From positions 62,001-126,000 of the forward strand of contig WFMF01000130.1 in the NCBI GenBank assembly GCA_011033025.1: DNA of 64,000 nt. Reading direction: 5' to 3'. The DNA comes from Beroe forskalii (lineage: Eukaryota; Ctenophora; Nuda; Beroida; Beroidae). A model generated the notes under the pieces. It did not search any database, had not been told where the DNA came from, and saw only the letters and a list, made by a program, of their open reading frames with translations. Both the position numbers and the translations under genes were made by a program. Of the stretch, positions 1-64,000 are shown piece after piece (within the stretch, counting starts at the first letter, position 1; the number at the start of each line of letters is the position of its first letter).

Positions 1-2
1 TT

Positions 3-118
3 GATGAAAAGATAAAAGCAACATCTCAATCAAGTTTAGATTCATTTTTGAGCCGCAGCAGTGGCGTTATGACCGAAAAGCCATTTTTAAGCGATAACTT
101 CAAAAGCTCGAAAATCAG
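3..118 (+). CDS. Putative terminal exon with PIP-box-like motif (partial, copy 1)
   Basis: An open frame from the window edge encodes a lysine- and serine-rich stretch with QSSLDSFL, which resembles the PCNA-interacting consensus QxxLxxFF. The same frame is kept in copy 2 at 52424-52550, where an acceptor (tttcag at 52415-52420) sits just upstream; differences are few and some change residues. A possible donor follows near 118. Pogo/Tigger-type transposases often end in such a motif, so this may be the tail of a transposase-derived gene, but the stretch is too short to assign. Confidence 0.3.
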
Positions 119-261
119 AGTATTTCCTGTTCTGTTCGGCTACTATATAGCTATATCACCTTTACAATGGTACCTGCTGAAAAAAGAAAATTTCAAGCTT
201 CTAATCATGATTCATGTTCCAAGGAACTAAATCATTTGATTTGTATTGGACTTGTGTTACG

Positions 262-345
262 TTTTTCTAGCAGACAACTCTTCTAAACCACATCAAAATA
301 TAAGGTTTTGCTATTCTCGAAGTAAGACTGCTGCATTTTCATAAG
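262..345 (+). repeat. Internal repeat of the galectin-exon 3' end
   Basis: This stretch resembles 2113-2200, sharing ttctcgaagtaagactgc and flanking bases. It suggests the remains of the end of an earlier galectin-like unit, meaning these units may once have been tandem. Confidence 0.5.
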
Positions 346-1659
346 TTGCATAATTTCCTAATAACGTCAGTGAATTATTATTTTTGATAAGGGATTAAGG
401 GAGTCATTTCTTGATAAGGTGGTTTTCATATTAGACTGTTCCTGAACTTCTTGAAGTTTATAACTTTCGGTCAGAGTGGAATTTGCTGATGCAGATAAAA
501 GTTTTTCGCCATTTTCAATGGCATGGCCAGGAATTTGCGAACAAGGCGCCACAAATGTGTTGCCAAGTAACCTGTACAATAGCAGGCTCACTGGGCCTGC
601 TCGTCTTTACATGCGTTAAACTTTAGTTAATTAACCATTTACCAATCACTGCAAGGTGGAAGTATTAGCTGAAAGCTTAGTTGCCACAGGCAAGAACACC
701 TTGGTTGGAGCCTGCAATCTCTAACAATTGAGCAATTTGTACTGAACTCTGTGCATTGACTCTCAATTCTAAAATTGGGGCACTCTCACATTAATGAACA
801 ATAAAAGGATCAAAGATCATAGTAATAATCGATATTGATTAACTCTTACTGTTAGAGTAAATGTTAGTCACGATTCGGTTTTATGAAAGATGTCATGTGT
901 CAAAGAATAATCTAGGGAGCCTGAAATTTGTATGCTTCCATCTGGAGCCTACGCCCTACGTGTGCAAAACCTTCATGCATTGAACTAATGATCATTTAAT
1001 TGGGGCCGTAGCTACTCTATTAAAATGAATCCTTTCTCAAATGGTTGTTTATTTGGCAGAAATACTGTTCTAATAATTGTGGCTTTTGTAGTGGCTTTCG
1101 GGCATATTTCTTCTATGCTTAATTGCAATGTGATGTTGTTTCAAGCTTCTATTCTGATGATATTCCTGGCATCTGCATCTAGAACGGTGATGGGCCAAAT
1201 TCCATCAGCAGGTTTGATTGTTTGATCTTGCTCATGGTCTTGAATAGTCACGCACAATTAAAGAATTATTTAGATTGTTATGTTTACAGCAAAGAATAAG
1301 GTCTTTGTAGAACCTGTCACCTTGTTGAACAATGAATGAGCTTAATTTCTTGCCTCTTATAAAGCTTTAAAGCTCAATTGATATTGGACTGTATTTCATA
1401 GAATTTCAAATAAACATTTACCACGCCAACATTAATAACCACGCCAACATTAACCACGCCAAATATTACATAGGGGGGAATAACTCAAATCTTTAAATGA
1501 TAAAAACCAAGCAGTCGGGGTACCATTTGAATAATCATAATTTCCTTCCTGATGTAAAATTATCAAAATACTAAAATAATCAAGTGAGATGGTAATGATT
1601 CAAATAAGCCATACTTGAAAATTGAAGAAAATGCTGATTTAGTGATCTACTGAACTCAG

Positions 1660-2148
1660 GCACTAAAGAGCGGTTAGCTGACTTGAATCTGGTCGAGGGA
1701 ATGTTAGAACCATCAACCTCCATGAGTCCAGGAACTATCGTTGAGTTGGAGCTTATTTTCAATGGCAACTTTAACTCGCTATGTACTGCAACCTTGGATT
1801 TAATTGTATCAGAGCAAAATGGTCTTTACCGTGTTCAATTCAAAGTGAGAGACGGGAGACATTACAATGTAATTCTCCAAAATACTGAGGTGGAAGGCAG
1901 ATGGCAGAAAAAGGAATTGAGTGACATGCATATCACATTCGGATTAAATAGATATATAGCTGTTATTCAGATAACAGCAAGTGATTATATTTTGAAATTT
2001 AATGATCAATTTGTGAGTTCATTATCAGTGAATGTTGAGAAAATGCAACCAATATTTCGGTATGTTCGATTGAGCAGCGAAGGATCATGTCTTTCATTTG
2101 ACTTGGACTCAAGTTACGTTTTCCTAGCAAACAATTCTTTCAACCCAA
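1660..2148 (+). CDS. Galectin-like domain exon, copy 1
   Basis: An acceptor (actcag) before 1660 and a strong donor (gtaagt at 2149) bound an open frame of about 163 codons. The protein follows the galectin carbohydrate-recognition pattern: an SPGTIVEL strand near the start, then YRVQFKVRDGRH where galectins have HFNPR, then ILQNT, GRWQKKE with the conserved Trp and Glu, and the strand pair YIAVIQI / YILKFND. The His and Asn of the HxNxR sugar-binding motif are replaced (QFKVR), so sugar binding may be altered or lost. No signal peptide is visible. The frame closes at 2174 if the donor is not used. Upstream exons were not found, so this may be one exon of a larger gene or a pseudogene. Copy 2 at 56239-56726 is nearly identical. 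Confidence 0.6.
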
Positions 2149-2825
2149 GTAAGTCGTTGCTATTCTCGAAGTAAGACTGCAGCATTTTCATAAGCTGAAC
2201 TATTCTCAAAGAATTTCAGTGGGTTTATTGTACAACAAATACAATAATACATAAATTGAATTGGATATGTACAGTATGGTAACTAATGAATTAAGATATT
2301 ATTGAAAAGTACATGAAGTGAAGAGACTAAGTTTCTCTTAAGTATCAAGAAGCTGTGTTTCTTAAGAAATTTTAATGAGTTAAACATCTATCATAATCAT
2401 AAATCTGATGAGTTTATTCGTTGGAACACTACTGGAATCAGTAATCAAATTATCTGGTACGCCTTAAAATACTAATTTAAACTTCACATAATTACCGAAC
2501 CTCTTTTCGTAACTCAGATATGTTGACTCCTTTTCTTTCAAGTGCTCAAGTTCCTCAGGTTTCAGAGTCACTCCTTTCAGTGAGAGGTAATGTGTAAAAA
2601 TCTTCGAAGTCCCAACCTCTCTGCATCTCAGGTTCAAGGTTGCACGTGCAGATTAATTGTACACGCGTTCATTTCTGTTTAAAGCTGGTAAAATGAAATA
2701 TAAAGTTACCATACAACTGAGATTTACTTATGTCAATGCGTTAACAGCAATTTAGGCTGTACAGTTGGATAGCTCATAGTGTCGCGTAACTAATGTATTA
2801 TTTCTAAAATGATTGATAACATATT

Positions 2826-5800
2826 ATGATTATTCAAGATGGTTTTCCTCAGTATTTAGTTCAGGTGATGATTAAATTCATGCCCAAATGTCTTCCATCA
2901 TCCTTCCTGGAACCTTCCCAGTCTCTTCTCTGCCATTTCATACCCGTGAATGGAGTTAGGAGCAACTCTCTTACTTCAAAACGCTCTCTTATCCAAAATC
3001 ACTCCACCAGCCCTGGTGTTCTAGTGCTCAACGCTGGCAGCAGCTCCCTCAAATTCAGTCTTTTCGACAGAGTCAATGGTGACTATTCTGTTGCATTCAC
3101 TGGAACTGCGGAAGGTCAGCCAATCTTATGATTATAAGTTCCTTCTTGTGGTATTACTAATTGAATATACTGAACATCCGTCTCTTGCAGATGATATTAT
3201 TTTTATGGCCCAACGAATTGCCAACAATCTTTTCGGTATACAAAATAAGAATCGCTTTGCTTGAAAAATACTTGCAAATTTAACAAAACTCAGGTTTAAC
3301 GGTCACACAAGACGTGTCAGCGAGACTAAAGATCAAGTCCAGGTCACATGGAACTAACCAGTCAGAGCCTCTTTCTTCTGGTACTCACAGTGCTGCAATG
3401 GAAGCCATTGCTTGCTTCATAAAATCTAACTACCGGTGAATGATGAACAGTTACTTGAGCATTTCTATTAAATCCAGGAATTTCAAATTCAGCATGGACA
3501 TCAAATTTTAGCTAAGTTTCATCATAATTAATAATTGTATCGTTCCACTTTCTAATTTAATATTTCATATCCCAATTCACCAGCCCCATCAATTCATAAA
3601 TTTACCTACCACCACCCCATTTACTGACTCCAATGCATGATTGCAGGGGTGACATAGGGGCAGTAGGGCACAGGATAGTGCACGGCGGTACACTGTTCAC
3701 AGACAGCTGTCTCCTCACCCCAGACTCTCTTCTGAAGCTGTCTGCCTTAGACTCTCTGGCGCCCCTTCATAACCCCCACAACATGGCCGGGGTTCGGGCG
3801 GCAACCACAGCTTTTCCAGCAGCCCTCCAGGTTTAGCTTCAAGTTTAGTTTGTGTGGGCACAGTTACGGGAATAGGTTAATGAGGGTTCAAAAATCTCAT
3901 TTCAGCCCCGAAAATAGGGATTTTAAGGCTATTCCCCCTCAGGTAGGGGTATTTGACACGAGTTACCACTCTACTCTGCCCCCTCACGCCTACACATACC
4001 CTCTACCACGACCCCTTGCTGCCAAATACAGGAGGTACGGATTCCATGGTACGTCTCACAAGTTTGTGGTGGAGCAAGCTAGGAAGTACCTGGGAAAGGA
4101 GAGGATTAACGCCATATCCTTCCACTTGGGTGAGTTTATTGTGTCTTAATTGTGGTGACTTCCTCTCACAATTCAATGTTTATGCACAACATCACTGGTG
4201 GACACCAGAGCTTGGAAAATTCTCGATCCACAAACACCACTTTACAGTTTACTCTCACATCAGTCTTTTTCGAAGTAAATCCGAAGACGACTCTTTTATA
4301 GTCCCATCGCTCTGATGGCAATTGACAATAAACTCCAGTAACAACCTCTATATTCTTTTGACAACATCTGAGTCTGACAACAGTATCCTCTAACTCCATG
4401 AAACCAACCTGAGTATCTCATCCGAAGCCATGTCTTGAAATGTCGTTATCTTCAAGATCATCTTAAAATTGTCCACATTTTGTGCTAGATGCGCTGAGTT
4501 CATGATTCCGCCAAAGTGGATACAAATTGGATACACTTGGATACACTTGAGAAAATTTTCTCAACTTTTGAGAAAATGGTTTTTTGCGTGTTTTAAGGCC
4601 TGGAAATGTCTACAAATGGTTGGAACATAGTAGTATAGCTAATACGAGTTGCCCTAGATAGTTTTTAGGAGTCTTGGTCACTTTTGGGCCCTACGATGGG
4701 CGAAAAAGGCCCAAAAAGGCCGAATTTTAAAATTGCCCAAATTTCATTTCTAACGACTCAAATGTATTTGTAGACATCCTAGGAAACATTCTGTGTGGTT
4801 TTTAGACCAAAATTCGCTTAATTCCGCCCGTGAGGAGTTGTATCCACTTGAGAAAATGGACTTGAGAAAATGTGGATACACTTGAGAAAATGTTGAGAAA
4901 ATGGTTTTTTGCGTGTTTTAAGGCCTGGAAATGTCTACAAATGGTTGGAACATAGTAGTATAGCTAATACGAGTTGCCCTAGATAGTTTTTAGGAGTCTT
5001 GGTCACTTTTGGGCCCTACGATGGGCGAAAAAACAAAAGGCCGAATTTTAAAATTGCCCAAATTTCATTTCTAACGACTCAAATGTATTTGTAGACATCC
5101 TAGGAAACATTCTGTGTGGTTTTTAGACCAAAATTCGCTTATTTCCGCCCGTGAGGAGTTGTATCCACTTGAGAAAATGGACTTGAGAAAATGTGGATAC
5201 ACTTGAGAAAATGTTGAGAAAATGGTTTTTGCGTGTTTTAAGGCCTGGAAATGTCTACAAATGGTTGGAACATAGTAGTATAGCTAATACGAGTTGCCCT
5301 AGATAGATTTTAGGAGTCTTGGTCACTTTTGGGCCCTACGATGGGCGAAAAAGGCCCAAAAAGGCCCAAAAAGGCCGAATTTTAAAATTGCCCAAATTTC
5401 ATTTCTAACGACTCAAATGTATTTGTAGACATCCTACGAAACATTCTGTGTGGTTTTTAGACCAAAATTCGCTTATTTCCGCCCGTGAGGAGTTGTATCC
5501 ACTTGAGAAAATGGACTTGAGAAAATGTGGATACACTTGAGAAAATGTTGAGAAAATGGTTTTTTGCGTGTTTTAAGGCTTGGAAATGTCTACAGATGTC
5601 TAATACGAGTTGCCCTAGATAGTTTTTAGGAGTCTTGGTCAATTTTAAGACATTTCCGGGCCTTAAGACACGCAAAAAACCATTTTCTCAACATTTTCTC
5701 AAGTGTATCCACATTTTCTCAAGTCCATTTTCTCAAGTGGATACACCTCACGGGCGGAAATAAGCGAATTTTGTCTAAAACCACAGAATGTTTCCTAGGA

Positions 5801-8372
5801 TGTCTACAAATACAATTGAGTCGTTAGAAATGAAATTTGGGCAATTTTAAAATTCGGGCTTTTTAAGCCTTTTTCGCCCATCGTAGGGCCCAAAGGTGAC
5901 CAAGACTCTAAAAACTATCTAGGGCAACTCGTATTAGCTATACTACTATGTTCCAACCATTTGTAGACATTTCCAGGCCTTAAAAACACGCAAAAACCAT
6001 TTTCTCAACATTTTCTCAAGTGCGTATCCACATTTTCTCAAGTCCATTTTCTCAAGTGGATACAACTCCTCACGGGCGGAAATAAGCGAATTTTGGTCTA
6101 AAACCACACAGAATGTTTCCTAGGATGTCTACAAATACATTTGAGTCGTTAGAAATGAAATTTGGGCAATTTTAAAATTGGCCTTTTGGGCCTTTTTTCG
6201 CCCATCGTAGGGCCCAAAAGTGACCAAGACTCCTAAAAACTATCTAGGCAACTCGTATTAGCTATACTACTATGGTCCAACCATTTGTAGACATTTCCAG
6301 GCCTTAAAACACGCAAAAACCATTTTCTCAACATTTTCTCAAGTGTATCCACATTTTCTCAAGTCCATTTTTCTCAAGTGGATACAACTCCTCACGGGCG
6401 GAAATAAGCGAATTTTGGTCTAAAACCACAGAATGTTTCCTAGGATGTCTACAAATACAATTGAGTCGTTAGAAATGAAATTTGGGCAATTTTAAAATTC
6501 GGCCTTTTTGGGCCTTTTTCGCCCATCGTAGGGCCCAAAGGTGACCAAGACTCTTAAAAACTATCTAGAGATCTGGGGTAACTTGTATTGACTCCGCAGT
6601 CATGATTCACAATCACTTACAGTCACTTTCAAGGAATTGAGAAAATTTTCTCAACTGGATCCAGCTCAATCGCTTATAATGAGCGCGCGCGGATTTTCTC
6701 AATTTGTATCCATCTCGCGGAATCATCTACTGGATGCGCTGCCGCGACAACAATTTTGCTATTGAAAAGTTCATAACATTAACCTTTTTCACTGCGCGCC
6801 CTAATTCAAAGAAATATTTCTTTGAGTCCGATCGGTTGGGTTACGGTTCCGATTTAGACAAATTTCTAAATTTACATCTCCAAAATTCAACATACTATTC
6901 GGGTCCGGAGTTCATGATCGTTGGTGCACATTAAGGATGGTAAGGGCATTTAGATGGTCAATTTAGAGTACACTCTTTCAAATAAGGGCCGTTGTTTACA
7001 AGGTACCGTGGTTGATAAGGTACCGTCGTTACTTGTTAGCAATTTGCCGTTTTGATAAGGTATCGTTGTAAATAAGCTACCGTGGTTTATAAGTGAATGT
7101 GGTTAACAAGGTACCATGGTTAAATGTTGTGCATGTTTTTCAGGGAACGGGTGCAGTGCCACGTGTGTAAAGAATAACCTATCAGTGGACACCTCCATGG
7201 GCTTTACACCACTCGCAGGGTTACCCATGGGCTCAAGATGCGGCGATGTCGACCCTTCTATCATTCTCAAGCTAATTCAAGGTGAAATTTGCACTTATTA
7301 ACAACAATTGGATTTCTAAACCATATCTTGTTTCCCATTTTTGGTGCCCTCATTAACTTCCCAACAAGAAATGCATAATTTTCAACTTAAGAACTTTCAT
7401 CAGATGAAGGTATGAAAGTTGAAGAAGTCAGTGATATGCTTCACGCGGAATCAGGACTCTACGGCATATGCGGTGAGTTTACTGGCTGTTATCAAACGAG
7501 CTTAATATGAACTAAAAACAATTTCAAGATCTAACGATTTAATTATCAATTTAGTTATCAATGGAAATTTCAAATTCTTGATACGATGGGATCACGATTT
7601 GATTTCACACAGGTTCGTCTGACAGTGCCACAGTGGAGAAGGGCTGGTCAAATGGAGAACCGCAGTCCTCGCTAGCCTTCAACATATTCGCTTACCATGT
7701 CAAGAAATGCCTTGGTAAGTACTGTACGTGACTACTTTTAATTTATCTAATTAATTCTGTGCATGTTGCGAACCGTCCTGAAACACTGATAAATTAATAA
7801 CCAACTGACTGTCTCACTGAGTTATTGACATACTAAGTGACTGACAAGCTGGCTGATCGAACGGTTAACTGACTGAGTGACTAACTGAAATTATTATTGA
7901 CTGACTAGCTAACTGAACGGCTAGCTGACTCAACAAATTGACGTACTGACGGGCCATTTAACTGAGCAGCTTATTTACCGACCGACTTCCAAACTTACCA
8001 CCTACCTAACTGACTGAATTACCAACTGACCAGTGCAGCGACCTAACTGACAAACTACCTGACTCACTGACTGAGTGTTTTTTTTCGCCAGGAGCCTACT
8101 CTGCGGTCTTGAACCACTCTGTTGATTGTGTCATATTCACGGGCGGGGTGGGAGAGAACAGCACTGTTCTCCACAGGCTGGTCTGTGACGGTCTCATCCC
8201 TCTTTCTCACGACAATTTCTCACGGTCACGTGACATCTGTGACATCACTGCTGATGACGTCACTACTAGCGTTGCTAAGGATGTTGTCATGGAAACCGAA
8301 AGAACTAGAGTTTTGGTTGTTAAGACGAATGAAGAATTAGCTATTGCTGAGGAATGTTTAAAGTTTTTGTAG
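2826..8372 (+). CDS. ackA: Acetate kinase, eight exons
   Basis: Predicted exons: 2826-3114, 3294-3435, 3647-3830, 3943-4129, 7144-7281, 7404-7472, 7613-7714, 8092-8372. All are joined by GT-AG introns with matching phases and together encode about 463 aa ending in TAG. Acetate kinase converts acetate and ATP to acetyl phosphate and ADP. Family motifs are present in order: [13 protein letters not shown] (Asn69), GHRIVHGG (Arg153), [14 protein letters not shown] (Asp210), [15 protein letters not shown] (His266), [10 protein letters not shown] (Arg299), FTGGVGENS and TNEELAIA near the C-terminus. All expected catalytic and nucleotide-site residues are there, so it should be active. Bacterial enzymes are about 400 aa; the excess is an N-terminal extension of about 64 residues. 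Met15 (2868) is an alternative start. The introns and repeat-filled context argue against bacterial contamination. Confidence 0.93.
2868..3017 (+). other. N-terminal extension of acetate kinase, possible organelle targeting
   Basis: The about 50 residues from Met15 to the first acetate-kinase strand are rich in Ser, Lys, Arg and Leu and carry only one acidic residue, as mitochondrial presequences often do. This is composition-based inference; the first exon could also have a different true start. Confidence 0.4.
4511..6700. repeat. Inverted array of ~325 bp units inside an acetate kinase intron
   Basis: Forward units (anchor ttttaaggcctggaaatg) recur at about 4591, 4916, 5237 and, truncated, 5571. 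Their reverse complements follow from about 5647, 5972 and 6300, so the array turns over at about 5645. Both outer edges carry the palindrome ttgagaaaattttctcaa (around 4549 and 6638). Each arm is about 1 kb. Each unit contains several ACTTGAGAAAATG and GGATACA motifs and no coding frame. The transcript of this intron could fold into a long hairpin. Confidence 0.9.
6985..7125 (+). repeat. Degenerate short tandem repeat
   Basis: Several imperfect copies of a GATAAGGTACCGTGGTT-like unit precede acetate kinase exon 5. Confidence 0.55.
7780..8080 (+). repeat. ACTGA/TGAC-rich simple repeat in the last acetate kinase intron
   Basis: Low-complexity runs of CTGACTGA, GAGTGACTAACTGA and variants fill the intron between exons 7 and 8. 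There is no coding signal. Confidence 0.7.
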
Positions 8373-11300
8373 TAACGTTAAATTCATAGTAAATTAAGAT
8401 GAATATTGAAAAGCATAACATTATGATTATCCGAATTTAGACGTTTTTAAGATGATTTTTAGTTGATAATACGAAACATTGAAACGACGCAGAGGCCATA
8501 TTATGTTAAACCCTGTTCATTCCTCTACCCCTTATGTAATTGTGTATGTCGTGTATGATAGGAATTCAGAATTAGATATTTGTTACGCAGGTATGTCCTC
8601 AGAAACCACCTACTCTATTGCTGCTGCAATTGTATTGCCGGTGGTTCTATTGGTTGTATTATCGGTGATTGCAATTCTCCCAATTCTCGTTATGTTGCAC
8701 AAAACCCTTGTCAAATCTCGCTGTTCAGCTTGCGAATATAGTTACACTCAATTTCCAGAAACCGCTTTCACGTGATTCAAACGAGTGGTTTTCCAACAAA
8801 ACTCATTCGAACTATTTGTCCTTTATAGTGGTTTCAGTATTTGTATGTTATATGGTTCGTGATAAGAGCTCGCTCCTTCGGGGCTCAACTTTATTACTCA
8901 CGTATTGCTACTCAAATACTACTCACAGAGGCAGCACATTTAGCTCAATTGTCAACGTTAATCGTACTATAATGTAACCACCAAACTACGGCTCTTTACT
9001 CACTTAACACCCTACAAGTATAAATACCGTCCTCCGCAAAAAGTAGCTGAGAATCGTCATCAGTTCGCCATTCTAAACCATGATAATGACGTCACTCTCG
9101 TTCGTCGATATTACACGCGCGCGTGCCGCGTAAGTACAAGTGATATTCGTAATATGTTGGCTGAATTCTGTCATATGTTATCATCTGACACTTCATCCAT
9201 CAGAATTTCATTAGAGTATTTCTGTCTGGGGCCATCTAGTGTACCGACCCCGTCCAAGCCTCGAACCCATTAAGGATTGTCAGGAATTCAAAGTGGAGAA
9301 ACATATATTATAGGTTATTATAGATTATTAGCATTTAGTAATACATAGGTTGATCTGACCCTTTTCCCATTGTGCAATTGCACATGCTTTGCATTTACGT
9401 GTGATAAGGCATAATTGGTCATGTTTTATTGCCGACTCTTTGGTGTGATAATCTATATTTTTTATTTCGCTGCTAAGTCAGTACCTTACACCTACTTACG
9501 ACAAATAGTTTGTCACTCGGAAATAATGTCATTTTGATAATTGTATTGTATTTTTTTAAGTCTCTAACTTTGATATTGTTGTCAAATGATAAAAATTGAT
9601 TTTTAAATCAAAGTTTAAATAAACATTTATAGATTTATGTATTTTTTGTGATTAATCTATCGAATTAAATTTGTTTTGTAATGTTTTGAATCTGTTCGTT
9701 GTTAAATCTTTAAATTGTTGTCGCACTTGATTATTATTGGATATTTTATGTTCATTGCATTGTTTTATTGTTTTCCTATCCAAGTTTCAACCGTTTTTAT
9801 ATTATCTTTAGAAGTAGATTCCTGAATTATGATTTATTTTGACATGACCTAAAATAACGTAACCTTAAATAATATTTTTAAATAATCTATAGTTGTGTTA
9901 TGCGACTACAAATCCCATGGCCTTGATTCTTTCATTCTAACTTAATCTTTCATCCATAGCTACATCATGACTAGCTACATAAATCAGTGATGGACGGTGG
10001 TTCCTTCAGAAGCATCTGCGTGGTTGCTTTTCTACTCCTCACTAAAGACTCCTCACTCAAGACTCCTCACTAAAACTGTACCAAACACTCAAACAGGTAT
10101 TTTCAATTCACATTCTGATTAATTTCGCTGTACTGTTGCCATTGATTTCTATGAAGCGCATAACTATGAAGTTTGAATGCAATGCATACCATCACAAGGG
10201 ATGTTTTAAGATATTGATATCTGGTTCCATAGTTTGAACTTATCAAATACCATGAAACAGCTGTCTCAAAATGTTTCCACTATTTAAAAAAACACATTTA
10301 ATTGAGAAAGTCAAAGATTTGATTTCATGAAAATATTGCTGTTGTATGTGGGCACTGAAAATTGTTCGTGATGTTAGTTAACTAAAAACGTGATATCGTG
10401 ACACAATAAGACTGCAGGTTACAGCAGGCTCTCGGGGTTTTGTGAGAAATTCGTTATATTTTACAGGATTTTGACGCGAATAACTAAGACAAGGAACTAA
10501 CCTGAGCTCTATAAATCCTTAGGATCGTGGGATAATTACAGGTTTTAAGTAATTACACCAACCTCTGGCTGCTGGCTGCTTTGGGAATTTGTAATCCCGA
10601 AATCTTTAGCTTTGGACATTAGTCGAGACGACTTCCGCTACATTTAGTCGTGAACTTTAATTCGAATTTTACACATTTCTGATTAAAAAGTAACACTCGC
10701 GATTTGAAATTTGCCAAGTGAACCGCCCATTGCCCAGTTTTAAGTCATCCACCGATACGATAATAACGGCAGAATTCCTTTGAGCTCGTAACAAAATAAC
10801 GCAGGCTCGCTATTCAAATATCCTAAGTCGATATGTAGTTGAATGGTGAAGGTGAGACAAATATGGGGCCTGAATGAACCCAAAAGATACCCTTTGTTTA
10901 TGGTTACTCCTACTATTCGCTACACATCACATGCTAAATGTATCTGCGGGGCGCTGAGCTCCCTAAATTCAAAACGATGGCTTTTCGGATTTGGTAATAA
11001 GTTCACATCGCTTTTTTAAAAATAATAAATCGCATTTCTAAATATCGCCCAATATTTACTTTGCAGCGTGTTTATAATAGAAAATAAGTATCCATGTGAG
11101 GGGTAGAAAATAATAAAATAACAAGCTCCCTGCTTTACTAAACAGAATGTGGCATATTTCCCCACTTCACTCATTGTTCACGCAATTATACTGCCTCACA
11201 AACTACATAACTCAGTGAATTGAATGCCACTGCTGTAATTCACAATAAATTGTTTTAATTTATCTTTTAATTTAAACTTGAGTTTGAATTAAATGGACGT

Positions 11301-11643
11301 GACGTGAATTATGGTCGCCTCCTGTCATATTATAGAGCTCCCCCTCCTCCCTCTGATGTTATAATGCTGAATTTTCTTAATTTTTTGTTTATAATAAAGA
11401 TAAAATCTGATATTGAAAAATTAAAAGTTTGCATTGAAAAATTCAAAACATTATAATTTTATTAAACAAGCTTCATGAATCATGACGATACTCATTTTTC
11501 TTATTCAAATAATTGAATATTTATGGATGATAAAAAAAAGATCATTATAATCAAAATATGATGAATGAAGATTATCCATGTCTGAATGAAGATTATCCAT
11601 GGCTGATTCTGATTCAGACATTCTTTAAAATCTTCTGTTTCAG
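8373..11643. other. Non-coding stretch downstream of acetate kinase
   Basis: Apart from the small candidate at 8592-8775, I see no supported gene. 9061-9100 holds a copy of the dispersed CRE-like motif. 9300-9960 is very AT-rich. Short CTCCTCACTAAAGA repeats lie at 10032-10075. Confidence 0.5.
8592..8775 (+). CDS. Hypothetical small membrane-protein exon
   Basis: After a cag acceptor at 8588-8590 an open frame begins with ATG (8593) and runs to TGA, about 60 residues. Residues roughly 9-33 are a strongly hydrophobic stretch (AAAIVLPVVLLVVL and on) followed by KSRC and a Cys/Tyr/Phe-rich tail, as in a single-pass membrane protein. No family was recognised and no partner exon found. The high AT content makes chance hydrophobic frames common. 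Confidence 0.25.
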
Positions 11644-11735
11644 ATGAGTTGGATACTGCTATGGATAGTTACTCTTTGCTTGCTGGAGATGAGAGAATGT
11701 TGCCTGAAATGAACGGTCACAAGTATCCTGGATGA
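11644..11735 (+). CDS. Putative C-terminal exon of an unidentified gene
   Basis: A good acceptor (tctgtttcag) is followed by a frame reading ELDTAMDSYSLLAGDERM and a dozen further residues to TGA at 11733-11735; a donor-like gtaagt follows at 11755. The residue mix looks protein-like, unlike most AT-rich frames here. No homologue was recognised and no upstream exon found. Confidence 0.35.
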
Positions 11736-13831
11736 TGAACCCTCTAACAAGTGGGTAAGTTTGATTAGTTCATTTAAAGTAATTATAAAATCAGGTCTAA
11801 ATTGCGACAACTCGGTTCAATTTCGATGCATATAATAGGTGCAGCTAAAGACTAGGCACACTGGGGCAACTTTGCCCCCCGTATGCATCGAAATTGGAGC
11901 GCGTTGCCTAAATTCCACGCCAAGAAGCATTAGAGAATGACCTTAGATACCTTTTGCCTCATTTTCAAATTTATAAGCAACGTGAAAAAGCCAGTTCATT
12001 CCTAAGATATGATGTATTTGAGCTCTTAGGTCAAAGCAAATCGTCGAAACGTTCGTCGAAAGAACCGAGTTGTCACGATAGCCTCTGTTCGAACAGTTTC
12101 CTCTTTAGGAACTATTTAGGAACTATATTTGACACATATCATGGACTACGTAATTCAATAATGAAGCTATGGATAATCGATGCCCTGCCCTATTTGCCAT
12201 ACCTGACCTTTTCACCTACTTTTCGTCGTGTTGCTTTCGGGCTATGGGCACAATGAGGACACAAACCATTCACCTCAACCCTCGCAATCATTTTAGCATT
12301 TTGACTGCATCTCACCCGGCTCATCAGTCGGTTAAGAACGGGAATAGATTTTAGTCTTCACGAAGTCTTGTGTACCTATCGTTGTTTTCATCCTTGGTTG
12401 TTAAGTGTACTGTTGGCTCTATAGTGTCACTATTATCTTTGATCGTAACTCCTGAAATACACAAAATTTTTGGAGATAAAGAAATTTCCGTTGGTACTCA
12501 CAGAAATTTAAATCATTGCATGGGTGAAATCATTGGGCTCTAGACTTCTCGAAGCCTCTAGGTTTAGAGATTTTTGACTTAAGGAAAGGATTTCAGTTCC
12601 ATTTAACTGGACTCCACTCAACAGTATCACCTGTTAGCAAAGCCGAAGTAAACAAATCCACAACTTTCACCAAAAAAGAACATTTCGTAATGCTTCAAAA
12701 CAGACGAAGTTCCTGGGAACAAAGTGCTCGAGTATTTATCCAGATAAACGTGTCTTTTCAAGGTATCACCCTGCGCCAAGATATGGATCAAGTAGCGTCA
12801 AAATATTCTAAGAATTGCTTACAGTCATATACGCGCACTACATGCAGCAGGCTAATTTACAGCAAATCAAAGCTTCAAAGGTTAGTGGGCTGAGGCTATA
12901 GGCTTGCTGCAGCGTTGCCTTCGAAGTGCTAACCATCTACCATTATCACATCGCATTAATTATTGGAGTTTATAGTCACCACATTAAGTGCTAATTGACT
13001 CCCGCCATCCGGGTTTTATTTCCATCTTGCATGCGAGTTTGAAAACATTTTTAGAACTTTCCCTTCAACAATATATAAATGTTCATCATCACGAAATATT
13101 ATTTTATCACTCATATTATATGAAGAGCTTGTATTTCGCTGCCTTTGGTTCAGAAGAACAGTATATACAACGTATAAAACTGAATTTGAGTGCGGACTTC
13201 AAACTTATATTTATCATTTGAAAAAAGCGTAAAATATAAAACGGTCAGGTTAAAAAATTTACGGAATGTGTCTGGTATATAACACAGGACCTGTTATATT
13301 TTCAACAGCAAAACATGTTTTTAATGGTGGTACCAAGGCGGCAAGTTCAGCTGGGAGCTGAATACGCTAGTAATTACGTCTTAACAATGTGGTTATAACA
13401 CTTCGCAATGGTTAACGCGTTTACAACTCCGATATAATTACACACCTTGCTGTACGTGTGACTTTTTTCAGAACACCGTACTTTTTGCTATTTATAGCAA
13501 ACTTTGTTTAATTTTCCTAGTGCACTAAGTCATCCTACGCGCGCGTCTTGTTGGGATTCCCCGGGATTCGGTGAAAGTGTTAGCAAACATGTGTGCCGTT
13601 GGACTGCAGTTTCCGAATCTGATTTGTCCGCAACAAGGTATGTTTAGCTTACATAGGAGAGGGCGCCTCGTTAGGCGTAGCGTGACGTCACGCCGCGCAC
13701 GAGTCACGTGATACATATCCTAGCAACGCTACCGTACCCACGTGGCATCATCACGCTCGTAATGCGCACGATTCAGATTATAATATAGGAGCGCGCGAGG
13801 GAGTCGTGGCGTTATATCCACATAGCCGACG
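11736..13831. other. No supported gene
   Basis: Several short open frames (11954-12256, 12690-12893, 12988-13221) lack splice context and protein-like composition, and I do not call them. 13525-13830 is CpG-rich compared with its surroundings and leads into the gene start at 13832. Confidence 0.5.
13540..13831 (+). promoter_or_regulatory. CpG-rich putative promoter
   Basis: A local rise in GC and CpG (gcgcgc tracts, cgtgacgtcacgccgcgcac near 13680-13700 with a CRE-like TGACGTCA) ends at an ATG in strong context at 13832. An AT-rich box (tataatataggag) sits about 50 bp upstream of that ATG. Confidence 0.4.
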
Positions 13832-14131
13832 ATGGCAGCTACTTATCACTTGGGTACGTTCTCCCTCGCTTGCTTTGTGTGCGTTATCAGCTAGGTGTTG
13901 TTATAATATTATTAGGAGGTGAAGGTGTGTTAATAGTTCGCGATCTCTAAATTAACAGCTCACACAGCTCGCATATATCGCACGGTGACCATGAGTACCA
14001 TTTTAAACTTTATAGCGAAAATTTGCTAAGTGTACTGCACTTCTATTAACGTTATCGCACGTTGTTTGTGTTAAACAGGGGCTCCCGATGACATTGCAGA
14101 GCTGCTGGAAAGGGATTCCAGAGAGCTTGGT
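13832..14131 (+). CDS. Putative first two coding exons of an unidentified gene
   Basis: ATG at 13832 has A at -3 and G at +4. Exon 1 (13832-13853) ends at gtacgt; exon 2 (14079-14131) follows an aaacag acceptor and ends at gtgagt. Joined in phase they encode MAATYHLGAPDDIAELLERD plus five residues, with no stop. The acidic, helical residue mix and the CpG-rich upstream support a real gene start. No later exon could be linked with confidence and the family is not recognised. Confidence 0.4.
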
Positions 14132-15529
14132 GTGAGTCGTTGAAAGGAAAGTCTTATCGTGGTGTGATTCGTATAGCTCGTATCTCTTAGTGTAGTGTAA
14201 TTAACGCCTTCCTTAATGTGATAACAACACTTATAATACTATTATTTCAAATCCTGTTAATTAATTAAATGATAACGTGTGATGTTATATATGTATGCTC
14301 AGTATATATATGTTTTTAATATATTTAACACGCTATCATCACACTTATATTTTTTGGGCTTATGTTTATATAAAATATTAACACTTATGTAAACGAGTTA
14401 AAACTCATTAAAAACAACGCACACGCTTCCCAATGGTGCTGAACGGAGACTCGCAGATCATTACAAATATACGCGGAGTAGAATGTAACATAAGTGCTTA
14501 GAATCGGTTTTTTCGATGATAAGGAAGTGTGAAATAAGCGTGATAAGAAAGTGTGAAATATTCCCAATTCATGAGGGGGCACATATGTTTGAAATTATAA
14601 CTGAAGAAAATGATGGTATTCGGCCTTTGTATAATCATAATATTGTGATTGGCAATGCGAAAAAATAATTTACAGCCATGGGCTTCGAAAACGAATCTTT
14701 GCGTTCCATCAGGCTACTCCGAAATGGATGGTCTTGGAATTGTTGAACATGGTGCAGTGCGCATCTTTCAGCATCAAAAACTGTAAAAACTTTTTTGTTA
14801 AATTTTTCAGCAGCTGGTCTCCCATGTGGTGAAATGTGGTCTTCCGGTAAAATTCAATCATTGACAAAATATATAGCGCTCATCCATCAATTTGAACAAG
14901 AAAATTAAAATAATTATTGCTGTTGTGGCTGAGTTAAAAAATTTGGACATAAAAATGCATGAACGTAAACTGTTGAATAACGCAAACGTCGAACTTTCGA
15001 AACTTTCTGATTTCACTCTTATTTTTCGAATTTCTTTGCTTTTTTAATCAATTGTTTTATTGATCAGTCATTCTTTGCTTTTTCCTGCGATTTTCATGAT
15101 TTTATGGACGTTTGGTTGCTCCTTAACCATCTCTACAATATGTGCTTTTCTTCTTTACAAAGTTAATTCCTCGGGTTTCAAATCGCATCTTTGATTCAAC
15201 ATCTTGGTCAGCCACAAATCGTGAAATATGTAAATAGAATTCTTAATAACTTTTCCCACGTGAACAAAAATTTAAAATTGATAATGATACTAAAATGTTA
15301 AATATGATAGCAATAATAGCTGGATCCAGCTAGACCTATCTCTCCAAGTAATTCAATTAAATGAAACTATTAATAACGAAACGAAGAGATTAATTTGATA
15401 CCATGTCGTCGTACCTTTGGTGCTTCACTTTTTAATTTTGCTGCTTCAATTTCAAATAATCATCACCTAAACTTCTCTATTCTTTTGATTGTTACTATAA
15501 CCAAAAAGGATTTTTCAATCGATTCGGGC
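14132..15529. other. No supported gene
   Basis: AT-rich sequence with short chance frames only. It would be intronic if the gene at 13832 continues downstream. Confidence 0.5.
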
Positions 15530-17325
15530 TATTGGAACGGGCATAGATCCGTTTGCCACTTTGTCCAGGCGCCAGTCTTATGCAGGTCTAGCGCCGGTTT
15601 AATGCAGGTCTAACGCCAGTCTATTGCAGGTCTAATGCCGGTTTGGCGCCGGTTTTGTGAAGGTTTAGCGCCGGTTTAGCGCGGTGCCAGCGCCAGTCTA
15701 ATGCAGGTCCTGTGCCACTCTAATGCAGGTCTAGCGCCGGTTTGGTGCAGGTCCAGCGCCGGTTGAGCGCGGGTACAGCGCTGGTGCAATGCAGGTCTAG
15801 CGCCGGTTTAATGCAGGTCTTGTGCCACTCTAATGCAGGTCTAGCGCCGGTTTGGTGCAAGTCCAGCGCTGGTTTAGCGCGGGTGCAGCGCTGGTCCAAT
15901 GCACCTCGGATGCTATCTCAATATTACTTATGCATTTCATACAGATTTGGCGCCGATTAAATTATGCAGGTTTGACGTCTTTTCATGAATGTTTGGCGCT
16001 GTTTTAATGCAGGTGCAACGCCATTCCAATGCGGGTTTGGCGCTGGTTTCATGCAGGTTTAGCATGTTCAATTCTATGCCCCATGACTCTTCATAATATT
16101 AATAGATTTAAATGGTTACCGGTGGTAACTAACGTACTTCATCATTGTTACCGGTGGTAACTAACATACGTTACCATGGTTACCGATGGTAACTTACGTA
16201 CATAACCATGGTTATCTGGTAACTCATAACTGACGAACGTTACCATGGTTGCCGGTGGTTACTAACGTACGTTACCATGGTTACCGACCTGGTAACTAAC
16301 GTGGGTTACCATAGTTACCGATGGTTGCTAACGTACGTTACCATGGTTACCGGTGGTAACTTAGGTGGTTACCATGGTTACCGATGGTAACTAACGTGGG
16401 TTATCATGGTAAACGGTGGTCACTGGTCACTAACGTAGTAACGTATGTTACTATGGTTACCGATGGGAGCTAACGGACGTTACCATGGTTACCGGTGGTA
16501 ACTTAGATGGGTTACCATGGTTACCGATGGTAACTAACGTGGGTTATCATGGTAAACGGTGGTCACTTACGTAGTAACGTATGTTACTATGGTTACCGAT
16601 GGGAGCTAACGGACGTTACCATGGTTACCGGTGGTAACTTAGATGGGTTACCATGGTTACCGATGGTAACTAACGTGGGTTATCATGGTAAACGGTGGTC
16701 ACTAACGTAGTAACGTATGTTACTATGGTTACCGATGGGAGCTAACGGACGTTACCATGGTTACCGGTGGTCCCTAACGGACGTTACCATGGCTAACGGT
16801 GGTAACTAACCTGCATTGGAATGGCATTGCAACTGCATTAAAACAGCGCCAAACATGCATGAAACGTCGTCAAACCTGCATAATTCAATCGGCGCCAAAT
16901 CTGTAAAAAATGCATTAGTAATATTGAGATAGCATCCGAGGTGCATTGGACCAGCGCTGCACCCGCGCTAAACCAGCACTGGACCTGCACCAAACCGGCG
17001 CTAGACCTGCATTAGAGTGGCACTAGACTGGCACAAGACCTGCATTAAACCGGCGCTAAACCTGCATTGCACCAGCGCTGTACCCGCGCTCAACCGGCGC
17101 TGGACCTGCACCAAACCGGCGCTAGACCTGCATTAGAGTGGCACAGGACCTGCATTAGACTGGCGCTGGCACCGCGCTAAACCGGCGCTAAACCTGCACA
17201 AAACCGGCGCCAAACCGGCATTAGACCTGCACTAGACTGGCGTTAGACCTGCATTAAACCGGCGCTAGACCTGCATTAGACTGGCGCCTGGACAAAGTGG
17301 CAAACGGATCTATGCCCATTGGAAC
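15530..17325. repeat. 1.8 kb foldback with nested minisatellites
   Basis: Left arm 15530-16090 and right arm 16805-17325 are inverted copies: gggcatagatccgtttgcca at 15539 returns as its complement at about 17300, and the block around 15900-15985 returns at 16855-16945. Both arms consist of imperfect about 12 bp units (GCAGGTCTAGCGCCGG, GCAGGTCC). The centre (16100-16800) is a different array built on GGTTACCATGGTTACCG, itself rich in palindromes, including a repeated higher-order unit of about 130 bp (16440-16760). An arm frame reads through as short Leu/Ser/Ala/Val repeats but is not a credible protein. Confidence 0.9.
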
Positions 17326-18690
17326 AATTCCAAAGTGAAAGTCTTCCTTTTTCTGTTTTAAAAAATCTCGTTTCGCAGCTTTCTCGTTCATAGCCTTGGT
17401 TTTTGTTCTGCCATTTGAGTTCCTAGTAGAATTTTCATTTCGGAGATGTCAACGGGGAACATAAATTGTCGATATCTCTTTCATGTTTTACGATTTCTCC
17501 ATATTTTTAATTTTGTGATTTGCAACTGGGGCTTTGTTCGCATCGATTTGACTATTTGGTTGGTAACCTTACATAGTCTGGGGTTGCTCCAATCGGCTTT
17601 TACTTTTATCAGAAGAAAAGTTCTGAGTTTGACATAAAGATATGCTCTTATCACCTTATCTCAAAACGTCTAAGTTAAACACTGAAATTGATTCAAGACA
17701 GAGCGTATTGGTACTACCAGGTACCTTTGATTAGTTCTGATCTTGTCATTTGCCAGATACTTTCAATCTATTTCCTGTTGACAAGGTCATCTGATTTAAA
17801 ATGTAAAATGTTGAAGTCTCAGATCCAATAGTTCACATAATCAATTAGTAAGTGTCATGAAATTGGGCACAGACTCAAACCGAACAATTAGCTGCAATTA
17901 AATGGTGAAATCTGATGCAACCTAAAGAGCAGCTGCATTAAGCTGTCCTGTTATCAGAACAACTAGCTTCAAGAAAACGTTTAATAGTACTCTATTATTT
18001 CAACAAGGGCATTTAACCATGGGAGTTTTTCAGTGGAACAATTCATATGAAAGTTTATAATATCATAATGAAGGAGTAGAAAGACTCATTAATGAAGGAG
18101 TAACTTCGCTTTGGCTTTATGAAGGAGTAGGTTACTACTGGTTTTATGAAGGATTTTCTAGTCGTCGGTGTGCTTATCATTTGTAATTGCTAGTGTCAGG
18201 TGCAGTGGTTGAATTTGTCAGGGAATTAATTCCCTGCTGCCCAGACAGCTCGACACTGGCCAATGTCTGCATTACCAGCAGGTGAGACAACTGACTAATG
18301 TGACCTGTTTTCTGACACAGACAGCCCTTCTAGCTGAGACAGCCATTGAGCTTGGAGATTAATGCATATTCTGGGATAGCGCTGGTTCAATGGAATAATT
18401 TGGATATTTAATTGTTAAAAAGATAGTGGTAATTGTGGCGTTTCAACTGCAGGAAGTTTCCTAGTTTTTCAAAACGAAGAACCTTGGTTTGAATGGTTAA
18501 TTTTCGTGGAAATCGTCCTTAATGTGCCAGATAAAAATGAGATTTCTCTTTTCATTTTTCAATTCCTTTCTTCTTTTAACCGATACCGTGCCAGTTACTT
18601 TTTCCTTCATTCTCCAAGAGCTTCAAATTATTTAGCAAGTTTCCTGTCCAGTGTTCGCCTCATTTTCCAACCGTCAAAGCGCGTATCGAT
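17326..18690. other. No supported gene
   Basis: AT-rich sequence. The short frame 17446-17637 has no splice or family support. Confidence 0.5.
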
Positions 18691-19521
18691 TACACTCAGT
18701 TTTTTTTATAAGAAACTTATTGAAATCCTAGGCTACAAGTTTCTTATTTTTTCACGATTTTGAGCCTAAAAGTTTCTTAATCGGTTTCTTAATTCTACAT
18801 ACCAACATACCGTACGAAAAATGTCTACGAAATTTCCAACATAGGAACCTACTGTGTAGACTGTAGTTGAGGATTAGAATCGAACCTTCTGATATTTTCA
18901 GTTAAATTATACACTTTTAAGCATGTATCTATCTTAAAAGATTTGTGCAGCTGTATACAATAATGTTCAGGGATCTTCATCAAATGTTCTTCCAAAAAAG
19001 TTTGAAATTTTGAAATTTAGATAATAATATCTAAATCCTATAATGCTTGGAACTTTTGGAAATAGATATGGAACTGTAATAGTGTCCTGTCGCAAAAACA
19101 ATTTCTAAATTTCTGTTTTGTGCTTTAGTATCTGGCGTGTTACTTTAAACCGAAAAATCATGAAAGATTCATTTTCTAAATTTCTATTCTATATTATGAT
19201 CAATTATCACATATCCAGTGTAATACTGTAAAAGAAGTTCAATAGAAGTACTAGATTAGTTTCGGAATGTTCACAATCAAAAAATGGGGGTCTGGGGGCG
19301 CAGCCCCCAGATGCCAGACGTATCATGTTAAAAGAATTTCAGTTGCAATAGGATTTTATACACAAATTTAAAAATTCTAGGCTAGAAGTTTCTTAATTTC
19401 TTAATTGTAAATGAGTGAAGTTTCTTAATTTTTCCGAAATTCTAGGCTAAGTTTCTTAAATTTTCGGAAATCCTAGGCTAAGTTTCTTATAGACAGTTTC
19501 TTATAAAAAAAACTGAGTGTA
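18691..19521. mobile_element. Non-autonomous inverted-repeat element flanked by TA
   Basis: TA then CACTCAGTTTTTTTTATAAG at the left end (18691) pairs with its complement ending at 19521, also next to TA. The interior has repeated motifs agtttcttaa and cctaggcta on both sides, and a perfect 9 bp stem-loop (tctgggggc / gcccccaga) near 19290. There is no coding frame. TA flanks fit the Tc1/mariner-type superfamily, but the assignment is open. Confidence 0.7.
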
Positions 19522-21935
19522 TTGAAGTATTGAGAGATAAATCCTACAAAGCACCAATGCGGGGGTCAAAAAATTAATGCAACTTAAGTCGTGCACTACT
19601 GATAGAGGATGGAAATACACTTCATTGGCATGTTTTAGAATGTTCAATTAGTGACGCAAAAACCACCATTCTCTTCTTTGGGCAGATAATACGCTAATCT
19701 GAGCTGAGATAAGCTGAGGCCAGTAATAATAATAGATCATTAACTCAGCGGATTTTAAACGTTTCCAACAAAGTTACCGCAATGTGGTCATCAGTCACCT
19801 TTAATGCTCCAATAATTCAAATTTAAGTGAGGACATGCGAGGAAGGAAGCCTCTAATTAACCCTGGATTGTTAATGATAATAATGATGACGTTAAAATCT
19901 TATAATGTGCTTTGAAAAGCAGGTGTCCATCTAATTATAGTTCGTATCATGGTCTGGAAACCACCCTGATTATTTTAATTTCTAACATCGGGGATTGCTT
20001 ATAATCCTGTCGGCAGTGGGGGCCAAAGCGGCAATTATCTGAATGAATTAAATTTAACCGAGGACACGCCGAATGCAGATCAACGTCAGATGGCACTCAA
20101 ATTATGCCTGATTATCTTATAATATGTTATTAAACCTATTGATTTCGCATTACCAAGATTGATCTTCCAGTTCTCTTCCAATGGGCTGAACGTTCAGGCT
20201 GCTTTCCTCAGCGCAGCTGGTGAATTGTTGATGTATTACAATAGCCAGTGTCAATCGGCCATGCAGAACAAGTGACTTACAGTGAGAAGTGACGAAGTAA
20301 GACTGCTGTTTTACAAGTGTGTTGACTGGAATAATTCTCTGTTATTGCATTCAACACAATTCATAATTCATGTAAATTATCCGAACATAAAATAACTAAA
20401 TCCATGTAAATTGTAACGACATCAGGCCTTTGCTATTACATAACGGATAACGGAATCGAGGCCTCCCATAGCTACAGTATTAGAACCTCCCCGACATACG
20501 CTACACATTCATATAGGAAGCAGTAGAGGAGTGATGGGCATTAAAGTTAGGTCTGGAGGTCCGTATGAACGGTTTTTTAGTAACATCTTTATAGGTATTC
20601 CACTAAATACACTCGTGTGTCTCTGCTGTAGCTGCTGGGTAAAGACAGCTCTTATATTGAGTGCTCTGCATGGCACCTCGACCACTGTCCAGCTTCATTT
20701 TGTCCGGCAAATGTTGCAAAATATGCCGGCATAAATTGGTACTAAATGCATGAGATATATCGGAATAGTTCGAAACATTTTAGATTGGTTCACTGTAGGA
20801 GGGGTGCTAATGGAAAGTGGTTTTGTGATCCGACTCAGTTACAGTAGATAGCATATTACGGTGATCTATGGATTCGTTCGTTGGACTTAATGCCAGGGTC
20901 ATTCTGGAATCTGAGCAACCAAACCCATTTGACTGATAGCATAAGATATGGCTCTGTAACTTTTGGAAGCCCTGAGCGGTACCCTGCAGGATTTAACGAG
21001 ATAAAGCTCACTTTGTGTGTGTGGTCGTTATCATAAAAATGTCAAAACCGCTGGAAATTCTTTGGGAGAGTCTGTCTATCCTAACCTCGGAATCTCACTT
21101 TCTCTTATAAATAATCTGACACTTTACTCGTTTGAGATTTTCAATCCGTGTTTGAAGTCGAGAGAACTGAAACATCAACACATTTCATCCCGCCTAGCAC
21201 CGGGGTGGTGTATTATTTGAACCATGTTAGCTCTCCGTGTTCGTATGTCTGTTCGTCAATTAACGTCAGTTTGTTTGTGTGCCTATCTGTAAGTCTGTTT
21301 GTCAGATTGTCTTTAAGTACGTTTGTCAGCCTGTCTGTCCGTTGGCATGAGATTAGCATCGCGGCTGTAGCACCCAGCCACAGCAGAACGGACCAATCAG
21401 AAAGCCGGATTTATCGTGCCCTCCGCGTACACCGAACTTGTGAGGCTTCCACCCAATTTAGTGTATGAAACTTGAAGCTGGGACACCCTCGACCTTTTAG
21501 TTTTTGTCATTTACAGAGACAAAACCGAATATTATATATAACCGTTGTTTTCTAGCTCTGCAAAAAATCTTCTTTCCTTCCTCCGAACGCGCGTAGCTCC
21601 GACCACATACTATCCGTATATTAGAGGACATGTCAAGTTAAGTATAGTCTAAGTGCAGTAACTTTGACAGGGCAAACCAAGGGGATACACTGAACGAGTT
21701 AAAAAGAACACATAATTACCAGAGGAATATACTATATTCTCTCGCCTCTCTAGATAGTCGTGATTAAGGACGAACTTTGGAGATTCTCTCTTTCTGAAAG
21801 GTACGACTCTCCTCTCGGGGTGGGAAGCCAGTGTGCGGCCCATCGAATAGTTTGTTACTTGTGTGTGTTGTGGGAACGCAGCTGTCGCTAGTTTCGTTTT
21901 ATGGTGTGTGTGTGGGCTGGACTTGTTTAATATAT
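19522..21935. other. No supported gene
   Basis: Short frames at 20531, 21017 and 21148 lack support. 21240-21345 is a degenerate gtctgtttgtc-rich simple repeat. Confidence 0.5.
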
Positions 21936-22363
21936 ATCTATGGATAGCCAAAAACAATTGAAAATTGTTTGGGTTTCGCAGCCACTCCAGTACCAAAAAT
22001 TATACGATTAAAAATATTGATATGACTTTTAATCGCAGCCTGTCCGTGGCGGTGTGCTTTGGTTACGAAAAATATCTTGGTCATGCATATGATGTGAACT
22101 CATTGAATTGTACACCCGTGAAAACTTTCCACTTCATTTTGTCGAACATCTTCACAATCATGATGCTGTCACTCCAACCTGCCAACCATCATAAGTGTGA
22201 CGGCGTGTAAAGTTCTGCTCATTTCTTAGTAACCAAAGCCTCAAAGCACACCGCCACGGACGGGCTGCGATTAAAAGTCATATCAATATTTTTAATCGTA
22301 TAATTTTTGGTACTGGAGTGGCTGCGAAACCCAAACAATTTTCAATTGTTTTTGGCTATCCAT
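21936..22363. mobile_element. Hairpin (foldback) MITE-like element
   Basis: Arms of about 130 bp (21936-22068 and 22233-22363) are near-perfect inverted copies; for example ggatagccaaaaacaattg at the left returns as its complement at the right end. The loop of about 165 bp has no homology I can see. Weak open frames on either strand are by-products of the palindrome. Confidence 0.85.
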
Positions 22364-22409
22364 ATCACTCTTTTTTTGGCATAAAACTTACGCTATCAGT
22401 TCAAGTTAA

Positions 22410-23360
22410 TGATGCCTTTGGAATTAAGCCGCTATCATTCTTACTATTTGAGTTATAGGCGATAATTACCTTAATTGGCCAATTAACTAATTAAGCGGCG
22501 GACAACTGGTACTTAAATTAAACGTGCATCTCGTAATTTTGGCTTTAGTTACTGATGCGGGATGCCGTTGGAATTAAGTGGCTATCATTCTTACTTTTTG
22601 AGTTATAGGCGATAATTACTTTAATTGGCCAATTAATTAATTAAGCGGTTGGCAACCGGTAATTAAATTAAACGAATAAATCGCAATTATGACGTAAGTT
22701 ACTGATGCCGTTGGAATTAAGTGGCTATCATTCTTACTTTTTGACTTATAGGCGATAATTACTTTAATTGGCCAATTAATTAATTAAGCGGTTGGCAACC
22801 GGTAATTAAATTAAACGAATAAATCGCAATTACGACGTAAGTTACTGATACCGTTGGAATTAAGTCGCTATCATTCTTACTTTTTAAGTTATAGGCGATA
22901 ATTACTTTAATTGACCAATTAACTAATTAAGCGGTTGGCAACCGGTACTTAAATCAAACGTACAAATCGTAATTTTGGCTTTAGTTAATGATGCCGTTAA
23001 AATTAAGTCGCTATCATTTTTACTTCTTGAGATATAAGCGATAATTACTTTAATTGGCCAATTAACTAATTAAGCGGTTGGCAGCCGGTACTTAAATGAA
23101 ACGAATAAATTTTAATTTTTACGTAAGTTACTGATGTCGTTGGATTTAAGTCGCTATGATTCCTACTTTTTGAGTTATAGGCGATAATTGCTTTAATTGG
23201 CCAATTAACTAATTAAGCGGTTGGCAACTGGAATTTCAATCAAACGAATAAATCGTAGTTTTGGCTTAAGTTTTCGATGCCGTTAGAATTGAGACGCTAA
23301 CATTTTTACTTTTGGAGTTATACGCGATAATTACTTTAATTGGCCAATTAACCAATTAAG
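22410..23360 (+). repeat. Satellite array of about seven ~146 bp units
   Basis: The core ttaattggccaattaa recurs near 22470, 22621, 22764, 22911 (variant), 23050, 23195 and 23338. Each unit carries gccgttggaattaag, cgctatcattcttac, gttataggcgataatta and attaagcggttggcaac. Units have diverged a little from each other. The array starts about 45 bp after the hairpin element at 21936-22363. Confidence 0.92.
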
Positions 23361-23819
23361 GACTTGTCATTTTAAAATTTTATATGGCCTAGTGCACGCA
23401 CACTATTCTGAAGTTTCACATGCCGTTTAGATTATGATTCTATCTTTTATGGTTCTCGAGAACACTCAAACACTGTTTTTATCATCGAGTCGGGTCGGGT
23501 CGTAGTCCATGTTCTAATTTTTGATAAAATAGCGTTTTTTTGGTAATTTATTGTGAGAAAACGACGCGGTCGATTTCCATCAAATTTTCAGGGTTTGTTA
23601 TTCATGTTATGAACTACGCCTGTACAAATTTTCATGACCAACAGATTAAATTAACATGTTGAAAACTCGACTCGAAAATCACGATTTTCGCGATTTACTG
23701 TATTTTTATATAATAGGCGCTGGCAAACATATTTTTCAATACTTGAAAAACAGTTCCGCTACCACTTTTAGCACTTCATGCTGGTACTAGTGGCTTGTTT
23801 GGAGTGTCTGGCCAGCACT

Positions 23820-23905
23820 CCCGGCCCTTCGGGCCGGGACTGCTGGCCTGTTCGGCTGCCCTCGGCCCTTCGGGCCGAGGGCATCTGCCCTTCGGGCAGA
23901 TGCCC
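23820..23905. other. Three consecutive GC-rich perfect stem-loops
   Basis: Stems CCCGGCCC (23820-23838), GCCCTCGGCCC (23858-23882) and GGGCATCTGCCC (23879-23905) each close on a TTC loop. The second and third overlap by four bases. The block stands out in AT-rich surroundings. Both strands show open frames that reflect GC composition only. Confidence 0.8.
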
Positions 23906-26900
23906 TCGGAGGGAGGGACTTTTCCGTGGCTGCGGGCGCTTGCCAGCGCCCTGATGTGTGAGATAGACTGGATGGATGGGTTGTTCCGGAGTTATAACAT
24001 ACCGTGAAGCAGTCTGGTTCAGGGTATGTTCGCTCTAACACTTGCCAGGCTTTTAGAGGAGTGATCATAGAATGCCAACTTAGAGAATGCTGACGATTTT
24101 CACTTTGTTGTTGGGAATCTTGTGTCGCGTGCAGGAATCGTATCTGCGAGTGTGTATGTATGTGCGTGCGTCATGGCAACGTCACTGTTACTGACGTATA
24201 GCAAGTGTCTCATTGGAGGAGAAGTTGCTAATTTTTTCATGGCACAGCTTCAGAATTATTATTATTGCAGGTAGCTATTATATCATGCTGCTGAGAGAGT
24301 GAGTGCATTCGACAGTTAAAAAGTATATCATCACGTAGGGAAAGGACGTGAGAAATACACTGGAGGGTAACACTCTAACACTCTCACACCTACTGAACTA
24401 TCTCGGTGTGGGAAGCAGCAGCCGTCTGACGTCATTAAATACGCATTCAAAGGCATGATAATGACGTCATAGCAACCACCTATCTGACTTGTTGGGGAGA
24501 CTTTCAAACGTGTCGTATAATATACTACTGGGAAAGTGACAAGATGTATTCATGTATCTCCAGGTTCACAGGTCTCTCTCATATATATTGGTGAAAATAC
24601 GGTGTTAATGTATGGTCTATAGTACTCCACACAACTTTATAGGCTATAAAACATAACATTACTATCCGTGAGTCTGTGGCTGTGTGAACACATATATAGA
24701 TAGTCTGTTGCTCTATATCACAGTGTTTTCACGTGGTGCGCAGTACTTGTACAGCTTAACGCATAATATGTGTCGTTATTATGATTATTATATGTGGCAG
24801 ATAATATTCATACGAATTATTATGTATCCCATGCTCCCATCACTGATTCCGTATACGACACTTCCTGACAGACTTTATTACACTACTGGTGGATGAGATG
24901 GAATGGCTTCACATGTAATAGTATGGTGTATATAACTCCCCCTAATTTTAAACTGCCCCCCTCCTCTTCCCCCTGTCTCTATCTCGCTATCTCTCTGTCA
25001 GTTTTATCTCTGTTTAGGGTCCTGTTCTCTTGTCTCATCCCTATCTTGTAATGCACCCACCAACATACACAATACGACGTGCACCTGTCATACTGTATCT
25101 GTCACCCTGTGTGACTGCGTGTTTGTGTGACTGTGTGTTTGTGTGACTGTGAGTTCGTATGTCTGTGTGAGCATGCCAGAGTATGTCACACTCCGATCTC
25201 TGGGGTAAGAGACGAGTATAAGAGCTAGTATATATAACAAACATACACTTACCCCAAAACCCAAAACATAGACACTTTACAATGACGTCATTATCATGAC
25301 TCAAAGTGGTGTTTTAGTGACATGAATCCCCGCCTATATTCGGGTGGGTTGTTACGGATTATGACGCATGCTCGGTGTCCGGAGGGCTCGGCTGTCAGGG
25401 AATCCCCACTACAACACACATCTCTCTCTTTTGACATCTCCCAGGGAGAGATAAGAGACTCTCATCTGAGTGTATGTTATGTCGCATGGTGGCTCTATCT
25501 ATATACCCCCTCTGGGAGCTTTGTTTAGTATAGTGTCTTGCACCCTTATCAGTTCGGAGTATTACCCTTTCTCTTTCTCATTAGATGGAAGGGAGACCAC
25601 CCCCTCTGACATCTGATCTGACTAGCTAACCCCTCCTCTTCTCTGATAAGATCATCCCACGCTACTGCTGCTCTCAGACCACGTTACGTTACACACTTTG
25701 GTTGTTTCGTCTCCTCCTTCTCTCTTGGCAGTTCATAGTGTGATTCTCACACAGCTCATGAGATTCCTAATCTATCTTCTCAGGTCGTGGAGTGTGTCGT
25801 AGGAGCTCATCTCGAATTAGATAATGCGTCATGTTACAGCTGTGTCTTTTCCTTGCTCAGTGTCATATGTATGATGTGTGTCTCGTTTGAGTGGATTATA
25901 AAAAGTGCACAATTTCCCCTCTCTCAGTCGCACACTCCCTTTTTCCCAGATTTCCTGTACTTTTTATTAATTTATCAACGTCCGATTCTTGTTGCTGCTG
26001 CTGCTGCTTTTTCCATGTGTCTAGATTTATTCTCTCACCCCCAAAATCTCAAATTACGTTGGTGTTTTTTATATTGCTTCGTACTGTGAGCGTCTTGTTG
26101 AGTAGCTGCTGCTCTTGGTTTCCTAGCGGTAATTATGACAGCGTGCTGTGTGAATTTCGGTGTTGATTGTTGATATTATGCGAGGAGAAAAGAAAACCAC
26201 GTCCCAAATATTCTGTTCTTGTAATTCTGCAGCTCTGACAGCATCGGATATGTCTGATTTTCAGACACTTTGAGACCTGGATACGTGACCCTAGAGGATG
26301 TTTAAGTCTGAGTTTTCATGCTATGTCACTCAATTTTCAAGTAAGGAAATTGAAAATGTTTCCTTGCGTTTGAATAAAGAGTTTTCCAAACCATCGAATC
26401 ACTAAGGTTTTCACTTTTCACACCTCATTCAAAATCAATTTCCGAAACATCAGTTCAGTCTTTTTGTTTTACCCACTAATTATTTTATCAGTATTGACTC
26501 AATTAGCCACTTCTCAATTCTCGACGGGGTGCTAGATTCAAGTATCTCCGAAAGTTGAAGATAATGAATTATTTGCTCCACTCACTTATTCAATTAAAGA
26601 AGAGTTACGTATATGCATTGAGTTTTATCTTTGCTAGACGGTCTAAGAGCGGTTCTCATGGATTCATTACCCCAACTTTTAGACGGCTCTAATTCCTCCT
26701 TCTGATGTAATATTTGAATTTACAACTTGCTCCCTCGCAAAGTTACCAACTTGTTTCTTGCAACATGTTTCATGCGTGTTCGGTCACCCCCTGTTTTCTC
26801 GTTCTCACATCCTGTTGTGGACATTGGAATGCCTGATAATCGTCTGTGATGATGACATTTTCTCAACTGTTATTCTAAACCACTTGTTACCGAAGATATC

Positions 26901-27860
26901 AAATAGCCGCGCGGATAAAAAAGTACGAAAAACGATCGTTCAGCATTTGAAATGTGACATGAACACGGTACGTTTATTAAGATATGATATTATATGTACG
27001 CTAAGGTATGAAGCCCCGCCGTAAAAGTGACATTTTTCATTCAAGTACTTCTAACGTATAATATACACATACTATATACCCAGTGCCCTTCCCTATGTTC
27101 CTGCTCATAATATTATTAATATGCCGTGTTTTAACAGTCGGTTCATACTCGGTTTTAACCCGTCCATCCACCTCTCTGTGAACTATCTCCCCTCACGACG
27201 GCTAACAGACCTGCACCCCCACTTTCTGGGTGTTACTTTGAGGCTTATATCGCGCCCTAGTAAGATTTCCCCTGAGCTATATACTATTCGTTCATTCGTT
27301 CAACGCAGTGCGAGGCTTGCCCAGGGCAGCAACAACAGCAGCTCGCTTTCCTGTTGTGTTTTAGGGTGTCTAACTCCCATCTCACTCTCTGTGAGAGATA
27401 GCTGTCAGTATCGTAGCAACGATAGTGTGTGCGTTGTCATGTCGTCTCTTGGCAACCCGAGAAGAGAGTGCAGCGTGTAGCTTGTTTATCACGATTAGAG
27501 GATGGCTTCCCGACATCGGGTGATCCTGGTAGACGTTACGTCGGCGGCGTTATCTCCCACTTCACCCGTCCTTCAGATACTCGCTAATTATATCCCCCTA
27601 TAATTATTAAGTAGATGAGCGAGTGTAGTTAGCCTGCATCCGGGCTGTTCGTCACGTTTTATCTTCCATCCCTATTCCCGCTCTCGGACTCCTGACCTCT
27701 CGTTAAAGTGTTTGTCAAAGGTCCTCGGACCATTGCACTTAGTTAAACTACACGCCCTCGAGTTAGAGAAGTCATTGATTTCAAATTCCATCGCACCTTC
27801 TCATAGTTTCTTTGGTACTCGCCAAGGCCAGAGTTTCTTCCACTTTGTTTCTCCCTGCCC
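23906..27860. other. No supported gene
   Basis: Copies of the CRE-like motif lie at 24453-24470 and 25280-25310. A TGTGTGACTG-rich simple repeat lies at 25100-25175 and a short GCT run at 25990-26010. Open frames such as 25787-26089 and 27121-27480 have no splice or family support. Confidence 0.45.
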
Positions 27861-27861
27861 A

Positions 27862-28275
27862 AACTTCTCATATCTTTGTCCTCAGGATTCCCTTCGTTTC
27901 ATGTTGCTTCCGTACCTTTCAGATTGTCTCATGTTGCCCCAGTACCCCTCAGGTTACCAAAGGTTGCCCAATGCCCATGTACCGCTGAAGTTGCCTTAGG
28001 TTGCCCCTGTACCTCTAAAGTTGTCTCCCAGGGCCCAGCAGCCGTAAGGTTTCCTCAGGTTGCCCCAGCAGCCCTCATGTTGCTTCAGGTTACCCCTGTA
28101 CCTTTCAAGTTGTCTCAGGTTGCCCCAGCAGCCCTCAGGTTGCCCCAGCAATCCTCAGGTTGTCTCCGAGGCCATGTAGCCCTCCGGTTGCCTCAGGTTG
28201 CCTCAGGTTGCCCCCAGCAACCCTCAGGTTGTCTCACATGCCCCTAGCAGCCCTCAGGTTGTCTCCCAGGCAACA
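27862..28275 (+). repeat. Minisatellite, ~24 bp imperfect unit
   Basis: Repeats of CCTCAGGTTGCCCCAGCAG and variants, with units drifting between 21 and 30 bp. The frame across it (27876-28247) is a by-product of the repeat. Confidence 0.85.
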
Positions 28276-29997
28276 ACTCGGGCTTGTTACAGAGAGAAGA
28301 AGGGAAGCAGGGCAAGTGCACACCGTGATGTAGTACATGTAATGTACATATATTAACTTGTATGTGATATGTTTGAGCAGCAACTCCTCGTATATATGGT
28401 AGGTGTATTATATTCTATGTTCGCCTGCCCTTCAGTCATCCTCGCCTGTATGGTTTTTGAGCGCACTTTACGGTTTTTGAGACACCCTGGGAGTGATTAT
28501 CGAATTCGATTGTATAGTATTTTGACAGGTAATATTATATGAATCGTGTGATATATTTTATGATGTAAAACATGTCCGGTTATTTTGTTGCTAATTGATA
28601 CCTGATAGTTGTCATTTTATGTTACAGTTGTATCGTGAATTTTCCAGTCGCTTTATCAAAGATCAGCTCGGTGTTTTAGAGGATTGCCGGAGGTTGTCAA
28701 TATGTATGTTGCATGTGTGGCCTTGTGGCAGAATTTTGAAAATACATTGAGTGGAATTTGTAGGAGTTAATAGTTCTCTTTTTACAGACAGTAACTACAA
28801 TAACTTTACAGCTGATTTGCCTCTACTATGACACAATATTAATTGCCGTTCTAGCTTGATACACGTCTTCCTGGCTAAATTACCATAGTAATGTCCAAAT
28901 TTCAACTGGAAATGGAAACTGATTACAATGATTGTTTTTGCTTAAAATTTAAATGAAAATAATAGATTTTAACCAAAAATTTTGTCCTTGTACCCTTAGC
29001 TTTCTACTTAAACGTGACTTGAAACGAGTTACAGAGTAAAAGAGGCAGATTGATGCTGATTGAATGCTACTTACTTCCTCAGCTCTAGTCGTTGCTTCGC
29101 ACAAAATAGGAGTAGGATCTTTTACTGAATCCGAAAAATCAATTGTTTCAAATCTTCAATTCGCTTATTAAGTGGAAATTTGAAATGTCGTAAGGTTAAA
29201 CGATTTTCCCCATTTAAAAGTTGCAAATTCAGCTACGGATCATTACCCTCGACAAACGACTAAGATGCGTCTGAAACTAAATACTACCGAAATTATTTCC
29301 GAATGCAGTGTCAAAACGGAATGCTTGCTGGTATTGTGACATGCGTTATTTTGCTTCATTCCATTGATTGTAGGTTTTCATTTTTTACGTTCGATCGAAA
29401 ATTAATGAGCTTCTAATCGTCGAAGTGTGAAACATTCTATCACATCTTTTTTGAGGTTTTATCGTTTCCATTTAATAATTTGTTGATGACATCCAAGTTA
29501 ATGTTTTCACAGGTACTTGTGTATTTCTCCCTAACTCATTATCACTATTTCAACAATTATGACGCCCACGATTCTTATCAGTTTTCATTTTCATTCTCAC
29601 GTACTTTTCAGTATTATCTTCCGGTATTAATTAATTAATCACTGATATCGAACAAAAACGTGTGAAACATGCACTAATTGACACGATGGGGCTAATTGGC
29701 ATTCGATTCCTGTGAGAATTGGTGTTACCTGTTCCCCTATAAGAGTCTTGCAAGGATTCGCACTTTTATCAGTGGAGCAGTTCCTAGTTTGTACCTCCAC
29801 TTTCGTCTCACACTCGCATTCCCCTCAAAATGTTGACGCTTCGACTGATCACTCTCGGGAATACGAAAAGCAGGTTTCGTCAATTTAACCTGGATGAACC
29901 ATGCTAAAGTGTCGACAATCTCGACCATTTCCAACTTTTAATAACCCTCCACTGCATGAGCCTGGGAACATGGAGCATGCTAACCCCCACTCACTCT
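28276..29997. other. No supported gene
   Basis: AT-rich sequence with no recognisable exon or structured repeat. Confidence 0.5.
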
Positions 29998-29998
29998 G

Positions 29999-30089
29999 GA
30001 TTCTCAGGAACTTTAATTACCAAGTTGCAGTGCCTGACACGGGGCCGCCCCCACGGGTTTTGAAGGAGCCGCACAGACCCCTCACCTAG
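29999..30089 (+). CDS. Putative C-terminal exon, gene unidentified
   Basis: An acceptor-like ggattctcag at about 30000-30009 precedes a frame reading NFNYQVAVPDTGPPPRVLKE and six more residues to TAG. Its GC-rich codons and proline-rich tail look coding compared with the flanks. It could close the gene starting at 13832, but that would need a 16 kb span with no exons identified between. Confidence 0.3.
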
Positions 30090-30985
30090 CCTGATAAGAA
30101 TATTTTCTGTATACTGTCTGGATAGGCGTGGAGAGTGGTGTCGTTATCATGGTTTAAAATGCACAATTTTTGTAGAAAATTTGCCTATTTTTCACGTGCG
30201 ATCTTCACTTTCACATATAACAACCACCAATGGTGCACATCAGCTGTGTAGGTCACCACTGATAGGTCAAAATGTGAATTTTTTCATGGTTTCCTGACGA
30301 AATCCATTACCTCATCATCTCGGGACCTTTGCCAAAAACACACTGTGGCTGTGGCAATGTGTCTAGCGCTAAACAATTACCAAATTCCGTTTATATATAT
30401 ACGAAACCTTTACACAGTCTATTCGCACATATTAGGTTAATTTCAAAATCCCCGTTTATTATTAACTTGTTAACTTGTTAGGGGGTATTATATAATACTG
30501 CCCACAATTTGTCCTAATCACCGGAGTCGAGACATTTCTGGTTTTCTAATGATTCCCACATAATTGATACTCTAGTTCTGTAAATTGTATCAGATAAGCA
30601 CTTGTTAGCTGCTAATACCTGGCTACTAGGTGGAGCAGCATTCCAGAAACCAAGTCATTTCACCCAACCATTTCGTCTGATCCAAAAAGTATGCAGACTG
30701 ATGAAGTTATTTTGATAATGATATCAGGATCAAGCTGCAACTGGTCCAAGCATAATGCTCTTATCTGTAACAACGGACTGTAAACAGACTGAACAGTGAA
30801 CATAAGCAGTCATAAACCACACCCTTGTGCACCAGCCCTAGTTAACCAAATTCACTAAACTGCTCTCAACACCTTTTCTAACCCCATTCACTACTTCCGT
30901 TTCAACCCCTCTGAGTAACCCCACAAACCCCCTCTTTTGACTTTATAACCCCTCGCATCTTCTGCAGACAGCACAGGTTAACTGG

Positions 30986-33900
30986 ATGTCCATGGTAGCC
31001 CTACTAAACGCTTCAATGGAGGCCTATGACCAGAGCAGGCTATCAACCCGTGCTAACGCTTTCTCGGTGGAGGCCCTTGTAAACTCAGACGAATTCAACG
31101 GATACCCTACTCAACCAGCAGCTTTCGAGACTTGTGAGTCTGGGAAATTATTGGAAGTGTTTATTTGTTGTTGACTTATAAAGTTTTAACTGTCTGTCTT
31201 GAATTTAGTCTCAAGGAATAATTTATTTTAAAGTCTTGTAAGACTTTAAACTAAGGTATTCCTACCACCATTTCAAATGCTTCAATCTATGATTCTACTA
31301 TCCTCCTAACTTACCCTCAATTCTTACATATCTCGATATCTTCTTTCTACTCCCCCTCTAAAGCTCTAAGAGTGACTCATTATCTCACTAACCTAACCCC
31401 TCAGGTGCAGGTCCGGGCACACCCCGGCAATACCAGGAATATTACTCCCCGGAGCAAGCCTCCGAGCAGAGCAGTAACCATGGTGACCCCCAGCAACAGC
31501 AACCAGGACAACCCCCCAACCAGCAACCCCCGCCGCAGATCAAACAGGACGTGTCCCTGCCCACCCACCCCCTCCTCGCTAACGTGTCACTCCACCTGGA
31601 CGCCAAGGACTTGTGGGACCAGTTCCACATCATTGGAACCGAGATGATCGTCACCAAGGCTGGCAGGTTAGTGGGCAGTGGTGGGAGAATTTGGTGTGCA
31701 ACTACTCCCCTTTGTCTCTTTGAGGGAGGGAGCAGTTGACATTGATAGCTGGTTCATGATTTAGGTTGGTGGTTTGTGGTGCCAGTTGCCATATTGGCCG
31801 ACCTCCCGTGTGCTGTCCCCATGAGTAAAGCTGTCTGTTCACCTTTAACGTCCTGTCAAAATTCCTGTTCAACGTAAAATTTCCTTATATTTTTGTTAAA
31901 ATTGTTTAAAATTCCAATCCTAATCGGTCACGATCTTAGAGCGGTCAGCGGCTCATACTTCTGTGGCTCTGTATAAAAGGACTTCGTAACCATTTTGAAA
32001 TTTCCGTCTATTTCTTTGACAATGGATGATCTCACTGCCCACCGATTGTACCACGGATGAGCATGATTTGAGAGCAGCAGCCTATGATTTGAGAGCATGG
32101 CAGCTGCTATCATTCCACTGTCACTAGAGGCTGGGGGAGTGGCAAGAACAACAAAGATAATACTGTGTTGATGTGTTTATAAGTTTATACTAATGTGGTG
32201 ATTATATGTCGTGCTACTAAAATGTTCCTAATTAGTGAAGATTACTCTTCTTCTTCTTCCTCTATGTTTTGTGATGAAAGCTGGAATTTGGTGAGATGAT
32301 GGCGCTCTTCCACCACCGCTTGGTATTCAATATTCTGAGACGGCTAAAGATCGGAATATACGTCAGCTGTTCCGCGTACTTCAGTTTGAGAGCTGTTACG
32401 GTGGAATCATAGTGCTCTTTGGTGTCAGTTATGTAATATACAGCGAGTGTCATGTAATATAACGTGTACGGAACTGCCAAATTAACAATACATTTCGGTG
32501 GTTCAGACTTCGGCATTGCACTGATTATATAAGCTTACAAGAATGTCTGACAGCTAAGTCATGAGGTCACGAAAGCAGCTAATAGCTTACAGGTACTCAG
32601 GTAGTAATAAAATGTGTTCTGTGATGATTGAGTTGATCAATATGATCATGAAGACCTTAGATCAATGATCAAAATTATTCATGATATTGATGACCTTGGT
32701 AACCACTGATCAGTCTCAGAAGACTGTGAAACCACTTCCAATTGAATACCACGAATTCTGGATATACTGTTGAGTGTCGTGCTAATTCGATTCTGGGTCC
32801 AGCAAATCAGACTAATTTGGAATACACGTATTGTTTGCGTCTGGGAGACAAGTTGAATTAGATTTAATTACTTTATCAGCTAAATACCAGGGTCTTGGTA
32901 TTTTTAGAAACTCTAGCATCTACTACCACAGTTTGTTCGTGGCTGCTGCCATGGCAATCACGCTCGAAAGTATAATACCTGCAGTCAGGACAACTTTCAT
33001 CCACCTTGGTCCTGTCTTCACAAATTAACAGACACATGAATAAAAGAATACACCCAGAGCCACAAGCAGAAGTACTGACAGACATACGAACATGCACAGA
33101 CCCAAACAGTAAACACTGGATCACATGAACAAACACAGACTCACAAACAGACACACATACAGACTCACAAACATCCGTACACACGGAGAATATGATGAAC
33201 GCTGAGCTCCGTCTAAGAGCTGTCCGTGGCTGAGCCCTGTCACCAAGGAAGGCTGGAAGGATTTTCATATACATATCTAGCTCTATATTTACTCAATTAA
33301 GCGGGTTATTGGACATCATATGTGTGTTTACTGCTCGCAATGGAGAGAGCAGCGGGGGTAGAGAACTCGATGATGTTCCTGCTGACAGATTTTATTTTTC
33401 CACTAATATAATACGCGCTGTCATAGCAGCTCGAGCAGGTCACGTGATCCGCGGAGTCCGGAGGAAAAGGTCGCGTGATCTGGAAGCTATTCCGTGTCAC
33501 ATGATCGGACCCAAGTGATGCTCTCTCTCAGCTGTTCCACGCAAGATCAGAGATAGCAAGATCAAACTCACATACACACACGTATAAACTGACAGATATA
33601 CGGACAGACACACACAAACACACGGACAAACACACGGCACGGGTTGCATGCCACACGCGCGTTCCCCGCATAACTGGGAGGGCGGGCGTAGTTGGAGGGA
33701 TTCTCCGGGGGCAGATAAGCGGGGATCGATGATAGGGATCACCTGGATCTGTTGTAGAACAAGGCGTGAAGAGAGATAGCTGCTGTCAGAACGATCTTGA
33801 CAGCAGCATGCGGATTGTAAGATACAAGGCGTCAGCGGAGATCGATAAAACGTAGGATGCCAGGCAACAGAGATATATGGCACGGTGACAAAAACAACCA

Positions 33901-36900
33901 TTCTAAGAGGGGAGTGTTTTCGACAGAAACGAATCGCTGGATTGATGAAATGAGCAGAAAACAGTCTCCTAGCAGGAATATATATTGGCTGGAAAGAAGT
34001 GTGACCATGTTATCATTTCCCACATTGTTAACACAACACCTTCTCAGAGAATCGTGTGATAACATTTGTATGTTATAGCACTCGAGAGAGAACGTTTTGA
34101 TATAAAACCAGTATATATGGGAGGGAGAAAGGCGTGAATTTGCTTAAAATTATCGCTCACTGTCGTCTAGTTGTGCGTGTGAAGGTTTAAGGTAGCACCT
34201 GCATTATTCCAGAAAAGAAAGAAGCTGCTACTTTCACACCCGACACTCAGAAGAACTGATAATAAAGCCGAGTTTACACCAATTTACAGCTCCCAATTTA
34301 TCTGCTAATAGCCTGGTCATAATATGAGACTAAAGTCTTCTGTGTTTTGTCATTGGATTGCGGATGCTCGCTTCTGGGTCAGAAGCCTCAATCAGTTTCA
34401 TAACACCAAGATTGTGCTTGTTTTGTTTGGCGTTCATGACAAATACAGGCATTTTCGTGTATTCCCAACTCCCATCATCAAATGCAGTCTTGGAGGAGAA
34501 GAATACTGAAAACAGAGTTAGTTTGAGTGTTATCAGCAGACCAGTCTTATCCATCTCAATAAAACAGCCACGATTTCTCAAATGCAACCTGTTCTCTTCG
34601 TCGGCTGTTCTGAGGAAAAGGAAATCGTGTTAGCTTTCAGGAGAAAAGGGTTTACTGTGCGACGAAGTGGAGTGAGAATCACAGCTGAAAACCTTATAAG
34701 TTGATGTTAGAATGGGATGATAATGTGTGAAAAGCGAGCCTGTGTTCTTGGATAGAGCTTGTGTGAAAAGTGGGTTTGTGTTTTTGGAGAGAGCTTGTGC
34801 AATGTGCTAGTATCAAGGGGTACAACTCTCCATGGAAGATCTAGAATCGAACACTGGGGTGGATGCAACTTTCGAAAAGGTGCCATGATATTTTGATAAG
34901 CTCATGTTATCAGGTGTCCGGTTTGCCTTTTTGTCCTCCATCCCTCGACCCTATGTTTCAACCCCCTTGTTCACCCCTTTCCCCTCCTGTAATACCTCAC
35001 TTGTCACTTTCTCCCCCCCCCCCTGAAACACCCCACTATCCCCTCTTCATAACCCCACTCTCCCCTTGTAACACCCCATATCCCCTTTCAGGCGGATGTT
35101 CCCCACTATCAAAGTGTCGGTGTTCGGGCTGGAGCCACACACCAAGTACCATATGCTCCTGGACATAGCCCCACTCGACGACAAGAGATACAAATACGCT
35201 TACCACAGGTACGGGTCGATTTGACATCATTTGAAACTAGTATCATATTATTGAGAATAGATTATTTGCTCTTAGAAATCAATCTGCATTCTTCGCTTTG
35301 AATATTGAATGATTGTATGTGACACTGACGAGAATTCCTCAGACTTGAAATTTATGAAAATACTCAGCGTAGCCATAAAATCGCTTCTTTTTAATGGACA
35401 ATTTTGTTCGAAGCGATTCAGCTTCTCTATAATATTTTTGGATAATTTTCTAAACTCGATATAATTATGCAAATTTTAGTCATTTTAATAGACAAGTTAG
35501 GAGACATACTGGCTAGACATAAAATATTCACTTATATGATAAACATGAGTCATATGGAATCTTATAGCTTAGAGCTTACAACTTATGGTACTTCATAGTC
35601 CTCCTACTTCTGTGATGCCCTAAAAACGAACCAAAATTGGCGAATTGGAGACATTTCATTCGAACTTGACAGAATATTTGACTTGAAACCCCGTTTTTTT
35701 TTCGAAACACCTTAGCGCCTGGCACGCCCATTGACATATAGTCATATAACACCGCTGGTTTTTCACACTATGTGTAACATGTTTTTACATGAAGCCGTTT
35801 AATAACCTGTTTATATGTTTAAAACATAGGGAAAGTGTCCAAAGAAGAACCCCCTAGAGCAGGCTGCATATTTGTAATAATATAACAAATCATAATGCCA
35901 CCTGTAACTATAATCACAGGCTAGCCTATAGTAGAGATTCACATCGGAAATGTCTCAGGTAAGGTTTGTACAGGCGCTGTGCTGCTGTTTATTATAGTTG
36001 AGGGGGTGTAAATTAGTCATATATTTGAGGGATTTCGGAAGTTGCTTTAATACTATGCAAACACCCTCAGTCCCTAGAATATAGATAGATTCCATTTTGG
36101 AGACTTAAGGTGCTACTGAAAGTTATTTGTACTATCGATTTGAGGGACTGAGGGGATTTTCAGATATTTAGGGTGCTGCTGAAAGTGCAAATGGATGCTC
36201 ATGTTTGTGCTTCGTGTCCTCCCAGAAAATGTACCTAAAGTTTAACGTTTTTATCGCATAAATAACAATTTTTCAATCACTTTCATAGTTCATACCATTC
36301 AAATACTAAATTGACCAGTTTCAGTTTTCCAAATTCTATAAATTGTTCAACTTCCACCCGTAGAAACGTATACTTTGTTGAAGTCTCTCTGGCAAGCTGT
36401 ATGTTCTGAAAGAGGCTGCTGATTCTCAGTCAAGACGATGATAAAATGTTGTCTCGTAGTTTTTCACCGAACTTTGTCACTGCTCGGTGAAAATGTTATA
36501 TCCGCAGGCTTTAACTGAAAATGTGAGTTTTAAAAAGATGATTTATTGAGTACATCAAAACGAAATATTTCGCTTGTTTTACATTCTACATTCTCCATCA
36601 TTTAGTCTGATTGGAGTAGAGACCAGCTCTCAAGGTTAGCTGTACCAAGGCATGACTTGTCCCTTTCTGTTATGTAGATATTTTAGAAAAAATGCCTGTA
36701 ATTTCAATAGACACTTGTAAGACTTTAAGCTTTTAAGTTATACATGTCTAAAAGCTGTTTTATGTTGTGTACAAGGCTCCGATAGACTGAGTTATGATTT
36801 TAGATATAATATTTTTACATAGCATAATATAAACCCTGGTCCGTGGATAGGTTTGAGAGCTCGTTTAGAAAACAAGAGATAGGGTTGTACAGCAAGGGCA

Positions 36901-39900
36901 TTGGAGTGAGAGTTCCTATTTATAAACCTGATCTGAAGCTATTTGTTTGAGCCACATTCCTTTCATCCATTCAAAAGTTAAAAAGTTTAAAATTCTGTGT
37001 TTTGGCTCAGCCCTTCATCTTCATCTTGAAACTCACTGCCATTCTGAGTCACTGTCATTCCTGAAAGCTGACTGACTGTCAGTCTAACTGAATGTATCAT
37101 GTTGATTGGCTGATTGATTACCAGAATTGATTCCTTCTGCGGGGGTTGTCAGAATTCAGACTATTTCTGAGGGTTCTACTGTACAAACTGTCCAAAGTGT
37201 CTGATTTTGTGTTTAATATAGTGAGTTGTTTTAATTTTTAAAGAAGTTTCCATGTCTTATAATCCTTAATAACGCTCAGTTCATTAATAAGGTCTTTCTA
37301 ACATACCACTTTACATGTGAGTTGATTAAAAAGAAACATATTAGTGTTCGGTGATGACAGTTTAGACTCCCGAGCTTCAAGACGCTGAACATCAACCTTA
37401 GTCATCAGACCCTCAAACATTTTCATCGGTTGTACCTGAAAAATAGGCGGAGTGACGTCACGAAACCACCATACTAAACCATGGAAATCACTCATGTCTC
37501 AACCGCCTGTTGTTCGCACGCGCCCTCTTCATACATCAAAAGTTAGAATTTTCAAGCATCCCGCTAAAGTGTTTTTAAAGTGTTTTAGTCCGCTAGGTAT
37601 TGACAGGTCCTTGACGCGGTGTTTGGGGAAGTGTCACAAATATTTATTAGAATTTACAGCTGATATAAACGCTGGACACGTGACCCTCCACTTCATAGGA
37701 TAAAGCTCACTGTGCTGATGCGTTATATCGCAGATAAACAGTTGATAAAAAGGAGATGATGGGATCTAGATATGTATATGTGTCGATAATGAGGAGGAAG
37801 TGTGTTCGCTCCATTTTATCTCGTCTCCTCGACGGCACTGCCCTGGAACTGCTTGCCTGTAAGTGCTGTTGAAAGAGGGGGTAGAGGAGGAGGAGGAGGG
37901 AAGCAGAAAAAGCAGTCGGTATATGGCATTTCATGCATTTCTCTTTGAATTTACACGGGTTCTTTGGTATACCGCTATATAGGAGAACTCTATATATTCT
38001 CGTGTTTTAGTTTCCACTAGTTCTGCCTGATTTGTCTCTCGCGAATGCACCTGGCTGAAGCCCTACGAAGGTCGAGAAATTTCCACTATTTTAAGGTTGA
38101 AGTCCACAGTTGGGAGTGATATATCGAGGTTTCAGCCTCGCTTCAGACCATTGTCTCCATTGGATCGCTGAATTGCTAACAAGCGCCGAAATGGAATTCA
38201 CTGAGCTTTCAGATTAGGAATATGTTATAAGCAAAGTTTATTTTATATTTGCATAAAACCCTCGCTGTTTTACGGGCTTATATGGCTGATAAAGATATTA
38301 ATAAAGAGAGGAATTCCGAAGAATTCTTACTAGCGTCAGCTGCACATGTTTCTACTTGCTAGTTACAGTATAAAATATTCATTCTTCACCGGATATTCTC
38401 CCACTTTTTCTCCGAATCTTAATCCCAAAAGCGTCGGAGATGGCCAAAAATAGTAACTCTCGACTTCCAGCAAATATAGTGTTACTTCGCAAATCTTATA
38501 ACTGACGCCCTCACCGATTATTCACTGATTCAAGAGATTCTCTTGTTCTGATGGCAAATGGATGTTCAGATGTTTTGTCAGCTGCCTTTCTGGCTGATGT
38601 TATCGAATTCTTGGGCATAAAGAAGCCCTTATCAGGATCTGATGTTGTGAATGGCTAGGGATTACGCCAAAAGTCTGAGTAAGGAGGGGTTAGACATCGT
38701 AGATCTTGGAATGAAATTTGATGTTGAGCGACTGTTAATGTAGCAAATCTTGGGATTGACAAAGGTTTCAGCGATGGAGATAACGTATTAAGACAATGCA
38801 CCTTTCGATTTTGACGAACTCTGTTCGAAGTCATAATAATCTCGCTCGATTAAATTTGGTAAGCAAAGTTCCGATTAAAGGATTAACATTTGTTATCGGC
38901 ACTGGTCGTCACCTCAAATTCTTTGTAATATTTAATCACATAGAATGCTGTCTCAATGTGTTTTACCGCATATTTGTATTTTGCTCATCTTTCAACGTCA
39001 TACTGGCCACTCCATCCATTTGCTTTACTAACAGGAATTTAATCCTAAATCGCCCAAGCAAATCGCCGCTAACTTACAACTCTTTAACCTCAAGTCACCC
39101 AAGCAAATCTCCTCACCAAACATTGACAATCCCGAACATTATAAATCACATTTCCACCACTGCCTCCTGAATTCTGGAATGTTGAATTAGTGCCGTGGTT
39201 TACACGGTCTGTAACAGTGGTGGTGCCTCTCAGTCTTGTTTAAATGCTCCCCCATTCTTCCCTCCCCTCTCCTAACCAGCACAACCAATTTTCTGTCAAC
39301 AACGCACCATTCTAACTCATGATAATGACGTCACCCAATTCCTGAGTCCTGTGATTGGTTCTCTGTCCATTGTTATAGGGATTCGATGGGGTGTCTTCCA
39401 GACGTTAGGTAACACTGATAGTAATGTGCCACTGAAATAGACTTGATGGGTCATGTCGGAGTACAGAATGTGTCAGGGGTTGTCTGAATCTCATCTCAGA
39501 AGAGGAGTTACCAAGTGTTTTATCAGCTGGGAAGGAGAAGAAACTATTAACTGTTTGAGATAGTTGAACAATAAACAGGCTGTCATTTATCATATGATAT
39601 TCGAAAATAACGTATTTGGGATTTGGGATCACTGCCAGAGTAGGGCTTGGTTAATAAGTTTCATTTGGGGTATAGGTAACTCTTTGTTTGACATATGTGC
39701 CAATGAAGCACTTATTATGGCGATGTCATGCGACTGACTTGTCCTAAATTTCAAATGAGTCATCAGCTCAAAAATGCGACTTCTTGTCAAGGAAATACCC
39801 CAGGTGTCATATATTTGAACAGAAACCAACCATTACGTAATGGCTTTGAACAATCCTTATTAAGCTTCAATCGTTATATTGATCTGACAAAAACCAAAGC

Positions 39901-42900
39901 TTGATGGATCACAAATGACTAGTACTGACCATTCGAATTGTAGCAGCGTAACAGGAAAACAAACATCTATTCTGATACTATGACATGACTTGGAGCAATA
40001 AGAATAAGAAAACCTCAACTGTACAACGACACCAACTCCATCAGCTACGCCGTCTATAAATACCCGTGCTTTGCTCCACATGCAGCACTATTCTGTCAAA
40101 AATATAATAAAACAATAAACGGTGGACTTCACATAAGCCCGGGTTTGGATAACGGACAAGTATCTGACTGACAAGAGTTACGTAACACACCATAGCTTAG
40201 AGCTGCGAATTGGTGACGTTTCCGTGCCTTGTTTTCACAAGCGACAACCCTGCATTTTATCCCTGATATGTCAAGGAGTTCCTACCAATAATCGGGGTTT
40301 CCAATTCCCCTGCCTACTTGATTATCGGACGATTACCTTGCACAATTCTGGAGACTCCAGGACACAAAAACAGCTCTGCAATATTCCAGCGCGCGCGTTA
40401 TAGTGTGCGCGTGTCAGGGACATGTCAGAGTTTCCGAAAGGTACACGTCAGATTGCAGTGTTTCCGGTAGGCAGGTAAAGGTACCTGTCAGGTACAAAAG
40501 GTACCTGTCCGATGTGACAAGGGTTCGTGATCGCAATTATATTCGTGAGGGAGTGGGCGGCGGGGTAGGACCTTCCGTATATATAAAGCTGACTCCGCCG
40601 AGTTTTATTTTCAGTTTGCCTTTGCTGCTGTTGGGTTTTTGTGCTCCAAATCATCTCGGTTATTCCTCCATTTCAATCCTGTTAAATTTTACCCTTTTCA
40701 TAAAGGGGAAATGTCTGAATGCCATCTTCCTCCTCCCCTGAGAGCAGTTTTCATAATCTTTCTCCAGAAATATTCACCAAGACCACAGATAACTTCCACT
40801 GTGTTTTCATTGCTCAAACTTTACTATTGTATCTTGCTAAATGTAGAATGTCTGGAGCGAGGAATTTTAGCAGCAGCGCCCGCTTAGTAAAATACAGAAA
40901 TGGAAAATACAGAATTATTATACGAATCTCCAGAAATGCCGAAATTATGTTTGTTTTTCAGTGACATCCCAGCCGTAGCAGAGCTGTCTTGATATTATAT
41001 AACAGAGAGCTTTGCATAAAATTCTGAAGTTTTCGAAGGGAATTCTGAATTTTAATGAATTCTAGCAGATTAAATATAACATTGCTGTCATGGTTTGTGT
41101 CATAGGTTGTTATCACGGTACAGAATTCGGTTTATTTTCAGAACAGAAATTCAGTTCTTCTGAGCTGTCATACTCTCGTACTCAAAATTCGAACTGACCA
41201 TCAGTAATCACGGAAAGTAGCCGTCGGCTTCAATCTCGTTATCTCTTATTAGCCCTCTGAAATCCCCCAATTCACAATCATCCAACTATGTAACTATGAA
41301 ACCCCTGCTCCTCATATTCCCATTCTAAGTCCCCCGTCCGTTTTCCCCTTTCTAACCCCTCTCTTCTCCCCCCAGTTCCCTCCCCTTCTGTTCCCCCTTT
41401 CTAACCCCTCTCTCCTCCCCTCAGTTTCCCCTCTAACCCCTCTCTACCCCCTCAGTTCCCTCTCTAACCCCTCTCTCCTCCCCTCAGTTCGCGGTGGACG
41501 GTGGCTGGGAAAGGGGACCCCCCAGTGCCAGGTCGGAACTACGTGCACCCTGACTCCCCAGCCTCCGGCGCTCATTGGATGAAACAGACAGTCAGCTTCG
41601 ACAAAGTCAAGCTCACGAATAATGACATGGATAAGAACGGACATGTAAGTCTCAACGACAATCTCAAGATTTTCCATAGCTTCTTATTATTCTGTCGTAG
41701 TGTCGTATCAGTTATTTAGTTTAAACTTCTATCCATTGTAATCTAAGTCTCTTCGCATTTTTAGACGCCAATTTCACTGCTAATGAGTTTGTTTCACCTC
41801 GTCACAGCTTTTATAACACTTTTCTTTCACTTTCACTCTGCTCTCTACAGAATTCCTGGACTTTATTTTAAATGGTCTAATTGATAATCATGAAAATTTA
41901 ATTCAGCATTTTACATGGTTTAATGTGATCCTTATAGCATAACAAAAACTTGTGGTGAGTATGGGCGTGTAAATTTCTGTTCAGTTAATTGGATAAACTA
42001 ATTTGTGCTGGAAAAGCACGTGCACCTTTCCGTATTTAGACATTATGTTTCGACTGTTCGTGTTTAGTTTCATGTTGTGCTGTAAAATACGTGTTTCTCG
42101 TTTTAGAACACCTCGACTAATTATGGTCTCTTAATAGTTAACACACTGTAATAAGGCTTTTGAACTGTTCGTAATAATTAATAGTTAAAAACGAATTAAA
42201 CTATGCATTTCAAGTTTCGACAATTACGAATCTTCAGCGTTCTAACCAGTACACTCAGACACCAGCGCACTCTTAGACCAGTGTACTCTGAAACCAGTGC
42301 ACTCTGATCTGACACCAGTGTACTCTGATCTGACACCAGTCCACTCTGACACCAGCGCACTCTTAGACCAGCGCACTCTTAGACCAGTACACTGCAACAC
42401 CAGCGCACTCTAATAGTAATACAAACACACCCTGAGTCTGATACCACATAAGTGCACTCAACGACCAGTACACTCTGACTCTTTGACACTGGAGAGCACT
42501 CTGACACCAGTGCACTCTAACACTACGTCATTCTGGAATATGACTCGTGTGCTTTGACAGCAGGGCACTCTCACGAGTTTACTCTAACACCATTACACTC
42601 TAACACCAGTGCATTCTGATACCAGCGCACTCTGAGCCTGACGCCCTGACAAGTGACACCAGTAAATTCTAATTACAGTGACACCATTAATTGCCCTCTT
42701 GACACCATTCACTCTGGCACTAGTGCCTTCTGTCAGCAGTGTACTCGGGCACCATCCAACTGTGGCTCCAGTTCACTTCACCAATGTCCAATCCACTCCG
42801 AGAGCAATGCACTCTGACACCAGTGCATTGAGCATCTCCACACTCCAACACCAGTTCACTCTGGACCCACATGGAAATTACACTGGCTATAGTGATCCAG

Positions 42901-45900
42901 TCAAAACAAATTGAATTGACTGTTGAAACTGTTCATTTTGTCGCATGAAGCATCTGTTTTTTTAAATTTTTCAGCTTGACGAATCAAATGATATTAATCA
43001 ATGTCATAATTATGCGGTTGAAAAGTGGGATGTAGCACCAAGACTGTAATTATAATACAATTAGCCTCGCTGTATCGCTAGCGTACTGTTGTTGATATTG
43101 ATATGCAGCGCAAGGTGCTGTATTGCTGCAGAAAACGGAATCTTTGGGGGCTCTAATTAGGGTGATCTAATTAGGCACACGCCGCAAGATATACATAGGC
43201 GTGATCCACTAGTGATCTGCTACTATTTTAAGCAAAGTTGTTTTTTTCGTGTCATGCACCTTTAAGAACAGAAAATTCAGCTCATCTGAGCTGTCATACC
43301 CTCGAACTCGTGGTTTGAACTGACCATCAGTAATCACGGGAAGTAGCCGTCGGCTTTAATCTCGTTATCTCTTATTAGCCCTCTCAAATCCCTTAATTCA
43401 CAATCATCCTATAACTATAAACCCCCTGCTTCTCACATCCCCATTCTAAGTCCCCTCTCCGTTTTCCCTTTGTAACCCTCTCTCCTCCCCTCAGTTCCCT
43501 CTCTTTTTCCCCCTTTCTAACCCCCCTCTCTCCTCAGTTCCCCTTTCTAACCCCTCTCTATCCCCTCAACTACCCCCTCTAACCCCTCTCTCCTCCCCTC
43601 AGCTCCCCTTAGTCCCCTTTCTAACCTCTCTCTCTCCCCTCAGTTCCCGATGGACGGTGGCTGGGAAAGGAGACCCTCCAGTGCCAGGTCGGAACTACGT
43701 GCACCCTGACTCCCCTGCCTCCGGCGCTCATTGGATGAAACAGACCGTCAGCTTCGACAAAGTCAAGCTCACGAACAATGACATGGATAAGAACGGACAT
43801 GTAAGTCTCAACGATATTCACAAGATTTTCGATAGTTTCTTATTACTCTGTTGTATTAGTTATATCGTTTAAACTTCAATCCCTTGAGATGTTAGTCTCG
43901 CCTGTATTTTAAGACGCCAATTTTATTGCTAATGAGTTTGTTTCACCTCGTCACAGTTTTATGTTTATTGCACTTTTCTCTCACTTTCACTTTGCACTCT
44001 TACTTCACTTTCCTGGACTTCATTCGTCTTGGTATAATGATATATCCTTCAAAAACACATCAAAATCCGAGTCTTAGATTAAAGTTACGGTTTCCATTTT
44101 AGATACTACGGCAGCTGCTTCAACATAAGACCCTCCGCTGACATGATAAAATTACAGTGTAAAATGAGTCGCGTCAATCTAGTAATAAGTAATTATGACA
44201 CCACGATTCTGTGAGAAACCTATGAGGTTTTGTTCGTGTGACTCGAGCCTCTTTTATAATTAACCTGAACAACACTTGGACTCAATGCCACGGAAGGAAT
44301 TAGATTTGTTGCGCGTGGCGGCCTCCCGAGTGATTTCCAATTAACAATGTTAATTCCATATTAACCACATTAATTTGTGTGAGAAAGCAATTAACGTAAA
44401 ACTAAAGTTATATTGGCTGAATCTGATGGTATATTCGCCAAATGTTTGACTGAGAAGTAGTTGCAATAACTTAGTAAATTCTTGGAAATATATGTCTTAT
44501 ATTTTCACACATTTTAGAATGTTAAATTTAATAAAACAGTATTTCGTCCGTGTCGCGAATGAATAAAGAAATTGAAAACGGTTTCGAATATATTAATAAT
44601 AATTTTACGAATTACAAGTTTTGTAATATATCTACATTGCCAGGTCTTCAGCGCATATTCTCTTCAAAGCTTGTTACAACTTCTGAGACTGTACTAATGA
44701 ACTTCAGCCTGATTCCGGAATTACCAATGATTTCATGTTACGAATTGCAACTTCTGAACCAACTGAGAAGGGTCAATTAACACTCCAAATCCTGTTGATG
44801 TGTCTAGGTGTTCAGACGTCTTAAACTCTATATATTTTCCATATACTCCCCCTCTCTCTCCCTTGTGCGCGGTACGATGATAAATTGTTAAACTGTACGC
44901 TTTGTACAGGTTCTTCCACTCCACTTCAACATAATAAAATATATCCTCTGTTAAATTAAATTTATTTATCTCCCCTCCAATTCCCGCTCATCTCTATGAT
45001 TATCATATATGAATGAATGCAAAAGCGATAAATTTCGTGTTTAAATAATGCGCGGCTGCGCGCCAAGTCACTTGCAGCAAGAGTCACGTTCAAAATCAAA
45101 TTTAAACCTCCCCCTTTCTCTCTCCTGCTCCTGTCAAGAGAGAGAAATAATTTTAAAATATTTCCCAGAGTTTAAACACACCCGCATCTCTCGCTGAGTA
45201 TGTATCTTTGAGGAATATAAGGGGGAGTATAACTATATTATATGGGATATTATTCTCACGCACCTGTCCTCTTTAAACAAACCCGAGCTGTGCTCTCACG
45301 TTATACGTTGTTCACAGCTTACAGTTTGGCTTTTAACTAACCAATTACAAATTATACTGTCGGTATGTAGTTCAACTACTCAGTAGGTGATAATGCAGTA
45401 ATGGCCATGTCAACAATTACTGAATTATAACTTTTCTAACTTCTTCATGTTCTATACCGGCTTCCATCGGAACTTATAAGCAGTGTTTCATCCTTCCCCG
45501 TCCAAGTCAGGCTTTTAAGTTTCAGTTATAATCCCAGAATTCCTTTACTTTTCATCTGGAACCATTTCAGTTTCTCCTTCATATTATTTGGTCTTTCTTG
45601 AGCTTTGATCACCATTTTCACGCCCATCATTTGTTAGCATCTTCCTGTTTTATATTCACACTTGAATCCTCTCATACTGCAACACCTCAGGATATGTAAA
45701 TCAAAATGTTTATCAATTAACCATACTTCCACTGACCAATTCAATTTTTAACCCTCTCTCCCCGCCCTTTCTTCAGATTTTCCTCAACTCTAACCCCGCC
45801 CTTTCTCAGATCGTTCTGAACTCGATGCACCGCTACCAGCCGCGGATCCACATAATGGTGGCCCAGGGACAGCACAAACCCGTGTCCATAAACGACGGCC

Positions 45901-48900
45901 CCGTGAAGACCTTCGTCTTTGAGGAAACCCAGTTCACTGCAGTCACAGCCTACCAGAATCAACAGGTAATAGAGTGTGTATGTGCGTTATAGACGTGGAT
46001 TTAATTCGATTACCAGCCAAGATAAAATGTCAATTTAGTACCTTGTTAACCATTAAATTCCTAATTGCGAGGACCGTTTTGATAAAATAATGCAGTCTCC
46101 GCCGCGCTGCGAATGGGTTCGTAATTTGATTTTCGTGGGAGAGAGCTGTGGGTATGTCCGCGCGAAAAATAGGCGGTTTGAAGTGACGTCATTTTCATAG
46201 AACAAGCTATGAAGTGATGAAGTTTGACCGCCCATTTTTCGCGCGCGCAGGGTATAGAAGGGTGTTTAGTAAGACACACAAAACACATAAAATTACTGTT
46301 ACAGATTACACGACTGAAGATAGAGAGCAACCCGTTCGCTAAAGGTTTCAGAGATGCCAGGATGCAACACAGGAATATAAATATGACTCATAATTCCTGT
46401 ACCGAGTCAATCTAATTAGTCAGGTCAATAATATACCGAGTTGTACTAGTGTACTCAGTATATTACAGCCGGCAATGTGAGAAATAGGTGGTTCTGAGTG
46501 GTGTCATTATTTTGATTCTCTGCGCTGAATTGAGTACTTCGATCCGCCTATTTTCTGCATTCTGGAATGAGTGATGTAATTCGTTCCTGCAAGCGGAACA
46601 GCCCTTGTCTGCCAACAATCTAGACACTCCGAACATTACATGTCGCTTTCTCGTGTCTGGCGTGTTTTAAACGCACTCAATTAGTGAACTAGATGAGTTT
46701 TGTTCCAATGTGAATCGGTCGCATCAAAAGCAGAATACTTTCAAACTTTCAAAACTCTAGAATGAATTTATCAAACTCGGTTCCTTAGAATAATTTAACA
46801 AAAATATTGAATATTTTAATTTTATTAAGGTTCCAATTCACGGGGGAGGGCTGTAATTCTCCTTAAATTTTCTGTAAGTCACGTGATCCATAATTTACTA
46901 AATTCCATTTTGAAGGATAATAACGTAAATCATGAACTTTCGTCTACCCGAATCTAGACTCTCAGAAAATCGCCGAATATGCTCTACAAAGTCACTCAGA
47001 TCAACATCATCTAACCAATGACAATGCTTCATTCCATCATCTGACCAATGACAATGATTCATTCCACCACCAGTAATATCACGTGACTTATGATGCAACA
47101 CAGGAATTCTAACCCGGTGCTGTGTCGGGAGGAGATGAATCTGCTGCTGCAGTCCTACGGGGAGAATCCTGCTTGCAGCAGGGTGCCCACCAACCCCTAC
47201 TCCCACGCTCTCACCTCCACTAGTGAGTACAGATTTAACAGTAGAACAGTGGAGGTTGATTTCAGATTTCCTTTCACTAATTAGCAAGGAATGAAAATTT
47301 TCCTAAATTTGGGCGGGACCGGGGCCAATTTCATGACTTTGGATGATATAGATAAGTTGATGACACCAAACAGTATGATACTGATAGTACTCTGCCCTCA
47401 ATTCTTTTTCCTCATAACATTTGTTAATTGTTTCGCGATGGCACCTCTACCTCACCTACTCCATGCTCTTAGAAAGCATGTTTAAACTTCAATAAAACCC
47501 AGCCAGGAACTGTGAAAGTGATAAATATCCGCAGTTTCTCCTTCTCTTTTCTCTCCCATCCTTGCGGTAAAACTATGTGTTGATTGCCCGAGGTTATCAC
47601 CTCTGCGGCTGGGTCAAGTGAAAACGTCTATCACCTTGCTATGGTGATATGGTAACACCTAACACGCACGTTTTAGAACACTGTTAAAATTCTCCCATTA
47701 TCATGGTCTGAGGTGTGGATTCCACAACTTGTAGACTATAGTGTGAAATTCGCACCACCATCGCTTGTACTGTGCAAAAAGTAGGCAGTGAAATGTCACC
47801 AACGCACCATTTTAACTCATGATAATGATGTCACTCTCGGTAAGCCTGGTGTTTCTACACGGTTCCTAGCACTTCGGGAATTATATTTTAGTGTTTGTAG
47901 CTGGTTTAACCTGATAATAGGCCGCTACAGTGTAAAGAAGCTGATGAAATTGGGCAGTCGTCGCTCTAAACTCGATTCGTTCAATGCCGCTTGGGTACAT
48001 AGCACTCTCAATTCAAACACAAGGATTTCCCTCCTTGCTTGGTTACATATCACTCTCAATTCAAACATAAGAATTTCCCTCCTTGCATGAGTTCCATGGC
48101 TTCAAATGCCCCCACACTTCCTCTTAACAATCTATCAGTATGACCCTCTCCTTTCTTGGGATTTTGTACTTATCACTCCGTATTGCACACTTTCTCCGCC
48201 TTCTAAATCTTCTTCCTCCATACCCACTCCTCCCCCCCTCCTCCTACTCCTCTCCTATAACCCTCTCCTCCCTTTCAGCGAGCAGTGGCGGACTCCTCCG
48301 CTACCCGACGGATCTGATAAACAGCGCGGGCTACTTCCACTCCCCCATCAACCCGGGTACCTTCCCGCACGGCACCTTCCCGCAGATAGTTACCAGTGAG
48401 ACTACTCCCGGGGATGCCTCCCCGGGCCCTGCTACTGCCCCCTTCCCTTACGATCCTACCTACCCTGCCGTCTACCAGGTGGGTGATTACTATAGTGTAA
48501 CATGGTAACATGTTCATAGTACCATGGTAACATGGGTGTGTTACCATGGCTACTGCCCCCTTCCCTTACGATCCTACCTACCCTGCCGTCTACCAGGTGG
48601 GTGGTTACTATAGTGCAACATGGTAACATGCTCACAGTACCATGGTAATATGAACAAGTTACCATGGTAACATGAACAAGTGAACACGTAACCATAGTAA
48701 CGTGAATCAGTTACCATGGCAACATGTTATTGTTACTATGGTGTGTGTTCCTGGTACTATTTTTGTGTGTTCATGCTACAAATGCCATGGTTTATGGTTA
48801 CGACCAACGTGTTGCCATTCTTGAAACCATTAACCATGTGTTAGTGGTACTAACAGCACTGAGAGCCTAGTTAATCAATCACATTCACAGTAAAGCAATA

Positions 48901-50205
48901 CAACAAGGCCTTTGCAGTTCATGCTTTCCAGCGTTGCTAATTGAACGAAATTCTTCCGTGCCATGCGTCATGTTTTTGCTTAATTTTCCGTTGAATAATA
49001 AGGAACTATAAGAGCTGCACGCCAATTCCCCGAACACCACCAAAACTCCGTATTGAGGAATTCGTCCAAGGCACCTCCGCGGATTCCAGTGCAAGTCGCG
49101 GGGTGTCAACCGATAAAATCTACGCCGTTAACTTTTCAACTCCATTGTCGTAAGTGCTCCTTTACGCACAAATAAGTTGCAATTAATAATTGTGGGATAT
49201 ACCGGTGGCGCCGGGCCGCTGACCTCCCATAATGAGAAGAAACATTTGGCGCACGCAGAAGTAAAAGCTCAAACCCTTGGCCTTCGTCACCAAATTATAA
49301 GTCAATATCAGGGCATCTAGTCGACTCCTGCCTAACGACCGAGAGTCACGAGATGCAGCGCATGCAAGTACTTCAACGTGTACGTGTACGCGGAGCTATA
49401 TTCCAACCAGGAAATGGGAGAATAATGCAACTTTGGAGGCGACGAACTCCGAGAACCGCGATAATTTCGAAGTTTCAGCAATTAATTTAGTGCACGCCCT
49501 GCTATGAATTGAATTAGTAACTTGCAATTATATTTGGGCTGTTTTTATTGGCGGACAAGATTTTACTAGTAATTTATGAGAATTGCTTTAGAAGGAAAAT
49601 TCAAACAGTTGCATGGGTTACAACTACAAGAATCTCCTTTTCAGTTTAGCCACAATTGAATCAGTTGTCAGATGCAAATTATGAGCAGAACTGTTCCATA
49701 ACTGGCATAAATTTTGGCACAAAAAGATTCATAAATCATCCATGAACAATATATTGAGCCACCTAATAGTAATTCGATTGCATGAATTATAATATTTGAT
49801 CTGCTATTTTCCCGACCCCAACTAACTGTCCCCCTTCTTTCGTGAATATGAGACCTCTCTTATCTCTGTTCTCGGGGACCCCACTAACACCCCACTCCCT
49901 AAGCAAGTTCCATCCCCTGCTAAAATTCAGTTTCACCACACTAACACCCCACTTTTCCAGCAGGCCTTCCTCCCCCGACTTCGTACACCCCCCCATAGAT
50001 GGACACCCCCTCTCCCCCCACTTAAACCCCTCACTAGCACCCCTCACTAAAACCCCCACTCTTTCAGCAGGCCCCTTCCTCCCCCTACTTCGTGCAGACT
50101 CCCCTCACGGAGCCCTCCACCGCTCAGACCTCCGCAGTGAGTTCGGAGAGCCCGCGACCCGAGTACTCCCTCATGTTCCAGTATCCTGGCAACGGTGGGC
50201 AATGA
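30986..50205 (+). CDS. T-box transcription factor, Tbx1/15/20 class
   Basis: Predicted coding exons: 30986-31133, 31405-31666, 35092-35208, 41488-41644 (or its duplicate 43644-43800), 45810-45965, 46305-46363, 47104-47222, 48279-48478, 50068-50205. Phases match throughout, giving about 451 aa ending in TGA. It is a nuclear DNA-binding regulator of development. Residues 23-32 ([10 protein letters not shown]) are an eh1-like Groucho-binding motif typical of this class. Residues 50-100 are Gln/Pro-rich with a SUMO-type IKQD. The T-box runs about 110-298: [105 protein letters not shown]. The C-terminus is Pro/Ser/Thr-rich. QNQQITRLKI and HPDSPASG favour the Tbx15/18/22 side. An acceptor at 30967 suggests an upstream 5' UTR exon. 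Confidence 0.92.
32248..32324 (-). CDS. Putative minus-strand terminal exon with poly-Glu end
   Basis: Read on the minus strand, an acceptor (agccgtctcag) is followed by a frame reading [20 protein letters not shown], then a few residues, six Glu and TAA. The composition is protein-like and helical. I do not recognise the family and found no upstream exon. It lies inside T-box intron 2, so if real it belongs to a nested antisense gene. Confidence 0.3.
34330..34611 (-). CDS. Putative minus-strand exon nested in the T-box intron
   Basis: A minus-strand frame of about 93 codons follows a ttttcctcag acceptor near 34612 and ends at TAG (34330-34332). Within it, a second acceptor-like ctgttttcag precedes [20 protein letters not shown]. 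The residue mix is credible for a folded protein, but no family was recognised. Confidence 0.35.
   Translation of the reverse strand, partial: RTADEENRLHLRNRGCFIEMDKTGLLITLKLTLFSVFFSSKTAFDDGSWEYTKMPVFVMNAKQNKHNLGVMKLIEASDPEASIRNPMTKHRRL
35209..41139 (+). other. T-box intron 3 (left part)
   Basis: Mostly unique AT-rich sequence, with CRE-like motif copies at 37442-37475 and 39302-39340. Three consecutive minus-strand frames (40081 down to 39405) are noted among the findings. No supported nested gene. Confidence 0.6.
41488..41644 (+). CDS. T-box exon 4, first copy (4a)
   Basis: 157 nt, acceptor cccctcag and donor gtaagt. It encodes the central T-box segment from [16 protein letters not shown] to NNDMDKNGH. 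It joins exon 3 (phase 2) and exon 5 (phase 0) in frame. The downstream copy at 43644-43800 encodes exactly the same residues. Confidence 0.9.
42240..42880 (+). repeat. Minisatellite between the duplicated T-box exons
   Basis: Imperfect repeats of ACACCAGTGCACTCTG and variants, spaced 12-20 bp apart. The frame at 42678-42914 is a by-product of the repeat. Confidence 0.85.
43644..43800 (+). CDS. T-box exon 4, second copy (4b)
   Basis: 157 nt with its own ccctcag acceptor and gtaagt donor, same phase as 4a. It differs from 4a at seven sites, all synonymous. Using both exons in one transcript would shift the frame and reach a stop within 4b, so only one can be used at a time. Confidence 0.88.
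44011..45809 (+). other. T-box intron 4 (right part)
   Basis: AT-rich with no supported nested gene. A second acceptor (cttcag) at 45771-45776 lies 33 nt before the exon 5 acceptor, in frame. Confidence 0.6.
46146..46256. repeat. Small inverted repeat with CRE-like core in T-box intron 5
   Basis: Arms gcgcgaaaaataggcggttt and tgaccgcccatttttcgcgc flank gtgacgtcattttcat. A degenerate relative lies at 46480-46560. Confidence 0.65.
46361..47107 (+). other. T-box intron 6 with 16 bp direct repeats at its edges
   Basis: GATGCAACACAGGAAT occurs at 46361-46376 and 47092-47107, spanning both splice junctions. No GT donor lies at the required place; the only phase-compatible choice I see is a GC donor at 46364 with the AG acceptor at 47103, giving the junction RDARM-NSNPV. 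If not spliced, the frame runs to a stop at 46413-46415, making a truncated protein after the T-box. Confidence 0.6.
48431..48666 (+). repeat. 118 bp tandem duplication across the T-box exon 8 donor
   Basis: The exon 8 tail plus its donor and 70 bp of intron (48431-48548) is repeated at 48549-48666. The second copy keeps a gtgggt donor at 48597 but has no acceptor of its own, so it is probably intronic. CCATGGTAACATG repeats continue to about 48730. Confidence 0.85.
48731..50067 (+). other. T-box intron 8
   Basis: At 49951-49990 there is a decayed copy of the intron end and exon 9 start (tccagcaggccttcctcccc) with a 2 bp deletion that breaks the frame. The rest is unique. Confidence 0.7.
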
Positions 50206-50337
50206 GCACGTGCAAAGGGCGCCGCGCGCGCACCAACACCTCCAAAACATACGACGACGATCTGATGATGATGTGATATGTATTGTGTGAAAAGTGGTTA
50301 AATTTATTTGAAGGACATGACGAAAAGTGGGATAAAA

Positions 50338-50556
50338 TGCAAGTTCAACTTTCTTATTATAAATTTCGTTACTCCATGTTACGGAGCCTTATTTTGCGCG
50401 CGCAAGCGCGAACAAACAGGGACACGTAACATGTGGTAATAAATTTCGTCAAAAGCACACAATTACGCGCTTTTTTTAACATTTTATCGAGGCCTCGATA
50501 AACTGATAAAGACGCGCGTAATTGTGTGCTTTTGACGAAAGTTGAACTTGAAGCAC
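50338..50556. mobile_element. Foldback MITE-like element
   Basis: Ends CAAGTTCAACTTTC and its complement bracket an inner inverted pair (ttcgtcaaaagcacacaatt at about 50446-50465 with its complement near 50518-50540). It starts about 130 bp after the T-box stop. Confidence 0.7.
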
Positions 50557-50759
50557 GCAGAGGAAATCTGCACGGCCGACGCCTTTTTCAATCGAGCGGT
50601 CTGCACACATATGGGTTATAGACTTACAGATCTAAATTGTCACCGAAATAAATTCAATTTAATTTTGATTTGATTTATATTTCTTGTCAGACGTTGCCTG
50701 ACCCCTTCGCCTTCGGCGGGCGGGCGCGCGTCCGCCTTATTTCAATGAAATAATGGTCA

Positions 50760-51243
50760 GATTGCTAAACACGTATATCTATATCCCTGTCTGCGTTGCG
50801 CGGCGCGCTTCCTCAGGGTAGCGCGGCGCGCGTACGCACACCTATGCGGGCTTAGGAAATGGTCAGACAACGTCTGACAATATATTTCGTTATGTTCCTA
50901 AGCCCGCATAGGTGTGTGTACGCGCCGCGCGCTTCCCTACGCGCGAGCCACGGCCACACAGGGATATACGTGTTTAGCAATTCGTTTATATGTTATATTG
51001 CTATGATTCGAATCGAATACGTGTTTAAATTTTAGAATAGAATTAGCAAAAACTTGTCAGACGTTGTCTCATCATTATCTTAGTGAAACTGTAGTCTGTA
51101 CTTATGTGTGCAGATTGCTCGATACTAACACTTGCGCGCGCAACTTTGCTAAACACGTATATCCCTGTCTGCGTTGCGCGGCGCGCTTCCTCAGAACGTA
51201 GGGTAGCGCGGCGCGCGTACGCACACCTATGCGGGCTTAGGAA
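50760..51243. repeat. CG-rich repeat, one inverted and two direct copies
   Basis: A block of about 95 bp from gctaaacacgtatatc to gcgggcttagga occurs at 50766-50863, inverted at 50895-50985, and direct again at 51149-51242. It includes GCGCGGCGCGC and gtacgcacacctatgcgg. A cttgtcagacgttg motif accompanies it at 50686 and 51054. This suggests nested or composite non-autonomous transposons. Confidence 0.75.
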
Positions 51244-51659
51244 CGCGCAACTCTTTTATACAGTAACTTAATGTAACTTTTATTTATAAATTGCCTAGCC
51301 CCCTGCGCGCGCCCCGAATCGCAGAGTCGGGTCACTGGGTCAGACAACTTTTGACATGGATTGCCCTAACCTTAACCAGGACAGAATGAGAAATACAGAA
51401 AATGAGAAATACTTTGATTGTCGAGCTTTTAAAGTTCCCCTAACCAGGGGTGTCGCGAAACGACAAGGAGCAAGGCGCGGCGCGCGCGTAAAACTAGGGA
51501 TCTGGTTAGAGCAACTTTTAAAGTTATTGCTTAAAAACTTGCTTTTCAGTCATAACTCCACTTCTGGAGCTCAAAAATGGATCTAAACTTCACTGAGATG
51601 TTGCTTTTATCAAGCTCTAAATATTATGAAAATTTCATCAAGTTTGCTCAAAAAACGGT

Positions 51660-51907
51660 GCGTCTCCCATGTAAACGGGAGCCTTCATTATCTATGACAA
51701 TGACGTCACTCAGAAAAATATAATCAAGCGCATCTAGCGCTTTAAGCATTAAGGTTAGGGTTCTGGTTAGGTTAGGGTCAGGATTTGTTAGGTTCAGGGT
51801 TAGGATTAAGGTTAGGGTTTTGGTTAGGGCAATGGTTAGGTTTAGGATACAGAAAAATTGACATTTAGATCTGTGACGTCACTCAGAGCCGTTTATATGG
51901 GAGACAT
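51660..51907. mobile_element. MITE-like element with TTAGGG-like interior
   Basis: Ends gtctcccatgtaaacgg (from about 51662) and its complement ccgtttatatgggagac (to about 51904) match inversely with one mismatch. Next to each end is tgacgtcactcag. The interior (51748-51850) has many GGTTAGGGTT and GGTTAGG variants, like a degenerate telomere repeat. Confidence 0.65.
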
Positions 51908-52432
51908 ACCAAAAAAACTTGGGAGATATGCACATTTTTGTAACGCAAATGCAAAAGATGCATAGTTTTGTAATTAAATTGTATCAAATTACAGTTTATG
52001 TCATAAGTCATAACAAACACATGTTATAATATGCGACTAGTAACACAACTCTATGCATATAATATAGTAGTCTAACAAGTTTAGAGTGATTAGAGGGAAG
52101 TATCACTTGTTATAATATGTGTTTGTTACAACCCCACCTACTAACCACTTGAGGTTAATTGGAAATGGTACACACTTGCAGTTTACACTGCAAAACTTTC
52201 TTGGGTATTGAGATGACCGGACTTGGTATGACATAACTAAGGACATTGTCTAAACGTTCGGTAAAACTGGACCTAATATGGCGAGTTCCTCGATATGCAA
52301 AAAAATGTGTTTGTTATGACATACACTGTAATTTAATACCAATTATAATGCAAAAGTATACATCCTTTCCATTTAATTGCATTACACTAAAAGGCAAACT
52401 TGATTTAACTTTCAGGATATTCAGAGCTTGAT
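51908..52432. other. No supported gene
   Basis: AT-rich flank of the galectin-unit copy 2. An inverted pair tataatatgtgtttgtta / aacaaacacatgttataata lies at about 52012-52130. Confidence 0.45.
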
Positions 52433-54156
52433 AAAAAGATAAAAGCAACATCTCAGTCAAGTTTAGATTCATTTTTGAGCCCCACAAGTGGCTTTATGAC
52501 CGAAAAGCCATTTTTAAGCGATAACTTCAAAAGCTCCAAAATCAGAGTATTTCTTGTTCTGTCCGGCTATACTATATAGCTATATCACCTTTACAATGGT
52601 ACCTGCTGAAAAATGAAAATTTCAAGCTTCTTATCATGATTCATGTTCCAAGGAACTAAATCATTTGATTTGTATTAGACTTGTGTTACATTTTTCTAGC
52701 AGATGACTCTTCCAAACCACATCAAAATATAAGGTTTTGCTATTCTCGAAGTAAGACTGCTGCATTTTCATAAGTTGCATAATTTCCTAATAATGTCAGT
52801 GAATTCATTGCACTTATGAATCTACAGGGAATTCCTCTTATGAGGCTCAGGACTCTGTGATTTTATCATGCATCGTTGTGTGTATGGGATTTGTGTCAGT
52901 ATTCATACATTAAAATGGAAAACCATATGTTTTTATGGAAACTGTGTCAATCTATTTTCTTTTGTATGGGATTTGTAGTTAGAATCAAAATGCACATGCA
53001 GATAGGGAAAGTGCTTGCGTTGCTGTGGTAACATGTGAAGGGGGTTATTATTTTTGATAAGGGAGTCATTTCTTGCCATGTTGGTTTTCATATACTGTTC
53101 CTGAAGTGTATAACTTTCGGTCAGAGTGGAATTTGCTGATGCAGATAAAAGTTTTTCGCCATTTTGAATGGCATGGGCAGGAATTTGCGAACAAGGCGCC
53201 ACAAATTTGGTGCCAAGTAACCTGTACAATAGCAGGCTCACTGGGCCTGCTAGTCTTTACATGCGTTAAACATTTATAGTTAATTAACCATTTACGAATC
53301 ACTGCAAGGTGGAAGTATTAGCTGAAATCTTAGTTGGCACAGGCAAGATCACCTTGGTTGGAGCCTGCAATCTCTAACAATTGAGCAATTTGTACTGAAC
53401 TCTGCGTATTGACTCTCAATTCTCAAATTGGGGCACTCTCACATTAATGAACAATAAAAGGATCGAAGATCATAGTAATAATCGATATTGATTAACTCTT
53501 ACTGTTAGAGTAAATGTTAGTCACGATTTGGTTTTATGAAAGATGTCATGTGTCAAAGAATAATCTAGGGAGCCTGAAATTTGTATGCTTCCATCTGGAG
53601 CCTACGCCCTACGTGTGCAAAACCTTCATGCATTGAACTAATGATCATTTAATTGGGGCCGTAGCTACTCTATTAAAATGAATCCTTTCTCAATTGGTTG
53701 TTTATTTGGCAGAAATACTGTTCTAATAATTGTGGCTTTTGGGCAGTATCCAAGTTGCCCGACACACTTAATAGACGTCTACTATCTCGATAGTAGACGT
53801 CTATTAACACTTAATAGACGTCTACTAACTCTTAATGGAAGTCCACTATCTCGGTAATAGACGTCTATATGGAGTTAGTGGACGTCTATTAACAGGTAAT
53901 AGAAGTCCACTATCTGGTTAATAGACGTAGACGTCTCAATAGACGTCGAAGTCCACTATCGACTAAGTGGACCTCCCATCATGCAGCCAAACTAATTAGC
54001 ACGAATTCATATGCAGTTTGGAGTCTAATGTGGACGTCCACTATCTAGATTGATCTAATTAGCTGAATTACCTAGGAGACAACCAATCACAACGAAATCA
54101 TATGCTGAGAGAAGTATAAATAAGAGAGTTCGGCTGTTCTCTCCATCGCATTCACC

Positions 54157-54730
54157 ATGATTCCCTCCCTACAACAAGAGATCATCTCCATCACTGACAC
54201 TGAGGAACACGCCAGGGACTTCCTGTTCCGGAGAGGGATCCTGAAGAACACTCTCCCCTGCTCTTCCTGCAACGCACCGATGGACCTCGTCTCTTGTGCC
54301 GCCTCCAAATCCCCTGACTTGAAGATATGGCGCTGCTCTTGAAGATATGGCGCTGCTCTCCGAACATCAGATCGGAGAGTGTTCTCTACGGCTTCAGGCT
54401 CTCCATGCAGCAGTTCCTCACCCTCATCTTCTACTTCAGCATCAAGTGCATGACGAACATCGCCATCTCACAGCTGGTTGGGTTGTCGGAGAACACAGTC
54501 TGTGACTGGAGGATCTACCTTCACACCAAAGTTGCAGACTGGCTTGTCATCAATTCCACTCCCCTTGGAGGTCCCGGAGTGGTTGTCGAGATGGACGAGG
54601 CTAAATTCGGGAAAATGAAGTACAACAAGGGAGCATACCGGGAGGGACAGTGGGTTCTTGGAGCAGTGGACAGGAATACCAACCAGTGCTTCCTCCTCAT
54701 CTGCCCTAACAACAGTCGGGATGCTGCGAG
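54157..54730 (+). pseudogene. Broken Merlin transposase (copy A)
   Basis: Nearly identical to the first 190 codons of the intact gene at 58853. A 20 bp tandem repeat (ttgaagatatggcgctgctc) and loss of the bases encoding the second CxxC pair (CSPCRKF) break the frame at about 54340. The rest is open to about 54728, where homology ends after the first catalytic Asp. The second Asp and the Glu of the DDE triad are gone, so it cannot be active. Confidence 0.9.
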
Positions 54731-55206
54731 TATGCGACTTTTTACCCCCCGACTTTTTATCCCCCGACCTTTTACCACCCTAAGAATCATGTGCGACTTT
54801 TTACCCCCCGTCTTTTTATCCCCCATTGGTATAGAAATGGAAAGTGTTTAATAAGCAATTCCAATTCCACGAAGTGTGTCAGCTTGAGGGAGAGTGTACT
54901 CTGAGACCAGCTTCTGGATGTGTTCGTTCTTCTTCTCTCTGGTAGAGTGGGCGAAGGAATTTCCTCCCTGGATGTCGTGTATGGTAGCTGTTGTGTGTCT
55001 ACTCATGCCTCTCCAAGGACTCCAGAGAGTTTCCAGAATGAGGGATGCTGATAGCTGATGGGGCTGTTGATGGAGTGGTGGGATGCTGTAAGGTAGTCCT
55101 GGTGGATCCCTGAGCATCTCTGTCGTAGACATTCCACATCACGAGAGGGAACATAGGAGTCCGATCCAAGTTGATTCGAAGTAGTGCCAGTGGAGGATGG
55201 GGAGCA
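54729..55206. other. Foreign sequence inside Merlin A
   Basis: Not found in element B. It starts with direct repeats of CTTTTTACCCCCCGA and TTTTTATCCCCC. A minus-strand frame (55132-54848) includes REKKNEHIQKLVSEYTLPQA and is protein-like, so this may be a captured gene fragment; its source is unknown. Confidence 0.55.
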
Positions 55207-55323
55207 TGTCAGGCAGAATCTGACCCTGCATCCCCGCTGATGAGCTGCAAAGTGAGCCTCTTGGAAGACGACAATGCCGCAGTAGCCGAGGATAAGAGGA
55301 AGGCTGGAGATCTTATTAAGTAA
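55207..55323 (+). pseudogene. 3' remnant of Merlin second gene (copy A)
   Basis: Matches the last about 38 codons of the second gene of element B (to 60882), ending in the same frame with AGDLIK and TAA. The 5' part is missing. Confidence 0.85.
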
Positions 55324-56238
55324 TTATTGTAGAGTTTGAATTTGAATCAGTTATTGATGTGAGTAAAGCAGTTTTATAGGTAGTTTTGTTGATATATACA
55401 TGTATTAATTAATATCCGATGAAACCTTTGATAATTATTATTCGATCATTCTTCAATGTTTATGAGCCCCTTTTATTGAGTAGATAGATAGTGGAATTCC
55501 ATTACCTGTTCATAGACGTCCACTAACTCCTAATAGACGTCTATTACCGAGATAGTGGACTTCCATTAAGAGTTAGTAGACGTCTATTAAGTGTTAATAG
55601 ACGTCTACTATCGAGATAGTAGACGTCTATTAAGTGTGTCGGGCAACTTGGATACTGCCGGCTTTTGTAGTGGCTTTCGGGCATATTTCTTCTATGCTTG
55701 ATTGCAATGTGATGTTGTTTCAAGCTTCTATTCTGATGATATTCCTGGCATCTGCATCTAGAACGGTGATGGGCCAAATTCCATCAGCAGGTTTGATTGT
55801 TTGATCTTGCTCATGGTCTTGAATAGTCACGCACAATTAAAGAATTATTTAGATTGTTATGTTTACAGCAAAGAATAAGATCTTTGTAGAACCTGTCACC
55901 TTGTTGAACAATGAATGAGCTTCATTCCTTGCCTCTTATAAAGCTTTAAAGCTCAATTGATATTGGACTGTATGTCATAGAATTTCAAATAAACATTTAC
56001 CACGCCAAAATTAATAACCACGCCAACATTAACCACGCCAAATATTACATAGGGGGGAATAACTCAAATCTTTAAATGATAAAAACCAAGCAGTCGGGGT
56101 ACCATTTGAATAATCATAATTTCCTTCCTGATGTAAAATTCTCAAAATACTAAAATAATCAAGTGAGACGGTAATGATTCAAATAAGCCATACTTGAAAA
56201 TTGAAAAAAATGCTGATTTAGTGATCTACTGAACTCAG

Positions 56239-56726
56239 GCACTAAAGAGCGGTTAGCTGACTTGAATCTGGTCGAGGGAATGTTAGAACCATCAACCTCC
56301 ATGAGTCCAGGAACTATCTTTGAGTTGGAGCTTCTTTTCAATGGCAACTTTAACTCGCTATGTACTGCAACCTTGGATTTAATTGTATCAGAGCAAAATG
56401 GTCTTTACCGTGTTCAATTCAAAGTGAGAGACGGGAGACATTACAATGTAATTCTCCAAAATACTGAGGTGGAAGGCAAATGGCAGAAAAAGGAATTGAG
56501 TGACATGCATATCACATTCGGATTAAATAGATATATAGCTGTTGTTCAGATAACAGCAAGTGATTATATTTTGAAATTTAATGATCAATTTGTGAGTTCA
56601 TTATCAGTGAATGTTGAGAAAATGCAACCAATATTCCGGTATGTTCGATTGAGCAGCGAAGGATCATGTCTTTCATTTGACTTGGACTTGCCACGTTTTC
56701 CTAGCAAAACAATTCTTTCAACCCAA
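56239..56726 (+). CDS. Galectin-like domain exon, copy 2
   Basis: Same structure as the exon at 1660-2148, with the tcag acceptor and gtaagt donor kept. Few residues differ up to the SCLSFDLD strand; after that, small indels put the last about 16 residues in a different frame, which stays open (LPRFPSKTILSTQ to the donor). The conserved Trp and Glu (GKWQKKE) are present. Whether the divergent tail is functional is unknown. Confidence 0.58.
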
Positions 56727-57359
56727 GTAAGTCGTTGCTATTCTCGAAGTAAGACTGCAGCATTTTCATAAGCTGAACTATTCTCAAAGAATTTCAGTGG
56801 GTTTATTGTACAACAAATACAATACATAAATTGAATTGGATATGTACAGTATGGTAACTAAGGAATTAAGATATTATTGAAAAAGTACATGAAGTGAAGA
56901 GACTAAGTTTCTCTTGATATCAAGAAGCTGTGTTTCTTAAGAAATTTTAATGAGTTAAACATCTATCATAATCATAAATCTGATGAGTTTATTCGTTGGA
57001 ACACTACTGGAATCAGTAATCAAATTATCTGGTACGCCTTAAAATACTAATTTAAACTTCACATAATTCACCGAACCTCTTTTCGTGACTCAGATATGTT
57101 GACTCCTTTTCTTTCAAGTGCTCAAGATCCTCAGGTGTCAGAGTCACTCCTTTCAGTGAGAGGTAATGTGTAAAAATCTTCGAGGTAATGTACTAGTGTG
57201 TAAAAATCTTCGAAGTCCCAACCTCTCTGCATCACAGGTTCAAGGTTGCACGTGCAGATTAATTGCAAGCACGTTCATTTCTGTTTAAAGCTGGTAAAAT
57301 GAAATATAAAGTTACCATACAACTGAGATTTATTTATGTCAATGGTTAACAGCAATTTA

Positions 57360-58482
57360 GGGAGCAAGAAAATCATGTTTTTTGCCTTCTCTAGCCATGC
57401 AGAGATGAATCGTATTTTCCGAGTCTTAGAAAACGAGTTGCTTCTTTTTTACGCAGCTTTTCACCGTTATTGTCTTTCATACCCTGATTTCTATCGTATA
57501 ACACGTGATGTAATTACATCACAAAAATTGTCATAATATAAACACAGCTGTAAATTTATGCGTGTTGTCACCCACAACAAGGTCGAATAAAAACCTGTTA
57601 TTTGTCAACTTTTTCTCATAAAGAAGCGACCGTCCGCACTTGATTCTAGGTTTGAAAATCTATAAATTCGGAAGATATGGACCATTCGATTCAAGGAATA
57701 GCTTTTACCATATTACGTAATGTTCCTTGTGCATTTCGATATCCCGGTTTTTGTTTCACACCATGGAGGCATGGAAATTGCAGCACTGAATGATATCACA
57801 ATGTCGCAATAATACATGACTCTCTCTCGAGACTGCCGTGAAAGGTATTTGTTCGTTTACCCCTGCCACCAGATCCTTCCAACTGTTGATATTCTATCGT
57901 GATTCAGATTTCACACCGTATAAGTACTCGTATTTTTTGTTGGAGAATATTATCATGGGTATGTATTGATAAAAAATATCCACAATTATTTGGTGATCAT
58001 CAGCAATTACAGCAGTTCCGATGACGTCATTATCACAGCTTAAAGTAGCGAGTTAATGACGAGATATCGCCCAGTGCTCGTGCGGGGATTATTTACCGCT
58101 TCACACCTTGCGCTGCTAAAATAGCCGCGTAGAGGAGGACATCTCAATATAGGTAGGCAGGTATAATTTACATGCAAATACGTGCGTACGTGTGTGTGCG
58201 AGCGCGCGCGCTTTGATTAAACAATTGCTTTTTTCGTGCTTCTAATATTATTATGTTTTAATTGAGTGTATTCATGCCGATGATAATATGATCAATAAAT
58301 TCATTGATCACCCACTGAAATTTGTTGCTTCCTGGCACTGTTTGATAACGTTAGTCAGTCGTGGGAAATATACGGTAAATTGCGAAAGTTGTTGAAAAGT
58401 CAATTTTGTTTCTGCGGATATCTCCCTATTTTTTAGTTAAAAATGATATCAAAAATTATCGCCTTCAAAAACATCAATTTTC
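57360..58482. other. No supported gene
   Basis: Contains a CRE-like motif copy at 58019-58050 and a short GCGCGC run at 58200. The 66-codon frame at 57336-57536 has no family support. Confidence 0.45.
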
Positions 58483-58644
58483 GGCAGTATCCAAGTTGCC
58501 CGACACACTTAATAGACGTCTACTATCTCGATAGTAGACGTCTATTAACACTTAATAGACGTCTACTAACTCTTAATGGAAGTCCACTATCTCGGTAATA
58601 GACGTCTATTAGGAGTTAGTGGACGTCTATTAACAGGTAATAGA
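58483..58644. repeat. Merlin B left terminal inverted repeat
   Basis: It contains reiterated palindromes AATAGACGTCTA, TAGTAGACGTCTATTA and GTGGACGTCTATTA, besides pairing with the right end at 61057-61218. These may be transposase-binding sites. Confidence 0.9.
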
Positions 58645-58807
58645 CGTCGAAGTCCACTATCGACTAGTGGACCTCCCATCATGCAGCCAAACTAATCAGC
58701 ACGAATTCATATGCAGTTTGGAGTCTAATGTGGACGTCCACTATCTAGATTGATCTAATTAGCTGAGTTAGGAGACAACCAATCACAACGAAATCATATG
58801 CTGAGAT

Positions 58808-58820
58808 AAGTATAAATAAG
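58808..58820 (+). promoter_or_regulatory. TATA-like box of the Merlin transposase
   Basis: agtataaataag lies about 40 bp upstream of the ATG at 58853 and is conserved in element A (about 54112). Confidence 0.55.
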
Positions 58821-58852
58821 AGAATTCGGCTGTTCTCTCTATCGCATTCACC

Positions 58853-59746
58853 ATGATTCCCTCCCTACAACAAGAGATCATCTCCATCACTGACACTGAG
58901 GAACACGCCAGGGACTTCCTGTTCCGGAGAGGGATCCTGAAGAACACTCTCCCCTGCTCTTCCTGCAACGCACCAATGGACCTCGTCTCTTGTGCCGCCT
59001 CCAAATCCCCTGACTTAAAGATATGGCGCTGCTCTCCATGCCGGAAGTTCAGAAACATCAGATCGGAGAGTGTCCTCTACGGCTTCAGGCTCTCCATGCA
59101 GCAGTTCCTCACCCTCATCTTCTACTTCAGCATAAAGTGCATGACGAACATCGCCATCTCACAGCTGGTTGGGTTGTCGGAGAACACAGTCTGTGACTGG
59201 AGGATCTACCTTCACACCAAAGTTGCAGACTGGCTTGTCATCAATTCCACTCCCCTTGGAGGTCCGGGAGTGGTTGTCGAGATGGACGAGGCTAAATTCG
59301 GGAAAATGAGGTACAACAAGGGAGCATACCGGGAGGGACAGTGGGTTCTTGGAGCAGTGGACAGGAATACTAACCAGTGCTTCCTCCTCATCTGCCCTAA
59401 CAACAGTCGGGATGCTGCTACACTCCTTCCCTTGATTCAGCGCTGGATCCTCCCTGGGAGCATCGTGTACACCGACGAATGGGGAGCCTACAATTCCTTG
59501 ACTGCGGCTGGATACACTCACGAAACGGTTAACCACAGCATCCAGTTTGTGGACCCCGCCACTGGAGTTCACACCAACACTCAGGAGGGGCTGTGGGCTC
59601 ACGCGAAGCGATCCGTCGTTGGGAGCACGAACCTGGAGCTGGCACTGATAGACTTCATGTTCAGGAGACGCTTCAATGCTTCTGGTGGCCCGACTCAGAT
59701 TGCGAATTGTTTTAACGGATATCTTTCAGTTTTGAGGGCTAATTGA
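58853..59746 (+). CDS. Merlin (ISXO2-like DDE) transposase
   Basis: 297 aa from ATG to TGA, uninterrupted. It cuts and pastes the element by recognising the terminal repeats. Visible parts: a zinc-ribbon with Cys35, Cys38, Cys60 and Cys63; a helix-turn-helix-like segment at about 100-118 (NIAISQLVGLSENTVCDW); and a DDE catalytic core with Asp145 (VVEMDEAKFG), Asp208 (GSIVYTDEWGAY) and Glu245 (VHTNTQEGLWAHAKR). These match the IS1595/ISXO2 transposase family. Length is normal. A polyadenylation signal aataaa at 59799 suggests its own transcript. The near-identity to copy A and the intact frame suggest recent activity. Confidence 0.95.
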   Translation: MIPSLQQEIISITDTEEHARDFLFRRGILKNTLPCSSCNAPMDLVSCAASKSPDLKIWRCSPCRKFRNIRSESVLYGFRLSMQQFLTLIFYFSIKCMTNIAISQLVGLSENTVCDWRIYLHTKVADWLVINSTPLGGPGVVVEMDEAKFGKMRYNKGAYREGQWVLGAVDRNTNQCFLLICPNNSRDAATLLPLIQRWILPGSIVYTDEWGAYNSLTAAGYTHETVNHSIQFVDPATGVHTNTQEGLWAHAKRSVVGSTNLELALIDFMFRRRFNASGGPTQIANCFNGYLSVLRAN

Positions 59747-59798
59747 ATATTGATTGATTTCTTGATTACTGCATAGTATATTTTTAGACTGATTATTA

Positions 59799-59804
59799 AA
59801 TAAA
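59799..59804 (+). terminator. Polyadenylation signal after the Merlin transposase
   Basis: aataaa about 53 bp after the stop codon separates the transposase from the second gene. Confidence 0.5.
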
Positions 59805-60021
59805 AGTTGAAATTATTTCATGTTACAAGTATTTATCATAGTTATACATAATATTATTGTAATGAATATTTGTCGTTTTGAAGTATCATAATAAATCAAT
59901 TGTCAATTCATTTGTGATACAATCAATGGTTGGGGCGGGTAAGAATCACATAGCAAGTCAGAGTTGTCTTTGGGTAGATCGGGGTCTCATCACTGATAGG
60001 TGTCATGTTCGAATATCACAG

Positions 60022-60882
60022 ATAATCCTGCCCTCTCATGGATCCCGTATCCCGTTCAGTCCCTTCCACCACCATCTCCCGGCCTCCCTCCAAGTGCTCC
60101 TCCTGCTCCCTTCAGAAGAGGACCGTCACGGTTGCAAATGGAGTACAGCGCGTCATATCAGATAAGAGACGAAGCTTTGCCCTAAACACCTTGTTCCTGA
60201 CACTGCCCCACCTCCTCCACCTCCTCTTGACAACCTGACAGAACTTATCCTGAACGAACTGGAAGGCAACAGCGATCCATTCAACATCCTGACCTTGGGC
60301 GACCCTGCTGCAACAGACCCTCAGCCTGCTCCCACAGCTACCTCTTCTTCCTCTGCTGCACAGACAGATGCCACCCCTTCATCCCCTCCTCCTGTTCCAG
60401 CCACCCCTTCATCCCCTCCTCCTATTCCAGCATCCCCTTCATCCCCTCCTCCTGTTCCAGCATCCCTTCCTCCCGCAGACCCTGTCCAGCTCCCTCCTCA
60501 ACCGCAAACTCTTGCTCCTGCCCAGCAGACCCCTTCCATGCCACCTCCCCCTCCTCCAGCTGGCATGCCTGCTAAGAAGAGGAGGAAGCGCAACATGACA
60601 GCTCAGACCATCCATGATGACTACTCTCAAGTGATCAGACAGGTCAAAGGCAGAGTTCCGGTGAAGGAGGCTATCCTGGGAACTGGCTCCTGCAGATCTA
60701 CTTTCTACAAATGGAAGGCGATTGCAGAGATGAAGATCGTCAACAGCGTGGAGTACGACAGCCTGCAGCAGGCAGAATCTGACCCTGCATCCCTGCTGAT
60801 GAGCTGCAAAGTGAGCCTCTTGGAAGACGACAATGCCGCAGTAGCCGAGGATAAGAGGAAGGCTGGAGATCTTATTAAGTAA
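60022..60882 (+). CDS. Merlin second gene: proline-rich protein with NLS and helical C-terminus
   Basis: The clear frame runs 60166-60882 (TAA). In order: a short acidic-helical part (LDNLTELILNELEGNSDPFN), proline/serine-rich repeats (SSPPPVPA repeated about four times), a basic nuclear-signal-like KKRRKR, and a C-terminal region with KGRVPVKEAILGTG and RSTFYKWKAIAEMKIV that could form a helix-turn-helix. There is no ATG early in this frame. The upstream proline-rich frame 60022-60182 ends at CCC TAA; reading +1 there (CCC, skip T, AAA) continues straight into the main frame. It may need a frameshift, a splice, or be broken. The C-terminus recalls CCDC106-like proteins of fish, but that is from memory and unverified. 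Role unknown; a transposase partner or regulator is plausible. Confidence 0.65.
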
Positions 60883-61056
60883 TTATTGTAGAGTTTGAAT
60901 TTGAATCAGTTATTGATGTGAGTAAAGCAGTTTTATAGGTAGTTTTGTTGATATATACATGTATTAATTAATATCCGATGAAACCTCTGATAATTATTAT
61001 TCGATCATTCTTCAGTGTTTATGAGCGCCTTTTATTGAGTAAATAGATAGTGGACT

Positions 61057-61218
61057 TCTATTACCTGTTAATAGACGTCCACTAACTCCTAATAGACGTC
61101 TATTACCGAGATAGTGGACTTCCATTAAGAGTTAGTAGACGTCTATTAAGTGTTAATAGACGTCTACTATCGAGATAGTAGACGTCTATTAAGTGTGTCG
61201 GGCAACTTGGATACTGCC
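61057..61218. repeat. Merlin B right terminal inverted repeat
   Basis: Reverse complement of the left end over 162 bp, with the same AGACGTCT palindromes. Confidence 0.9.
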
Positions 61219-61226
61219 CAATTTTC

Positions 61227-62199
61227 TGAGGAAAAGGCGGCCCAGATATCTTGATAGAACAAATATTGAGTCACGTGCTTATTACTTTGCCCCTAGTTCC
61301 GTTTGGCTATGGTAAAGTACCAAATAACACGAACTAGTACCTATAATTATTTAGACACCAGAAAACCGAACAAACACAAAAAAGCATTCAATAAAACTGC
61401 TTCAAATTAGATAATTACACGCTAAAGTAAGTGTTCAAACCCTTTCTATCTATTTCACTGTTTTAAAGTAGGCAAATATTTGCTAGTCTTTGTACTAAGT
61501 ATAGCGAATATTTTCTATGTAGATTGTATTTATGAAATGTTTTAATTTTCGAATGCAATGGGCAAATAACCATTATAATATTGGATTCCGCTGTAATCAG
61601 TGCTATTGAATTTTCAGTAGATTAGCTTTTGAACAATCTTTTAGTCTTTAACCTTATTTCCAATGACATAGGCTTCTAAGCTAGTAACACTGAATCCGTA
61701 TATGAAAGAAACCAGTATTAAGGAACAGTACCTAGTTGGGGCTAGTATTTGAGATCAGCATTCGCCATTTAGGACTATTTGACTATTGGAGTATTTGAAT
61801 ATTGGAATATTGGGGAGCGTGGACAAGTTAATTCAGGTCCAGTATTTCGTCAGATGCACTGCGAGTCTTTACCCCAGTATGGTATTCGGAACTGTGTTTC
61901 GGAAGATCATTATTTCCCTGCATCACGATCAACTACTTAACTTGATGCTAACTCCACAGTCTTCATGTTACTCGTATGGGAATAATCCAAAAGATGATGG
62001 GTTTTGAAAAGGAGCATAATTATATCTGAATTACAATACTAGTAGACTACCGCCCATAATTTACACGGCTATATGTTATAGTTGCACCAGTTTCACATAT
62101 TTCGTTCATAAAATTCCACCTACAGCTGCTGTCCTTTTAACCGATATACCCGAGGAAAATAAACAGAGAACCCTACGCTGTTTTCATCGGTGTCGATAA
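61227..62199. other. No supported gene
   Basis: AT-rich; 61740-61815 has short attggagtatttgaat repeats. Confidence 0.45.
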
Positions 62200-62217
62200 G
62201 ATACGTAGACACGCACG

Positions 62218-62485
62218 GGTCAGGCCCATTTTGGGATAGCTTCCGAGGGATCTATCCGGTTTTAGACCTGCAGCCCGTAAGGCGAGGGTCTAAACAAATT
62301 TGGGCCCGATCCGGCAAGTGTCTATGTATTATAGACATCGATGAAAATCCAGAATTTCCACAGAGGTGTCTAAAATACTTCGAAACTTACCTGACCCATA
62401 TTAGCTTAGATCCTCACTCTTCATGCATGAGTCTAAACCGGATACATCCCTCGGGATGCGCGCCCCTCGGGAAGTATCCCAAAAT
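62218..62485. repeat. Imperfect inverted repeat pair
   Basis: gggatagcttccgagggatc and ctatccggttttagac (62231-62267) return as complements at about 62430-62482, with an extra CG-rich piece inside the right arm. The 106-codon frame across it (62190-62510) is probably a by-product. Confidence 0.6.
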
Positions 62486-64000
62486 TCTAAAACACAAGTC
62501 CGCGAGATGAATGTTTATACAATATCGCAAAAATATAAAGAAAAGTTAACTCACAAGCGCAATTTTCTCGAAACGTTTTTAGGATATCCATACACACAGT
62601 TTCAAAATGACTTGAGTAAAGACAGGATGGAAGGATGTTTTAAGACAGAGCATTCACTTTGTACATGTGTTTCTGCTTTGTCTTCTGTTTCTCTAGATAT
62701 GTATTATATCAGAGGGAGCCATGTGTGATATAGTATCATTGCTAGCGCCATATATTGACCTCATCAGTTCACCATTATGAACCCAGATAATGGCGTCACT
62801 CTCAACAAATATTAGTGCACTCTTTGCTGCATGCAAATAGGTTAATAGGATTCATTTCCAAATAACTGCACTTGCAGGAGCGCACCGTATTGTAAGGGTT
62901 ATATTCTGCTACACAGATGAATGACCGAAGGTTCCAAGCTTCTTGCCATTAATAGCGCGCTAAAGAAGGACGTCATAGTAGCAACCTATAAGGGAACATT
63001 TATGACATAATAACACCTGTTCTACATCTGTGACGTATAGAGGAGAATAAAGACGATAGAAAGTAGTCTGTACAAAGAGTGAAAATACGCGGGCATGGCA
63101 ACTGATTCTTACTAATGGTATCTGGCATCCCTATGTGGGGCCATATTGTACCCACCAGTGAACCCTGAAGTGGTATGACAGTCGTTAGTACATTGCTCAT
63201 TTTTCATCACTTTCAATGAGCACGCCCTTATGCCACACATTATTCACCATTTTGATCTAACAGACACGAATGGAAATTCGGCCGTTATACTCTGTTTACA
63301 ATTCAGTCAACGACGTGCAGCTATGGCTGCAAATGTTAAAAACGTGTAGGCACGGGTTCTGCCGAAATGCTTGCTTTGGCTCTGAAAAGTTTTAAAGCTG
63401 TATCTACAGCTCAGCCTACATATTTTGGATTGCTACAGCCCACTCGTTATACCTGGAGCGTTGAGCTATAACTGTCACCCATTTTAACGTATTTCAGCTG
63501 CAGCCGACTTAGTGACGGACGTGAGTGTCAGATAATTACAATTCTCCCTGCAGTGAACTCTAGATGTTCCGGTAGTTTTCCGGTTTCCCATACTGTTATT
63601 TCAGCATTCCTTTGTTATTTCTATTCGAGTACGGCCAAATTTGTCTCATCTGACGAAATTCCGCTTTTTCTAATTTGTATCTTCTGCTTCTTATGGAACT
63701 TTCTTAGACTCTAAAATCCGTAATTTGACGCATTGATATTCAAAGATATATGGTAGGCCCGTGATTTGTAGGCTCTAAACCCGTGATTTAGAAGAATTCA
63801 AATTTTCGACGCTTTGACATTATATTAACAATTGTGACATCCGTGCGACAATGAAGTAATTCTCAGCCATGGCCGATTACACGTGCAGCATTCAAGGGAA
63901 TACATTGTTACAGCCCTCTTGCCACAAGAAGCTGGCAGGCCATGCGTGTGACGTATAGAACATGCTGCGTCACTTCGTGAAATCTACATTATAATATATA
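62486..64000. other. No supported gene
   Basis: A CRE-like motif copy lies at 62765-62805. No exon or structured repeat was recognised otherwise. Confidence 0.45.

Follow-up and report, generated by a model that had tools for sequence, protein, structure and literature searches.

Why does a Tbx1-like gene of Beroe forskalii appear to carry two neighbouring copies of its fourth exon that encode exactly the same peptide? Both copies lie in the window, that is the whole stretch of 64 kb analysed here, and all features given below are on its forward strand except for the transposon, which is listed without strand. The gene shows a profile match to the T-box domain (PF00907, 265.9 bits), and among 14 PDB sequences its top match is TBX1 with 281 bits versus 251 bits for the next one, TBX5; from these best match scores, a tree-free assignment within the 14 sequences, we classify it as a Tbx1-type T-box gene. 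Exon 3 (35092–35208, ending in phase 2), exon 4a (41488–41644) and exon 5 (45810–45965) follow from the open spliced reading and the T-box match, and exon 4b (43644–43800) belongs to the T-box match as well. Exons 4a and 4b are homologous, have the same length of 157 nt and are identical at 150 of the 157 positions; the seven differences (exon positions 4, 7, 28, 34, 73, 103 and 133) are all synonymous, leaving an identical peptide of 53 letters. Both exons are directly preceded by CTCCCCTCAG and end in CAT followed by the donor GTAAGT. Thus everything that the preliminary description had reported about the pair itself, from the equal length and the same residues to the seven synonymous differences and the kept splice signals, could be confirmed. 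Other T-box matches of the genome, 17 on 6 contigs with all 24 candidates scored, showed no doubled exon, and we found no published link of Tbx1, exon duplication, alternative splicing and T-box in this particular combination.

The duplicated unit is larger than the exon. Copy A (41136–41867) includes the end of intron 3, exon 4a and the start of the following intron and can be aligned to copy B (43261/43262–44024) with 81.8% identity including gaps. With looser scoring the unit extends over 41137–41882 and 43261–44038 with E=9e-173, which shows that the duplication is not due to chance. Upstream of each exon we observed an array of four modules resembling 3' splice sites, in copy A built from TAAC, pyrimidines and CAG (41345–41487; copy B, 43464–43643), the last module being the acceptor of the exon. 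When this pyrimidine array is left out, the introns of the two copies differ at 66 of 434 positions (15.2%), and the synonymous changes between the exons amount to 7 in 34.7 sites (dS 0.235), which is a similar divergence (P=0.46). The exon as a whole is less diverged than the introns (7/157 vs 66/434, Fisher P=0.0002). The earlier statement that the introns have drifted more is therefore true for the whole exon but not for its synonymous sites, and there is no conservation beyond the protein. As to the protein, none of the approximately 121 nonsynonymous sites has changed where 18 changes would be expected; the probability of this result is 0.05 if one copy had been freed over the final third of the period since the split, 0.01 for the final half and 1e-4 for the whole of it. 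According to these counts, purifying selection on the protein has acted on both exon copies during most of this period. From the proposal that selection is keeping both copies, the constraint on both proteins can be retained; that it shows selection for two copies in one gene is not supported. The pattern would be no different for a pair of alleles, with a single exon 4 on either chromosome. Recent gene conversion behind the identical exons, with introns as diverged as synonymous sites, had been named as a result that would refute the proposal: of this, the similar divergence is what we found, and it is also the reason to reject gene conversion of exon 4.

The splicings 3-4a-5 and 3-4b-5 are both open and lead to the same protein. 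Inclusion of both exons (3-4a-4b-5) results in an early stop after a 21-letter peptide stretch, as had been predicted from the frame, and the omission of both (3-5) likewise results in an early stop after HRSF, so that the frame is disrupted with both or neither exon as expected for mutually exclusive exons. It is this frame that suggests a possible switch through nonsense-mediated decay (NMD). For a regulated exclusive choice, which had been suggested too, no mechanism was seen in intron length, donors or docking tests. The intron between 4a and 4b is 1,999 nt long and contains 96 AG dinucleotides, speaking against splice-site crowding or a distant branch point, and the donors, judged against the U12 splice consensus, are GTAAGT in both exons and thus give no U2/U12 incompatibility. 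In order to find docking sites, intron 3 (35209–41135), the transposon described below and intron 4 (44040–45809) were scanned against four intron blocks with 200 shuffles, and in the 12 block-by-region tests no shared site pairing with both copies exceeded the shuffles, the scores being reached by 22–198 of the 200. Among the single pairing scores one of 24 (copy B block up2 in intron 3) was reached by only one of 200 shuffles, and in an earlier scan with six shuffles each, 3 of 32 scores were above all shuffles with 4–5 expected by chance. Splice-site crowding, U2/U12 conflict and docking sites having been examined, no device for an exclusive exon choice was found among them. A search with Rfam at gathering scores gave zero matches within the window.

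The space between the exon copies is filled by one non-autonomous TTAA-inserting DNA transposon (41872–43261, recognisable from 41883), which contains a minisatellite with a spacing of about 16 nt and was absent from the preliminary description. Its right terminal repeat is intact and its left one has been lost or replaced; in the other copies of the family the exact left repeat is present in 29 of 32 and the exact right repeat in 30 of 32. A TTAA is located to the left of the element (41868–41871), a possible target-site copy for which chance may also account, and another one to the right (43262–43265), where copy A reads TTCA at the matching place. For one family member a TTAA target duplication could be deduced from an insertion that is filled in contig C60 and empty, with a single TTAA, in contig C232. 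We describe the element as a TTAA-specific, putatively piggyBac-like non-autonomous transposon, TTAA targets being typical of piggyBac elements, and a piggyBac transposase may mobilise it. Its left junction shows no clean transposition signature, and aligning 41863–41882 as a decayed terminal repeat or as a continuation of the duplicated unit does not beat shuffled letters in either case (P=0.49 and 0.58). Compared to its nearest relatives (L028–L030) the part 42245–43265 shows 17–20 differences in about 980 positions (about 2%), with 4 differences in the last 387 bp. The first 360 bp show 43–52 differences in about 354 positions (12–15%), including a patchy scrambling of the first 180 bp or so, and the youth of the transposon therefore rests on the remainder. 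With these scrambled 360 bp left out, the element is 4 to 9 times younger than the split of the copies, namely 7.5–8.8 times assuming even rates and 3.7–4.4 times on the assumption that every difference arose in the copy of the window. A mosaic of two transposon copies, old on the left and young on the right and combined by recombination, was set aside, as the differences cluster in a small number of scrambled stretches, between which the match is nearly perfect. The ages (17–20/980 vs 66/434) also disfavour that insertion and duplication were one old event within one haplotype.

Taking these data together we cautiously favour that 4a and 4b are two diverged alleles of one exon, which have recently been joined, either during assembly or through a genuine rearrangement. 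The alleles would have diverged while belonging to different haplotypes, with a single exon 4 per chromosome, and only their tandem placement would be recent. In the window, the end of intron 3 and exon 4 of a transposon-free haplotype would then be followed by the transposon, which in the other haplotype precedes exon 4, and finally by exon 4 of this transposon-bearing haplotype together with the remainder of the gene. A constraint acting on both copies almost to the present, with no change at 121 nonsynonymous sites at a dS of 0.235, fits such single-copy alleles. We also count in favour of joined alleles that the transposon is much younger than the split and yet fills the space between the copies, that the other T-box matches have no doubled exon, that no mechanism for mutual exclusion was found and that C60 and C232 differ by an insertion of the same transposon family. 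From the literature we add that PMC9516828 names diverged haplotypes as the main origin of false duplications in the assemblies studied there, and that PMC8270832 cites a neutral diversity of 8 to 20% for some animals. C60, a contig of 14 kb, runs collinear with C232 to either side of the polymorphic insertion, differs from it by 96 substitutions in 1984 positions (4.8%) and many indels, and likely represents its second haplotype. Second haplotypes thus appear to be kept in the assembly for one of the six contigs probed (14–87 kb); pieces of C888, C694, C31, C1090 and C879 matched repeats or gene clusters, or nothing at all, and revealed no haplotigs.

Several observations count against the joining of alleles. 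The divergence of 15.2% between the introns is three times the 4.8% of the single presumed allele pair measured (Fisher P=1.5e-12). The divergent first 360 bp of the transposon and the small number of TTAA sites in the duplicated stretch, considered below, count on the same side. Elsewhere in the assembly no second copy was found of 37300–41130 (best 40 of 46 candidates) or 44100–47900 (best 40 of 96) and no further copy of exon 4 (best 40 of 63), so that a second haplotype of the Tbx1-like gene itself was not found in these searches. Moreover, the window contains no N and hence no gap between the copies, although gaps are described as a mark of false duplications in PMC9516828; a gap of 100 N is present elsewhere in the assembly (L037). 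Nor does the left junction of the transposon offer an overlap of repeats for an assembler to bridge readily. We infer a recent joining, for which an origin in the assembly is more probable than one by rearrangement, though by itself less likely than not.

Rather unlikely in our opinion is an old genuine tandem duplication, after which both exons kept working and each transcript contained exactly one of them. Any transcript including both exons or lacking both would be destroyed, the choice might be regulated or redundant, and the transposon would have been inserted later at a TTAA adjoining the junction. This would agree with the absence of nonsynonymous changes despite 15% intron divergence, the intact acceptors and donors of both exons, the logic of the frame, the divergence exceeding that of the sole allele pair threefold and the lack of N. 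The transposon has TTAA on either side, and by eye the ends of the two units share a likeness to TTYATT; both would fit a duplication preceding the insertion. As the duplicated stretch has only about six TTAA sites, one of them at the junction, the chance of a later insertion hitting exactly the old junction would be about one in six. On the other hand, identical peptides offer no evident gain from two copies, and the 1,999-nt intron with its 96 AG, the GTAAGT at both donors and the pairing with both copies, matched by at least 22 of 200 shuffles in each of the 12 tests, give no sign of a means for a choice. With such alike strong sites one would expect both exons to be included by default, resulting in a loss of function. 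Still more doubtful is the specific form in which both protein-identical exons of a Tbx1-type regulator are old and selected, are chosen exclusively across the 2-kb intron with errors going to NMD, and set the dose of Tbx1 with an unchanged protein.

The second origin for joined alleles, a recent real rearrangement between haplotypes, appears improbable to us, and what probability it has is part of that given to joined alleles as a whole. In this case a transposon-linked exchange between homologues, by hybrid-end insertion, broken-end joining or template switching, would have set the transposon-free allele before the transposon-bearing one. The mostly young transposon between the units agrees with it, the lost left terminal repeat and the scrambled first 180 bp or so would be expected after faulty repair, and class II elements are described to make tandem duplications in maize via alternative transposition (PMC3744419). 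It is at odds with the left junction lacking a clean signature, with the TTCA of copy A and with the other transposon copies, of which none of 32 has repeated flanks flush on both sides at an identity of at least 80% and 6 of 32 have some repeat in the flanks. A tandem allele of this origin may be rare or harmful. Finally, an old duplication with one silent exon, whose conservation would be due to chance or to recent gene conversion, could do without splicing control provided that one exon were always skipped, but is very improbable given the intact splice signals of both copies, synonymous sites as diverged as the introns and thus no recent exon conversion, and P of about 1e-4 for a copy free throughout, by which we rejected a dead exon.

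If the alleles were joined in the assembly, the normal gene would have one exon 4 and ordinary splicing. Joined alleles of either origin would be a clear warning that tandem exons with identical peptides and an ordinary level of synonymous divergence have the look of two alleles, and that purifying selection between such copies is uninformative on any second function. Tbx1 dose matters in vertebrates, and if the pair were real and old, exon choice could act on dose alone and not on the protein in a gene of this kind.

Compared to known systems, the exon pair resembles the mutually exclusive exons 3/Ab of U2AF1 (PMC5224494) and 4a/4b of OGDH (PMC7969005) as described there in being homologous neighbours, and the loss of both-exon transcripts to NMD, described for duplicated exons in PMC5224494, would apply here too. 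It differs from these two pairs in its identical peptides and in being known from sequence alone, and the branch-point crowding outlined for OGDH in PMC7969005 is not expected with an intron of 1,999 nt and 96 AG. The model of competing RNA structures that arise by duplication of a stem arm, as put forward in PMC6071210, needs flanking intron within the duplicated unit, which is the case here; no shared docking site, however, rose above the shuffles. For Drosophila hydra, PMC9013439 likewise describes duplicated exons in tandem beside a non-autonomous transposon, DINE-1, though these are alternative first exons and ours is an internal coding exon. When Ac ends give rise to tandem direct duplications through alternative transposition, as given in PMC3744419, a class II transposon is also found at the junction of a direct duplication, whereas here one transposon end is damaged and no target-site signature links duplication to transposition. 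With respect to the heterotype false duplications characterised in PMC9516828, the locus differs by having no N gap between the copies and a divergence above that of the measured allele pair; it shares with these alleles assembled as paralogs, for which false duplications of exons within a single scaffold are reported in that paper too, the presence of two allele-like copies on one contig, in an assembly that likely contains a second-haplotype contig.

The gene carrying the doubled exon, located on contig C171 (window C171:62001-126000) of a 216 Mb assembly with 1,134 contigs, is a T-box gene (PF00907 match) and among 14 PDB sequences TBX1 is its nearest relative. Exons 4a (41488-41644) and 4b (43644-43800), both of 157 nt, lie in a doubled unit comprising 41136-41867 and 43261-44024. 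As the preliminary description had stated, they encode the same residues with seven differences, all of them synonymous, and splice signals are intact at both, the donors being the same and the acceptors alike. In silico splicing with 4a alone or 4b alone gave the same open protein, and inclusion of both exons resulted in the early stop that had been foreseen, as did inclusion of neither. The acceptor regions (41345-41487 and 43464-43643) each consist of four units in series, every unit being TAAC, a pyrimidine tract and CAG; they resemble 3' splice sites in series and are candidate acceptors. The intron start after 4a (41655-41733) received 37 of the 41 genome matches of the exon search, pointing to a short dispersed repeat near this exon. 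Another T-box domain is found on contig C179 of the same genome (G000:C179:171559-172107) in one open frame without introns, covering model positions 4-182 of 182.

Counting ungapped columns only, copies A and B differ at 66 of 434 intron sites outside the pyrimidine array (upstream 23/204, downstream 43/230), at 26 of 140 sites in the array and at 7 of 157 in the exon. The introns had been said to have drifted more than the exon, which is true for the exon as a whole, but its synonymous sites have diverged like the introns (P=0.46), an equality that the preliminary description, in combination with recent gene conversion of the exon, had itself set against its reading. The Nei-Gojobori method gave dN 0 and dS 0.235, with 0 of 121 nonsynonymous changes where ~18 were expected (Fisher P=4e-8). 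As nonsynonymous divergence is far below synonymous and intron divergence, both copies were kept to one protein most of the time; if one copy had been unconstrained for the last half, third or tenth, the probability of no nonsynonymous change would be 0.01, 0.05 and 0.4, respectively. The exon is conserved at the protein level alone and nothing further is seen. Thus the proposed purifying selection on both copies stands as a real protein-level constraint, but a choice between the exons, regulated or redundant, gains no support from it.

The space between the units is filled by one transposon, recognisable from 41883 and with its right end at 43261, directly followed by TTAA (43262-43265). At least 65 pieces matching it, its own included, are present in the genome, with 40 of 610 candidates scored. 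We fetched 39 family copies and analyzed the flanks of 32, omitting L013, L017, L018, L020, L027, L036 and L044, whose ends were unplaced. Among these 32 copies, 29 have the exact left repeat TTAAAGGTGCATGACGC, and 30 bear the inverse sequence, searched for as GCACCTTTAA, at their right end. The window transposon has an intact right end, and its left terminal repeat is absent or replaced; the first 180 bp (41883-42062) are scrambled in patches versus close relatives, with near-perfect stretches between. At the left junction (41863-41882), alignment as a decayed terminal repeat and alignment as further duplicated unit both scored no better than shuffled sequence (P=0.49 and 0.58). Compared to the copies L028-L030 it shows 43-52 differences in ~354 over its first 360 bp, 17-20 in ~980 over 42245-43265 and four in the final 387 bp, where 29 copies were compared. 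With the first part omitted, the exon-copy split is 7.5 to 8.8 times as old as the transposon under even rates, and 3.7 to 4.4 times as old if every difference is charged to the window's copy. Repeats occur in the flanks of six of the 32 copies (L014, L031, L032, L033, L040 and L041). In L040 a repeat of 768 bp (94%) abuts the element on one side alone, in L031 one of 449 bp (84%) is close to one side alone, and in L014 one of 211 bp (68%) is close to both ends.

Elsewhere in the window, an ISXO2/IS1595-type transposase frame of 308 aa (58820-59746; PF12762, 70.9 bits) has a shorter frame at 54318-54851 inside a 92% repeat of it. A ~180-aa reading frame occurs twice, nearly identical (1638-2174 and 56217-56771), within a 1.7-kb repeat at 96%, and matched no Pfam family for the stretch tested. 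A 41-bp dispersed repeat (39294-39334 and 47794-47834) has dozens of genome matches. Acetate kinase gene pieces (PF00871) lie near the animal T-box gene in separate frames (2820-8372), 3751-4149 and 8010-8372 being above the cut-off and 2820-3131 just below.

Contig C60 (14 kb) carries a family element between two TTAA, and contig C232 has a single TTAA and no element at the same place, showing a TTAA-inserting element with insertion differences within this assembly. Both contigs are collinear on both flanks, with 96 substitutions in 1984 on the left side (tandem repeat L038:331-803 omitted) and 92-94% identity over three long pieces on the right (search identities only). C60 looks like an unremoved second haplotype of C232, although the two may represent a segmental duplication. 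Given this resemblance to a haplotype pair, the assembly probably retains some second alleles, these can differ strongly, and the transposon family is polymorphic. Probing five other contigs for allele pairs yielded none.

We consider two joined alleles the most likely reading of 4a and 4b, and a somewhat probable one. One exon 4 allele would have carried the element upstream, the other would have lacked it, and both would have been joined by the assembly, which is plausible but short of probable, or by a recent real exchange, which is rather unlikely. Such a joining would account for the lack of any protein difference, for synonymous sites that have diverged as much as the introns, for splice signals preserved in both copies and for a young element standing between them. 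Against this, intron divergence between A and B is three times that of the single measurable pair, C60/C232 (P=1.5e-12), no N is present in the window although the stretch L037 shows that the assembly writes gaps as N, and no second copy of 37300-41130, 44100-47900 or exon 4 was found among the candidates scored. According to PMC9516828, the chief source of false duplications is haplotypes that have diverged more strongly than others, so ascertainment would favour a diverged pair, and for some animals a neutral diversity of 8 to 20% is cited in PMC8270832.

An old functional exon pair in a real tandem is a possible but doubtful alternative. A later insertion at the old junction would be a one-in-six matter and no marvel, as the duplicated stretch has ~6 TTAA sites. 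If the tandem is real, just one of 4a and 4b must be used, and the splicing evidence makes a long-kept pair less likely but not impossible. Should default splicing include both exons, most transcripts would be lost with nonsense-mediated decay as sole safeguard. In a pairing scan with 200 shuffles that covered intron 3 in full, the transposon, and intron 4 from position 44040 onwards, no site pairing with both copies scored above the shuffles, at least 22 of the 200 reaching each of the 12 shared scores. Of the 24 single scores, the one for block up2 of copy B within intron 3 was attained by just 1 of 200 shuffles, which is unremarkable for that number of scores; in an earlier scan with six shuffles 3 of 32 scores exceeded all their own shuffles, with 4-5 expected. 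A U2/U12 conflict is disfavoured because both donors read GTAAGT, and the intron between 4a and 4b, given its 1,999 nt and 96 AG, argues against crowded splice sites as well as distant branch points. In the OGDH pair, as treated in PMC7969005, the branch points lie below a threshold of ~50 nt from the donor.
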